A stretch of 64,000 nt of DNA. It comes from Scilla litardierei (Eukaryota > Streptophyta > Magnoliopsida > Asparagales > Asparagaceae). The notes below the pieces were generated by a model. The model made no database searches, was not told the DNA's origin, and worked only from the letters and a program-made list of their open reading frames with translations. Shown here piece after piece: positions 1 to 64,000 of this stretch. Where the stretch lies: NCBI GenBank assembly GCA_030789695.1, contig CM061142.1:150805266-150869265 (forward strand). The letters are read 5' to 3'. Position 1 is the first letter of the stretch. Every line of letters starts with the position of its first letter. Made by a program: the position numbers and the translations under genes.

Positions 1-381
1 AGGGAAGAAGCGATAAGCTTCGGGAAAGTTTCTAATGGCTTCTATGATAATCCTAGCTCTAAGATATGAGCGAAATGAAGATTATATTGTAAGTCCTACT
101 CAAGGCTTAACTTTCTATTTTATGAAGCTAGAAGACATTAAATTAAACATGACAAACCGTCTTCAAAGCTTCAAACTTCACTCTTGACTTCATTGATACT
201 CCTTGAGCTTCAACGAAGCTTCAGGTACACGATCACGCATATTGAGAAGTCTTTAGACGTCGCTTTTGATGTACGTATTATTTTGGCGATGATCTCCATA
301 ACTGCGCTCACAAACAGTTAGTACACGATATTTATGTTTGCTCATCATCTAAAACCAAATCCGGGGAATCAATACTCAACA
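1..381 (-). repeat. SIRE-A 3' LTR, outer part lost at window edge
   Basis: It matches the right LTR of this element nearly base for base and ends, on the minus strand, with the TGTTGAG start. Only the first 381 bases of an LTR of about 1.73 kb are visible, so the palindrome array and TATA box of this copy lie outside the window. Confidence 0.95.
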
Positions 382-397
382 TTCTCCCCCTTTTTGG
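382..397 (-). other. SIRE-A polypurine tract
   Basis: Read on the minus strand it is a purine run containing AAAAAGGGGGAGAA, directly against the TGTTGAG start of the 3' LTR. This is where plus-strand DNA synthesis is primed. SIRE-B has the same tract with minor differences before its 3' LTR. Confidence 0.8.
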
Positions 398-1782
398 TGA
401 TGACAAACCAACATAAATAATAATCAATAATAATGATTCAAAATGAAATTTACTTACTCCCCTGCATTGATGCCAACGTTAGTTCCATATTCAATAATAA
501 TCAACGCATCAAGCAGAAGAGGGAAGTATAAAATGTGAATCCCATTATTGCAATTTAAGATCTAAATCCATTTTATATCTCAACTCCCCATGAATCTAAC
601 TTATCAAATTAGATTCATGGTAAATTGCTTTGAATTATCAGTTAGCACATTTTCATTATTAATTCTCTCCCCCTTTGGCATTAGCAAAAAGAGCGGGAGG
701 AGATCAACGACAAGATTACAATGGCTAAGAAATAAAAGCATGAGAGTCTAAGAATATGACAACGGTTCAAATGACACCAATGTAAAATACCAAATGTAAA
801 ATACCGAAGAAAATCAAAGCGTGCCAATGTGACTATAGTCGAAAATCGAAAAATGAAATCATCAAACCATAGTCGAAAATCGAAATACGAAATCACCAAA
901 CCATAGGCGAAAATCGAAATACGAAATCATCAAACCATAGTCAAAAATCGAAATACGAAATCATCAAACAATAGTCGAAAATCAAAAAACGAAATCACCA
1001 AACCATAGGTGAAAATCGAAATACGAAATCATCAAAACTCAAATCAATTTCACGTATTGAGTTTTGGAACATACTCTCCAATATCAACATTTATAACGAA
1101 TCGAGAGCATGGAAAACAATTCTATGATTTTATGTAATCAAATCTATTTAATCCAATAAAATCGTCGAACGACGAAATCAATATCAGAGACATAAATCCA
1201 TTTTGAATACCAAATGTAGCAAATTGGTACCAAAAGTAACATGCAAAAGTGTTATGCCAAAAATAGATAGAACATCATAAAACGATGGCATACACAATTC
1301 TAGCATTCTAATTGAAACAAAATGATACCAATGTAGATATTCTAACAATGCATGCAATCAACACACATGGATACCAAATGTATATCAAATGTAAGAATAT
1401 ACTTACAACATTAAGCTCCCCCTACTTTGGTGCATCACTTAAGCACCCTCAACTCCATTTGAATGAAAAACTTTGCAAATCAATGAGTTGGTAGGGTTGG
1501 TATCCCATGGTGGATTTAACCTAGAGAACATAATTCATGGTATCCAAAAACCCTTTTGGATCCTATGGGTTAGGCAACAAATTTATCAAACTAAATTCAA
1601 ATTAACTAACCCATAGCCCAACTAAATTCAAATTCAATATGAATTTAATTTTCAAATTAACATGCACATCCAAGATCAATATGCAAATAAAAAGAAAATA
1701 AACCAATTCTTACCACAATTGCTTTGGTACCCATAAAATGAAATTAAGCTTATGGTACCAAGCAATGAAGAGTCAAAGGAAA
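398..1782 (-). other. SIRE-A non-coding 3' region
   Basis: No believable coding sequence is seen. The part from the polypurine tract to about 1200 matches, on the opposite strand, the last 650 bases before the 3' LTR of SIRE-B. From about 1200 to 1780 I find no clear counterpart except near the gag end. The join between gag and this 3' region marks where pol and the extra ORF were lost. The short open frames here are low-complexity readings of A/T-rich repeats. Confidence 0.7.
835..1038. repeat. Tandem repeat, six 34-bp units
   Basis: Units begin at 835, 869, 903, 937, 971 and 1005, an exact 34-base period. Each unit has ATAGTCGAAAATCGAAATAC or a close variant followed by GAAATCATCAAACC. SIRE-B has a single unit at the matching place, so the array grew in SIRE-A or was lost in SIRE-B. 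Confidence 0.93.
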
Positions 1783-3962
1783 CTAACCCTTCGGGAACCA
1801 AGTCCACGAGGACCGTGATTTTCCAACATAATCATCATTTAAAATAACATCATTAATATACGATTGCACATACATATCCTTAGCATGCATGCTTGTGTTC
1901 TTCGGACCCCAAATAGTGTATGTCTTGGGAGTCCTAATCCTATTGGGAGCATGCATACGTTGTTGATTTCTATGTGATGCATGTCGTGGATAAGCATATG
2001 GCATATGATGAAATGGTGCATGATGATAATTATTCATATGAAAATGTGGGTGAACATTTGCATGTGGTGGAACACGTGCATGCGTGTGTCTCACATGGTG
2101 TGCACGTGCTCGTGGATGCAGAGCATAAAAATCATCATACGTGCTAACATGTGGAGTAGGATGTGTGTTCCTACGTGGCATGGAATACATGAAAGCATGA
2201 CCCTTCTTTGGAGGTCCACCCAAAGTGGGTTTCTTTCCAAATGGGGGTGTGTACCTAGCAGAAGCATCATTGGTAGAAGAACTACCCATGAAGTGTTTAC
2301 TCCCACTAGTAGAAGCATCGGAAATTGGCCTAATAAAGGTGGCGGACGATTTGGATGAATCTCCCATCTTATACCCCAAGCCAATGTGATGATTGGCCGG
2401 AAGTAAGTCATTTAGGATATTATCCAAATGGCCCTTACCTTTATTGAATTCATTGATTCGGCCTAATGTGCACTCATACTTCTCGGTGAGAGAATGCATC
2501 GAAGCTTCCAAGGTGGACACTTGCGATGTGAGTGCGCAAACATGTGATTTGAGATTTTTATTCTCAATACTCAAAGTTGAGTTTTGAGACGTCAAATCCT
2601 CTATCACACGTTCATCCGAATCCTCGATATGAACATGCTCAAGTTGATATTTGAGATTTACAATATCATTTCTCAACCCTTCAACAACGGTGTCGTTGTT
2701 GACGATGATATGCTTAGGCGAGGTTTGAAGACTAGTTAGCACATTTTTAGTCTTAATAAATCTATTAGCTAATTTAGAAAACTTATACCGAAGTTGTTCA
2801 TTAGCTAATCTTAGTTCATCCATCGTTACCTCACCTTCATCCTCGCATATTCACGCCTTCATCCTCGCTTTTCTCGCTTTCATCGGAGGAAGTCTCTTGA
2901 TCATGTTCTTCTCTTCCCATGAAGCACATGTGTGCTTTCTCCGACTTTTCATCGTCCGACTCTCCACTTGAGGAGTCCTCATCGGAGTCGGTGAATATGC
3001 CGAGTCCTTTCTTGTACTTTCTCGACTTGTCATACTTGGATGCCTTCCACTTCTCCTTGTGTTTGTTTAGAGGACAATCCGGCTTGATATGTCCTGGCTT
3101 GTTGCATTTATAACACACTGGAGAGGAGACATTAGTCGAAATAAATTTTGATTTACTCTTCAACTTACCTTGTCGGAAGAATCGGTCGAACTTCTTTGCC
3201 AAATCGGCCAAAGCTTCCATGTCCAACTCTTCTTCCGATTCATCATCATCGGTAGATGCAGCGGCCTTGTACGCAATCGCCTTTTTCTTTGGCTCGTCTT
3301 GCTTCAAGTACGCCTTCATCTTCTCCTTCATCTTGATCTTACTTTCCTTGCGTACCTCGTAAGACAACAAGGTACCCATTAGTTGTACAACAGTGTACTT
3401 ATGCATATCGTTACCTTCCTCGATGGCGAAGGTACGCTTTTTCCAACAAGAATGAAGTCCGTCAATGATCTTCGTGACTTTCTCCTTTTGGGTGTAGATC
3501 TTCCCAAAAGCTTCCAATTCGTTGGATATGTCCACGAAGCGAGCATAGTAGTCCTTCATAGTTTCACCCTGTTCCATGTGAATCAACTCGAATTCTTTGT
3601 TAGCGCCAACGAGTTTAGAATCTTTTACCGTGCTCGTTCAATCGTGCAAGATGAGGAGTTGGTTCCATACTTGATATGCACTCTTACATGTGCATATCGT
3701 GTTGAAGTCTTCGGGCTCCAACGCACATTGCAAGGCATTCATCGCCTTGGCATTGCTTACCTCCGCGGCGACCTCCATGGTAGTCCACTTCGCGAAATCT
3801 TGTTCTGCGGGCTCAACATACTCCGTCAATGTGGCTCTCCAAAGTGAAGTGCTCTGGAGGAAGGTTTTCCATCCGGCATTTCCAGTACCCATAGTTGGTG
3901 TCGTTGAAGTGAGGAGGCCTGACAGAGGATTGTCCTTCCATAACTGAAGAGGATCATTGACG
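1783..3962 (-). pseudogene. gag: SIRE-A gag remnant
   Basis: Three open segments on the minus strand together resemble SIRE-type gag: an N-terminal domain, a CCHC zinc knuckle (CYKCNKPGHIKPDC, Cx2Cx4Hx4C) near 3080-3120, an acidic serine-rich stretch, a coiled-coil-like part and a His/Pro-rich tail. Gag packages the element RNA into cytoplasmic particles. It is broken: a TGA stop at 3638-3640 interrupts the N-terminal domain where SIRE-B has a sense codon, and a partial duplication of about 22 bp near 2835-2875 shifts the frame after the acidic region. The initiator region is degenerate and I could not place the start codon. No protease follows. Confidence 0.88.
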
Positions 3963-4033
3963 ATCCTTGAAGACGTTGTAGTCGTTGTTTGTTATAGCTT
4001 TGAACTCTGGCTCAGACTATGTAGCTTTAACCT

Positions 4034-4047
4034 TGGCTCTGATACCA
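4034..4047 (-). other. SIRE-A primer binding site (initiator-Met tRNA)
   Basis: On the minus strand it reads TGGTATCAGAGCCA, complementary to the 3' end of plant initiator-Met tRNA, two bases inside the 5' LTR. It fixes the element's orientation. Confidence 0.92.
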
Positions 4048-4785
4048 ATTGAAGTGCCCTGCGAAGCTGCTGCACAAGTACTAGAGGGGAGGTGAATAAT
4101 ACTTTAAAATAATCAAGAGTGTTATTCCTAATTATTGTGCAAACATACAAACAACAATGCGGAATAGACTACAAACAACAAGAATAGACAAACGCAAACA
4201 AAGCATGTAACGGGTTCGGATCCACCCAAGTCTCCCCGACTTGTTCCTGGTGATCCTACGTCCCAACCATCCAGATCCCCTCCGGATACTTGAGTTAGAA
4301 ACCTCTAACCCAAGATTTAGCACTATGAAATTCTTGTAGAAAACCTCTACAAGACCAAATCATACACAATGAAAATGTGACTCCCACAACCCGGGATCAC
4401 ACACTTCTCTCACAACCGAGAGAACAATTTAAATAGCAAATGCGATGAAATAATGACACACTTACCACAAAATCATGTGCCTTCAGTATACTTACCAAAT
4501 TAGGGCAAAAAGGGATTTTGAGGAAGAAGATGTCACCAAACCCTAGCTCCAAGAAGTTGACCAGCAATGGAAGCCTAGGGTGGAGTTGGTGACCTTGGAT
4601 CAAGCTCTTAGCTTGAGAGGCTCATAATGGAGAGAATCTCTCTTGAGGAATTAGGGCTCAAGAAGTGAGGGAGAGATTCTTGGTGAGAAGAGAGAGCTTG
4701 GAAATAGCTTGAGGAAACTCTTCTCTTAGGTCTGAAATAACTTTGATAATGGACCTCTAACCTTGCCTCAAACGAATCAGGTTTG

Positions 4786-4794
4786 TATTTATAG
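4786..4794 (-). promoter_or_regulatory. TATA box of SIRE-A 5' LTR
   Basis: Reads CTATAAATA on the minus strand, just downstream of the palindrome array, the same order as in the SIRE-B LTRs. It should drive the genomic RNA. Confidence 0.65.
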
Positions 4795-4837
4795 AGGCAA
4801 GAAAAATCGTGCACAAAAGATTCCCAACGGTCATATT

Positions 4838-5372
4838 TCTGAAGCAGTTAGTCGGTCTAAGAAGGATCATTGACCGACTAGATTGAAAACTAGTCGGTCG
4901 GTGAATCAACGTGAACCGACTAACAGCTCGATAGCCAAAAGAAAGAGTTCAGACAATAAGGAACTAGTCGGTCTAAGAAGACTTGCCAACCGACTAGTTT
5001 CACGACTAGTCGGTCGGTGAGTGTTCTTTGACCGACTAAGAGTCGAAATAGTATAAGCTGAATTCAAGTACAACTAGTCGGTTTAAGAACAAATTCTAAC
5101 CGACTAGTTTCTCAACTAGTCGATCGGTCGATGTACATTGACCGACTAACAGTAAACAGTAAGTTAGGCTGTACAGAGGCAATGATAACTAGTCGGTCTG
5201 AGAAGGTTTCCTAACCGATTAGATCGCCAACTAGTCGGTCGGTGAACCTTCTTTAACCGACTAATTGATCAACAGGGAATGAGCTGAAATGAGCAAGGAC
5301 ATCTAGTCGGTTCATGAAGAGTTGCCGACCGACTAGATCGTCATCTAGTCGGTTGGTTCTTCTTCTTGAACC
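4838..5372 (-). promoter_or_regulatory. SIRE LTR palindrome array, five modules
   Basis: Copies of ACCGACTAG face CTAGTCGGT across 10-15 bases, so each module could fold into a hairpin or bind a symmetric protein. CTAG of the right arm falls at about 4890, 5006, 5116, 5231 and 5344, a spacing of 110-116 bp. Half-sites TTAGTCGGT or GACCGACTAA lie between modules. Position immediately upstream of the TATA box suggests a promoter role; that is inference. Confidence 0.8.
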
Positions 5373-5775
5373 AACTAAGATGTACAAAAAGCCGAGGGAA
5401 GAAGCGATAAGCTTCGGGAAAGTTTCTAATGGCTTCTATGATAATCCTAGCTCTAAGATATGAGCGAAATAAAGATTATAATGTAAGTCCTACTCAAGGC
5501 TTAACATTCTATTCTATGAAGCTAGAAGACATTAAATTAAACATGACGAACCGTCTTCAAAGCTTCAAACTTCACTCTTGACTTCATTGATACTCCTTGA
5601 GCTTCAACGAAGCTTCAGGCACACGATCACGCGTATTGAGAAGTCTTGAGACGTCGCTTTTGATGTACGTATTCTTTTGTCGACGATCTCCATAACTGCG
5701 CTCACAAACAGTTAGTACACGATATTTATGTTTGCTCATCATCCAAAACAAAATCTGGGGAATCAATACTCAACA

Positions 5776-6606
5776 AAGATCTCTACTATCCCAGGGTTGG
5801 GTCTGACCAACCCCAAAGGATAGATCTATCGAACATATTGGCAATTATAAACACATGTTTAATTAAACTACATACCTTTCACTTCATTTCTGCAGAATAC
5901 GAAGCGTTGTTTTCATCAAAATTTCTTTGGTCTCGTGTCACTTCTTCCAAGACGAACCGCGTCCTAAGCTGCACCTCGTCCCAAGCCGAACCGTTTCCCA
6001 AATCGCACCACATCCCAAGGCAAGCAACATCCTTGTCACCGAGCCAACCACGGGCTGAAGAAAGTCTCACCTTGAGTGGATCCTCGGTCAAGACTTCGGA
6101 TCCGATCCGAGCTCCTTCGTAGTTTTTCTGGAGCCCGATTAGGAGTAAGGAAGAATTTAGGGAGAAAGAGAGAATATATTATTTAGGCTCAGATCCGGGC
6201 TTGCTCACGTTAATGGAGCTACTCAGATCTGGATCTTGGGACAAGTTAAAGGAAGGGTATAGACCCCTATTTATATAGGAAGCTGACCCCTCCCCTTCAC
6301 TCCATTTCCGATATGTGATTAAATGTGTTTGGAGAGTTTTCTTAACACACAACGTGCCTTTCACAAAGGCAATGTTCGGTTAATTAAATCCCTCCCTCCA
6401 TTGATCTCCAAGAGCGATGTCACACATCTTGCGAAGATGGTTGAATGGTGAACTCGTAGGAAGAAACAAAACTCCATTCTGAGTCCGTTTGATCCATCAA
6501 ACGAGGCTCCAAAGTTAACCCAAAAACTTGCTTTATGCACTTACCCAGCCGCCTCTTATAAAACCCCTTAGGGTTTACTCAGCTCAGCATGTGTGCCCCA
6601 CAGTGG
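5776..6606. other. Unassigned stretch, probably old Athila LTR remains
   Basis: No convincing gene. A TATA-like CTATATAAATAG is seen on the minus strand at 6267-6278. With the polypurine-like motif at 7337-7350 it could be the decayed 3' LTR of the minus-strand Athila fragment to the right, but I found no second LTR copy to prove this. Confidence 0.3.
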
Positions 6607-7315
6607 TGTTGGAAACTCATAACTCATCATATAATTTTGATGATACAAACATATTATTTCTTATGTACTACCTTTATCTATGCAGATATTATAGCACAAT
6701 CAACAAAGACAATCATCAAGTATACAAGTGGCAAGAAGCATTCGCTACAAGAGGACGCATATCGATGATAATTTGTATATTGTAAAAATAGATGTAATAT
6801 TTATTTTATCTCTTGCATATACTTAGAATGTAAAAGCCTTGATGATGATCTCTCATAGTCGTTTAGGGTCCGTCTTCAAAAAAATCAAGTCAAAATTCCA
6901 ATTAGTCGACCAATCTTTAGTGCTAGTCGACTAATTTAAATATTAAAATATTTCAATCCTAAAACTTTGTCGGAGCTATTTTGAGTCTCTTGGAACATTT
7001 TCCTACAAATTTCTAAGTTTCACATTTTTAGTCAACTAATAGACTCTGTTAGTATACCATTCATTTTAAATGATTTATCATTTAAATATTATATTTTATT
7101 ACTGGAAGTTAGAACTGTCATAAACGGCTAGTTCTTGAAAATTTATTACCGTTTATAGAAGTTACTTTCAGTTTTCAGAAGTTACTTTCTGAAAGGACAC
7201 CTCAATAGTCAGATTCCTAGTCAGCAGCCCTATTAGTCGACCAGTCCATGACATTAGTCGACTAATTTAAACAATAATTTCCCAGAATTTTTTGAAATTT
7301 TAACTAGCTCAAACC
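6607..7315 (+). repeat. Possible solo copia LTR
   Basis: Starts TGTTGGAAAC and soon has TTTTGATGATACAAACATA, close to the start of SIRE LTRs. It ends in CA and is flanked by AGTGG on the left and AGTAG on the right, a near-match five-base duplication. It contains TAGTCGACTAA palindromes around 6900-7265. No internal region is attached. It could instead be a truncated LTR. Confidence 0.42.
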
Positions 7316-8270
7316 AAGTAGAATCCGTATTCATACGCACTCCCCCAAGCTAAACCTTTCGATACCATGGCCCTGACGATTCCTGAGTCGTGGGGATCCG
7401 GCTACTCGGTGTCATTGTGGGAATAATGCACATATTATTTTTTCTATTCACAAATGTAGATTTTCTCTCTGTCTTTTTTGGAAAGCATGGGTGGGTTAAG
7501 CAAGATTAATCCTCAGTGATGGGTGATATGTTGTTATCCAAGTTTCGAGGGATTATAGTCCATTATTCTCAACTATTTGCTCTACGGTCCAAGCATAATG
7601 TGTGTTCCTAAGGTTCAACCTAGGTCGGTTTCAAGTATTTATATCTTAGGGACCATGAAGACGGCCAAAGTTAGGATACTACATGGGATTAAAAGTGGAG
7701 ACACGTCCTATTCAAATATCCTAATTAACATCGTGGAAATCGAGTATAAAAGTTTAGAAAATGAAATTCGACTTAAGATTCCACATATATAAAAATTAGA
7801 ATTCGAAAAATTCTCTAAGCGAATGCAAGTATATACATATGGATGCATGATGATGCAAGATGCATGATGTGAATGCGAATATTTTTGTTGTTTTCGATTT
7901 TTTAATTTTTGTGGTTTTTTGAATGCTTATAGGAATATAAACATGGTGCAAATGAAGAAAGTGAAATGTGAAAATGAAAAAAGGAAAATGGGGATGGAAA
8001 AATAAGAAAATATGAAAAGGGAAAATAAAGATAGATAAGGAAAAAAATTAAAAGAAATAACAAGCGTGAGACGCTCCTCCCCCATGCTGAACTGAGCGTT
8101 GTCCTCAACACGATAAAAATCATGAGAAAGATAGATCGTGAGGGCAAATGTGTAATAGAAAGAGGAGATACATGTGCTTCTCCTCCAAGCTGAATTGAAT
8201 CGTTCCCTAAGAATGAGAATGAGTGAAATTGAGGGTTATGTGATCTGGGGGAGGTGCAAAAGTCATCCCA
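7316..8270 (-). other. Athila-like 3' untranslated region with hairpin/polypurine motifs
   Basis: On the minus strand there are three AGCTTGGGGGA-like purine motifs (near 7337-7350, 8077-8090 and 8182-8194), as in the other two Athila copies here. The one near 8080 is preceded by a short stem, GTGTTG-AGGA-CAACGC. The order ORF1, then repeated motifs, matches 22295-23879 and 59328-60921. No gene is seen. Confidence 0.6.
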
Positions 8271-9686
8271 TCAAACAGTACCACCATCAGGTGGTGGCTG
8301 GGTGGAGGATATGGGCAGAAGTGATGGTTCGTCCGAAGACAAGGAAATGACTGTGACATCCTCGGGTGGTGGTGAAGTGTGTGGATCAATAGTAGATGTT
8401 GGAGGGGTGGGGTAGTAGTGGTGTGTCAGAAGAGGGTATGGATGTGGCATCAGTGGGTATTGGTGAAGAAATGGATGGGACCACACTGGCTGGAGGAGGC
8501 TATGGAATACGTATGGATGGCCGGGATGATGGTGGTGCACTAAATGTGAGGTAGTGAAGAAATGGGTGGAATCACTGTGGCAGGAGGAGGTGAAGGTGGT
8601 GGTGTGGGTAGGAGGGTGGGTACTGCAGTAGGAAAATGACCCTGAGCGTGATGCCATCGGTAGACTGAGTCAAACTGTGACTTGAGAGTTGTGAACAAAG
8701 GTGAGACCGTCTACTAAGGTTCTGAACTCAGATATGGTGTCCCTGAATCCCGTCAAGGTGCTAATTGTGGAAGTTTTAAAATCCCTAAGCTCCTCTTCCA
8801 CTCGAGTGATGCACTCGAGGTGAGAAAGGGGTGGATGAGCAGTGCTGCTAGAGGCTTCGCCATGCAGGCAAGATCTCATATGAAACTGATGGAGTGTGGG
8901 CCTGACGGTAATGGAATGTGTGGGACCAGGAGGGATGACAGGATCCTGGATAGGCTGAGGCTGGGCCTGAGGCTGTGGCTGTACATGGTTAAGATGAGGC
9001 TGAGCAGGTTGTGCCTAAGTACCCTGGGCAAGATCAAGATCAGCTGGAAATATCCACTGCATGGCAGTCCTAGCACCAAAACGAGAAAAGTTTGGGACTC
9101 TAGTGTAGGGGGTGTGATGGATCTTGTAAAGCTAGAAATATCTCTCGTCCCCAATAGCTTTGATCATATGCATGTTGGCGAGGACGGAGATGTCAAGGGA
9201 AGTGGGGCCTGGGACAGGGTGCATGGAATCAGGGATCTTGTATGAGACATTAGGAAGCATAGTGATGATAATAATAAACCCTTTGCAGCAAATGCGAGAT
9301 TGTAGGTTGGCGAGGGTATGGAGAAATCTCTTGGTCAACCACGACCCGGCATGAAGGTGGTATCATGGGGATGCAGTGCCATCGTCGTGGACAACACATG
9401 GTTGGGTCATGCAGCATATGAAGAAAATCTCCTCTTGAGAGACGTGGCTAGTCTCATATCTACAGAAGATAGAATTCGCAATAATGTGATGCACGATGCG
9501 AAGGAAAGGATGGATAATGATGGAGGCCTTCCCCCGTGTGATGGGGAAATGAGAAAGGCAAGTAATCTTCTTCCAGAAGGTGTTCTGATCATATTCGTTA
9601 GGATAGGGATCGTTGTGCAAGTATGCATTAGGATCCATATCCAAGGGCCATTTGAAAAGGGGGTTCAGTGAGTTTGTGGACGACAA
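8271..9686 (-). pseudogene. Athila ORF1-like protein remnant
   Basis: The minus-strand segment 9686-9363 resembles the middle of the ORF1 proteins at 21064-22294 and 60922-62742. Shared features are the stretch ending NSIFCRYETSHVSQEEIFFI and the following hydrophobic block. Frameshifts then lead into segments near 9154, 8879 and 8657, the last rich in Pro, Ser, Thr and His like the tails of the other copies. The N-terminus is missing. The family resembles the Athila ORF-1 protein (Pfam PF03078), whose function is unknown. Tat1 abuts its 5' side. Confidence 0.7.
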
Positions 9687-9722
9687 TATTCCTTATTCAT
9701 TAAGCAGAACGTGAACCCCCGT

Positions 9723-10150
9723 TGTTGGCTCCTAAAAGAATTTACTTGTGATATTTAAGCACACCGCGGACCTGCTCACATCCTCGCTCCTGGTAGAATG
9801 GTATAAGAAATATCAGCTGAGAAAGTAGAGTTCTAGGTCTTAGACCTCGGACCTTGGAATTGCAACCCATTTACATTTGTCCTTTTGTCCATTTATAGGC
9901 TGTTCCTCTTGGATTGTGTGTAACCGTGCCTCATTGATTCGGGCACGATCTCCTCTGAGATTCGAGATAATGGCTGCCCATTTACTCGGCCCCATTAACC
10001 TCCTCTGAATATTAGCGCCAGCCTAACGGTCGAACGATCAATTCGTCTGACTCGGTAATACCCCGCTATGAGCGCCGAGTATCGGGTTGTGGGTGCCAAA
10101 TAGGTCAAGTATCCGGATACTCCAGCAGGATTCGTACCCGTGCACTAACA
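9723..10150 (-). repeat. Tat1 3' LTR, shortened
   Basis: Its minus-strand start TGTTAGTGCACGGG is identical to the right LTR. Similarity runs from 9795 to 10150; leftward of that the two LTRs do not match, so this copy is truncated or rearranged. The left limit uses a TG on the plus strand and is uncertain. Confidence 0.7.
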
Positions 10151-10353
10151 ATTGCCCCATCATACGTGCCTCATAAACTACACTGATTGAGACCAAATGA
10201 TGAGTAATCTCCTTAAATGCGCACAGTTTTCGAAACATTTGATTTGATTTGTTCCACCAAAACCCTTTTGTCTTTGAAGAGATCTCCGTTGTTTCTGGTG
10301 GCTGTCTTCGGACACATTTCATCCATCGAACGTCAGTCGGTTGAATTCATTTG

Positions 10354-10361
10354 TATAAAAA
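10354..10361 (+). promoter_or_regulatory. TATA box for Tat1 antisense gene
   Basis: TATAAAAA lies 150 bp before the ATG at 10511 and is followed by a GA/CT-rich leader. The equivalent gene in Tat2 has a TATA box at nearly the same distance. Confidence 0.5.
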
Positions 10362-11320
10362 AGAAAAGCGAGGAAGAAGAAGAGATCTTTCTGCTTCTCC
10401 TTCCTCCTCGTTTGGAAAGCTTGCTTCCAGTGCTGCCCTCTCAGAGATCGTCTGTTCTTCTTAAGGTATTCCACCTTGATCAACTTTGATTCTCTTTAGA
10501 TCCGTCAGGTATGTTTGCTCCAGTCATAATGAAGGAGCCGACCTATGAGGAGCTCATGGCACGCCTTCGGCCCCCTCGATGCGAGGAAGTTCCTGGAAAG
10601 GGAAAGGATTGAACCAAAGCTTCCCATTTACCAGAGGGATCGGAGCTTGAAGATTCCTAAAGTCATCTTAGATATGGCCCCTAGGTTTTCCCTCGATCTG
10701 ACTGATGAGGTCTGGCGAGGTTGTTTCTGTCATCCTTTTAAGGTTAGGGTCCCTAATTCAGATGAGAGAGTGTTTTTTTTCACAGAAGAGTGAGGTTGGG
10801 GTGTATCTTAAAGCTTTTTTCCTAGGACTCCAGTTTCTCCTTCATCCCTTCATTATAGAGGTTCTGTGCTCTTCGGAGCTTTCCATTTGTATACTCACTC
10901 CTCAAGCTTTTCCCTCCTTAGTTGGCTTCATTATACTGTGTGAGCTCTGTGGTGCTCGGCCAACCCTTGGACTATTCAGGTACTTCTTCTGGATAATACC
11001 TGACCCTCACCGAGTGTGGTACCTTGTCGCTGCTCGCCCGGGAGTGAGAATCATATACAACCTTCTGATTTCAGACCCTGGGTGGAAGGATACCTTTGTG
11101 TTTGTCATCCTTCCTGACCTGGGACCATTGCTCAATAGTTGGAGTTCTCCGAATCCTGAGCTTGCGGAAGAGTCTCGGTTATCATCGGGGGAGGCCAGAG
11201 CCAGGTTGTCACCAGGCGAGGCTGAGGTGGTGAAGCTTCTTCTGGGTCGACCGAGGCGAGAGAGGTCGACTCAGTATCTGTCGGATGATCATACGTTGAA
11301 GACCCTTTTGTGGAGCTTGG

Positions 11321-11385
11321 GTAATGTATTTTGACTCTATGTCTTTATCTTTGCCACTCAATATAATTATATCTGTTCTTTACAG
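11321..11385 (+). other. Intron 1 of Tat1 aORF (65 bp)
   Basis: GTAATG donor and a T-rich TTCTTTACAG acceptor, splitting a codon after its first base. The upstream exon ends encoding LLWSL. The Tat2 aORF has an intron at the same place and phase. Confidence 0.75.
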
Positions 11386-12198
11386 ATATGACTAACAGAA
11401 ACCGACGGAGTGGTGATTCTGGAATAGATCGAGTCTATAAGGAGAAGCGAAAGAAAAAGAGGAGTGCCGAAAGGTCGAACATTCGTGCTGAAAGGTCGAG
11501 CGCTCATGTTGAAGAGTCGAGCTCTAGATCTCCCCTCCCAATTAACCAAAGATCTTCTTCCTAGGGGGTGAGGTTAGGCAGACCTCGAGGCCATCTTCTC
11601 GAGACTACTCAAGCGAGGCCTCAAGCCAGGCTCACGTGCGGTCTGATGTGCCCCTAGCCTCCGTTGTGGTTTCGGAGCCTCCGGTTGAGGTTGAAATCGA
11701 TGTTGCTGACGTTACTGAGCCGACTGAAGCTATCGGCCAGAAGAGGGAGATGCCCTCCCATGGGGAGGAGGAGTCAGGAGAGGAGGCGAGTGGAGGAGGA
11801 GGATCCTCTCCCTTCGCCCTTGGAGAAGGGTATGGGGGTCGACCCTCTCGACCCTCAGGGGGCGATGGAGACTCCTTTGGTGTCTCAAGCTCCTGTGATC
11901 CTCCTTCTAGATCAGTGGCCCTGGGGAGGCATTATGTCGCACGTTCCTTTGGTCAGCTCGATCCTTGCAAAGTTTGATAGCTCGTTACTGCTCAATCAGC
12001 TTTCGTCTCGATACTATAGGCCGATACATGGTGACTTTTACCTACATCCCTTTGCCATTGGAAGGGAGGAGTCGGCCTTGTTGGAATTTGGGACGACTGC
12101 TTGGTTGGTGGAGAACTCGATTCCCCCTAGGGATCTGGAGTTTCTTCAGGTTGGACCTCGCAAGGGTGGCCAACTTTTTTGTAGGAAGGGGATACCAG

Positions 12199-12263
12199 GT
12201 ACATCTTCTGCCTTCCATCCACTGACGCCAAAGTTAGCCATCCCTGACTAATCTTTTTTACAG
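12199..12263 (+). other. Intron 2 of Tat1 aORF (65 bp)
   Basis: Donor CAG/GTACAT and acceptor TTTTTTACAG, between codons (phase 0). It joins the middle exon to the coiled-coil exon, as in Tat2. Confidence 0.65.
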
Positions 12264-12809
12264 ATGTCTATTCTCGACACCGTGTTGCGTCGTTAAGCTG
12301 TCGACTCGATCGAAGGAGGTCGATAGGTGGCGGATGCAGAGTACAAGGCGTTTGAGCTTGAGGCTCGGATGAAAGAGGCGGAGGAGGGCCTGAAGAAAGC
12401 CCCGAGGCTAAGGCAGCAGCTGAGTGGGCGGCTGTGGAGGCTAAGAATAGTTTCTTGTCCCTGTCGGTCCTTCGCAAGTCAGTCGAGCTCCAGTGGAAGA
12501 CAGAGAGGGCTCAGCTTGAGACGGAGCTTGACGCTTTCAAGAAGGAAGCGTTTGAGCTCCGAGCCAAAGCTTTCAACTCGAAAAGGTGGGCGGATGCTTG
12601 CAAGGCAGAGGCCACTAAATCTAGGGCCAAAGTCGGCGCGCTCGAGGAGGCCGATGCAAAGGATAAGGCAGAGCTTACAGCTAGGCTTAAAAGGCATTGG
12701 AAGCTTTCACCAGCATCTTTGCATTCGGGGGCACTCCTCCTCCTTCTTCGGCTGGCAGGTCTTAGTTTAGGTTTTGTAATCCTTTTTCGCTTCTGTTTCT
12801 TTAGACATG

Positions 12810-12815
12810 AATAAA
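12810..12815 (+). terminator. Polyadenylation signal after Tat1 aORF
   Basis: AATAAA sits 45 bases after the stop codon and is followed by T/G-rich sequence, a plausible 3' end for the plus-strand transcript. Confidence 0.5.
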
Positions 12816-13860
12816 ATTTGTTGTGACTTTTGCGCTCTTATCTACTATTTGAATATGTGTGTGCGTATGGCCCCTCAACAACTTAACTTTCCATAGATTA
12901 GAGATTGATGATAAGTTTAGTCGTTGGTAAGATAGGTGCATAAAATAGATTGAACACAACCCTTTAAACCATAAATCATGCTTCGTTTAGTACCAAGGGG
13001 CAATGCCCCTTAGAGTCAACGAAAGTCGGGGGTAGTGAGGAACGAGGCCCCTTTGACTTACGGCCGACGACTGTCGCGGGTCGTTCAGTGGCAAGGGGTA
13101 ATCCCTCAACTTACGTCTGACGACTAAGGTCATTCAGTGGCAAGGGGCGATCCATCGGCTTACGGCAGACGAGCGTCGTGGTTCGTTCAGTGTCGAGGGG
13201 GATCCCTTCGTCTTACGATTGACGACAGGGGTTATTCGGTGTCAAGGGGAGAGGTCCCTTCGACTTATGGTCGGCGACCGTCGTGGGTCGTTCAGTGGCG
13301 AGGGGCAATCCATCGGCTTATGGTCGACGAGCGTCGTGTGTCGTTCAGTGGCGAGCGTGGATCCCTTCATCTTACAGCTAATGACATGGGTCATCCGGTG
13401 GCGAGGAGCGAGGCCCCTTTGACTTATAGTCGACAAGCGTCCTGGGTCATTCAATGGCAAGAGGGGATCCCTTGGACTTACGGCTGACGACTATGGTTAG
13501 GAAAATTGTTGGAAAAATATTGAACGAATATCTACTTTGCATTTATCATGAACATGCATCAGATAAAAGACGAAGATAGATTTCAATCATTTACCCCTGC
13601 TGTTTCAATCATTGATAATACTTCCGCAAGTGCTCAGTGTTCCAAGGATGATGAAGTTCTCTATCATCCAATGTAACGAGTCGGTAGGTGGAGGATAGAG
13701 TAGATCAATCTTTGTGTAAGGTCCTTACCACTTCGTAGCGAGCTTCCCTTGCTTGAGAATCTCGGGAGTGAAAGCAGCCTTACACAACACCAATTCACAT
13801 ACACAGAAGATGTATTCGTGAACCCTTGAGTTGAAATGGCAGGCCATGCATCCTTTTTAT
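12816..13860. other. Tat1 spacer between integrase and aORF
   Basis: No gene. It holds the tandem array at 13081-13500 and otherwise unremarkable sequence. The convergent ends of pol (minus) and aORF (plus) face each other here. Confidence 0.6.
13081..13500. repeat. Tat1 tandem repeat with three-part higher-order unit
   Basis: A TCGTTCAGTGGCGAGGGG-like core recurs at 13081, 13130, 13183, 13232, 13288, 13341, 13391 and 13447. Spacings run 49, 53, 49, 56, 53, 50, 56, so from 13130 a 158-159 bp block of three subunits repeats twice. Short frames across it are repeat artefacts. Confidence 0.88.
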
Positions 13861-14820
13861 TTAGTGAGGGTCGCCAGAGCCTGTTCGCGGATGTTGTCCA
13901 CCAGTTTGTAGGTTGAGCTCGAGGCCTTCTGAGTTTTGTTCATCATCATAGTATTGGAGATGAAGCGGTCGCTTATGACTTCCACTAGGACGACGGTTTT
14001 GCATCCGTAAGCCAGCATGAATGGCGTTTCCCCTGTCGAGATTTTGTGGGCCCTTCTGTACGATCATAGTATGTCGGGGATTTCATCTGGTCAGGTCCCT
14101 TCGAGCCCGGTTATTCTCTTCTGAGGGGGCCCGAGGATGCTTTTGTTGGCTAGCTCTGCCAATCCATTCGACTGGGGATATGCGATAGAGGCGAAGTGTA
14201 GCTTGATCTTCAGCTCTGAGCAGAAGTCTCTGAAGCCGGCAATGTCGAATTGTGTCCCATTGTGGGATGCCAAAACAACAGATGATGGACTTTCAGACGA
14301 AGCTCCGATCTTCCTTCCAGGTTATTCGGGACAGGGGCTCTGCTTCGATCCACTTTGTAAAGTAGTCGATCGCCACTATTAGGTACTTACATTGCCCACT
14401 CGTTTATTTGAATGGACTAAGAAGTCTAGTCCCCACTTGGTGAAAGGAATTGGACTGATGATGGGGATCAGATTAGTGATCCTTGAGAATTTTTGTTAGG
14501 TCAAGTACCTTCGAACATATTCGACGGCATCTTTGAACATCGTTGGCCAAAAATACCCTTGTCTTACGGCCTTCAAAAGTATAGCTCCCCCCTGAAATGG
14601 TTTCTGCAATCGCCCTCATGGATCTCTTGGATCACGTAGTGTGCTATGGGGCTAAACATTTAAGTAGGGAAAAACCATATACCTGGTCCATCGCCTTTTG
14701 TACAATGAACCATCGAGCAAGACGAATTGGTAGGCCTTCTGTTCTAGCTTTCATGCATCCACTGGGTCGGTTGGCTTCTCTCCTATGTTAAGGTAATGGA
14801 TTATGGGATCCATCCAAGTG
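13861..14820 (-). pseudogene. Tat1 integrase remnant
   Basis: The clearest part is 14273-14091, with HNGTQFDIAGFRDFC and then YPQSNGLAELANKSI, matching the catalytic core of Tat integrases. The family has DNGTQ where this copy has HNGTQ, so the second acidic catalytic residue is lost; the Glu of AELANK is kept. Further frames down to 13861 continue the domain after shifts. Integrase inserts the DNA copy into the nuclear genome; this copy cannot. Confidence 0.72.
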
Positions 14821-14822
14821 AT

Positions 14823-15505
14823 TCATTGGTCAAGGATTAGCAGCTCCTGCTTTAATCCACTGGGATGTGGTAGACGTTGTACATACACTGTTCGACCGAG
14901 CCTCGTGGAGGAGGATGATGCGAGCTTCGACAGGGTGTCAGCTCGATGATTCTTTGACCTTGGTACATGATGGATTTCCACGTGTCTGAACTTGACAAGC
15001 TCTGGCTTTGCAATTTGCACGTAACTTTGCATTGAGTCTTCGCATGCCTCGAAAGTTCCGTTAAGTTGGTGGACGATGAGGCTGGAATCACTGAGTAGTT
15101 GGACCACTTTCGCTCCTAGGGCTCGTGCCACTCAGATTCCGTTAATGGCTCTTCGTACACAGCTTCATTAATTTTGGTCTGGAAGTCGAAGCGGAGAGTG
15201 TACTCAAATATGTTGTCTGCTGACATTAGGACAATTATTCCGGCCCTGCTCCCAGCTTGAGTGGCCAAACCGTCAACTTGTATGATCCAGGTTCCCTCGT
15301 CTTCCATTGTATCATTTGGTGAATTGACACATGTCGAGGGGGAGGGGGTTGCTTCAGGTAGCATGTTAGTAGCACATACCTCCTCTTTTGGGCTTTCGTC
15401 GTAAGTGAGTTCGACAATGAAGTCGACGAGAACCTGCCCTTTCATGGCGGACCTCGATTTGAATTTGATATCGAATTCGCTTAGCTCGACACCCCATTTA
15501 GTCAT
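14823..15505 (-). pseudogene. Tat1 second RNase H (aRH-type) domain
   Basis: Segments 15505-15116 and 15131-14823 together resemble the extra RNase H found C-terminal to the usual one in Tat elements. WIIQVDGLATQAGSRAGIIV contains the first acidic residue and IHHVPRSKNHRADTLSKLAS is the typical C-terminal motif. A frameshift lies near 15120. It would degrade RNA in RNA/DNA hybrids. Possession of two RNase H domains supports the Tat assignment. Confidence 0.72.
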
Positions 15506-15960
15506 TCTCCCTGAACAATAAAGCCTCTTTCTGGTCTATTCTAGGGGAGTGTCGGTGAGGACCAGGATGGTGTGCACTTGGAAGTACGGTCGCAACCTCT
15601 TCGCAGATTGGATCAGCACGAAAGCCGTCTTCTTTATCCTCGAATAATTGATCTCCGCGCCTTGAAGAGCCTGAGTGACGTAGTAGATGGGTCATTGTAT
15701 CCCGGAGTCTTCTTTGACGAGTGTGGAGCTTATGGCCTCAATGGTTGCATCCAAATAGATGATGAGTTGGTCACCTTTATCTGGCTTGGTCAAGAGTGGC
15801 ATGCTATGGAGGCACTCCTTTAACTCAGAGAAAGCCTTCTTGCAGTCTGTGTCCCACTCGATGACTCTTTTGCCACTCGATGCAGAGGCTATCGCCTTCT
15901 TCAGCACTTTGAAGAAAGGCAATGACCTCTCGACTGACTTAGACTAGAATCAGCCCAAAG
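15498..15960 (-). pseudogene. Tat1 RT-associated RNase H remnant
   Basis: Segment 15922-15692 begins MPFFKVLKKA and continues through the connection region to IIYLDATIEAISSTLVKE, where the family has LYLAVS or similar. The next frame (to 15498) continues as the RNase H body. At least one frameshift or stop separates the parts. Confidence 0.65.
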
Positions 15961-16049
15961 CAGCTATTCTTCCGTTCAGCCGTTGGAGATCTCTGAGGGT
16001 TGAAGGCTCCTTCATCGTAATGATCGTAGCGATCATGCTGGGCCTCAAT

Positions 16050-16637
16050 CTATCGATTTTTCAGCTTGAAACCGAGGAACTTCCCTGACTGAACCCCAAA
16101 GGTACATTTGACATGTTTCAATCGACGGTTGTATTGCCGGATGTGTGCGAATATCTCTCGGAGATCTGCAACGTGATCAATCGGCTTTTTCGACTTGACC
16201 AACATGTTGTCGACGTAGACTTCTAGGTTTCGACCGATTTGATCATCAAAGACTCCGTTCATCATGCGTTGGAAAGTAGCACCTACATTTTTCAAACCTA
16301 ATGGCATTTTGGTGTAACTGAAAATACCTCGATCAGTGATGAAAGAAGTTTTCTCTTCATCCTCTGGTTCCATCTGGATTTGGTTATATCGTGAGAATGT
16401 GTGCATAAAGCTGAGGAGCTCGTAACCCAAAGCGCTGTCGACCAGATGGTCGATTCGTATCAGGGGGTAACTATCCTTTGGGCACACTTTGTTGAGGTCG
16501 GTCAAGTCAACACACATCCGCCATTTGTCGTTTGCCTTCTTCACCATCACGACATTAGAGGGCCTATCAGGATAGTTGACTTTTCGAATGAAGCCTGCTT
16601 CTAGAAGTCGTTCCACCTCTTCGAGCGTAGCCTTCAT
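16050..16637 (-). pseudogene. Tat1 reverse transcriptase, catalytically dead
   Basis: The frame is uninterrupted for 195 codons. Motifs in order: VNYPDRPSNVVMVKKANDKW, CVDLTDLNKVCPKDSYPL, FMHTFSRYNQI, MPLGLKNVGATFQRMMN and YVDNMLVKS. The family has an Asp where this copy has His in the FMHTF block, and YVDD where it has YVDN. Two of the three metal-binding Asp residues are therefore gone. Upstream, 16640-17065, the protease-RT linker is readable only in broken frames. Confidence 0.87.
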
Positions 16638-17065
16638 TTTTTAACCCCCCATGTTTCCCTTCTTTTACTTCATGGGTGTGGAAGTCAGGTCGACCTCCAA
16701 CTTGTGTGATATTACCTTGGAGTTGATGATGGGCATATCCTTCGGTGACCAGGAAAAAATGTCTCCATGCTCTCTCAGGAGAGCGATCAACTGTTTCCTT
16801 AGGTCGAATGGGAGCAGTGATCCAATAGAGACAATTTTTCCCTCTTCTTCGAAGATCTGGATGTTCTCCGTTTCTTCGACTGTTGCAGGCTGTCAATCTT
16901 CACCTTGGGGATCGACTAGGTTTGTCTGCTTGATCCTCCTTAAAGCGGTGGACAGCGTATATCACGACTGTGCCTGTTTTTGATTCCCTCTTGCCTTTTC
17001 GACTCCCTCGGGGGTCTGGAATTTGATCATCTGATGGAAAGTTGAGACCACCGCTTCTATAGAGT

Positions 17066-17692
17066 TCAGTAGTGGTCTTCCAATAAATCTGTTGTATGTC
17101 GAGTTAATCTTCCCCACCATGAACTGGTTAGGTGAGTGATTTGTCGAGGATACGTGTCGAGGGTCACCGGTAGGGTGATGATGCCTGCTATTAGGGTAGA
17201 ATGTCTAGTGAATCCCACCAGGGGCCCCGAACAAGGTGGCAACTCCACAGATGACAACCTCATCCTTTTCAACATAGTGAAGAAGAGTATGTCGCAATAT
17301 CTTCCGGTGTCGACAAGTAATCTTTTTACGTCGATCCCCTTGATGGTAGCCGTGATGACGACGATGTCATCATGCGACAGTTCCACACCCTCTAGATCTT
17401 CATCTGAGAAGGAGATAGGAGGTGTAGAATCCCTGGGGCGCTTTCGACCCACAGACACTAACATCAACCTTCCGGCGTAGGAGCTTTGGAGAGAGGTTGA
17501 TAGCTCCAGGTGTGGGGGACCTCCCATTATCAAGTTAATGAGACTGACGCTGGGAGGTGTTGTGGCATCCTCGGAGAATGTTGATGTGTGAGTCGACATG
17601 GTCGAGTGGTTCATCGATCGAGATGTCGAATCGTGGTTTTCCACAGATGGTGCCAAACATTTAAGGCCAAAATTGACCAAGACAGTTGTCAA
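17066..17692 (-). pseudogene. Tat1 protease region, gag deleted
   Basis: The open frame starts inside LTR and primer-site sequence, showing that the usual start and gag are lost. It then carries LINLIMGGPP and a retropepsin domain with LLVDTGRYCDILF (active-site DTG) and PLVGFTRHSTLIAG. After about residue 180 the frame leaves the expected course and ends early. Retropepsin would cleave the gag-pol polyprotein in particles. Confidence 0.75.
17638..17655 (-). other. Tat1 primer binding site
   Basis: On the minus strand it reads TGGCACCATCTGTGGAA, close to the TGGCGTCGTCTGTGGGA of Tat2 and to the TGGCGCCGTCTGTGGGA seen in many Tat elements. I did not identify the tRNA. Confidence 0.7.
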
Positions 17693-18400
17693 GCTGACGT
17701 GGACTCTTCATGCTGAGTTGAAGCCTCGTCAGCCGTTTAAAGTGGGACCCTAGGTTGGAATAACCTGGGTCGAGTGATGATAGTTAAAGATGGTGCAATA
17801 CTCAATCGACCTTCAAGCAGCTGATGCGTCGATCGCTCGAGCCTATGAAGCTCAGTGACGACCTTCGACGATGGATGATGACAGTCGATCTGCACCACAT
17901 GGACACATTAGGGGGGTCGGATCTGGCTTCTGACCCAGATACCCTCCGATGCTTAAGTTAGTTTGGGAACTTAAGGTTGAGAGAGAGATATGAGCAGCTG
18001 AGATCGACCCACGGAGGTTCGCCTCAGATCTGTCGTCGCTAGCTCTATGGTATAAGAAATATTAGCTAAGAAAGTAGAGTTCTATGTCTTAGACCTCGTA
18101 CCTTGGAATTGGAACCCATTTACCTTTGTCCTTTTGTCCATTTATAGGTTGTTCCTCATGGATTGTGTGTAACCGCCCCTCATTGATTCGGTCACGATCT
18201 CCTCCGGGATTCGAGATAACGACTGCCCATTTACACGGCCCTATTAACCTCCCCTAGAATATTAGCACCAGCCTAATGGTCGAACGATCTGTTTGTCTGA
18301 CTCAGCAATACCTCGCTATGAGCGATGCATATCGGGTTGCAGGTGCCAAATTGGTCGGGTATGCACATACTCCAGCAGGATCCGTACCCGTGCACTAACA
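17657..18400 (-). repeat. Tat1 5' LTR (about 744 bp)
   Basis: Minus-strand start TGTTAGTGCACGGG. The inner end at the primer site lacks a clear CA and seems mutated. Its outer 355 bases match the left LTR. The rest has no partner in the left copy. Confidence 0.75.
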
Positions 18401-19058
18401 CAACATATAAGCATTAATGCACAATATCACAAATCTCAATATCACAAATCTTTCCCAAATATTCTCCCATTTTAGTTATCATCAAAAGTGTACTTACGAA
18501 GTCAATTTCATACCACGTGCAAAAAAGAGAGCATTATAAATTACGACATACACTTGCATGTAGACATTCATATAATAAGCAAGTCAAATCCAATAAAAAT
18601 TATAACAAGGACTTCTACACCAACGTGTAAGTGTGATGATTAAACATTGAAGCACATAAGGAGAACTTTCACGAAATTCAACCAAAACCAATCCACATTT
18701 TCATGTAACATGATATCACCTAGGATTGATTTTCCCCATCTCATTAAAAATGAGTTCAAGATACCACACCTAAAACATAGCCTATAAGGACTCTTAGATG
18801 TGGGGTGGCATTGCTTGACGAGTATAATACCAACGCTAAAGTTCACTCTTAAAGCTTTTGTTGGATATTGTTCCTCGCCCGCGATGCATAGACTAGAACA
18901 CCAGAAGTGGACGGTGCGTTATAGTATGTATAGAATGTCGAATTCTAGGGAGGCGGTCGTCTAACGCTGAGCTTTTTGTGGAAGGAGGAGAATGTGTGGT
19001 CGGGGTTGTCACGTGTGATTTGGTTGGTTGGTTGAGGGAAGTGGAATTGGTACTGTTA
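18401..19058 (-). other. 5' internal sequence of an Athila-type element
   Basis: It lies just inside the tRNA-Asp primer site on the minus strand. No gag is recognisable; the longest frame (18846-18640) has no familiar motif. The left side is cut by Tat1. Confidence 0.45.
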
Positions 19059-19076
19059 TCCCCGGCAACGGCGCCA
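19059..19076 (-). other. Primer binding site matching tRNA-Asp
   Basis: The plus strand reads TCCCCGGCAACGGCGCCA, identical to the 3' end of plant tRNA-Asp with its CCA. The minus strand is therefore the primer site typical of Athila/Tat elements, with the 5' LTR to the right. Confidence 0.92.
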
Positions 19077-19082
19077 AAAACT

Positions 19083-19516
19083 TGTCTCGTCTCAAAATAA
19101 TGTGAGCGCTACTCCCAAGTGCAGGAGATCGAACAAGTAATAATCCTGGTGAGTCCAGGTACCGTATCCATGGGACAATTGACCATCAAAACCACGAACT
19201 TCAGTTTGTAAAGAGTAATAATACGGTAATAACCAACCACCCAAAGATATGGTATCAAGAGTTTTAAAACGAAAAAGAAAATCATATGATAATTACGGGG
19301 TATTCAATATGGGGTACTAATATGGAGAGTATGTGTTGGTAGTGATTTCGTTAAGGTGTGTGCAATCAATGATTAATAATACCTTTTCTATAACTCAACA
19401 TTTCGTCCGGTTAGGGCACGAGAACGTCAGAAAATATAGCGATAAAGCACATGAAATAGTGCCGAAAAGTTAATCACGTATAACGTCAATTTCATAAAGA
19501 AAATACACACAAGTGC
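19083..19516 (-). repeat. Inner end of an Athila-type 5' LTR
   Basis: Six bases beyond the primer site the minus strand ends in CA. The sequence beyond has features I associate with ends of this LTR class: CAAGTGCAGGAGATCG, a CAAGTAATAA stretch and GTATCCATGGGAC on the plus strand. The outer part is missing where plus-strand Athila-P begins. Confidence 0.65.
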
Positions 19517-19519
19517 CCT

Positions 19520-19984
19520 CTCGGGTCGCATCACGCTTATAGGACGGCTTTCAAGACTCCAATCGGCACAACTTCCTACCGGCTTGTGTACGGGAAGGCA
19601 TGCCATCTACCCGTGGAATTGGAACACAAGGCGTTTTCGGCAATCAAGAACCTAAATTTTGACGCCAAGGAGTTTGGGGGCCACCGACAGCTACAACTAA
19701 ACAAGCTCGACAAGATCCGGCTCAATTCTTATGAAAATGCCCGGATCTACAAGGAGAAGTTGAAGCGGTGGCACGATAAGCGCATCCTGAAGAGGGAATT
19801 CAAGGAAGGAGACTTAGTTCTCTTATTCAACTCGAGGCTAAAGCTTTTTCCTGGAAAGCTCAAGTCGAGGTGGTCGGAACCCTTCTGCGTCACCAAGGTC
19901 TTCCCGCACTGTGCTATTAAGATAATGGGAAGAGATGAACAGTTCAAAGTCAACGGGCAGCACCTAAAACATTATGCGGTATGA
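19520..19984 (+). pseudogene. Athila-P integrase C-terminal fragment
   Basis: Open from the left break through to TGA at 19982-19984. The first readable part is [20 protein letters not shown], then the [16 protein letters not shown] block, [35 protein letters not shown] and [10 protein letters not shown]. This is the end of the catalytic core plus the C-terminal DNA-binding part of Athila integrase. The catalytic residues lie in the lost part. No stop interrupts what remains. The pol frame ends here and non-coding signals for ORF1 follow. Confidence 0.88.
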
Positions 19985-20068
19985 GAACCAGCATTCTCTC
20001 TGGTCGGAATCTCAACAACCGATGACTCGTCTTCAAACCCTCCGGATCTGAATTGACCACTAAATGAG

Positions 20069-20119
20069 GCGTCGAGCAAACGACGCTAAACAAAAGCGCT
20101 TCATGGGAGGCAACCCATG
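20069..20119 (+). other. Two adjacent hairpins after integrase
   Basis: First: GCGTCG - AGCAAA - CGACGC at 20069-20086. Second: CATGGG - AGGCAA - CCCATG at 20102-20119. Both stems are perfect six-mers with six-base loops, preceded in the second case by GCGCTT. The GCGCTT...GGGAGGCAACCC block is a widespread Athila signature. The second hairpin recurs in Athila-2 with a paired base change. Confidence 0.85.
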
Positions 20120-20239
20120 TTCTAAACCCTCACCTTTGTTTTTAGGAATATTTTTAGGTTTATTTCTCTTATTTTGTTGAATAAATTCAGCAACGTGAAC
20201 TTTCGTCGAGAGACTTCGGCTATTTGTGGACTTTTGCAG

Positions 20240-20617
20240 GAAACAAGCCCCCAACCGATCGGTTGAGCTCTCAACTGATCGGGTGGGATGTATCAGAAAA
20301 AATCCATATATCTGTTCTTCAGCGAACCGGTCGGGTGGAGCAAACCGTGACCAGGTGGCAGATCATGTGAGAAGAGCTGAACTCTCGGATTTTTTGGGAT
20401 TTAAATCAACCGATCGGTTGATTGAAGCCGTGGTCGTGTGGCCATCCGGGTGAAAAGCACAGTGATCTCAGGAAAATTTGGGAAGCGGTCAATCGATCGG
20501 GTGAAAACTCACCCGACCGGTTCACCTGTAGCTGTTGACCGACAGAAGATTGTCGAAACTTACCCTACAGATTGGGTGAACCCTCAACCGATCGGTTCTC
20601 CTTCGCCCCTATACATA
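20240..20617 (+). promoter_or_regulatory. Internal palindrome array and TATA-like box upstream of ORF1
   Basis: Facing copies of ACCGATCGGT / ACCGATCGGGTG and degenerate relatives appear near 20256, 20324, 20409, 20495 and 20590. TATACATA follows at 20610, 20 bases after the last core. The Athila-P LTR has the same motif family and the same 20-base spacing to its TATA box. A CT-rich leader leads to ORF1 about 450 bases on. A separate promoter for ORF1 is inferred, not shown. Confidence 0.7.
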
Positions 20618-20803
20618 CTCCCTCTCACCCGGCCTTATTCACCCGACACCCCAAATTCCCGTTCGCACGTCTCCCCTCTCTCCATCTTCCAAATTGATCT
20701 CCTCCAGCAACCCCTCCACCCCTAAATCCACACCCTCACTCATTCCCATACTCTCCCACCATCAACACCCGTCCCATCAACAACATTCACTCGCCAAACG
20801 TCC

Positions 20804-20817
20804 AAACCCTAACCCTA
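20804..20817 (+). promoter_or_regulatory. Telo-box-like motif in ORF1 leader
   Basis: AAACCCTAACCCTA, the plant telo-box core in tandem, within a pyrimidine-rich leader. Similar motifs lie upstream of the extra ORFs of Athila-2 and SIRE-B. Confidence 0.5.
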
Positions 20818-21063
20818 GCCCCCAAATTTTCGAAAATTTCAATTCTTGTCGGATCAGCGAGCGACGGCTTCCCAAATCGCTTCCTCATACCGCTTGGGGT
20901 CTTTTGGGTGCTTGATCTTACAACATTGATGGGTAACCTCTTTCCACTCTTCACATTTCTTTCAATTATATGCATAGTCTTAAATTTTTGTCTACACACT
21001 TCATCTACTTCATCATCTTCATGGACACTTTGTCCCATTATATCATTCTTCCCCCACGCCATC

Positions 21064-22294
21064 ATGATGTCTGGGAAGGGAAAGGAGATTGCATCATCGT
21101 CACGCAGACATCCCCTATGCGGACCTTTTCCCCTTCTTTCCTTGGTATCAAACCTTCTTCTGAAGAGCAATCCGATTGTTTGCAAGCCCTTCTTCATCGC
21201 CCAATTCGACCTACTCTTTTCGTCGATTCCCGCACTCTCGAATCTTTTGGAATATTTAGGGGCATCCGTGCACTTTATCGCTTCATAGGTTGCGATTACC
21301 TTCTACATACCCATGCGCACACACACCGGAATCTCACACTCAACTTCCTCAGTTCTCTAGAAATGTCCGAGTATGGTTTCACCTTCCGCGCCTTCAATGG
21401 CGATTTTGCCATGAGTTTTCACGAGCTTAAAAATATTTTGAATTTCCCTCACCCCGATCGTCATGTTGAATGTTCAACTCACGATCGGTCTGATTTCTTT
21501 TCTTACTTTCGTGACAATGGTGTCTGGCAACGATTCACCCGGTATGCCACTTTTCCCTCGGTAGCTCTCGCCTCCTACATCTTACATTTGTGCAACCGCT
21601 TCGCCCATTACTTCCTTGCCAAAACCATTTTCTCCCGTGTGGATGTTTCCACGGTGTCCCGGGATGAGCTCCTCTTTCTTTACGCCATGTCCCATGACAG
21701 GATTCATGGTCATATCCCATTACCCATAAACACCGCTCATTGGATCATCCACGAGATCTTAGCTGTTAGCCGCGCAACCTCTGGACTATCTGCTGCGGTG
21801 GGATGATTACTCTTATTGTCAGCTGTGTTTTGAGGCTGCCGCCCCACCTACCTATTCTACCGGGACGTAGCCATATCAATCGCTACTACTTGATCGAAAT
21901 CGTTATGCTAACTCCCTTTGGTGAGGAGCATGCAGTCTACCTCCACAGTCCTGTCAACACTCCTTTTGACATCCTCCCACCCTCCTCTTCGGAGCGCCTC
22001 CCCATTCACATTTCACATCTACCATGGGAGTTCTACCCGGATCCTTGGTACACCACACTCGTACACTTTCCACCCTTGGATCCTCCCGATTGGCACCCGT
22101 GTGTCGGTTCACCCGGTGCCATCATTATCCACCACGATCCACCGATAAATTTCGATCCTCCTGTGGTCCAGCCTGTTGCCCCTTCCTCTCCTATTCGTAC
22201 ACCCTCTCCTTCGTCCTCAGAGGATTCCTTCCTCCATTATTCACCACCCTCCTCGCCATCTCCTTACCATTCAATCGAAAGCGACTCCGATTGA
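21064..22294 (+). pseudogene. Athila-P ORF1 protein
   Basis: The likely start is the double ATG at 21064, giving MMSGKGKEIASSSRR. The frame must shift near 21110 to enter the long domain, which includes LHRPIRPTLFVDSRTLESFG, GFTFRAFNGDFAMSFHELK and FSRVDVSTVSRDELLFLYAM. It shifts again near 21790 and ends in a Pro/Ser-rich, acidic tail with TGA at 22292-22294. The protein resembles the Athila ORF-1 family (Pfam PF03078). I see no convincing signal peptide or membrane helix, so calling it an envelope would be unsupported. Function is unknown. Two other copies in the window share the domain. Confidence 0.8.
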
Positions 22295-22576
22295 CTTCCC
22301 CTTTGCATATTTCTGCATATTCATGATCATATCTTATTGCTAGCACTATCATGTCCAGCTTGGGGGAAGTCGACATTTTGTGTGTTTTGTAGTGTTTTTC
22401 TGTGTGGTGTGTTTGTCTATATATGTCATGTGGTGTGATTTTCTATCTTTTATCTTCCATATTTCTTTTTCTTCTCTTTATTTTTTAGTTTCGTTTGTGT
22501 GTTTTTCTCGTTTTTCATTTCTCTTTGTGTCGGTGCGTATCCCCCCATTTTCATTGCCCTCCTGTATTTACTTTTA

Positions 22577-22613
22577 TTGCATTGAGGGCAATGCAAGTTT
22601 CAGCTTGGGGGAG
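22577..22613 (+). other. Hairpin plus internal polypurine motif
   Basis: Stem TTGCATTG / CAATGCAA with loop AGGG, perfect over eight pairs, then TTTCAGCTTGGGGGAG. The same hairpin is conserved in Athila-M at 60645-60664. Confidence 0.75.
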
Positions 22614-23840
22614 TCGCACTTCGTGCGTCGTTTTGAGTCTTTTTCTTCGTTTTGAGTCGTTTTCACCGTGTTTTTCTTTTTCTTTCTTTCCTTTTTCTCC
22701 TCTCTCTCCTAGAGATGACCCATAATGATGAATTGCCATAGAATCACACATTCACATTCACTAACCCTAGGAAGCTGAGTCCTCTTGCATTTCATGCATC
22801 GTGTGTCCATTTTTCTTTTATGTGAGTCATGTGTCATGTCTAGCTTACGGTGTGCTTCTACTTTGTGATTTTGATTTATATACCTGTCCTGGAATGACCC
22901 CTAGATTATCATGCTTCAATTTGAATATACGGTATTTGCTTCTTCTGTTTGCCTCTATATGCATGTTATATTTATATCATATATTTCATTTCGCATTTGT
23001 CAGGATTCCACAGTTAGGACTAGGATAACCCATTTAGCCTATGCTCTGATTAGCGAAGAAAATCTCCCTTGACCAAGTGTCTAGAATCCGATTTCTTTTT
23101 TTATTTTACTTGGTGCAAATCCCCTCGTTGTGTACCGTTCTCCCACTTAGGAGAGTACACACATGTATATACCCCGAAATCCAAAAATCCAAAAAAAGAG
23201 AAGAAAAACCCAAAAAAGAAAAGAAAAGAGAAAAGAAAAAAATATGTATATCCAAAAATCCAAAAAAAATATGCAAATGCCCAAAACCCAAAAAAAATTC
23301 ATGTGTGAATATTTTGCTACCAACTGAGAATAAAGGGAAGGCGAGAATTTGCACCGAGTGTTCTCCTCCACATCATCTCAACCCCCATCATTTTCGAAAA
23401 CACTTGGAATAGGGACTTTCTAGCTATTATTTAGGCGATAGTGAGATGATTTTCTAGTCCCTAGTTGTGGAGTCCCTGACACATGATACGCTTCGATTCT
23501 TACTTTCTTCTCATGCATGCTTGAGCTACTATACACCGCTTACTTCAAATCAAATCGATATTTGGGTCTTTTCTTGGATTTGTGTATTTGGAGCTTATTG
23601 CATAATGTAGATAGTGACACCATTTGCTAGCACACGACCACACTCACTCGCGCTTCACCGTGTGGGCCCACGACACTTGTTTGGACTCGTTTTCTTTGGT
23701 TTAGTGTTGTGATTTATCACTTGCTTACTAGGTGTAGCGTCGTTGATTCTATTGGCCCTGACGGGCGATTAGGGATTTTGATTTCTCTTTTTTCTCTCTT
23801 TCTCTCTATTTTCTCTCTCTGAGCTCCTACTCTAACTCGT

Positions 23841-23879
23841 CTTCCTCGAGGACGAGGAAGGGTTCAGCTTGGGGGATTT
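23841..23879 (+). other. Hairpin plus polypurine tract before the 3' LTR
   Basis: Stem CTTCCTCG / CGAGGAAG with loop AGGA, perfect over eight pairs, then GGTTCAGCTTGGGGGATTT directly against the LTR start. This is the expected site for plus-strand priming. Confidence 0.82.
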
Positions 23880-25510
23880 TGACGTGTGTGTATATTTTAT
23901 TATTCATGCATGTCTTCTTTGTGTTTTTCCGTTGTTTTCCGTCGTCTCTTGCCCATTTTCTTGGGATTTTTAGTTTTCTTTCACTTTTTGGTGTTTTTGT
24001 GTATTTGCAGGAGATCGCCAGTGTAAGGGACACATAACAAGGATATCATAAGTCCCCGGAGCAACGGGAGGTGTCACGCATGATCCAGGGGGTCAAACGA
24101 CAAAGATCACCATTTTTCAGCCCCCACCCGATCGGTTGGACACAGCCAACCAATCGGGTGATGCACGCGTGTTCGACCCGGATGCAAGCTGAAGCGAAGA
24201 GCAGCATCAACCGACCGGTTCGCCGACCGGTTGAACACATCAGAGTTCTTGGGAATTTGGAGCTGAATTCCAACCGATCGGGTGACATCTCACCTGATCG
24301 GTTCACTGTAGCTGATTCTTCCAAAAGACGACCCGGAGAGCCCAACCAGCGGTTCCTTGACCGTGTGAAGTCGACGGAAGTCTCTGTCAATTTTGAGGAC
24401 AATTCCAACCCTGCAAGATCCAAACAATGACCCAGAGCTACCAACCGGTCGGACCAAGCGAGCGGGTGAAAGCTTTGAACGTCGATGCCGAAGTGCTGTA
24501 GCAGCTCACCCGATCGGTTGATACTTCAATTGATCGGGTGAATTCGTTTTCTATATATAGTTGCCTAGGTTTTCTGAAAACGCAGCTTTGTATTTTTCTG
24601 TCTTTTTCTCTATTTGTGACGGCTGGAATTTTATTGTTATCTGTAAGTTCTCTGATCTTTGTCAAACTTTAATATAGTCTTAATTGCATTGCTACTAGCG
24701 TGTTTCAATTGCTTGATCATGATTTTTACGGTTGATTTTCATTTAGTTTTCTTTTTAGCTATAATGTGTGAGTAGTTCCCAAATCTGGGATTTTGGTGGA
24801 AACCCCTTCGTGGGTTCTCCCTGATGCGTCCATAGGACTAGGATTTCGATAGTGATTAGGAATTTAGTTGGTTGCGTGGGGTGTTTCATTGTCATCGGTG
24901 GAAAAAAGACCACCTTTGACCGTAGGGCCAAGGGGGAATAAACTTGGCGGTTGACTCCCTAGCCATAGCTCACGCCCTTAGCGTAGACATCGAATCCTAG
25001 CGTGTGGGAGCGACAGGATGAGATGTTGGGAGTTATCATTGCGATATTAGTGCTCCTGGAGTTGGTCGGTGTTAATGGACATGGAAATGCCCATCGACCG
25101 AACCCGGGTAGTCTGGCGTATCATCCTGGGCACCGACCGGAATATCGAGCCCATGAGGACGCTGATATCACTCTTAAAGGCAACGTCTCACCACTAAACC
25201 CTAATTTCGATCGTTTTCCTATCCGTAGCGCGTAATAGCGAGAACACATGATAGGGCGGAAACCGAAGTCCTAGGTTTCCCGTTATATTGTTTATCCTCC
25301 GTATTTACATTCCGTGACAAACCATCGATCGATGGGGCTAGCTCACCCGTAGGGTGAATTGGTTCCTCTTAGAAACAAGCACAACCACGCCTCCCTGTGT
25401 TCGACCCCCAAGCCACACTACAACACCATGTGCTTGTGGTACAAATATTTTAAATCTGGTATCCCCCAATCCAACTGCATTCTATGAGATAAAAAATACG
25501 GGGGACGTCA
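23880..25510 (+). repeat. Athila-P 3' LTR (1631 bp)
   Basis: Starts TGACGTGTG and ends GGGGGACGTCA, so the termini are complementary (TGACGT...ACGTCA). Its end aligns with both Athila-M LTRs through the GACCCCCAAGCC, AAATCT and GGGGACGTCA landmarks. Contents in order: palindrome array, TATA box, leader. Confidence 0.85.
24120..24559 (+). promoter_or_regulatory. Athila LTR palindrome array and TATA box
   Basis: Facing CACCCGATCGGTTGG and CCAACCAATCGGGTG arms open the array at 24125-24159. Further pairs lie near 24214, 24275, 24440 and 24511. TATATATA at 24552 follows the last core by 20 bases. Similar arrays precede TATA boxes in the Athila-M LTRs. Confidence 0.75.
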
Positions 25511-25699
25511 GAGATACAAAATGTAATCCATGTAAATTCTATTACTTGCATTTCTCTTTTTGAGTCTAGGATTTTGTAATGCCTTGATAAATGGTCTATT
25601 CATTCATGCAAATACATTAACCATCTTAGTGAGCCTTAGGATTATCATAGAAACCAATCCTATATGTTCCCCTTAACAAAAACTCTCTCTGGAATTTCT

Positions 25700-26312
25700 G
25701 GCCTTCCAACAAGCGATTGCTGAAGACAGGACCGGTGACTGTGATCACCAGGCACCTGGCCAGCCTTCTACAGGCGACTGTTGTGCACAGCTCAAGTCAA
25801 TATTTCTTGAGCCTTTGGTGCGTGCAACTGAAGTCCATTTTACAAGCGCATGTCTTACTTCAGGTGCCTAGATATTGTTCTACAGTCGTCTGTATGCCAA
25901 CGTGTGTAATCTTTCATTTCTGGGCATGACTCCATCTTGTGTGTCAGTTGACTGATGTAGAGTTTTAAGTCTCCTGTCATTCCTCAGGTACCTGGACTTC
26001 GCTCTTCAGTCATCTGAATGCACAAGTGCGAATGTTTTGTTTTCATGTTCCATTCCATCCCATGTGACAGTCGCCGGACGAAATCTTTACAGGCGCCTGC
26101 ACATAGTACAGGCGCCTGTGTAGTTTTTTACCGTTGCCTGTCCTGGATTAGATTATAGCCATTGGGATTAAATATAGGTGTTGATAAGTCGATTGTCCAC
26201 TCTTCAACAGTCACCTGTCATTGCCGTAAAATCTCAGGACCTAGCCGTTGCAGAATTCTTTCCTTGGCTTCTAATTTGGGTTTTATGGGGGTTTTGGGGC
26301 TTCTTATAAATA
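25700..26312 (+). promoter_or_regulatory. CAGGCGCCTG array and TATA box
   Basis: Perfect or near-perfect CAGGCGCCTG palindromes and half-sites such as CAGTCGCCTG recur, for example at about 25747, 26093 and 26109. TATAAATA follows at 26305. The layout matches the SIRE and Athila LTRs but the motif differs. Confidence 0.65.
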
Positions 26313-26980
26313 GGAATGGGCTTAGTTCATTTAGAACTTCTTGGAACTATTGAAGATCATTAAATATCATTAAGCCACTCTCCTAATCTCTCATTTCCCT
26401 CATTAGTGCTCTAATCCTCTTCATGCATTGAAGTTAGCTCAATGGAAATCCTCCAAGTGCAATCATGCTCATCTCAACACTTGGAGATCCTCTTTCTTGA
26501 CTTGCATTCATATTAAGTAAGTTCATCGTATCAAGGCATATGTAAGAGTATATTTGTTTTATTTGTTTCTTGAATCCCTAACTTTCTTTGTAAAAGTTAG
26601 TTTCTCTCTTAGTGAGAGTTTTATCCTAACTTTCATTGTAAGACTCATTTGCTTTCTTTGTGAGAGGTAGGTACTCTCTTTGTGAGAGTTAATTTCTCTT
26701 TGTGATAATTTGGTTCTCTTTTTGTGAGAGCTTGGAACTCTCTTTGTGAGAGTTCATATCTCTTTGTGCGATTGTATTCACTACTATGTGTAAGATCATA
26801 GTGAATATTTGGTGTGGCTGGATGTACCCAAGTTGGCGAACCAGTTTAAAATTTGTGTGTTAGCATTTGCTTAATTGTGTTGTTTAAGTTTCTCTTGCAC
26901 TTATAATTTTCCATTTGCAAGTTTAATTTTTAATTACACGATTATTGACATTACTCTATTCACCCCCCTCTAGAGTGTTT
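26313..26980 (+). repeat. CTCTTTGTGAGAGTT degenerate repeats in copia LTR leader
   Basis: Between about 26590 and 26780 a short unit, CTCTTTGTGAGAGTT and variants, recurs about eight times. The inverted copy has the complementary run at 27440-27610. Confidence 0.7.
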
Positions 26981-26996
26981 GTTATTAGCATTGCAA

Positions 26997-27182
26997 GGCA
27001 TAGACAATCCTTATATCTGTGACGTCCCATAGGTCTTGACCCTCCAAGTAGATCATCATCCTAATCTTCCAACTTGGATAATTTATTCTGTTAAAGAGCG
27101 GGGGTCGACTGGTTGATATACGTTCTTCATGTGACATGGATGAAGTGTTGAATGCCATTGTTGTTGTATGCTTCAACATCAC
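26997..27182 (-). pseudogene. gag: Copia gag N-terminal fragment at inversion centre
   Basis: On the minus strand, just inside the primer site, the frame reads MAFNTSSMSHEERISTSRPP and then NYPSWKIRMMIYLEGQDLWDV, the usual start of a copia gag. After WDVTD the sequence turns into the opposite-strand LTR. About 50 codons survive. Confidence 0.8.
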
Positions 27183-27194
27183 TTTGATACCAAT

Positions 27195-28474
27195 TGTAAG
27201 GACCTACTATGCCTTGAAATACTAACAATAAACACTCTAGAGGGTGGTGAATAGAGTCATGGAAATAATCGTGTAATTAAAAATTAAATTTGCAAATGGG
27301 GAATTATAAGTGCAAGAGGAATTTAAACAGCATAATCAAGCAAATGCTAACACGCAGATTTTACCCTGGTTCCCCAACTTGGTTACTTCCAACCATACCA
27401 AATATTTACTATGGTCCTACATAAGAAAGTGAATAAAATCACACAAAGAGATATGACCTCTCATAAAGAAATGTCCAAAATCTCACAAAGAGAGAAACTA
27501 ACTCTCACAAAGACAGTACCTAGCTCTCACAAAGAGAGCAACTATCTATCACAAAGAAAGTTAGGCTAAAAATCTCACAAAGAGAGTAACTAACTTTCAC
27601 AAAGAAAGTTAGGTTTTCAAGAAACAAATGAAACAAATATACTCTTACCTATGCCTTGATAAGATGAACTAACTCGATATGAATGTAAGGCATGGAAGAG
27701 GATCTCCAAGTGTTGAGATAAACTTGAATGCCCTTTGAGGATTTCACTTGAGCTAGCTTCAATGCACGAAGATGATTAGAGATCTAATAAGGGAAATGAG
27801 ATATAGGAGTGGCTTTAATGACTATAGAACAATGTCCATGTGCCTGATGGTAGACATGCGCCGATCAAATGAACGTCAGTCGCCTGTACCAAAAGATCAA
27901 GAATAGAATCAAGAAATATTGACTTGAGCTGTGCACAACAGTTGCCTGTAGAAGGATGGCCAGGCGCCTGGTGATCATCCGTCTCTTGTCCTGCCTGCAG
28001 CAGTCGCCTGTTGGAAAGCCAAAAACTCTAGAGAGATTTTTTGGCAAGGGGATCAAATATGATTGGTTTCTATAATAATCATAAGGCTAACTAAGATGGC
28101 TATTACATATGCATGAATGAGAAGACCATCTATCAATGCATTACGAAATCCTAGACCCAAATAGAGAAATGCAAGAATAGAAATTGCATGTATTACATTT
28201 TGCATCTCCTAGAGTCGAAGCCGTCAAGCTCTTGATGCCTTGATGCTCCTCATCATCTTCCAAGCTTTGGCACGTCTTGATGAGCTTCCCTTCATCAAGA
28301 TCCAAGCTTTAGCAATGCTCCATTTGGTGTCCATCCTTGCACCAAGCTATTTAGTCTCCAAAGAGCTATTCTTCATTTGATTAAACATGAGACTAAAATA
28401 TATGAGTCATTTGCAACGACATAATGTTGTGATCATTATAAAAGCAATGCTGGTATAAAACACAATACCTAACA
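27195..28474 (-). repeat. Copia LTR, minus orientation, with internal deletion
   Basis: Minus-strand ends TGTTAGGTATTG and GGTCCTTACA. A primer site containing TTGGTATCAAAG lies inside it at 27183-27194. Relative to the inverted partner it lacks about 450 bases including the TATA box. The right end interrupts the Athila-2 protease reading frame. Confidence 0.85.
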
Positions 28475-28903
28475 GATGATCCAGGGAGTTTTTCCATAGC
28501 TTACTTAATCAAAGATATACCTATTCGTCGAGCTTTGTGTGATTTGGGTGCGAGCATGAGTCTAATGCCATTGTCAATTTGCAGGAAGCTAGAGATGGGA
28601 GACCCTGAGCCCACCACGATAACTCTCTAGCTGGCAGACCACTCAATTAAATATCACATCAGTATGTTGCACGACGTGCCGATGCAGTTAGAAAGAATTA
28701 CCATCCCCTGCGACTTTGTAGTGATGGACATGGACGAAGATGCACGGATGCCAATTATACTAAAGAGACCCTTCCTAGAGATCGCATATGCGGTAAATGA
28801 TGTGAGAAATGACAAGCTTTCTTTTAGCGTGGGGGGTCTCAAGCTACATTACGAATTCAAAAATAGCATGAAGGCATCCTTAAAGCCCAAGGAATGCTCA
28901 TAG
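28475..28903 (+). pseudogene. Athila-2 retropepsin domain
   Basis: The frame is continuous with the LTR junction: DDPGSFSIAYLIKDIPIRRA, then LCDLGASMSLMPLSICRKL, then CDFVVMDMDEDARMPIILKR. This is the protease of the Athila/Tat group; the usual active-site D-[ST]-G is DLG here, as in many Athila relatives. A TAG at 28628-28630 interrupts it and TAG at 28901-28903 ends it. Gag should lie upstream but is replaced by copia sequence. Confidence 0.82.
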
Positions 28904-29331
28904 CATCAATGCTCGTGAAGTCCCCAGGGAGAAGCTGGAAGACAAGTCCACCAAGGGAGAACCCTCTGACCATATCCTTATCATGCCTTCAACTTCTAGT
29001 ACTTGTTTACCAAATTGCACGTTGCCTAACCCTTTCTCATGCATGCAAGGTATCTTTAAGGCGAGCAAAGGAAAGCGCCCCAGCACCACATCAAAGCCTG
29101 CCTCAAGGAAGAAATCAAAGACGAAAGATGCTGATGAGAGAACCATGAAGAAGAAACTGCATCATCACCATGGTGACCCCGCCACTACTAAAAACACCCC
29201 CAAGAAGACTAAAGAGATTTACATTCTACCGTTTTGATGGTCAGAACACATGGAGGGGCATTCGCTAAGCCTATCATATCAAACATCTAATCTTGTGGAT
29301 CGTCGAGCTACTTACTTTAAATTAAGCGCTT
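28904..29331 (+). other. Athila-2 region after protease
   Basis: One frame (28983-29237) encodes a Lys/Ser/Thr-rich peptide with HHHH that may be what is left of the pol linker. I do not recognise a domain. RT and integrase sequence is absent. Confidence 0.4.
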
Positions 29332-29349
29332 CGTGGGAGGTAACCCACG
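29332..29349 (+). other. Athila-2 hairpin after pol
   Basis: CGTGGG - AGGTAA - CCCACG, a perfect six-pair stem preceded by GCGCTT. Compared with Athila-P (CATGGG/CCCATG) one A-T pair became G-C on both sides. Confidence 0.82.
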
Positions 29350-29459
29350 TTTATAACTTTAATTTTTTCTTGTTTTTGTTTTTATTTTGCTTAAAGTCGA
29401 GTTTTTTGATGACCCTAGAAATATACTGCTTGAAACTAGTTGAGTTCTTACATGCATGA

Positions 29460-29723
29460 GTTAAGCACGGTCGTGCTATGCACACACATACGACCATGTT
29501 AGTGCCTAGAACTGCAAGACAAGAGGAAGCAACATCGATATGACCGTGCTAATTTTCAACAAGGCCGTGTCGAAAAGTATACAGAGTGCAATTCTGTAGC
29601 ACGGCCATATGGCACGGTCATGCAGATCTATGAGGAAAAAAGGCCAAAGTTACGTAAATAGCAACACGGCCTTGCTAGAAAGTGGTACGGCCGTGCGTCC
29701 CCAAAAATTTTAACTTATAAGCC
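29460..29723 (+). promoter_or_regulatory. Internal CACGGCCGTG array and TATA-like box
   Basis: AGCACGGTCGTGCT at 29464, then relatives near 29490, 29540, 29565, 29600, 29615, 29665 and 29688. TTATAAG at 29716 follows the last by about 24 bases. The array lies between the post-pol hairpin and ORF1, as in Athila-P. Confidence 0.6.
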
Positions 29724-29891
29724 ATGTTGCCCACCTTCTTCCTCTTCATGCCCTCACTCATTTCAAACTCAACCCCTAAATTTCTCCTCCTACCCATCAT
29801 CCCAAAACTTCTCCTCTTCTGTCATCAACCTCCCACGACCATAATATCTCCACAAATACTCATAAATCCTAACATCTCCTCACCCTCCACC

Positions 29892-29903
29892 AAACCCTAA
29901 CCC
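29892..29903 (+). promoter_or_regulatory. Telo-box-like motif before Athila-2 ORF1
   Basis: AAACCCTAACCC in a pyrimidine-rich leader about 40 bases upstream of the ATG at 29938. Confidence 0.45.
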
Positions 29904-29937
29904 CATTTCAAACCCCCTCCACCTAAATTTCAACCAA

Positions 29938-29966
29938 ATGGGCAACATCAATGAAAAAGAAAAGTG
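29938..29966 (+). pseudogene. Start of Athila-2 ORF1, cut by chromovirus
   Basis: Only MGNINEKEK is encoded before the chromovirus LTR end. Its place after the array and leader matches ORF1 of Athila-P. The remainder presumably lies beyond the far end of the chromovirus and is not visible in this window. Confidence 0.5.
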
Positions 29967-31863
29967 TCACGCCCCGCTTCCCAAGTATGGAAGGTGAGAT
30001 GTGAGAAGGTCCGCTCGGACTTGGAGCTGTGAATCTACAGTCCAATACGCGTCTGTGAATGATTCAAATAGCACGTTCTTGCAATGCGATGAAACAATAA
30101 CAATGATAAATAGAAAGCAGACATAGAATTATCCAGCAACAACATCCAACAAATATTCCAACATCACAGAGAAAAGTCACAAAAGAAGTACATAGTCTGA
30201 CCAAAAGGCCTAAGACATGGCCAAAACATAAAGCAGAGAGATAGGTGCTACGCACCGAATCCTAACAGCAACCACTAAAAACAACAACTAAGGAAGTCTC
30301 CAAGTGAGTCTAGGACTGGTCACCAGTGTCCTCAAACTCATCCTCGGCAGGAACCTCGAACTCTACGCCCGCGTACTGCTCGTCCTCTGTAACTGACTCT
30401 GTCTCTAAACCTGATATATGACACCCAAAGAGAAGAGGGCACATGTCAGCAAAAGCCTCCCTAAGGAAAACGGATAGCTTTTGTGCAAGAATTAAATAAA
30501 AGTAAAGCGACTAGCAGTTCTAATGTGATGAAATGGCATGACATTAAAAGTGTGCAACAATTAAAATGACATGATGAAACAAGCATGCACATCGTAGCAG
30601 AAACTACAAAAACACTATTTTACGATTCACGATTCACTAATTTATCACTTTGTGCAAAGAGTTTCCGTCTTTTGGCTGAAGTGGCTGTACGGGCTCACTT
30701 CGACGCTCAAGCGACCGTTTAATTCTACCCCTCCACATGTATCGAGCGTTGGTTTTCTGGATCACGAGCTAGAAAGTGTTTTTCATTTGGCATAGGGGTG
30801 CACCTAGCCTCAATAGTTAACAATCTATTGTAGCGTGTGCTACACAATCTTGATGACATGGCAAGGTGCATGAGCATGGCAATAAGAAATTAAAAGTGCG
30901 TACAGATAATTTGAAAGTAAACATGGCATGCGGTATGAAATAAGACATGGTAAAGGTGTCTGATCTAGCTTCGTTATCAAGCTAGATCAACATAAGGCGT
31001 CTAGGCGACTTTCATTTCATCACCTAGTCTCTTTTACGCTAGTACAAAAATTGGCCTAAACGTGGCCTAAACAAACACAGACAAGTATCACTTGCATGTT
31101 TTCGGTGATGTCGGTGTCGTGTGTTCGTATGGGGAGCGGGAACGGTATAGAACGACTGGTTCTCTGTTTCGATTAAACATATCTCTGAATTAGGTTCGTC
31201 CCAACATAATTAAATAATAATTCATTCTATTAGGTTCTCTATCCTAGGGTGATGTCCATATCATATTATTAAACCAACTATCATATAACATATTGCTAGT
31301 AATGATACTACTAACATATTAAGAGTATTACTTTGTGTTGGACTAAAAAACATTAATGTCCTACTAATAATAATTCTGCCAACATTTTAATCATTGTTTA
31401 ACACAAATACTTATATAAAGGGGCTTACTGATTACAGTGCTCTTTGTCATCATTTTAGCTTATAGATATTAGTCAACAACATAGGTTACTGTTTGCTTGG
31501 GAGTCAAAAGGTAGGGTACTACTCATACTCTTTACACACATTGTTTCTTATAATAAAGGCTACCTACTAACCTCATTACAAAATGATCTACTGTTAATGT
31601 ATAAAATGTTCTTTTAATGCATGGGTAATAATGTTCATATATGAAATAAACTAACTAATATATCTTGTGTTTAACAGCCCATCATATATAAAACAATTAA
31701 ATATGGTTCTGCTAAGAAATGCAAGGCAATGGTCATGATCTTTATGGAGGTAATAACCTATATGTTTCAACAAAGAAATAGACATATAGATGGTACGGTT
31801 TGCAAGAGAGTTGTATTAGAATTCACAGCTATTACAAGGCTACAACTCATTGTTTAATAAACT
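29967..31863 (-). repeat. Chromovirus 3' LTR, distal part
   Basis: The plus strand starts TGTCACGCCCCG, which is the complement of the LTR end on the minus strand. It stops at AAACT, where Tat2 begins. No gene is seen in these 1.9 kb. Confidence 0.8.
31859..31863. other. Tat2 target site duplication, left copy
   Basis: AAACT here and at 39455-39459 flank Tat2 exactly, proving it inserted into the chromovirus LTR. Confidence 0.9.
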
Positions 31864-32931
31864 TGGTACGTCTATTTTGAGGAGGCCCAACAGCATGGGC
31901 CCAAAAGCGCGGCCTACTATACGAAATCATGGGGGGCCCAAGCCCACCATGCAAAGCCCGAAAGACACGAGCCCAGAAACCCAACTACCGATCAGAATCC
32001 CATTTACGAGATCAGGCCCGACCAACAAGGCCCCCTAGAGGACCCCCAAACGTCGATCCGACCCGACCCTGAAAACGCGCAAGTCACTCGCCCACTCCAG
32101 CAATAACCGTTCCCACAGGCCCGCTACCACTTAATGGCCGTTATGGGGAGGCGCTGGGATGGCGCAGGGAGCGGCGATGGGGAGGCGGATTGAGGGGGCA
32201 TGATTGGGGGCGGACGAGGGACGTGAGTCGTGGGCAATCACGACGAGAGGCCTATAAAAGGGCTAAAAGAACGACTGGACAGGGGGACCGCATCTCAGGT
32301 AACAAAACCTAAGGTACTCCATCAACGACCTAGTTCCCCCATTTCATCTCCTTCCCCCCGCTCATGCCGGAGGACGTCGTTCCGATCTCCTCTCGAGTCG
32401 AACCGTCCCCGCAGAGCCTCCTCTTTCAGATTGTCATCTGACTTAGGCATCGGAGGGGATTTGCCCGGAACCAAGGTCTGGCCTCCCTGACGAGTGTTTT
32501 CGTCTGTTCAGGAGGACGTCAGATCCGCGAGCCGAGGCTCCCCCTCCGCTCCACGCTGGCCGCGCATCAAACAAGACAATTGAGGCTACCCCTCGTTGTC
32601 CAACCGACCGAGGCCGAGCGCATCCATCCGAGCCGAGGCTCCCCCTCAGCTCCGCATCGGCCGTGCATCAAGACAAGGCGCCGAGGCTTCCCCTCGTCGT
32701 CCGACCGTCCGAGGCCGAGCATCTCACACCGGGCCGAGGCTTCCCCTCAGCCCCCTTGACGCCGAGGATCCAGACCCCGCCCAGCTGACGTGTTCCACGT
32801 CGTCTGCATCTCTGATTTGCGTCGCGTCTACACGTGCTCGAAGCACCCAAGGGACCCAAATCGGCCCCTTGACCACGTTGATCGGGCAGTCCACGGTCAA
32901 CGCTTCTGTAGTGAGAAAACACTCTGAAACA
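31864..32931 (+). repeat. Tat2 5' LTR (1068 bp)
   Basis: Starts TGGTACGTC (right LTR TGATTCGTC) and ends CTCTGAAACA. TATAAAAG at 32253-32260 follows GAGGCC and is the likely promoter for gag RNA. Open frames across it are repeat-coded and do not resemble proteins. Confidence 0.93.
32253..32260 (+). promoter_or_regulatory. Tat2 LTR TATA box
   Basis: TATAAAAG in a GC-rich setting; the same sequence is at 38774-38781 in the right LTR. Confidence 0.7.
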
Positions 32932-32933
32932 TC

Positions 32934-32950
32934 TGGCGTCGTCTGTGGGA
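32934..32950 (+). other. Tat2 primer binding site
   Basis: TGGCGTCGTCTGTGGGA begins two bases inside the 5' LTR. It is a one-base variant of the primer site common in Tat elements. The matching tRNA was not identified. Confidence 0.75.
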
Positions 32951-32986
32951 AAGAACTATCCCACGAAAAAATAAACCACACTCGCA

Positions 32987-34620
32987 ATGGCACGCGCCTG
33001 CAACGGGAAGAGACGCATGCCCCTCATCCCGGAGGAGGGAAATGGCGCACCCAACAGCAACCTTGAGGGCGCCCCCAACGGCAATCACCATGCCCCCTCA
33101 GCTGAAGAGACTGGTGAGACCGAGCTGGCCACGTAGGAGCAACTCCGTGCCCTGGCCCAGGAGACCAACACGAACATTCAGACGCTGGTCACGACGGTAC
33201 AGCAGCTCATCGGCACCGCGCCAGCCAACGGAGACGTGTTGGGCGACGGCCATCGCTGGGAGGGGGCCCACCGCTCCTGCGGTCCGCTGTGGTCGCTGAC
33301 CACGGAAACCGAAGGCCGAACCCAGAGCGCTGGTTCACACTACCCGGCTTCCACCGGGCGAGATCGCGCGCCTCCTCCTCTCATCATGAAAGGAGCAGGA
33401 GTGGTACCGAATACACGGGGGACGAATCGGTGACCGCGTCATCTCGTCAGCCACGATCACCCCACCGCAGAAGGAGTGATCAGCACCACTCGAGGGACCG
33501 ATCACAGCTAAGCGGAAGCTCCCGCCGGAGGAGCCGGGAACGTCGGACCAGCCCCACCCCCAGTGTGGCGAGGGCCGTTCAGCCAGCCCAGTCAGCGCCT
33601 GTGCCACCTCCACAACCGAACGAGCCTGAGGTAGGCAGGTGTTGGATCCCCGGAGGCATCCACGGAGACTGATGCCCCCTGTCGCAGAGAATAACCGACG
33701 CACGGGTCCCCTCTCGATTCAAGATCCCGACGCTGGGGAAATACGACGGGATAGGAGATCCAGGGAACCATGTGATGGACTACGAGGGGGACATGTCTTT
33801 CTAGGGAGACGATGATACCCTGCTATGCAGGGGCTTTTATTCGACCCTCAGGGGAGCAGCGAGAACTTGGTACCGCAGCCTGCCCAGTCGCTCCATTGAC
33901 GGCTTCGAGGAACTCACCCAGCTGTTCTGCAAACAGTTCATGGCAGGGCGACAGGTAATGCCTGATGCTGAACATTTGTTTAACATAGTGCAGGGCCCGA
34001 CCGAGCCGCTCCGACAATTTATGCGCCGCTTCAACGCTGAGCGGCTGAACGTAAATAGCCCACCCGACCTAGTTGTCCAAACGGCCCTAAAGAAAGGGTT
34101 GCGTCATAGAGGCTTGAAGAAATCTCTGCACAATGATCCCCCGAAGGATCTCGCGGGGATCATGGCGAGAGCCTAACGCTTCATGTTGACCGAGGAGACC
34201 TTGGCCATCGAGGCAGGAAAGACCAGACGAGGGACCAAGCACGGCGATAGCGAGCACCGCAGCCCTGAAGGGTACAGGACAGAGAAGAGGGCGAGAAACA
34301 AGCAGCGGAGGGAGGATACGAGGGACGCCACCCCGAACGCCGTCCTCAGTCAAGTGCAGAAGGAAGAGCGCGCTGATCGCCCCCCGTCGAAGACAAAAAG
34401 AGGGGGGGAAAATGAGGAAAAGTATTGCCGGTACCACAAAGACAACGGCCACGACACTGAGGACTGCTGGCACCTAAAGAAGGACATCGAGAAGCTGATG
34501 AGCCGAGGGCACGCAAAAAACTTTACCGATGACCCGGCCCACGGAGAAGGAACATCCAAGCAGCCGGACAAAGGAAAGAAGGTCAATGCCGTCCAAGGAC
34601 CCCTCCGCATCATAGAATGA
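32987..34620 (+). pseudogene. gag: Tat2 gag
   Basis: The likely start is ATG 32987 (MARACNGKRRMPLIPEEGNG), 37 bases after the primer site. A basic Arg/Ser-rich region follows, then the retrotransposon gag domain (RGAARTWYRSLPSRSIDGFE, QLFCKQFMAGRQVMPDAEH, LQFMRRFN-like block, ALKKGLRHRGLKKSL) and the C-terminal CRYHKDNGHDTEDCWHLKKD motif. Stops at 33134-33136, near 33802 and at 34174-34176, plus a frame change near 33240, break it. The end at 34618-34620 is followed directly by non-coding sequence where Tat1 has pol. Confidence 0.87.
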
Positions 34621-35859
34621 GCAGGCGAGGCCCCCCCAGTCACCGCTTAGTCGGGAGGAGATTATCTAGGTTCACATCCCCCCGTCTTGCTTTATTTCTT
34701 TTTCCTCCAAATGTACTAGTCCAATAGGACCTTTAAGAGTACAAATGCACTCCTTTTTCCTTTCCTTCATCTCCGACGGAGTCAACATTTTTGCTAAGAC
34801 TGCATAAGAGTGAAGACCGCCACCTCACCGGACGGGGGGTCAATCAAAACTGGTCTTAAGCTGAGGAGCTTCACCCTCGTTGACCGACTCCGATGCTCGT
34901 AAGTCTGGGGGCAATTCCCCCAGCCAACGCAGACGCCGACCGGTCCTAAGCCGAGGAGCTTCACCCTCGCTGACCGACTCCATCGCTCGTAAGTCTGGGG
35001 GCAACTCCCCCAGCCAGCGCGGACGCCAACCGGTCCTAAGCCGAGGAGCTTCACCCTCGCTGACCGACTCCATCGCTCGTAAGTCTGGGGGCAACTCCCC
35101 CAGCCAAGCGCGGATGCCAACCAGTCCTAAGTCGAGGAGCTTCTCCCTCGCTAACTGACTCCACCGCTCGTAAGTCTGGGGGCAATTCTCCCAGCCAACA
35201 TAGACGCCGAACGGTCCTAAGCCGAGGAGTTTCATCCTCGCTGACCGACACCATCGCTTGTGAGCCTGGGGGCAATCCCCCCAGCCGAAGACGCCAACTG
35301 GTCCTAAGCCGAGGGACTTCTCCCTTGTTCACCTACTCCAGTGTTTATAGGACTGGGGGCAACCCCCCAGCCAATAAGGACATCAACCGAATTGTCCACT
35401 CGAGGGACTAGGGGCGGCCTCCCGGAGTAAAGAGGCGAGCGACCACCATCAGCAGAGGAGCCGAAGTCACAGCAACAAAGCAAAATGCACGAAAAATTCA
35501 AGTAAGGTCAATTTCATTTCCAACAGTTAACCGAGGTACAAAAGTATGTCTTTTTACAGGAAAACGAAGTAGAGAAACATCTTCACAAATAATTCACTCT
35601 CGACGAACAACAAAATCCGTCACCCACGAAAACTAGGGTGACACCGGCGGAGCAAAACTTGTCGACCGAGAACAAAAAATTGCTGGCTCCAATGAACATC
35701 CTCGCAATCAGCAACTGTTCGCCCTGAAGCAGAGAGCCGGTAAAGACGCCGATAGAGATTGCGAGGTCAGGGATCCATTTCAAGTAGGCTGGGCCAAAGC
35801 GAAGCGGATGCTGAAAAATTTGAGGATAAAGACAAGGACGACATGCCGGGAAGGACGAC
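34621..35859. other. Tat2 spacer between gag and antisense gene
   Basis: No gene. It holds the 90-bp tandem array and then the 3' untranslated part of the minus-strand aORF. No canonical AATAAA was noticed on the minus strand. Confidence 0.6.
34852..35385. repeat. Tat2 tandem repeat, six units of about 90 bp
   Basis: GGTCCTAAGCCGAGGAGCTT or a close variant starts units at 34852, 34942, 35032, 35123, 35213 and 35300. Every unit includes a hairpin of the form CTGGGGG - CAACT - CCCCCAG. Frames through the array encode only repeats. Such arrays beside the 3' end of Tat elements are known seeds of satellite DNA. Confidence 0.93.
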
Positions 35860-36390
35860 CTAGGGGTCTCGGGCTCGGGAGGACGCATCCTCGTGCGCCT
35901 CGCCCTGCTCGGAGCGAGGGGGATCGGCAGGCGGAAGGACTTGCCGGACGCGCTCCGCACAATCCTGGAAGGAGGACTGGACGACTTCGACGATCCGGGG
36001 GCCGATGAGGTCTGCATACTTACCGAAGGCCTCCCTGAGGACCTCGAAGATCCTCTCCCTCAGAGTCCCGACGACGCCCCTCTCCACCTCATCCGCAAAC
36101 CGCGCCACCTGACGCCAATCCGACAGTTCCCTCTGGAGCTCCTCCCTCTCCAGGCGGAACGACTCCGTCGCTTCCTCGACCGACCGCCGAGTGTCCTCCA
36201 ACTCCCTCCGGAGATCGACCACTCGTCCCTCTAGCTCAGCCACCCGGAGCTTGAGTTACCGAGACTCCATCTGGGCCGCGACCGCAGCTACCTCCTCCGC
36301 CCCAGCCCGCTCGTGGGCCTTTGCAGAGGACTCCTCCAGCTCCCTCAAATGGACAGCTCGACGCTGCAACTCGACAGCGAGTGTTGATCC

Positions 36391-36455
36391 CTAAACGCCA
36401 AGACATGAGCCAAGAATAAAGCGAAAGAAAGAAAGGGACAGCAGGATGGCCAGAC
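36391..36455 (-). other. Intron 2 of Tat2 aORF (65 bp)
   Basis: Minus-strand donor GAG/GTCTGG and acceptor GGCGTTTAG, between codons. Length and phase equal those of intron 2 in Tat1. Confidence 0.6.
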
Positions 36456-37123
36456 CTCCTGGAGGATCCAGACCAAGATGTCCGACACCTTGTCGGCGGG
36501 GACCCTCTCGAGGAGACCACGGTCCCTGGGGAGAACGGAGCCCTCGGCCAACTACTGAGCCAAGGCTCGGTCGACAAACACCGAGTCCCCGGGGGTGACC
36601 TCGAGGGAGGCCGAGCAGCTCGTCAACAGGGCACCGATTCCCGATAATGGAGGCAGGGCCGCGGCGACGGGGGTGGTCGTCAGGGTCACTGGAAGATCCT
36701 CGGCGGCCACCGCCGGGGGCATGGAGCACACCGAACTAAGGGGATCCGCGCCTTCCTTCCTCCTCTTCCCTACGCGAGACTCGGCAGGCGCCGAAGGGGA
36801 GCGCTTCTGCCTGGTACCGCTTCCACCCTCGGGGACAAGAGGGGGCGCGCCAGATACAAGAGGAGCTGCGCCGGACCCATCATCACCCCCCACCACTTGG
36901 GCCGGTGGGATGGATCCGGCTCTTGCGACCTCCCCGGGGAGGGGACTGCCAGAAGTAGAGACGGGAGACGCGGCCGCCACCCTGCCCACAGTGGGCTCGG
37001 CTCGACGCATCTCCTCCTCGACGGACCGCCGAGGTGCCCTTCCCGAGGTACTGCCTCGGCTCCGAGCGGCTCCTCGCCGAATCAGCTCATCGACGTCGCT
37101 GGTGAACTCACGACCAGCCATCC

Positions 37124-37186
37124 CTGTAAGCGAAACCGAAATCAGGGTAAGCCACGGGGCAACCCAGGATTAGAAAAACGGCCTAC
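37124..37186 (-). other. Intron 1 of Tat2 aORF (63 bp)
   Basis: Minus-strand donor CCAG/GTAGGC and acceptor TTTCGCTTACAG, splitting a codon after its first base. The upstream exon ends LWSP, against LWSL in Tat1. Confidence 0.75.
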
Positions 37187-38154
37187 CTGGAGACCACAAG
37201 ACGGCCTTCAGGAGTAGGTCGTCCAGCAAAGGCCAGATAGACTTCGCCTCCAAGGGGAGGGCCGACAGCAGCGCGACGGCTGCCTGATCAGCCTCGGAGA
37301 GGGTTAGCGTTCGGCCAAGCCGACCTGACCCACCCCAACCTGTCAAAATCTGAGCATCCTCAAGGAAGACCACGAAGACATAATCCGAGCTCCAATCCCC
37401 CGCCTAGTGGGGTAGCCCGATCAGGCATTCCCTCCCCGCGCGGGCTCGGAGGTGCAGCCATGACCCTAGACTGACCGTCTGGATCTGATAAAAATAGAAG
37501 AGAAGGGGGAGAGATGGCTCCAGACCGCGAGTGCAGCAGAGCATCACAAAGCCTGTCAGAACCGCAACCGAACAGGGGGTAAACTGGCAAAGGGGCACCA
37601 TGAGGTACTCCATGACTTGGATAAAGAAGGGATTGAGCGGGAAACGAAGACCCAGACGGAACATCTCGACGTAAACGCCGACTTCGTTGCTCCTCGAAAG
37701 ACAGATCCGCTCGTCGATGAAAGGGACTCGAACATTATACGGGTGACAGAGGTACCTTCCCCGAATCTCCGCAGCCGCCAGAAAAGAAGTCCTCGACGGC
37801 GTCCTGAGGACAACCGGAGGTACATTAAGCCGCACGGCAGCCGACGCCACATCATCGCCAGCATAGTCTGGGAAGAGCTTCCCCTTCCCTTTGTCTCGGA
37901 GGGAACGTCTCCCCGAGGAGGAACCGGATCCCACAGATCGGGACCCGCCACGCCTGGACTCAGGAGGATCCCTCGCCCCTTGGCCAGAACCACCTATCCT
38001 AAGAGCAGCCATAATATGAGGATGGGAAAGGCGTTACCTTTTTGTTTATTTGAAGAAGGCAAGGAAACGAAGGCGACGGAAGACTCCGAGTTCGTGGAAC
38101 GCCCGGAACAGAGAGAAAAGCGAGGAAGAAGTTGGCATCAAAGCGGCCGGGGCA

Positions 38155-38163
38155 CTTATATAC
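38155..38163 (-). promoter_or_regulatory. TATA box for Tat2 antisense gene
   Basis: TATATAAG on the minus strand, about 147 bases before the ATG at 38012. The Tat1 aORF has the same arrangement. Confidence 0.6.
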
Positions 38164-38369
38164 AAGACCCAGGGGCGAATTCAAAACGCCTGACAGGAAC
38201 GCGTGGCAAGCCTCAAAGAGCCGGCGGCGTTTCGAAATCGGCGCCAAGGGAAGTCCTATCGATCCGCCTCATCATAACCTTCATTTATGACCGCGCCTCG
38301 ACTGACGCGCCAATCGGAACCCCAGGAGTCACATCGGTCGAACCGAGCTGGCCAAGGCCGATCGGCCCC

Positions 38370-38384
38370 ACCAATGGGGGCAAT
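38370..38384 (+). other. Tat2 polypurine tract
   Basis: AATGGGGGCAAT abuts the 3' LTR; Tat1 has GATGGGGCAAT in the same place. Confidence 0.7.
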
Positions 38385-39454
38385 TGATTCGTCTATTTTG
38401 CGGAGGCCCAACAGCATGGGCCCAAAAGCGCGGCCTACTACACGAAATCATGGGGGGTCCAAGCCCACCATGCAAAGCCTGAAAGACACGAGCCCAGAAA
38501 CCCAACTACCGATCAGAAGCCCATCTGCGAGATCAGGCCCGCCCGACAAGGCCCCCTAGAGGACCCCCGAACGTCGATCCAACCCGACCCCGAAAACACG
38601 CAAGTCACTTGCCCACTCCAGCAATAACCGTTTCCCCAGGCCCGCTACCACCTAATGGCCGTTATTGGGAGGTGCTGGGATGGCGCAGGGAGCGGCGATG
38701 GGGAGGCGGATTGAGGGGGCACGATTGGGGGCGGACGAGGGACGTGAGTCGTGGGAAATCACGACGAGAGGCCTATAAAAGGGCTAAAAGAACGACTGGA
38801 CAGGGGGACCGCATCTCAGGTAACAAAACCTAAGGTACTCCATCAACGACCTAGTTCCCCCATTTCATCTCCTTCCCCCCGCTCGCGCCGGAGGACGTCG
38901 TTCCGATCTCCTCTTGAGTCGAACCGTCCCCCCGCAGAGCCTCCTCTTTCAGATTGTCATCTGACTTAGGCATCGGAGGGGATTTGGCCGGAACCAAGGT
39001 CCGGCCTCCCTGACGAGTGTTCTCGTCTGTTCAGGAGGACGTCAGATCCGCGAGCCGAGGCTCCCCCTCCGCTCCACGCTGGCCGCGCATCAAACAAGAC
39101 GACTGAGGCTACCCCTCATTGTCCAACCGACCGAGGCCGAGCGTATCCATCCGAGCTGAGGCTCCCCCTCAGCTCCGCATCGGCCGTGCATCAAGACAAG
39201 GCGCCGAGGCTTCCCCTCGTCGTCCGACCGTCCGAGGCCGAGCATCTCACACCGGGCCGAGGCTTCCCCTCGGCCCCCTTGAGGCTGAGGATCCAGACCC
39301 GGCCCAGCTGACGTGTTCCACGTCGTCTGCATCTCCGATTCGCGTCACGTCTACACGTGCTCGAAGCACCCAAGAGACCCAAATCGGCCCCTTGACCACG
39401 TTGACCGGGCAGTCCACGGTCAACGCTTCTGTAGTGAGAAAACACTCTGAAACA
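38385..39454 (+). repeat. Tat2 3' LTR (1070 bp)
   Basis: Near-identical to the 5' LTR, TATA box at 38774-38781, and followed by the second AAACT. Confidence 0.94.
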
Positions 39455-39546
39455 AAACTTTTATAGAGTAGGGTAATGTTCCAACGTGACAATATTATTA
39501 ATGATCCACCCTATATACTCTATTTACGAAACTGAGGGAGGCAATC

Positions 39547-40061
39547 TTACGTGTTGGTTTGCAGGTTGGCAGCGATAACAGCGAGGGGAAGCCTGGACGC
39601 GCGTCGGAGGAGAAGAGTGGCGGTGGGTTTGAGTTCACCGTCGAAGGCTAGGGCGTAGTGCTGGGAGGCTTGCGGGGTTACGCGTTGGTCGGGAGGTCGA
39701 ACGGTGATGTATGCCTGGGGTGAAGTGCGTGCGGCGAATGGGTCCCATGGAACGGCGGAGGATGGCGGTGTCTGTGGCGAGGTCACTGGGTGTCGAAGCT
39801 CAGGTGAGGGGTGAGGATTTCATGGCGCTGGCGGGCGCTGGTCGAAGGCGTGGGGCTGTTCGGCACGGAAGGCAGTTGGAGGAGATGTGGCCGGTGTTTT
39901 CCGATGATCTGCGCATGGGGCAAGGGTGGTAGGCGGCCGTTCAGGCGAGGGAAGGGAAGCTCTGGGTGTTGGAGAGGTCTGGTCACGTTCGGTGGGGAAG
40001 AATATGATAGGGTATAGGCTGTGGGGAGAAAGGAGGGCTCTAGGTTGCTTACATGATTAAC

Positions 40062-40101
<40 letters not shown>

Positions 40102-40172
40102 TTGCATGTAGTCTTATTAATAAGATAGGGGTGGAGAGAGTGGTGAACGCGGGGGAAATAGGTAGGTGACAT
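39547..40172 (-). other. GC-rich exon-like segment in chromovirus LTR
   Basis: Two overlapping minus-strand frames (40172-39783 and 39786-39547) are open and GC-rich compared with flanking A/T-rich sequence. The second ends at CAACAC/GTAAG, a good splice donor. It may be an untranslated first exon spliced towards gag, or captured host sequence. I recognise no domain and do not call a protein. Confidence 0.35.
40063..40096. repeat. (AG)n microsatellite
   Basis: Seventeen uninterrupted AG units, reading CT on the transcribed strand of the LTR leader. Confidence 0.95.
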
Positions 40173-40664
40173 GTGAGAGGGGGTTGAGATTTCTAGGGTA
40201 CAGTTGTGATAGTATAGGGTTGATAGGATATGATTTCAAAAAAAAATTGAAACAAAATGATTTGATTTGTTAAAAATAATCTCACCGCATACTACCCTTT
40301 AATTACAAAGTTTAGGGGGAGGTTAGTTTTAAAATGATGTTTAAATTCTCTCCTTACAAACTTTCATAGTTAACCCTTTTGAAATATTAATTGGTTTTGG
40401 AAATCGTACAACACACTGGGAAAAGGAAATTAGAAAAATTTAAAAACTATTTATAAAGTAATTATGGGTTGCGTTGGTTGGGCCCGTGACGTCCAAAAAT
40501 TGCAATGAAAATACCGGGATGATCGTGCCTTCAAGGGGATTGTGAATACTGGGTTTGGTCCCACGTCTGAACTATGGAAAGCAGTAATAAAAATCAAATA
40601 CACAAAATGCACATGAAACACGGCTACACGCTAAAATACGTACGGTCGAAAAGTGACCGTTACA

Positions 40665-40680
40665 TCCTACCCACCTTAAG
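40665..40680 (-). other. Chromovirus polypurine tract
   Basis: The minus strand reads CTTAAGGTGGGTAGGA before TGTAACGG, the usual form in Tekay/Del elements with one or two changes. Confidence 0.7.
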
Positions 40681-40765
40681 AAATGATTCCGCCCTCGGAA
40701 TCTACATCAACTACGGCTCCAGAAATAAATGCAGGTGGAGCTCTCTCGTCTCTTACTCACGCTCC

Positions 40766-41247
40766 TAGGTAGACTCCCCAGGTGAACCATGACGCCACTG
40801 CACTCTAACCAGGTCGACGGTCTTATTCATCAACTGCTTCTGTCGTCGGTCCAGAATCTCAATTGGTTGCTGATCATAGGTCAGGTCTGGTCGGACCGTG
40901 ATCTCCGAGAAATCCACATCATGAGAGGGATCACTGACTTATCGACGCAACTGTGATACGTGAAACACGTCGTGAACTCCCTCCAATGATGGCGGCAGCG
41001 CCAAGCAGTAAGCCGCAGCTCGAACACGCTCCAGGACGTCAAAAGGTCCAATATACCTCGGACTTAGCTTGCCTCTCTTTCTAAGTCGAATAACCCCTCG
41101 ATTCGGAGAGATCTTTAGAAAAACATGGTCTCTAGACTGAAACTCCAACGATCGTTGTTTAGCATCTACCCAATGCTTGAAACGGTCCTGAGCAATCCTC
41201 AGCTTCTCCCTGATGTTCATCACAACATCCACTGCCTCCACAATCAT
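40766..41247 (-). pseudogene. Chromovirus integrase C-terminus and chromodomain
   Basis: The first segment includes REKLRIAQDRFKHWVDAKQR, FLKISPNRGVIRLRKRGKLS and DVFHVSQLRR. A stop at 40939-40941 then interrupts. Reading on, YDQQPIEILDRRQKQL and VRVQWRHHGSPGEST form a chromodomain, followed by further stops. Chromodomains bind histone marks and steer integration towards heterochromatin; this is known for the family. The pieces belong with 53743-54415 and 41248-41595. Confidence 0.82.
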
Positions 41248-41595
41248 CTCTGGCCATAACAGCTTCCTGTCTCCAATGTCTTCCCAGCTCAGTGGCGATC
41301 GACATTTCTTTCCATAAAGCGCAGCAAATGGTTGTCATGCCAATGCTTGCCTGGTAGCTGTTATTATAGGCAAACTATACATAATGAAGATGATCCTCCC
41401 AAGATCCCTTGAAGTCCAACATGCACACATTCAACATGTCCTCTAAAATCTGAATCGTCCTTTTAGACTGGCCATCCGTCTGCGGGTGTACATGGTACTG
41501 AAACTTAGACTCGTACCCAGACTCTTCTGCAGACTCTGCCAAAACTGAGATGTGAATCTCGTGTCTCTGTTCGACAAGATACTCATGGGGACTCC
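41248..41595 (-). pseudogene. Chromovirus integrase core, second part
   Basis: It starts at the SIRE-B insertion with [19 protein letters not shown], containing the second catalytic Asp as RDTRF. A single-base loss shifts the frame before [19 protein letters not shown], which carries the end of the DDE core. The region from 41375 to 41247 is readable only with more shifts. Confidence 0.8.
41591..41595. other. SIRE-B target site duplication, left copy
   Basis: ACTCC here and at 53743-53747. It shows that the two integrase pieces were one gene before insertion. Confidence 0.93.
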
Positions 41596-43322
41596 TGTTG
41601 AGTATTGCTTCCCCGGATTTGGTTTTGATGATGAACAAACATAAATATCGTGAACTAACTCTTTGTAAGCGTAGTTATGGAGATCGTCGCCAAATTTCTA
41701 TGAACATCTAAAGCGACGTCTCGAGACTTCTCAAAGCACGTGAGCGTATGCTTGATGCTTCGTTGAAGCTCAAGGACCATTTTTGAAGTCAAGAGATTCG
41801 GATCGAAGCGATTGAAGACGGTTCGTCAAGTTTTATTTATAGTCTTCTAGCTTCGTTTCGTAGATTGTTAAGCCTTGAGTAGGTCTTACGTTTTAATCTT
41901 CATAACGATCATATCTTAGAGCTAGGATCTTATTAGAAGCCCGTACAAACTTTTTCGAAGCTTCGCGCTTCGTTCCACGGCTTCTTGTGCATGTTAGTTG
42001 GTTCAAGAAGAAGAACCAACCGACTAGATGGCAATCTAGTCGGTCGGCAATCCTTCTTGAACCGACTAGAATGCCTTGTTCAATTTTAGCTCACTTACTA
42101 TTTACAGTTAGTCGTTCCAACAAGGTTCATCGACCGACTAGTTGTGAAACTAGTCGGTTAGGAATCCTTCTTAGACCGACTAGTTGAGCTTCCATTTTTC
42201 AGCCTAACTTACTGTTTACAGTTAGTCGGTCAAAGCACAACGACCGACCGACTAGTAGAGAAACTAGTCGGTTGGAAGTTATTCTTAAACCGACTAGCTG
42301 TCTTTAGATTCAGCCACTTTGATTTCATCTGTTAGTCGGTCAAAGAACACTCACCGACCGACTAGTTGTAAAACTAGTCGGTTGGCAAGTCTTCTTAGAC
42401 CGACTAGTTCTATATTCCCTGAACTATTTGTTTTGGCTGTTCTCTTGTTAGTCGGTTCATGTTGAATCACCGACCGACTAGTTGAGAAACTAGTCGGTCA
42501 GTGATCCTTCTTTGATCGACTAGTCTGCTTCAGAATTGAGTCGTTGGAGCATTTATTGCCACGATTTTTGCTCTCTCTTTCCTCTATCCTATATATACTT
42601 GAAGGGTTGCTTTCACAACATTCAAGGATGATATTAATTGAAGTTTAGAGAATCAAAGAGAAGCATTAATTCTCATCTCCAAGCTCATTCATTTCTCAAG
42701 AATCTCTCTCTCACTCTTATTTCCAAAGAGAGATTCACATTGATTGTGAGCCATTCAAGTCAAGAGCTTGATCCTAGGTCACCAACATCTTCCTAGCCTC
42801 CTATTACTGGTCAACATCTTGGAGCTAGGGTTTGGTGCCTTCATCTTCCCCAAAATCCTTCTTGCCCTAAATCGTAAGTTTTACTCAAGGCATAGGATTT
42901 TGTGGTAAGCATTTCATATTTCAATTACATTGATATTGCAAGTGTTTTACTCTCGGTTGTGAGAGTTTGTGTGTGATCCCGGTTTGTGGGAGTCACATTT
43001 TCTTTTGTGTATGATTTGATCTTGTAGAGGTTTTCTACAAGTATTTTATAGTGCAAATTTGAGTTAGAGGATTCTAACTCAAGTATCCGGAGGGGATCTG
43101 GGTGTTTGGGACGTAGGAAAACCGTGAACAAGTCGGGGAGACTTGGGTGCATCCGAACCCGTTATATCGTCTGTTTGTGATTGCATTTATTTGTTGTCAA
43201 TATTTATATTTCCGCATTGTTGGTTGAGTTTGAAATATAATTAGGAATTATCTTCTTAATTATTTTAAAGTACTATTCACCCTCCCTCTAGTACTTGTGC
43301 AGTAGCTACGTAGGGCATTACA
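41596..43322 (+). repeat. SIRE-B 5' LTR (1727 bp)
   Basis: TGTTGAG ... GGGCATTACA. Palindrome array from 41996 to 42545, TATA box at 42590 and a leader of about 700 bases to the primer site. Confidence 0.96.
41996..42598 (+). promoter_or_regulatory. SIRE-B 5' LTR palindrome array and TATA box
   Basis: Right arms CTAGTCGGT at 42036, 42150, 42264, 42374 and 42490 face left arms ACCGACTAG. Spacing of 110-116 bp equals that in SIRE-A. TATATATAC at 42590-42598 follows about 65 bases after the last half-site. Confidence 0.82.
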
Positions 43323-43324
43323 TT

Positions 43325-43338
43325 TGGTATCAGAGCCA
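43325..43338 (+). other. SIRE-B primer binding site (initiator-Met tRNA)
   Basis: TGGTATCAGAGCCA, two bases inside the LTR. Confidence 0.95.
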
Positions 43339-43349
43339 AGTACCTAGCT

Positions 43350-45552
43350 ATGTCTTCCAACGACAACAAGAACGTTCGTCCACCTTCAGACTATAGCACC
43401 TTCAGGAACCGTGAAGGAGCTTCTTCGGTGACGGAAGGACACTCCTTGACTAGGCCTCCCTACTTCAACGGTACCAACTATGGGTACTGGAAATGCCGGA
43501 TGGAAACGTTCCTCCGGAGTGCTTCACTATGAAGATTTCGCTAAGCGGACTACCGCGGAGGTCGCCGCGGAGGTAAGCAATGCCAAGGCAATGAATGCCT
43601 TGCAATGCGCTTTGGAGCCCGAAGACTTCAACAAGATATGCACATGTAAGAGTGCATATCAAATCTGGAACTCACTCCTCATCTTGCATGAAGGAACGAG
43701 TAGGGTAAGAGACTCCAAACTCGTTGTTGTAAATAAAGATTTCGAATTATTTCATATGCAACAAGGTGAGAAGCTGAAGGAGTATTATGCTCGCTTCGTT
43801 GACATCACCAACAAGTTGGAGGCGCTTGGAAAGACTTACACCCAAAAGGAGAAAGTCTCAAAGATTATTGACGGACTTCCTTCTTGTTGGGAAAAGCATA
43901 CCTTCGCCATCGAGGAAGGTAATGATATGAGTAAATATACTGTTATCCAACTACTGGGTACATTGATGTCTTATGAGGTACGCAAGGATAGCAAACTAAA
44001 GTTGCAGGACAAAATGAAGTCTTACTTGAAGCAAGACGAGCCAATGAAAAAGGCGATTGCGTTCAAGGCCGCTCCATCTACATCTACATCTACCGATGAT
44101 GAAGAATCGGAAGAAGAGTTGGACTTGGAATCCATTGCCCTCATGGCAAAGAAGTTCAACCGGTTCTTCCGGAAAGGTAATTTCAAGAATAAATCAAAGT
44201 TTAGTTCTTCTAACGCCTCCGCTCCTTTGTGCTTTAAATGCAACAAGCCAGGACACATGAAAGCGGATTGTCCTCAAAACAAGCAAAAGGAGAAGTGGAA
44301 GGCGCCAAAGTTCGACAAGTCAAAGAAGTACAAGAAAGGGTACAAGAAGGGGCTTGTCGGCACATTCACCGACTCCGAGGATGACTCCTCAAGTGGAGAG
44401 TCGGACGATGAACAAGTGGAGCAAGCACACATGTGCTTCATGGCAAGAGAGGAACATGATCGAGAATCTTCCTCCGATGATAGCGAGGATGAAGGCGATG
44501 AGGTAACTATGGATGACCTTAGATTAGCTAACGAGAAAATTTGGTCTAAGTATTCTAAATTAGTAAATAGATATACTAAGACTAAAGATGAGTTAGTTAG
44601 TCTCCAAACCTCGCCTAAACCTATCGTCATCAACGACACCGTTGTTGAAGACTTGAGAAATGAGATTGTAAATCTCAAATCTAACCTTGAGCATGTTCAT
44701 ATTGAGGAATCGGATGAACATGAGATAGCAGATTTGATTTTTCGAAACTCAACTTTGAGTATTGAGAATGAGAATATCAAGTCTCGTGTTTATGTACTCA
44801 CATCGCAAGTGTCCACTTTGGATGCTTATATGCATTCTCTCACCGAGAAGTATGAGTGCACATTAGGCTGAATTAATAAATTCAATAAAGGTAAGGATCA
44901 TTTGGATAAAATCCTAAATGACTTACTTCCGGCCAATCACCACATTGGCTTGGGGTATAAGATGGGAAATTCATCCAAATCGGCCACTACCTTTGTTAGG
45001 CAAAATTTCGATGCCTCAACGAGTGGGAGCAAACACTATATTGGTAGTTCATCTACCAATGGTGCTTCCACCTCGTACACACCCTCGTTTGGAAAGAAAC
45101 CCACTTTGGGTGGACCTCCAAAGAAGGGTCATGCTTATATGTACACCAATACCATGTCACGTAGGAACACACATCCTACTCCACATGTTCACACATATGA
45201 TGATTTTTATGCACCACATCCACGAGCACGTGCACACCATGTGAGACACACCCACGCACGTGTTCCTCCACATGCATATGTTCACCCATACCATCATATG
45301 AACAATTATCATCATGCACCATTTCATCATGTGCCATATGCCTATCCACGACATGCATCACGTAGAAATCAACAACGCATGCATGCTCCAAATAGGAATA
45401 GGGCTCCCAAAATCTTCACTATTTGGAGCCCGAAAGACACAAATATGCATGAAAAACAAGTTTACATGAATTCTTATTTCATGAATGTAGTGCATAATGA
45501 TGATTATGTGGGGAAGTCTAAGTCCAATTGGACTTGGCTTCCAAAGGTCTAA
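43350..45552 (+). pseudogene. gag: SIRE-B gag
   Basis: The start ATG at 43350 gives MSSNDNKNVRPPSDYS. A deletion of some 37 bases near 43530, judged against SIRE-A, shifts the frame. The main part then runs to 44871 with the gag domain, the zinc knuckle CFKCNKPGHMKADC, an acidic Ser-rich stretch and a coiled coil. TGA at 44869-44871 stands where SIRE-A has a sense codon. The same frame continues in a Gly/Ser and then His/Arg/Pro-rich tail to 45552. Gag forms the particle and binds RNA. Confidence 0.88.
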
Positions 45553-45658
45553 CTTTTAGGACCCAATGACCTTGGGTACCATGGAATGATATGTTTAGCT
45601 TTAGGTACTCAAGAAAAAGAAACGGAGCTACTAATCCAAATTTAGCTCCAAGAATAAT

Positions 45659-46069
45659 TGGATACTCGATAGCAGGAGTTTAAAACACATGACGGGTGAT
45701 GCTCAATTGCTCTCCGGAGTGGTGCCCATTGCAAATGGGAACCGAGTAGTCTTTGGAGGCAACGAGAGCGTAACCATCATAGGTGTTGGTAAAGTAGGTA
45801 ATCCTTCTAAACCACTAATAAGTGATGTTTACCTTGTTAAAGGATTAAACCACAATCTTATTTCAATAAGCCAACTTTGTGACAAAGGTTACAAAGTTAG
45901 CTTTGCGAAAGGAATGTGTCATATTTTGAGAAAAGATAATAATGAATTATTATTTTCTGGCACACGACATAAGGATATTTATATATTAGATCTTCCAAAA
46001 TCACATGAACAATGTCTCATTGCCAACACGAGTGAACAACACTTATGGCATGACGTTTTGGTCATGTGA
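45659..46069 (+). pseudogene. SIRE-B protease and start of integrase, active site changed
   Basis: The frame reads WILDSRSLKHMTGD where copia proteases have a DSG active site, so the Gly is replaced by Arg. It goes on through INLISISQLCDKG-like sequence (NHNLISISQLCDKGYKVSF) and the pre-integrase part to LWHD, where a one-base loss shifts the frame just before the integrase zinc finger. The protease would release mature proteins; this copy is probably inactive. Confidence 0.83.
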
Positions 46070-48705
46070 ACTTTGGAACACTTTTTAAGCTTTCCAAGTG
46101 AAATTCTATTAGAGGCTTTCCTAAGCTTGTCTTTCAAAAGAAAAGCTTTTGTGACTCATGTCAACGAGGCAAGCTTCCAAAATCGTCTTTTAAACCTAAG
46201 AAAAGCATTTCATCTAAGCGGCCTCTAGAGCTATTACATCTAGATCTTTTTGGGCCAACTAGAGTTGCTTCATTAGGAAATGCACGATATGGACTTGTCA
46301 TCGTTAATGACTTTTCTAGATTTACTTGGGTATTTTCCTTAAGTAATAAAAATGATACTTTTGAAAACTTCACAATATTTGTTAAGAAAGTACAAAATCT
46401 CATTGAAACCAACATTGTCACTATTCGTAGTGATCATGGAGGGGAATTTGAAAATGAGTCTTTCTCTAATTTTTGTGATGAAGTTGGTATTATTCACACC
46501 TTTTCTTTCCCTCGCGCACCTCCTCAAAATGGTGTAGTTGAGAGGAAGAATAAGACACTAGTGCAATGTGCTCGCACTATGCTTGATGATAGCCAACTTG
46601 GCCATCAATTTTGGGCGGAAGCGGTACATACCGCTTGCTATGTGTTTAATAGAATAATTTTGAGGCCCGGCACCAAACAAACTTGTTATGAATTGTTGTT
46701 TGGTAGATTGCCTCAAGTTAAACATTTTCGAGTTTTCGGCGCAAAATGTTTTATTAAAAACACGTATGGTAGTTTGGACAAATTTGATCCAAGACCCGAT
46801 GAGAGGATATTTGTTGGATATTCTTCCCGTAGCAAAGCCTATCGGATATACAACAAACGAACCTCAACGATCGAGGAATCTCTTCATGTTTCATCTAATG
46901 AAGGTTTTGTCCCTACTAGAATTACTAATGATGATGACTCCATGGATGTCTTATGTGATTCTATTGGTAATTCTAATTCTATTGATTCTATTGATACTAA
47001 CCCTACTAATGAATCTTTTGAGAATGTTCCTAGTGATCAGGGAATTCCCAAACGACTTCATACAGTTCGTGACCATCCCCATGAGCAAGTCATTGGCAAC
47101 ATCCTTGATAGTGTCAAGACGAGATCTCAAGTCAACTACTTCGCTCATTGTGCCTTTGCCTCCTCGATAGAGCCAAAGAATATTAACGAAGCGTGCGAAG
47201 ATAGTGCTTGGATCCTAGCCATGGAGGAGGAACTCATTCAATTTGAGAGGAATGAGGTTTGGGAGCTTGTTCCATTGCCTTCGAAGAACCACACCATTAT
47301 AGGAACGAAGTGGATTTTCACGAACAAGACCGATGAAAACCAAATCGTCGTCTGGAACAAAGCTCGGTTAGTAGCTCAAGGCTACCGGCAAGAGGAAGTT
47401 ATAGATTTCGAAGAATCCTTTGCTCCGGTAGCTAGATTAGAATCTATTAGATTATTGTTATCTTTTGCATGCCATAAAGATTTTAAACTCTTTCAAATGG
47501 ATGTAAAAAGTGCGTTTTTAAATGGAGATGTTGTTAAGGAAGTTTATGTTTCTCAACCTCCGGGTTTTATAAATGAAAAATTTCCAAATCATGTTTTCAA
47601 ACTTAAGAACGCACTTTACGGTTTGAGACAAGCTCCTCGAGCTTGGTATGACCGTCTAAAGAACTTTCTTTTGGATTTGGGTTTTAAAATGGGAGAAATT
47701 GATTCTACATTATTTGTTAAGTATTCGAATAATGATATTATTTTAGTTGAAATTCACGTTGATGATATCATTTTCGGTGCTACTAACTTCACTCTTTGCG
47801 AAGAGTTTTCTAATGTTATGAAGGATCAATTTGAGATGAGCCACATGGGTGAGCTCAAATATTTCTTAGGTCTCCAAATTCGCCAAATGAACGATGCAAT
47901 CTTCATCCACCAAACCAAGTACACGGTGGAGTTGCTAAAGAGATTTGGAATGGAGAATGCTTCCGGGAAGAAGACTCCAATGAGCACGACTACACATCTT
48001 GATAAAGATACTGCCGACAAAGATGTATACATTCGTCTATATCGAGGTATGGTAGGTAGTTTATTATATCTTACTGCTAGTAGGCCCGATATTATGTTTG
48101 ATGTATGTGTATGTGCTCGTTATCAGTCTCAACCTAAGGAATCTCACTTAGTAGCGGTAAAACGTATTTTCCGTTATTTAAGTTACACACTCGACTTTGG
48201 ATTAATTTATCCAAAGTCTAGCACATATGAGTTAATCTCATATAGTGACGCAGATTATGCGGGATGCAAATCCGACAGGAAAAGTACTAGAGGCACTTGC
48301 CATTTTATAGGAAATTCTCTTGTCTCTTGGCTTTCCAAGAAGCAGAATTCTGTATCACTTTCAACCACCGAGGCGGAATATATTACCGCTGGTGCTGCGT
48401 GTGCTCAGGTTCTTTGGATGAGACACACTCTTAAAGACTTTGGTATAAACTGTGATACTTGCCCTATCGTGGTGGACAACCAAAGTGCAATTTGTCTCTC
48501 TAAGAATTCGGTACACCATTCTCGTTCTAAACACATAGATGTCCGTCACCATTTCTTAGATGATCATGTTGATAAAAAAGACATCATTTTAGTGTACGTT
48601 GAAACCCATAAGCAAATCGCCGATATTTTCACGAAACCACTCAAGGAAGACTCCTTTGTGCTGTTGCTTCGAGAATTGGGGATTATGGGTGAATCCGAGA
48701 TTTAG
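46070..48705 (+). CDS. pol: SIRE-B integrase, reverse transcriptase and RNase H
   Basis: Open from just after TGA 46099-46101 to TAG 48703-48705. Integrase: DDE residues in [17 protein letters not shown] and VVERKNKTL, but the HHCC finger is broken by the [54 protein letters not shown] and HVDDIIFG, where the family has YVDD. RNase [34 protein letters not shown] and [13 protein letters not shown]. This is the least damaged enzyme frame in the window. Lacking its start and protease in frame, it is unlikely to be made normally. Confidence 0.9.
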
Positions 48706-48954
48706 GATTCATATTTTGTTCAATAATCGTGCATGATATTAAAATTTCTTTATATATGCTCATGCTAGATGTATTGGGATTTTTGGATTTTTGGTTGAAT
48801 TATCGGAATTTATGCTCGAATTATTCATGAACGTCGTATTTAAGATTTTCGATATTTTATGGGGTAGTATAATGTTATATGAGAGTATTTGGTTGTATCG
48901 TCCAAGTGCAATTAGGAGAGAACTCAAAATTTCTAATTTTCAAATTTTTGGACT
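48706..48954 (+). other. SIRE-B spacer after pol
   Basis: A/T-rich, no gene. It separates RNase H from the internal palindrome array. Confidence 0.6.
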
Positions 48955-49232
48955 CTCTTAGTCGGTCCAAGTTCATTGGCCGACCGACTAGATTCAGTTC
49001 TAGGTCGGTCAGTGAATGAACTCAGACCGACTAACTCAAGCCCTAATTTTTGGCTTTAGTTACTGTTTGCACTTAGTCGGTTCATGTTCATTGGCCGACC
49101 GACTAGATTGCAATCTAGTCGGTCAGCGCTTGAACTGTGACCGACTAACTGCGTCGGGGGCTACTGTGTCTTTTCGCATCCCGATCGACTTATACCCTCT
49201 CTGCACCGACTAGTTTTCTTTCTAGTCGGTGC
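48955..49232 (+). promoter_or_regulatory. SIRE-B internal palindrome array upstream of extra ORF
   Basis: Three modules of the LTR motif (right arms at 49000, 49115 and 49222) keep the LTR spacing of about 114 bp. A leader with CT-rich runs and TTAGGGTTT follows. No strong TATA box is obvious; ACTTATACC at 49189 is a weak candidate. Confidence 0.72.
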
Positions 49233-49499
49233 GAAAAGTCTCTCATCCCTGAAAACCCGTTCAACCTCTTCGACTTCCTCCGTCGATTGCGTCATTTTTC
49301 GGCCATCTCCTCCTAGGTTGCTGTCGATCTCCCTCTCTCCTCCACCTAGGGTAACTCTCTCTCCCTCTCTCTCTGCGTTATTAGGGTTTTATTCTAGGTT
49401 TTTCATTCGATTTCCGTCGGCTTTGGGTTTCGTACTAGGGTTTCTTCTATTTCATTTGTGTCGATCTTGTGTGTCGATTGCACGTGTCTCGTCTCGATT
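49233..49499 (+). other. SIRE-B extra-ORF leader
   Basis: CT-rich with (CT)n runs at 49330-49375, TTAGGGTTTT at 49381-49390 and CTAGGGTTTC near 49435. It looks like a plant 5' untranslated region and may contain an intron starting at a GGTAAC site near 49350; the acceptor is unclear. Confidence 0.45.
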
Positions 49500-51082
49500 A
49501 TGGCAAAGACACGCATCCCCATCCGACCTTTGAGTCTGTCTCCTATGACCGTAGAGTCACCTCCTACGGACCCCCCTCAACCCAAACGTACCCCTCCCAA
49601 GCGTCGAGCCAAAACCACCCATCCCTCGTCTTCTTCGCCTCCTCTTAAGAAGAAGAGGACGGCGACCGCCAAGCCTAGATCTGAGCCCAAGCCTAGGAAG
49701 CAGACCGTGTCTCCAGCTTCATTCCGTGCACCCTCTCCTCCCGATGACTCCGACACTGAGTATATTCCGGAGACCGAGCACACTGCTAGGGCTCCTACTC
49801 CTCCTCCTCGGTCTAGCACTCGTCCATCTAAGGGGAAGGCTCCCATGCCAGTTGGTGGTGTAGATATATCGTTATGTCACGATGACCCGATGTGTCTCAC
49901 GGCATACAATCGTATCGAACATTGTCCACTGTTATTGGAGTACTTCGTTTAGTTCTCCGATTTCCCTCATCTCGCCGATCTTCTTTCTGATAGCGGTCTC
50001 ATAGACTATCTTCGCTATGACCCTAAGTCGAATCCTCCTCCGTACCCCCGTCTTGTCAAGCTATTCTATGCTAATCGTGTCCGGGTTCAGTATGACGACA
50101 CCCATTCCATTGAGACGACTGTCTTGGGGACACCGATAGTCCTCACGGCAAAAATCTTAGGGGAGTTGATAGGTGTGTCATCTTCTGGCCTTCTTCCAGC
50201 TGATATTTCCGTTGATGACATTTCTGATCTTGACCAGGTCGTACTTGCCGATATGTTTCATGTGATCCCTACCGCCATGATTGGCGTCCCTTCTAAGTCT
50301 TTTAAGCCGAATGCTTGGGTATTGAATCTTATCCTGAAGTCGTGCCTCCTTCCGAAGTACGGCTCATCTAGCTTACCCTCCCAGCCTTTCCTTAAGCTGA
50401 TCTACGCCCTCTTCATGGGGAGCGAGATCAATTGGGCACGGATTATTCTTGACAAGATGGACTCCTTCGAATGTATTCGAAAGTCCACTAAGTCAGCCCA
50501 CATTCCATACCCGTGCCTATTGACTCTCGTCTTCCGTCACTTTGGCGTCCCTCTCCCTCCAGATGACCAGCGTCCTCTTGGTCCTCCTCTGAATGCGACG
50601 ACCGTCAAGAAGTCTCTTGCGGTGCTTCGTCACATTCAGAGGACGACTCCTTCAGCTTCAGCATCAGCTTCTGATCCTCCTCCTACTCCTACACTCGCTG
50701 AGTTTGTCGCTTCTCTGAGGCGTGTTGAGTGTCGTGTTTCTTGTTCTGAGGAGATGCTCGCTCGCATTTGTTCTCATTTTGGCATTGAGATTCCTTCGTC
50801 TATTTCCGACGAGGAAGAGATGGATGAGGCTGAGCTCCGGAGCTTGTTCGATCTGCTGCTCGTGCCCCTGAGGGTACGTCTGCTCGTGCTGCTGTTACTT
50901 CTACTGGTGATCCCGAGAGCACACCTGCTGCCACCATTCCTCCGGTGGATACTTCGTCTGTTGGTGCTCCCGAGACCACTCCCGTTGCCACTCTCCCATC
51001 AGTTGACACTCCAGCTGTTCCTGAGACCACCACTCCGTCTGCAGAGCCTGATGCTGCTGCTGACCCTCCCTCTACCTCCTGA
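49500..51082 (+). pseudogene. SIRE-B extra ORF (aORF) after pol
   Basis: The start ATG at 49500 gives MAKTRIPIRPLSLSPMTVES. A basic Pro/Ser-rich region with KKKRT and PKPRKQ comes first, then a globular domain with RLVKLFYANRVRVQYDDTHS, TVLGTPIVLTAKILGELIGV and HIPYPCLLTLVFRHFGVPLP. It resembles the 'putative plant transposon protein' domain of plant retroelement extra ORFs. A Glu-rich hinge and a Thr/Pro/Ala-rich tail end at TGA 51080-51082. Breaks: TAG 49950-49952 and a frame change near 50850 in a CTGCTGCTC run. No signal peptide is clear. Function is unknown; SIRE extra ORFs are often called envelope-like on position alone. Confidence 0.75.
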
Positions 51083-52003
51083 GCTTGCGTTGGAGGACTC
51101 CCCCTATGCACATTGGATGATATACTTTGTAGTGAGAGTGTTGGGGTAGGATACTTTGGGTGGTTCTGGATTTTTGATGTATTTTTGGATGATATGATGT
51201 TACACTTTTTGATGTTGTATGTGTTGTGATACTTCGATATCTGTTGTGATATATTTTGTATGATGTGCCCCGATCTGAGGATCGTTTATATTATTTTTGG
51301 AAGATGTATACTTTTGATGTATCCATGTTATATATATATATATATATACATCGTGTGGCCATTTACTTCTTTTGTGCACATTATATTTTTGTCTCTGATG
51401 TTGACTTCGTCGCTCGACGATTACATTTGATTTAATAGAAATTAATTCTATGAAAACATAGAATTGTTTTCCATGCAATAAATTCATCAAGAATGTTGAT
51501 ATTGGAGAGTATGTTCCATAACTCAATACATGAAATTAATTTGAGTTTTGATGATTTTATTTTTCGATTATCGACTATGGTCTCGTTGGCACACTTTGAT
51601 GTACTTCATATTTTCCTTTGGTGTCATTTGGACCATGGTCGTATTCTACGACTCATGTGCTTTTATTTTTATTTTAGCCATTGTTGTTGTCGTTGATCTC
51701 CCGCTCTTTTTGCTAATGCCAAAGGGGGAGAGAAATAATAATGACAATGTGCTACATGATAATTCAAAGCAATTTACCAAGAATCTAATTTGATATGTTA
51801 TATTCAGGGGGATTTAAGATATAAAAATGGATTTCCAATCCGATATTTCAATAATTGAAATCTCATTTTATACTTTCTTCGTCTGCTTGATGCGTATAAT
51901 TATTATTTAATTTGGAATTAACGTGGCATCAATGCAGGGGCAGTAAGTAAATTTCATTTGAATCATTATTTTTTATTATTATTTATGTTGGTTTGTCATC
52001 ACC
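51083..52003 (+). other. SIRE-B 3' non-coding region
   Basis: No gene. Contains (TA)n at 51329-51348, a single 34-bp unit at about 51548-51583 that is tandem in SIRE-A, and sequence matching SIRE-A 398-1200. Confidence 0.8.
51329..51348. repeat. (TA)n microsatellite
   Basis: Ten TA units in the 3' non-coding region. Confidence 0.9.
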
Positions 52004-52017
52004 AAAATAGGGGAGAA
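52004..52017 (+). other. SIRE-B polypurine tract
   Basis: AAAATAGGGGAGAA directly before TGTTGAG. Confidence 0.85.
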
Positions 52018-53742
52018 TGTTGAGTATTGATTCCCCGGATTTGGTTTTGATGATGAACAAACATAAATATCGTGAACTAACTATTTGTGAGCGTAGTTAT
52101 GGAGATCGTCGCCAAATTTCTATGAACATCTAAAGCGACGTCTCGAGACTTCTCAAAGCGCGTGATCGTATGCTTGAAGCTTCGTTGAAGCTCAAGGACC
52201 ATTTTTGAAGTCAAGAGATTCGGATCGAAGCGATTGAAGACGGTTTGTCAAGTTTTATTTATAGTCTTCTAGCTTCGTTTCGTAGATTGTTAATCTTTGA
52301 GTAGGTCTTACGTTTTAATCTTCATAACGATCATATCTTAGAGCTAGGATCTTATTAGAAGCCCATACAAACTTTCCCGAAGCTTCACGCTTCATTTCAC
52401 GGCTTCTTGTGCATGTTAGTTGGTTCAAGAAGAAGAACCAACCGACTAGATGGCAATCTAGTCGGTCGGTAATCCTTCTTGAACCGACTAGAATGCCTTG
52501 TTCAATTTCAGCTCACTTATTATTTACAGTTAGTCGGTCCAAGAAGGTTCACCGACCGACTAGTTGTGAAACTAGTCGGTTAGGAATCCTTCTTTGACCG
52601 ACTAGTTGGGCTTCCATTTTTCAGCCTAACTTACTGCTTAAAGTTAGTCGGTCAAAGCACAACGACCGACTGACTATTTAAGAAACTAGTCGGTTGGAAG
52701 TTGTTCTTAAACTGACTAGCTGCCTTTGGATTCAGCCACTTTGATTTCATCTGTTAGTCAGTCAAAGAACACTCACCGACCGACCAGTTGTGAAACTAGT
52801 CGGTTGGCAAGTCTTCTTAGACCGACTAGTTCTATATTCCATGAACTATTTCTTTTGGCTGTTCTCTTGTTAGTCGGTTCATGTTGAATCACCGACCGAC
52901 TAGTTGAGAAACTAGTCGGTCAGTGATCCTCCTTTGACCGACTAGTCTGCTTCAGAATAGAGCCGTTGGAGCATTTATTGCCACGATTTTTGCTCTCTCT
53001 TTCCTTTATCCTATATATACTTGAAGGGCTGCTTTCATAGCATTCAAGGCTGATATTAATTGAAGTTTAGAGAATCAAAGAGAAGCATTAATTCTCATCT
53101 CCAAGCTCATTCATTTCTCAAGAATTTCTCTCTCAATCTTATTTCCAAAGAGAGATTCACATTGATTGTGAGCCATTCAAGCCAAGAGCTTGATCCTAGG
53201 TCACCAACATCTTCCTAGCCTCCTATTTCTGGTCAACATCTTGGAGCTAGGGTTTGGTGCCTTCATCTTCCCCAAAATCCTTCTTGCCCTAAATCGTAAG
53301 TTTTACTCAAGGCATAGGATTTTGTGGTAAGCATTTCATATTTCAATTACATTGATATTGCAAGTGTTTTACTCTCGGTTGTGAGAGTTTGTGTGTGATC
53401 CCGGTTTGTGGGAGTCACATTTTCTTTTGTGTATGATTTGATCTTGTAGAGGTTTTCTACAAGTATTTCATAGTGCAAATTTGAGTTAGAGGATTCTAAC
53501 TCAAGTATCCGGAGGGGATCCAGGTGTTTGGGACGTAGGATCACTGGGAACAAGTCGGGGAGACTTGGGTGGATCCGAACCCGTTATATCGTCTGTTTGC
53601 GATTGCATTTATTTGTTGTCAATATTTACATTTCCGCATTGTTGGTTAAGTTTGCAATATAATTAGGAATTATCTTATTAATTATTTCAAAGTACTATTC
53701 ACCCCCTCGAGTACTTGTACAGTAGCTACGTAGGGCATTACA
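52018..53742 (+). repeat. SIRE-B 3' LTR (1725 bp)
   Basis: Same ends as the 5' LTR apart from small changes. Array at 52420-52945 and TATATATAC at 53012-53020. Followed by ACTCC. Confidence 0.96.
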
Positions 53743-54415
53743 ACTCCGTGAAGTCGCACGATCTCCTACACGATTCACGTTACACCACTATCTAAACTAG
53801 GGAAAGGAAATAAAAATGGAGAGTAAAAGAATTTACCTCTATGTATCTCCTCGCTAGTGTCTCAGTGGACTGTCCCACTCGAAAAAGAATAAAGTGCGAA
53901 GATTTGGTCAATCGGTCCACGATTACCCAAATCGCGTCATTCTGCTTCGGACTCTGAGGTAGTCCAGTCATGAAATCTATAATGATGTGTTGCCACTTCC
54001 ACTCTAGAATCAGAAGCGGTTGTAGCAACCCTGTCGTACACTGATGCTCTGCCTTAACCTGCTGGCATACCAAACACTTGGCAACGCTCCGTGCCATACT
54101 CCACTTCATGCCATGCCACCAGTAATTCAGGTGAAGGTCTTTGTACATCTTGGTGCATCCAGGATGCACAGAATACGGCGAGCTATGTGCCTCAACAAGC
54201 AGCTCCTCTCTAACATCTCCAACTAGCACACAAACTCTGGCTCCATACCTCGGCGAACCATCCTCATGAATCAGAAAGTTAGTCTGCAGACCGGGTTCTA
54301 CCTGCTCACGTATCTTCTTCAGCTTAAGATCTCCAGCCTGACCTGCCTTGATCCGATCCACGATCGTCGACTGTATCTGTATACACATCAACGACGAAAC
54401 CACTCCAGGAAGCAC
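53743..54415 (-). pseudogene. Chromovirus integrase, first part, with 71-bp insert
   Basis: The frame carries LLVEAHSSPYSVHPGCTKMY (zinc finger His pair), MARSVAKCLVCQQVKAEHQ (Cys pair) and WQHIIIDFMTGLPQSPKQND, where the first catalytic Asp sits. VIVDRLTKSSHFILFRVGQS and LARRYIE follow. A 71-base GT-AG insertion then precedes EIVRLHG, after which SIRE-B interrupts. Upstream frames near 54415-54530 are broken. Confidence 0.83.
53766..53836 (-). other. Candidate 71-bp intron in chromovirus integrase
   Basis: The minus strand begins GTAAATTC, is T-rich (ACTCTCCATTTTTATTTCC) and ends CGTGTAG. It lies between codons for RYIE and EIVRLHG. It has in-frame stops and its length is not a multiple of three. 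Removing it joins the expected integrase sequence. Confidence 0.6.
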
Positions 54416-54529
54416 AATCTCAATACCAGACTCACAGAACTCCTACTGTAACCTCCACTGTGAAGTCAACATCATAACCACTGGAAGCTACTCAACACAT
54501 CAGGAACCACATTCACCTTACCAGGGTGA

Positions 54530-55041
54530 TACTGCAAATCGATCTCATAATCTGCCATGAGCTCCAACTATTGACGCTGTCGCATATTGAGCTCCTTCTG
54601 CGTAAAGATATATTTCAAGCTTTTGTGATCAGTGAAAATCTTCACCTTCTCACTCAGCAAGAAATGCCTCCAAATCTTGAGCGCAAATACGACTGTAGCC
54701 AACTCCAAATCGTGAGTCGGGTAGTTCTTCTCATGAGCCTTAAGCTGCCGAGAAGCGTAAGCGACCACATGTCCATGCTAATGTAAGACGCAACTGAGAC
54801 CCTTGCCAGAAGCATCGCAAAAGATCTCGAAACCTCCACTCCGATCGGGCACAGCTAGAATATGTGCTGACGTCAATCTATCCTTCAGAATGGAAAAGGC
54901 CTCCTTACAAGCATCAGACCAAACGAACGGTATATCCTTCCTCGTCAGTCTAGTCATCGGCTCGGCAATACGAGAGAAATCCTTAAAGAAGCACCGATAA
55001 TATCCTGCTAACCCAAGAAAACTCCTGATCTCAGACGTTGT
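54530..55041 (-). pseudogene. Chromovirus RNase H remnant
   Basis: After a stop at the RT end the frame continues with SFLGLAGYYRCFFKDF, FCDASGKGLSCVL, a stop, then [37 protein letters not shown] and [20 protein letters not shown]. Several stops interrupt. It would remove RNA from the hybrid during copying. Confidence 0.8.
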
Positions 55042-55782
55042 CTATGGAATCGGCCACTCTCTGATATCCTTGATCTTCTCAGGATCCATGGATATGCCAT
55101 CTCCTGACACCATATGTCCTAGAAAGGCAAATCTATTCAGCCAAAACTCGCACTTGGAATACTTTGCATGCAAACGATGTGTCCTCAAAATCTCCATAAC
55201 TGTCCTCAAGTGCTCAGCATGCTCCTCTTTCGACTTCGAATAAATCAAGATGTCGTCAATGAAGATAACGACGAACTTATCTAAGAAGTCGTAGAATATC
55301 AGGTTCATTAAGTTCATGAAAATCGCGGGTGCGTTGGTCACACAGAAAGGCATAACCACGAACTCGTAGTGTCCATACTTCATTCTAAACACTGTCTTCT
55401 GCACATCTTTCTTCTTCACCCTCAGCTGGTGATATCCGCTCCTGAGATCCAGTTTAGAGAATATCCTCGATCCCCCAAGCTGGTCGAAAATGTCGTCTAT
55501 CTGCGGTAACGAATACTTGTTCTTGATGGTGACCGCATTCAACTCTCTGTAGTCCACGCACATCCGACGCGAACCATCCTTCTTCTTCACCAGCAGAACA
55601 GGCGCTCCCCACGGAGACACACTCTGATGGATATATCCCTTCTGCAAAAGCTCGTCCAACTGTCTACGTAGCTTCCCCAAATCTGCCGGAGCCATACGAT
55701 ATGGTGCTTTCGAAATGGGCTGCGCTCCCGGAATAAGATCAATCGAGAACTCAATGGCTCGATCGGGTGGTAGTCCGGACAA
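55042..55782 (-). pseudogene. Chromovirus reverse transcriptase
   Basis: Uninterrupted for 246 codons: [58 protein letters not shown] and [17 protein letters not shown]. All three catalytic Asp residues are present. It ends in a stop after REWPIP, where RNase H should follow. Part of a broken polyprotein, so probably not functional. Confidence 0.85.
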
Positions 55783-55847
55783 CTACTCGGGGAAGACATC
55801 AACGAAATCTCTCACCACAGCTGGTCTACTGACCTCCATCTGTATAG

Positions 55848-56276
55848 CTACAAGCTCCGCCATAGGCTTGGCCCAAAAGCTGATAGGCAAAAGCGATTGC
55901 TACCGCTACTGAACTCGAAGGTCAGATAACCAGGAATCTCAAACACCACTTTCTTCTGTCGGCAGTTGATCGTAGCAAAGAAACAACTAAGCCAATCCAT
56001 TCCGAGAACGGCATCACAATTGGTAATGTCGTGAATGATAAAATCGGCGTAAAGCTCGAGTCCACAAACTACCAAGGGACAAGATCGACAACCAAGGGAC
56101 ACCAAGATCACACCATTCCTTGTAGCGATATCCCAACTCTTGGAAAGAGGGGAAGTCGACAGAGAATGCTTGTCCACGAAACTCCGAGATAAGATGCACA
56201 TGGATGCACCGGAGTCGAAAAGGACCCGAGCGGGACAAGCACAAACAAGAATAACCCCTAACAAACAAACTAGCAA
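55848..56276 (-). pseudogene. Chromovirus protease
   Basis: ARVLFDSGASMCILSRSFVD holds the DSGAS active site. VCGLELYADFIIHDITNCDA and VLGMDWLSCFFATINC follow, the normal order. Stops separate it from gag and RT. Confidence 0.83.
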
Positions 56277-56399
56277 TCAAAATCAATTCTAGCAAACAAG
56301 ATCTAATCTAACATGCATGATCAACTAATGAAAAGTAAAGACTAGTCTGACGGTTACCTGCAATAACTCCGTCCTCATCCTCCGCCTCTACAGCAGTCA

Positions 56400-57447
56400 T
56401 CGCGAAAGCTTGCCTCCTAGGCTGAACGGCCTGCTGAAAAGTCTGCTTGTGGGGAATGAGAGGCACTCCACGTCCGGCAGCTACTGGAGCTCTCTGCTAC
56501 TGAACTCAGACTGGTGCTTTCCACGGCTGCTTAGCACTCGGGCAATCCTTCAATGTATGCAAAGTGTCGCCACAAATCAAGCACTGGCCTAGAAGCCTCC
56601 TACACTAGTCCTTCACCTGACCAGTCTTGCCGCAATGATTGCACATCTTCAGACTAGGCCTACCTGGCCTCTTAAACTACATGGACTGATTAGGCCTCAT
56701 CACTAGCCTAACCACAGTTCTAGCCCGCTCTATAGGCCTCTTCCTTGCATATGAATACTGCCCCCTCCTCTGATTGGCAATCAGCTCCTGCCTCTTGGCA
56801 GCTATCAGCAACTTCTGGTAAGAGTCTAAGTCCAAAGAGGACATCAGACTCTGCAGCTCCAAGGACAAACCCTGAAAAAATCTCTGAGCTCGATCTTCAG
56901 CGGTCTGAACTAGATTTGGCACAAAGCGGCTCAGTCTGATGAACTCGTGTGGTACTGATCCACTGTCAGATTCCCCTACTTCAGATTGATAAACTGCTGC
57001 ATCAGATCCCTCCTGGCAGCTCGAGGGAATACTCCTCATCAAATCTCTCCTTGAAAGTGGCCCAGGGGATAGGCCTCACCAACATCTGCTCTTCCGACTC
57101 CCACCAACTGTGAGCATTGTCCTTCAGTTGCTTCTTTACCAAGTCAACCCATCCAGCCGAGTTAACCTTCGAGAGAAGCACATTATCCTCAGTGTTCTTC
57201 ATCCATTCATCTGCAACCAAGGGTCCTTCTGACCCAGTGAAGTACAGCGGGCCCAGCTCCCCAAAGTGCTTCGCTCCCGACTCGAAGCGAGGGGCATTCT
57301 GAAGCATGCCCTGCTGCACGTGCATCATCTGATGCATCATCCTCATCATCTCAGTCGTGGTGGGTTCTCTATCAGCATCCTCACAGTTTTCTGCTCCACC
57401 ACCAGCTCCAGATTCACTACCAGCTCGGGTGATGCTTCTTCTCGCTA
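56400..57447 (-). pseudogene. gag: Chromovirus gag, start codon altered
   Basis: The reading frame begins IARRSITRAG, with ATA where the family ATG is expected at 57447, right after CTTGTCTTAG. It continues through MMRMMHQMMHVQQGMLQNAP, FTGSEGPLVADEWM and WESEEQMLVRPIPWATFKER, then shifts frame near 57005. The second part holds RFVPNLVQTAEDRAQRFFQG. The zinc-knuckle region reads CNHCGKTGQVKD, a stop, then CLICGDTLHTLKDC (Cx2Cx4Hx4C). Confidence 0.82.
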
Positions 57448-57535
57448 TCTAAGACAAGGAAACGTTCAGATTAGACTCAATTCATTGCTTGAATGTTCCG
57501 AATATTTAAATGGATGTTGTTATCATTATTGTTGT
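57448..57535 (-). other. Chromovirus leader fragment
   Basis: A/T-rich sequence ending, on the minus strand, TTTCCTTGTCTTAG before gag, a good splice acceptor. The rest of the leader and the 5' LTR are cut off by the Athila-M LTR. Confidence 0.45.
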
Positions 57536-58483
57536 TGACGTCCCCTAGATTTAGCAATGTGTGGTCGGAACAGGGATGCCAGATTTAAATATTTATAACC
57601 GCAAGCACACGGTGTTGTAGTGTGGCTTGGGGGTCGAACACGGGGAGGCGTGTGATGTACTTGTTATCAGACAGGATCCGGATCACCCGATGGATGAGCT
57701 AGCCCTATCGCTAGGTGGGTTGTCACGAAATGATACTAATAAGATGTAAGATACAATAAAGGGAACCTAGGACTTGGTTTCCACCCTATCATGTGTCCTC
57801 TCTATTATGGCCGACGGATAGGAATTCGATCGGATTCTAGGATTTAGTGGTGAGACGTTGCCTCTAAAATTGATACCTAGCGTCACATAGGCCAGATATT
57901 CCGGTGGATGCATAGGATGATTCGCTAGATCTACCCGGGTTCGGACGGTGGGCATTCCATGTCCATTAACACCGACCGATTCCGGGAGCACAAGGTTCGC
58001 AACGGTTGCTCCCGACATTTCATCATGTCGTTCCCACGCCCTAGGATACATTGTCTACGCTAGGGGTGTGAGCTGTGGCTAGGGGATCAAACTCCCATTT
58101 TATTTCCCCTTGGCCCGACGGTCAGAGGCGGTCTTTATCCCGCCAATGACAATGAAACGCCCCGCGTAACCATCCAAATTCCTATATCCTATCAAAAACC
58201 TAATCCTATGGTCGTTCTAGGGATAACCCACAAAGGGGTTTTCACCAATGTCCCAGATTAGAAAACTACTTACGATTCATTGCAAAAAGAGCAACACAAC
58301 AAATTCTAACCATTGAAATCAAGATCAAGCAATAGAAATATGGAGCAATTAGTATTAAGAGTGCAATATCAAAGTATCAAGACAATTAGAGAACTTACAA
58401 AATAAAATAAATTCGCAGCCACCAAAAATCCCAAAAAGACAGTTTTAGAAAAGGGGATCTCATTCTGGGAAAAAAAACCTAGG

Positions 58484-58815
58484 GATATATATAGAATACA
58501 CGACCATTCGATCGGTTGAGGCATCAATCGATCGGGTGAGTCGGCGGTTGACTTGGCCTTCGATTCTTCATATACTTCACCCGATCGTTGAACCGATCGG
58601 GTGAGTCATCAGGTCATGAGCTGGGAAACTTTGGCTACAGATGAACCGATCGGGTGAGTTTTCATCCGATCGGTTGGAATTCAGCTCCAAAAGACAGAGA
58701 GGATTGTGGCTCCACCCGATCACTGAACCGATCGGGTCAACTGACCGGTTGGGAAGCAGCTCCAAAATCTGAGAACACTGCGGACACCTTCCGATCACTG
58801 AACCGATCGGGTGGG
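58484..58815 (-). promoter_or_regulatory. Athila-M 3' LTR palindrome array and TATA box
   Basis: ATCGATCGGGTG / ACCGATCGGGTG pairs near 58510, 58535, 58585, 58645, 58670, 58730 and 58800, closest core about 16 bases from the TATA box on the minus strand. Confidence 0.7.
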
Positions 58816-58860
58816 CTCTTCTTCACTACTGCTTCTGTCCAGGTCGGATACGCGTGCTAC

Positions 58861-59221
58861 GGGAAAGCAGCTCCTAGAAAGGCAAGCCTACGCTACCTGA
58901 TCTTTTTTTTATACGTGATTTATCCGAAGTTGACTCAGATTCTTATGCCGATGATTCCGCTTCTTCTGATTCAATTCGAGGAAATTCAATCAAACTCCGC
59001 CCTGTAGCTACAGCCTGACCTTACTGGTCCGAAGTTGAATCTTTAGTAGTCTATCAGTGGTGCGAAGCGGCTTTGCCCCAGGGAGCGAAAGGTTATACCT
59101 TAGTAAGCGAACATCGGACTAGCTAAGGTGCTCTTAAGCCCTTGACTCTCTTAACGTAGAGCTAAGTGACTTTGCGTAGCGTAGTAGAATGAAGGCTACG
59201 CACCGACGCTCTCGTATCAAA
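58861..59221. other. Foreign-looking segment in Athila-M LTR
   Basis: It replaces about 190 bases present in the Athila-P LTR between the TTTCACTTT and GCACGCGT landmarks. The sequence, for example CTTTGCGTAGCGTAG and GGCTTTGCCCCAGGGAGCGA, is unlike the LTR. Its style suggests organellar, perhaps mitochondrial, DNA, but I cannot name a gene. Confidence 0.4.
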
Positions 59222-60458
59222 GTGAAAAGATACTAAAAACCAGAAGAGAATAGATACAAAACAACGGAAAACAACGGAGAATCACGAAGAAGACGTACGT
59301 GAATATATACAATATAAATGCACATCAAAATCCCCCAAGCTGAACCCTTCCTCATCCTCAAGGAAGACGAATGAGAGTAGGAACGCGGAGGGAAAAAGTA
59401 GAGAGAAAGAAACAGAAAAAGAAAGCAAAGTCCTAGATCACCCGTCAGAGCCAACAAAAACTAACTCACTACACTAAGCAAGCATGCAGTAAACACATCA
59501 CTAACCAAGGAATATGAGTCCATACAAGTGTCGTGGGTCCGCGCGGTGAAGCGCGGGTAAGTGAGGTCGTGAGCTAGAAGACGGTGTAACTATCTAAATT
59601 GTGCAATAAAGCTCCATATACACATATGACATACCCAAGGAATGACCCAAATATCGATTTAATTCAAATTAACGGTGAATAATAGCTCAAGCATGCATGA
59701 TAATAGAATAAGAATTAAAGCGTATCATGTGTCGGGGACTCTACAGCTAGGGACTAGAAGATCACCGCACTATTGCCTAGATAATCGCTAGAAAATTCCT
59801 ATGCCAAGTGTGTTTGAAACCGAGGGAGGTTGAGAAGGTGTGGAGTAGAACACTTAGTGCAAATTCTCACCGTTCCTTTATTCATGGTGGATAGGAATGA
59901 TATTCACAGCAGGAATTTTTTTGGGTTATGGGTATTTGTATTTTTTGGATTTTTGGCTATACATATCTTTTTTCTCTTTTGTTTCACTTTTCTCTTTTTC
60001 TACTTTTTTTTGGATTTTTGGAATTTGGGCTATATTTTTGTGTACTCTCCCTAGTGGAAGAACGGTACACGACGAGGGGATTTGCACCAAGTAAAAAAAA
60101 GAAATCGAATTCTAAACACTTGGGCAAAAGAAAAAATTTTCGCGAATCAGAGCATAAGCAAAATGGGTTAACCTAGTCCTATTGGTAGAGTCCCGACACA
60201 TGCTAATTGAAGCGTAGTATATATAATTCATGCATAAAGAAGCAGACAGTGGAGCAAAATACCGCATATTCAAAATTAAAGCATGATAGTCTAGGGGTCA
60301 ACCAAGGACAGGTATATAAATCAGAATCATGATGTAGAAGCACACCAAACAGCTAGTTACGACAAAGAACTCACACAAAAGTAAAATGAACCCATGAAGC
60401 ATGAAATGCAATAGGACTCGGCTTCCTAGAGTTAGTGAAAGTGATTATCGTAACTACG

Positions 60459-60459
<1 letters not shown>

Positions 60460-60499
<40 letters not shown>
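60460..60499. repeat. (TG)n microsatellite
   Basis: Twenty uninterrupted TG units within the Athila-M 3' region. Confidence 0.95.
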
Positions 60500-60500
<1 letters not shown>

Positions 60501-60644
60501 TTCTGTGGCAGTTCATCTTGTGGGGTCAGCTCTAGGAGAGGGAGATAAAAAAGAAAGGAAGAAAAAGACAATACGATGAAAACGACTCAAAACGGTGAAA
60601 ATGATAAAACCGACGCACAAAGTGCGACTCCCCCAAGCTGAATC

Positions 60645-60664
60645 TTGCATTGCCCTCAATGCAA
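60645..60664 (-). other. Conserved hairpin of Athila 3' region
   Basis: Stem TTGCATTG / CAATGCAA with loop AGGG on the minus strand, identical to 22577-22596, and followed by TTCAGCTTGGGGGAG. Confidence 0.8.
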
Positions 60665-60921
60665 TAAGAGTGAATACGTGAGGGCGAGGAAAATGGGAGG
60701 GAAGTACGCACCGACACAAAAAGAAGAAGAGTATGAAAGACACACAAGACAAAAATAGAAAAATAAAGAAAATAAACACTCAAACCAAATATATAACACA
60801 CATGCACCCAAACACATATAAACAGGCACACAGCAAAGGCATGACATGACAACATGCACAATAATTGATTTCTCCCAAGCTGAACATGACAATGCTAGCG
60901 AAAAGATTTGATCGTGGAGAA

Positions 60922-62742
60922 TCAGAAAAAATAGCTAAGGGGAAAATCAGAAAAAACGCGAAAATAAAGATGCTGGAGGAGTGGGCTCCTCATCCTCCTC
61001 AGAAGAGACTGAGGGGTGTGGATGGGAGAGATGACAGGTGTGCGGAGTAGTGGGGAAGGGGGAGGAGATGGAGGATGGATGGGAGATGTGGTGGTGTGAA
61101 TGATGGGTGATGTGTCGGTGGTATGAATGATGGGTGATGTGTCGGTGGTGATGGGGGATGGTAAAGAAGCAGCGATCGATGAGGTGGGGTGGGTAATGAT
61201 TTCGAGTGCACAACTAATTTCTTGCGGCACGAGTATGCGGTGGTGATAGATGTGAAAGGTGGTAGGGTGTAGGATCGACGATAGTTGTAGTGGGTGGAGA
61301 TCAAGTGGAAGGAGGAGGGGATGATCGCCTAGGAGGGGATGGGGGGTGATGATTGTCAAGGAGGTGAAGGAGGTGGTGATGGTGCTGGAGTATGTGGTGG
61401 GGGACCGTAGATGTGTGTAATAAGGTGGAGAATGGCGGCTAAGTTTCGCTCGAGTGCGATGAAACGTGGGTGTGAAAAGAAAGAAGAGGATGGGTCTGCG
61501 GAAGGGGAGGAGGATGCACCAATGTGTAGAGCAGCGAGCTCGGCCTCGAGAGCCAGCCGAGCAGAGGTGGCATGTCGAACAGCAGAAGTGGTGCCGGCGG
61601 TAGTGGTCATGCCGACACCAGAGGCTAGGCCTAAGAGGGCCGTAGTGAGTGCCTCAGAATAAACAGGGACAACAGCCGGGGTGGTGACACCAGGGACAGC
61701 CTCGGGGTCCTCCCTGAACACAGGGATATCCTGCTCTCCTAAGTGCACAGCAGGGGACGGTGGTCGAGGTGCGTCAGGGAGTGGAATGAAGATGTAACCC
61801 CCCTACAAACTCTGGAACAGGAGGAAACGACCAATCTGCCTCAAGATGAATAGTCATGCGGCCAGGATTAGGCAGAGTGGTATATGGAGCAGGGGGTGGC
61901 CGTAGTAAAAATCAAACCGACCGTTGCCACGTGGTCAGATCATGTGGGTGTGCCTCAGGACATCAAGATTTAGATATGTAGATCCTGGGGCTAGTGGAAA
62001 ATCGGGGGGATAACGATCCTGAACGGGGGGGGTATAAGGCAATGAGGGTAATGAGGCCGCCGCCGCAATACTTACCCTTGCCTGCGCTGCTGATATCAAT
62101 GATTTTTTGGATAAGCCATGCACTGGCATTAATGCGAACGCGCGAGGCCTTGAAAGAGATCCCGTTAACACCTGGAATGAATGGGTGGGTCATCGCCCAC
62201 AAAATGAATAAGTCAGGGATAGTTACAGTACCAGACTCATCCCTGGAAAAGAAAGCGCTCGATATGATGCAGTGGGCCAGACAGAATACAGGGTGGCTGA
62301 TGGAGGAGGCCTTGGCCATGCCTCGAGGATAGTGGTCATGAAGAGTGAGGCTTCCCCAAAAATCGACATCGATGTCGCGATGAAATTCATGTTGGAGGAG
62401 GATGCGCTCAAGAATTGGGAAACCGAAAATGTTGTTGATTGTGTTCACATCGGTACGGAAATTTCGGTTCCTAAGGCAAAAATCGATAATAAACTCATCC
62501 TCAGTTTTGATTGTAGATAGAAATTCTAGGGTGAGTGAGGGGTAGGATCGTGCATGGCAGTTTAAGAAACCTAGCCAACCTAAGTTTGCAAATAAGGACT
62601 CGACCCCGGACAAAACTCCGAGATCGATAAGGGTTTGACTATGGGCAAACTTAGTGGCTAAGTGGGATCGTTGGTCGAGTCGAGTATAATGATGTCCCCC
62701 GCGTTTGCGCGCGTCCGATGTGCAATATATGATTGGGGGCAT
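60922..62742 (-). pseudogene. Athila-M ORF1, start encoded by LTR
   Basis: The open part runs from ATG 62742 to 61963. Its first 18 codons lie in the LTR. The domain shows KFAHSQTLIDLGVLSGVESL, RNFRTDVNTINNIFGFPILE and FFSRDESGTVTIPDLFILWA, aligning with ORF1 of Athila-P. After a frame change come an Ala/Thr-rich helix (61748-61356) and Pro/His/Ser-rich frames to 60922, ending with SEEDEE like the acidic tail of Athila-P. Function is unknown (PF03078-like). Confidence 0.78.
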
Positions 62743-64000
62743 GAGATTTAAATATTTATAACCGCAAGCGCATGGTGTTGTAGTGTGGATTGGGGGTCGA
62801 ACTCAACGAGGTGTGGTTGTGCTTGTGTTAAGAAGGATCGGATTCACCCCATGGGCGAGCTAGCCCGAATCGGATTATGGGTTGTCACAGAAAATGGAAT
62901 GCGAGGGATAAACAATATAAAGGGAAAACCTGAGACTTTGGTTTCCACCCTATCGTGTGATTCTCACCGATACGGCCTATGGGTAGGATAGCTATCGGAA
63001 TTAGGGTCTAATGGTGAGACGTTGCCTCTAAGAGTGGTACCAGCGTCCCATGGGCTCGATATTCCGGTCGGTGCGCAGGATGATACGCCGGACTTCCCGG
63101 GTTCGGTCGTGTGCATTCCCATGTCCATTAACACTGACCGACTCTGGGAGTACTAAGCACGCAACGATAACTCCCAACGTCTCATCCTGTCGCTCCCGCG
63201 CGCTAAGATTCGACGTCTACGCTAAGGGCGTGAGCTACGGCTAGGGAGTCAACCGCCAAGTTTATTCCCCCTTGGCCCAATGGTCAAAGGCGGTCTTTTT
63301 CCCGCCGATGACAATAAAACACCCCACGTAACCGGTAGATTTCTAATCCACATCGATTTCCTAGTCCTATGGACGCATCGGGGAGGACCCACGAAGGGGT
63401 TTCCACCAAAATCCTAGATTTGGGAACTACTCACACATATTCACTAAAAAGCGATCTAAACCAAAATCGACCGTTAAAAACATGATCAAGCAATTGAAAA
63501 GCAGTAAGAGCAATGCAAATAACACTATACTAAACTTTGGTAAAGATAGGAAAACTTACAAGTATCTGAAAAATTACAGCCGTCAAGAGAGAGAAAAAAC
63601 TGTAAAAAACTAACAACTCCCCGTTTCTGGAAAACCTAGGGGTCCTATATATAGAATACGATATCACCCGATCGGTTGAAAAGTCAACCGATCGGGTGAC
63701 CTGCTTCGTTCTTCGGCAGCTCAGCATGTGACTTCACCCGGTCATACAGCACGGTCGGTTGAGAGTTGAAGCTAACCGGTTGGATCTTCGTGCCGTCGGG
63801 TGAACCAGTCGGTTGACCTATTCGTGTCTTGGCTTCGGAGAATTGGCTACAGATGAACCGATCAGGTGAAGGTCACCCGATCAGTTGGCATTCAGCATCA
63901 AATTCCAGAGAGTTGGGACGTCTGAACCGGTCTCTGAACCGACTGGTTGACTTTCCGCCCGCTCCAGCTTGTGTCCGGGTGGTGCACACGTGCATCACCC
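62690..64000 (-). repeat. Athila-M 5' LTR, outer part beyond window
   Basis: Minus-strand end GGGGGACATCA at 62690. The TATA box CTATATATAG is at 63645-63654 with the palindrome array to its right (63665-63960). It aligns with the left LTR through 1.3 kb. Confidence 0.83.
63645..63960 (-). promoter_or_regulatory. Athila-M 5' LTR palindrome array and TATA box
   Basis: CACCCGATCGGTTG / CAACCGATCGGGTG pair at 63665-63700, then degenerate pairs near 63740, 63790, 63860 and 63930. The TATA box is about 15 bases from the first core. Confidence 0.7.

Follow-up and report, generated by a model that had tools for sequence, protein, structure and literature searches.

An incomplete Athila element with two palindrome arrays

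The window, the whole 64,000-nucleotide stretch of DNA that was analyzed, contains an incomplete Athila element, in which the following features carry the argument.

19700..19983, + strand: C-terminal end of the integrase (stop at 19983), whose gene precedes the internal module
20251..20599, + strand: internal array of 8 palindrome sites, at 20251, 20271, 20323, 20406, 20489, 20509, 20564 and 20584
21021..21806, + strand: open part of ORF1, ATHILA ORF-1 family (PF03078); the frame is open only there
23880..25480, + strand: 3' LTR, ends approximate (LTR copies match from position 1–2 to about 899 of two LTR query pieces)
24124..24541, + strand: LTR array of 9 palindrome sites, at 24124, 24146, 24207, 24219, 24270, 24290, 24454, 24506 and 24526

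The integrase call is supported by the matching ORF in copy L018, which Pfam recognizes as rve. The stop-to-stop reading at 20937–21806 matches PF03078 with an E value of 5.8e-6, above the curated cut-off. The element thereby shows the mark of the Athila lineage, an ATHILA ORF-1 protein between the integrase and the 3' LTR. No LTR match was found within positions 1–20000 of the window, so that no 5' LTR, and no pair of flanking LTRs, was found. The window copy is damaged and incomplete, and its ORF1 gene looks damaged as well. Elsewhere in the family, LTR-type matches flank 20 of 32 internal-type hits on both sides. For 24 of the 32, such a match lies on the same strand 2–6.5 kb downstream; for none does it lie on the opposite strand.

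Palindrome sites were defined as matches of at least 12 of 16 letters to the 16-bp form TCAMCCGATCGGKTGA. By this threshold the region 8000–25480 holds 17 sites. A cluster of 8 precedes ORF1, the LTR cluster has 9, and no further site of that strength lies outside the two. The 8 sites within 20240–20620 and the 9 within 24110–24560 compare with at most 2 in 1000 shuffles of each stretch; a chance origin of the arrays was rejected on these counts, which bear out the claim of a preliminary description that a palindrome array occupies both the LTR and the gap between integrase and ORF1. The shorter form ACCGATCGGT occurs exactly at 20254, 20409 and 20587 in the internal array and with one mismatch at 24127, 24210, 24273 and 24509 in the LTR; allowing up to one mismatch, the window has 14 matches, compared with a mean of 1.23 and a maximum of 4 in shuffled sequence. 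The sites are often paired. Pairs exactly 20 bp apart account for 6 sites of the internal array and for 4 in the LTR, which has one further pair spaced by 22 bp and one by 12 bp. The paired palindrome had no match in the viral contigs searched.

Spacing to the TATA-like boxes and conservation

A TATA-like box comes after each array, equally spaced in the two places.

20610..20617, + strand: TATACATA, TATA-like box assigned to the predicted ORF1 promoter; it starts 20 bp from the beginning of the last core
24552..24559, + strand: TATATATA, TATA-like box of the LTR, again starting 20 bp from the beginning of the last core

The last GATCGG core starts at 20590 in the internal array and at 24532 in the LTR. 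The 20-base spacing reported earlier for both places holds when counted from the start of the core; measured from its end, the box lies 14 bases away in both. Across the 3.68-Gb host genome, the pattern GATCGGKT-N12-TATAWA has 23,322 matches versus 156 for the reversed pattern, while twelve shorter spacers pooled give 2,841 versus 2,501.

The preliminary description had looked to conservation of array and TATA spacing over many family members, and had named absence of the internal array from most copies as a refutation of the ORF1 promoter; that objection falls away. Among copies of window positions 20100–20960 (40 scored out of 6022 candidates), every one has 6–8 palindrome sites; the TATA distance is exactly 20 in 33 of the 40, the pattern at that distance being missing in 7. 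One abundant internal class has a core-to-TATA offset of 21. The 20 fetched LTRs carry 9–11 sites each, with a TATA at exactly 20 in 18.

In the 40 copies, the motif columns outside CpGs are conserved at 0.976, versus 0.944 for the remaining array. Within a class, however, the motif is no better kept than its surroundings (0.94 versus 0.93, twice), and it is only by comparing classes that the footprint is seen. When two cassette classes are compared, motif columns are 0.85 and 0.91 identical, as against 0.72 for other array columns, and over 101 between-class pairs the partner site scores 0.79 versus 0.37–0.39 in the flanking columns. Between classes the leader and ORF1 diverge; the sites and their spacing persist, as in most cases does a splice-donor-like word. 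It might be argued that the arrays are passive passengers, copied with the element and retained by descent alone. The copies do stem from few source elements, which would carry any feature along, and the equal retention of motif and other columns within a class fits such descent; yet the genome-wide spacing counts and the between-class footprints speak against it, and we regard it as very improbable.

Another reading has the palindromes acting on chromatin instead of in a promoter, for instance as CpG-rich targets for methylation or for silencing proteins. A full site contains two CpGs, and the palindromic boxes of Sireviruses coincide with CpG islands (PMC2829016). This reading leaves unexplained both the fixed 20-bp distance to a TATA-like box in two places and the absence of sites elsewhere in the 17-kb stretch, and it appears improbable. 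A chromatin role could also operate alongside a promoter.

A predicted promoter for ORF1

The array is tied to ORF1 and not to the gene upstream. Fourteen further internal loci were picked by the core-to-TATA pattern from the 19 internal-looking rows among the first 100 matches listed. The module is preceded by integrase in 6 of them and by a protease-like end in 7; an ORF1 reading follows it in 13, and one has none.

A short block common to both modules bears on their origin.

20526..20532, + strand: CTGTAGC of the internal module, 11 bp after a core start
24306..24312, + strand: CTGTAGC of the LTR module; its distance from a core start is 10 bp here and 11 in 8 other LTRs

Of 18 internal arrays, 17 have CTGTAGC 11 bp past a core start, as do 8 of 9 LTR arrays. 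With the sites masked, similarity between the LTR and internal arrays of the window is not significant (reached by 34 of 500 shuffles). The masked-array alignment of copy L017 exceeds all 500 shuffles, but is out of register with the window alignment and was not counted as proof. In nine internal/LTR pairs, the longest word common to the masked arrays was reached by 3 to 135 of 200 shuffles, which is weak pairwise; these words are telling only because CTGTAGC sits at a fixed place. That fixed place ties the LTR and internal modules to a single origin. Probably one of them arose as a copy of the other, in either direction, at a time when the Athila classes found in this genome had not yet split; module and ORF1 would have stayed together ever since, even in elements apparently devoid of pol.

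The occurrence of one module in the LTR and again directly before ORF1 suggests that ORF1 probably has its own promoter, which would respond to the DNA-binding factor that activates the LTR. The promoter of LTR type proposed for ORF1 in the preliminary description thus gains support at the level of sequence: the array accompanies ORF1 whatever gene lies upstream, sites and spacing outlast their surroundings, and CTGTAGC is common to both modules. In the mechanism we envisage, both promoters would be driven by a factor that binds the dyad ACCGATCGGGTGA-N4-TCACCCGATCGGT in helical register with the TATA box. RNA polymerase II would start near 20640, and translation of ORF1 would follow splicing of a leader of about 300 bases at GGTAAC.

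20640..20932, + strand: predicted ORF1 mRNA leader, putative start site; pyrimidine-rich, with AAACCCTA at 20804
20932..20937, + strand: GGTAAC, splice-donor-like word, present in 35 of 40 copies; splicing is predicted only

The 300 bases from TATA+20 are 65% C+T, and AAACCCTA is kept in 38 of 40 copies. Pairwise leader identity was discarded as uninformative, shuffled pairs averaging 0.68. Of 18 internal loci, 16 have GGTAA at 310–360 bp past the TATA; the donor word is absent from 2 of the 14 pattern-chosen ones.

Splicing also offers a different route to ORF1 expression, namely from a spliced LTR transcript as the main source, the internal array being at most an enhancer or the relic of a copied U3. 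Of 19 fetched LTRs, 17 carry a GTAAGT word of their own some 90 bp past the TATA, and for Athila and BAGY2 there are predicted splice acceptors ahead of env (PMC2829016). However, the internal TATA stands at an LTR-like distance with its own donor word downstream, an ENV ORF promoter is annotated in Athila6A (PMC4977677), and retained sites amid changing surroundings are not expected of a relic. We consider this route unlikely and favor an internal ORF1 promoter.

For the long-standing question of how plant env-like genes are expressed and what they do, the locus offers a candidate promoter with an exact geometry (dyad, 20 bp, TATA), and the core-to-TATA signature is present at over twenty thousand places in one genome. 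The palindrome could be used as bait for finding its factor.

Comparison with known systems

Arabidopsis Athila6A has an annotated promoter for its ENV ORF, and an intron (PMC4977677), and resembles the present case as an Athila element with a promoter for an env-like ORF; the passages of PMC4977677 concerned mention neither a module shared with the LTR nor palindromes. In maize Grande, gene23 is an accessory gene between pol and the 3' LTR with its own promoter (review PMC7264820). It differs in being antisense to gag-pol, and the relevant passages of that review describe no LTR-like module.

Foamy viruses possess a second promoter, internal and toward the 3' side of the genome, which responds to the same activator, Tas, as the LTR (PMC8670036, PMC4929722, PMC7828637). 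The likeness lies in the putative binding sites, which are of the same kind, as sequence, at both predicted promoters. The foamy virus activator is encoded by the virus and, according to the passages of these reports, has been shown to act, whereas a corresponding part for ORF1 is speculation. The putative common trans-factor need not be a host protein: ORF1 might be the element's own nuclear activator and not an envelope, binding the paired palindromes ahead of ORF1 as well as those of the LTR, in a loop like that of Tas. We hold this to be doubtful. If true, it would explain the retention of module and ORF1 in Athila elements apparently lacking pol. ORF1 relatives have basic N-terminal stretches, and Pfam yields only PF03078; a best 19-residue hydropathy of 1.81 leaves room for a membrane stretch. 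The AlphaFold model of the protein encoded at 61963–62802 of the window was unusable (mean pLDDT 38). In homologue searches, none of 434 candidates passed with the window ORF1, and 1 of 532 passed with 61963–62802.

A similar plan is that of the RM boxes of Sireviruses (Ty1/copia), palindromes that cluster before the TATA box of the LTR and a second time before the env-like gene; the four RM-bearing elements without env have no linker copies, and the authors state that an internal promoter was not conclusively identified (PMC2829016). The arrangement here is the same, palindromes preceding a TATA-like box in the LTR and recurring before an env-like gene. Membership in the Sireviruses was rejected, since the integrase stands at the end of pol and ORF1 belongs to PF03078. 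Beyond the superfamily there are further differences: Sirevirus palindromes are others, of the CGG-CCG type (PMC2829016), and the internal array in our element has a TATA-like box at the LTR distance and sites often paired 20 bp apart. The general idea is therefore not new, and what we describe is a geometrically sharper variant of the published ENV promoter and the Sirevirus palindrome boxes. That the Sirevirus plan is now seen in a Ty3/gypsy Athila element points either to a host factor that both have in common or to a plan invented more than once.

Palindrome arrays and ORF1 in the window

Features in the window:
1788-5775, 41596-45547 and 52018-53742: another repeat family, with copies 80-96% identical and blocks repeating at ~110-bp steps
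20251-20599: internal palindrome array, before ORF1
20610: TATA-like box TATACATA
20937-21806: stop-to-stop reading matching Pfam PF03078 (ATHILA ORF-1 family), E 5.8e-6
22356-22367, 22601-22612 and 23865-23876: polypurine-tract word CAGCTTGGGGGA, three times 3' of ORF1, the third alone being next to the LTR
23880-25480: 3' LTR
24124-24541: LTR palindrome array
24552: TATA-like box TATATATA
24643-24648: GTAAGT, a splice-donor-like word, ~90 bp past the LTR TATA
31863-32931 and 38384-39454: the two arms (96% identical) of a direct repeat bounding GC-rich sequence (56-62% between 32 and 40 kb), which is probably a further LTR element
57573-64000, minus strand: more Athila-like LTRs that carry palindrome arrays; at two LTR places (TATA at 58493 and 63653) the core-to-TATA spacing is again 20 bp

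The preliminary description placed one palindrome family both in the LTR and before ORF1, at an equal distance from a TATA-like box, and both observations hold. With a site defined as at least 12 letters matching the 16-bp form TCAMCCGATCGGKTGA, eight sites were found in 20240-20620 and nine in 24110-24560, against at most two in 1000 shuffles of each stretch. A search of the same strength between 8000 and 25480 revealed no sites outside the two arrays. Six of the eight internal sites and four of the nine LTR sites belong to pairs exactly 20 bp apart, and additional LTR pairs are spaced at 22 and 12 bp. In both arrays, the last GATCGG core and the TATA-like box (20610, 24552) are 20 bp apart, counted from start to start.

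PF03078 is also matched by readings in L018 (E 9.8e-9) and L019 (E 1.2e-6), two other Athila copies of this genome, and by window positions 61963-62802 (E 9.3e-24). The window element itself is a damaged copy: its ORF1 frame is only partly open, and no LTR match, and so no 5' LTR, was found in window positions 1-20000. One extra polypurine tract is mentioned for Athila4 and Calypso (PMC2829016).

Retention of the module and its association with ORF1

With 20100-20960 as the query, 40 internal copies were scored from 6022 candidates, with five short matches set aside; these comprise the window's own copy (100% identity) and 39 others at 89-94%, one of them inside L018. Conservation across the family had been proposed as a check, and the array is retained throughout, with eight sites in 23 copies, seven in 15 and six in 2. 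The offset from the start of the last core to the TATA pattern is exactly 20 in 33 copies, 19 in one and 40 in one, the pattern being missing in five. A parallel LTR search returned 40 matches of 8087 candidates, and in each of the 20 LTR loci read from these the main LTR holds 9-11 sites; the offset is 20 in 18, 19 in one and 16 in one. GTAAGT is present in 17 of the 19 fetched LTRs having a TATA.

Across the 3.68-Gb host genome (window at C13:150805266-150869265), GATCGGKT-N12-TATAWA occurs 23,322 times (11,621 + 11,701 by strand), versus 156 for the reversed pattern. Twelve shorter spacers sum to 2,841 versus 2,501 reversed, and eighteen longer ones to 18,610 versus 4,521. Among the matches listed, the longer-spacer excess is partly explained by recounting of the same box where it reads TATATATA, by a partner site (the second palindrome of a pair) at 40, and by a true offset-21 internal class.

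Fourteen internal loci of 1.7 kb each (L068-L081) were taken from 19 places with internal-looking spacers among the first 100 listed matches to GATCGGKT-N12-TATAWA. They carry 7-11 sites, with typical spacings of 20, 50-51, 83, 83, 20, 54-55 and 20; several have gained or lost single sites, and L081 is without the usual partner site. In 12 of the 14, GGTAA follows the TATA at a distance of 310-360 bp, or in 16 of 18 counting the window, L017 (a further Athila copy), L018 and L019, and GGTAAC is present in 35 of the 40 internal copies. An ORF1 reading follows the array in 13 of the 14 loci. Of the same 14, six have an integrase end 5' of the array and seven a reading resembling the end of L019 ORF 6890-7777; thus, the array stays before ORF1 regardless of the upstream gene. 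The L019 ORF has no Pfam match, and its L017 counterpart matches aspartyl protease models, all below cut-offs. The protease-like end replaces integrase before the array in L017, L019, L068, L070, L072 and L077-L080, followed by an ORF1 reading except in L080; such elements are apparently pol-less and keep the ORF1 cassette.

Within the first 10.6 Mb of C1, 32 internal-type matches were compared with their surroundings: the 19 internal-looking places plus 13 offset-21 places picked by eye among the longer-spacer matches listed. An LTR-type match lies 2-6.5 kb 3' on the same strand in 24 and on the other strand in none. Twenty have LTR-type matches on both sides, the nearest 5' one being within 6 kb in 17 and at 14-15.5 kb in three. 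From the LTR distance we infer short elements without most of pol; two of the 17, L074 and L076, still contain the integrase end.

Divergence around the module and its origin

The LTR, 3' internal region and pre-array stretch of L017 and L019 are 84-96% identical to the window, versus no DNA match of at least 60 bp in the leader (the predicted 5' part of the ORF1 mRNA) and ORF1. Similarity of the window to L017 is ~90% before 20300 and falls to ~60% in the leader, a pattern that would fit an exchange of ORF1 cassettes between lineages, joined within the array. At least two very different versions of leader and gene stand behind one module in L017, L019 and L068-L081.

Between two such classes, identity of the array motif columns is 0.85 (window/L017) and 0.91 (L018/L019), against 0.72 for other array columns; within classes, motif and other array columns do not differ in either of the two within-class pairs (0.94 versus 0.93). 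Column agreement in the 40 copies is 0.976 for the non-CpG motif, 0.944 for the other array and 0.96 for upstream and leader. The case for function lies chiefly in such retention of sites amid divergence. The partner site, too, outlasts its flanks: over 101 between-class pairs from three classes its identity is 0.79, rising to 0.89 in the core, against 0.37-0.39 for surrounding columns and 0.49 for the TATA spacer, in an ungapped comparison in which indels depress the flank values. The partner site played no part in choosing these loci.

The LTR and internal modules likely share one origin, judging from the sequence. With sites unmasked, the two window modules align over 98 bp at 72% identity, an alignment that includes the sites; with sites masked, similarity between the window LTR and internal array is not significant. 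In 17 of 18 internal arrays, and likewise in 8 of 9 LTR arrays, CTGTAGC begins 11 bp past the start of a core (10 bp in the window LTR). Of the 40 internal copies 27 contain this word, as does the array of 17 of the 20 fetched LTRs. The offset of 20 in eight extra LTRs (L082-L089) is not evidence, because these were selected by the core-to-TATA pattern.

Proposed mechanism and comparison with known systems

A candidate factor, either a host protein or element-encoded, would bind the dyads as palindrome pairs about two helical turns apart, the last dyad lying about two helical turns before the TATA box. This arrangement would drive genomic RNA from the LTR and, before ORF1, a separate mRNA whose predicted start gives a pyrimidine-rich leader of ~300 bases, probably with a leader intron.

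Among the papers located on Athila promoters, env-like expression and palindromes, judged mostly by titles and the openings of abstracts, none describes one module common to the LTR and ORF1 of Athila; it therefore appears new there, its general kind being known. For Athila6A, start sites, ORFs and an intron have been defined and an ENV ORF promoter named (PMC4977677). Palindromic boxes lie within the LTRs, 5' of the TATA, in 13 Sireviruses; the nine of these that bear env have them in the linker as well, for the most part 5' of env, and the authors were unable to identify an internal promoter conclusively (PMC2829016). In foamy viruses, a single activator serves both the LTR and the internal promoter (PMC8670036, PMC4929722).
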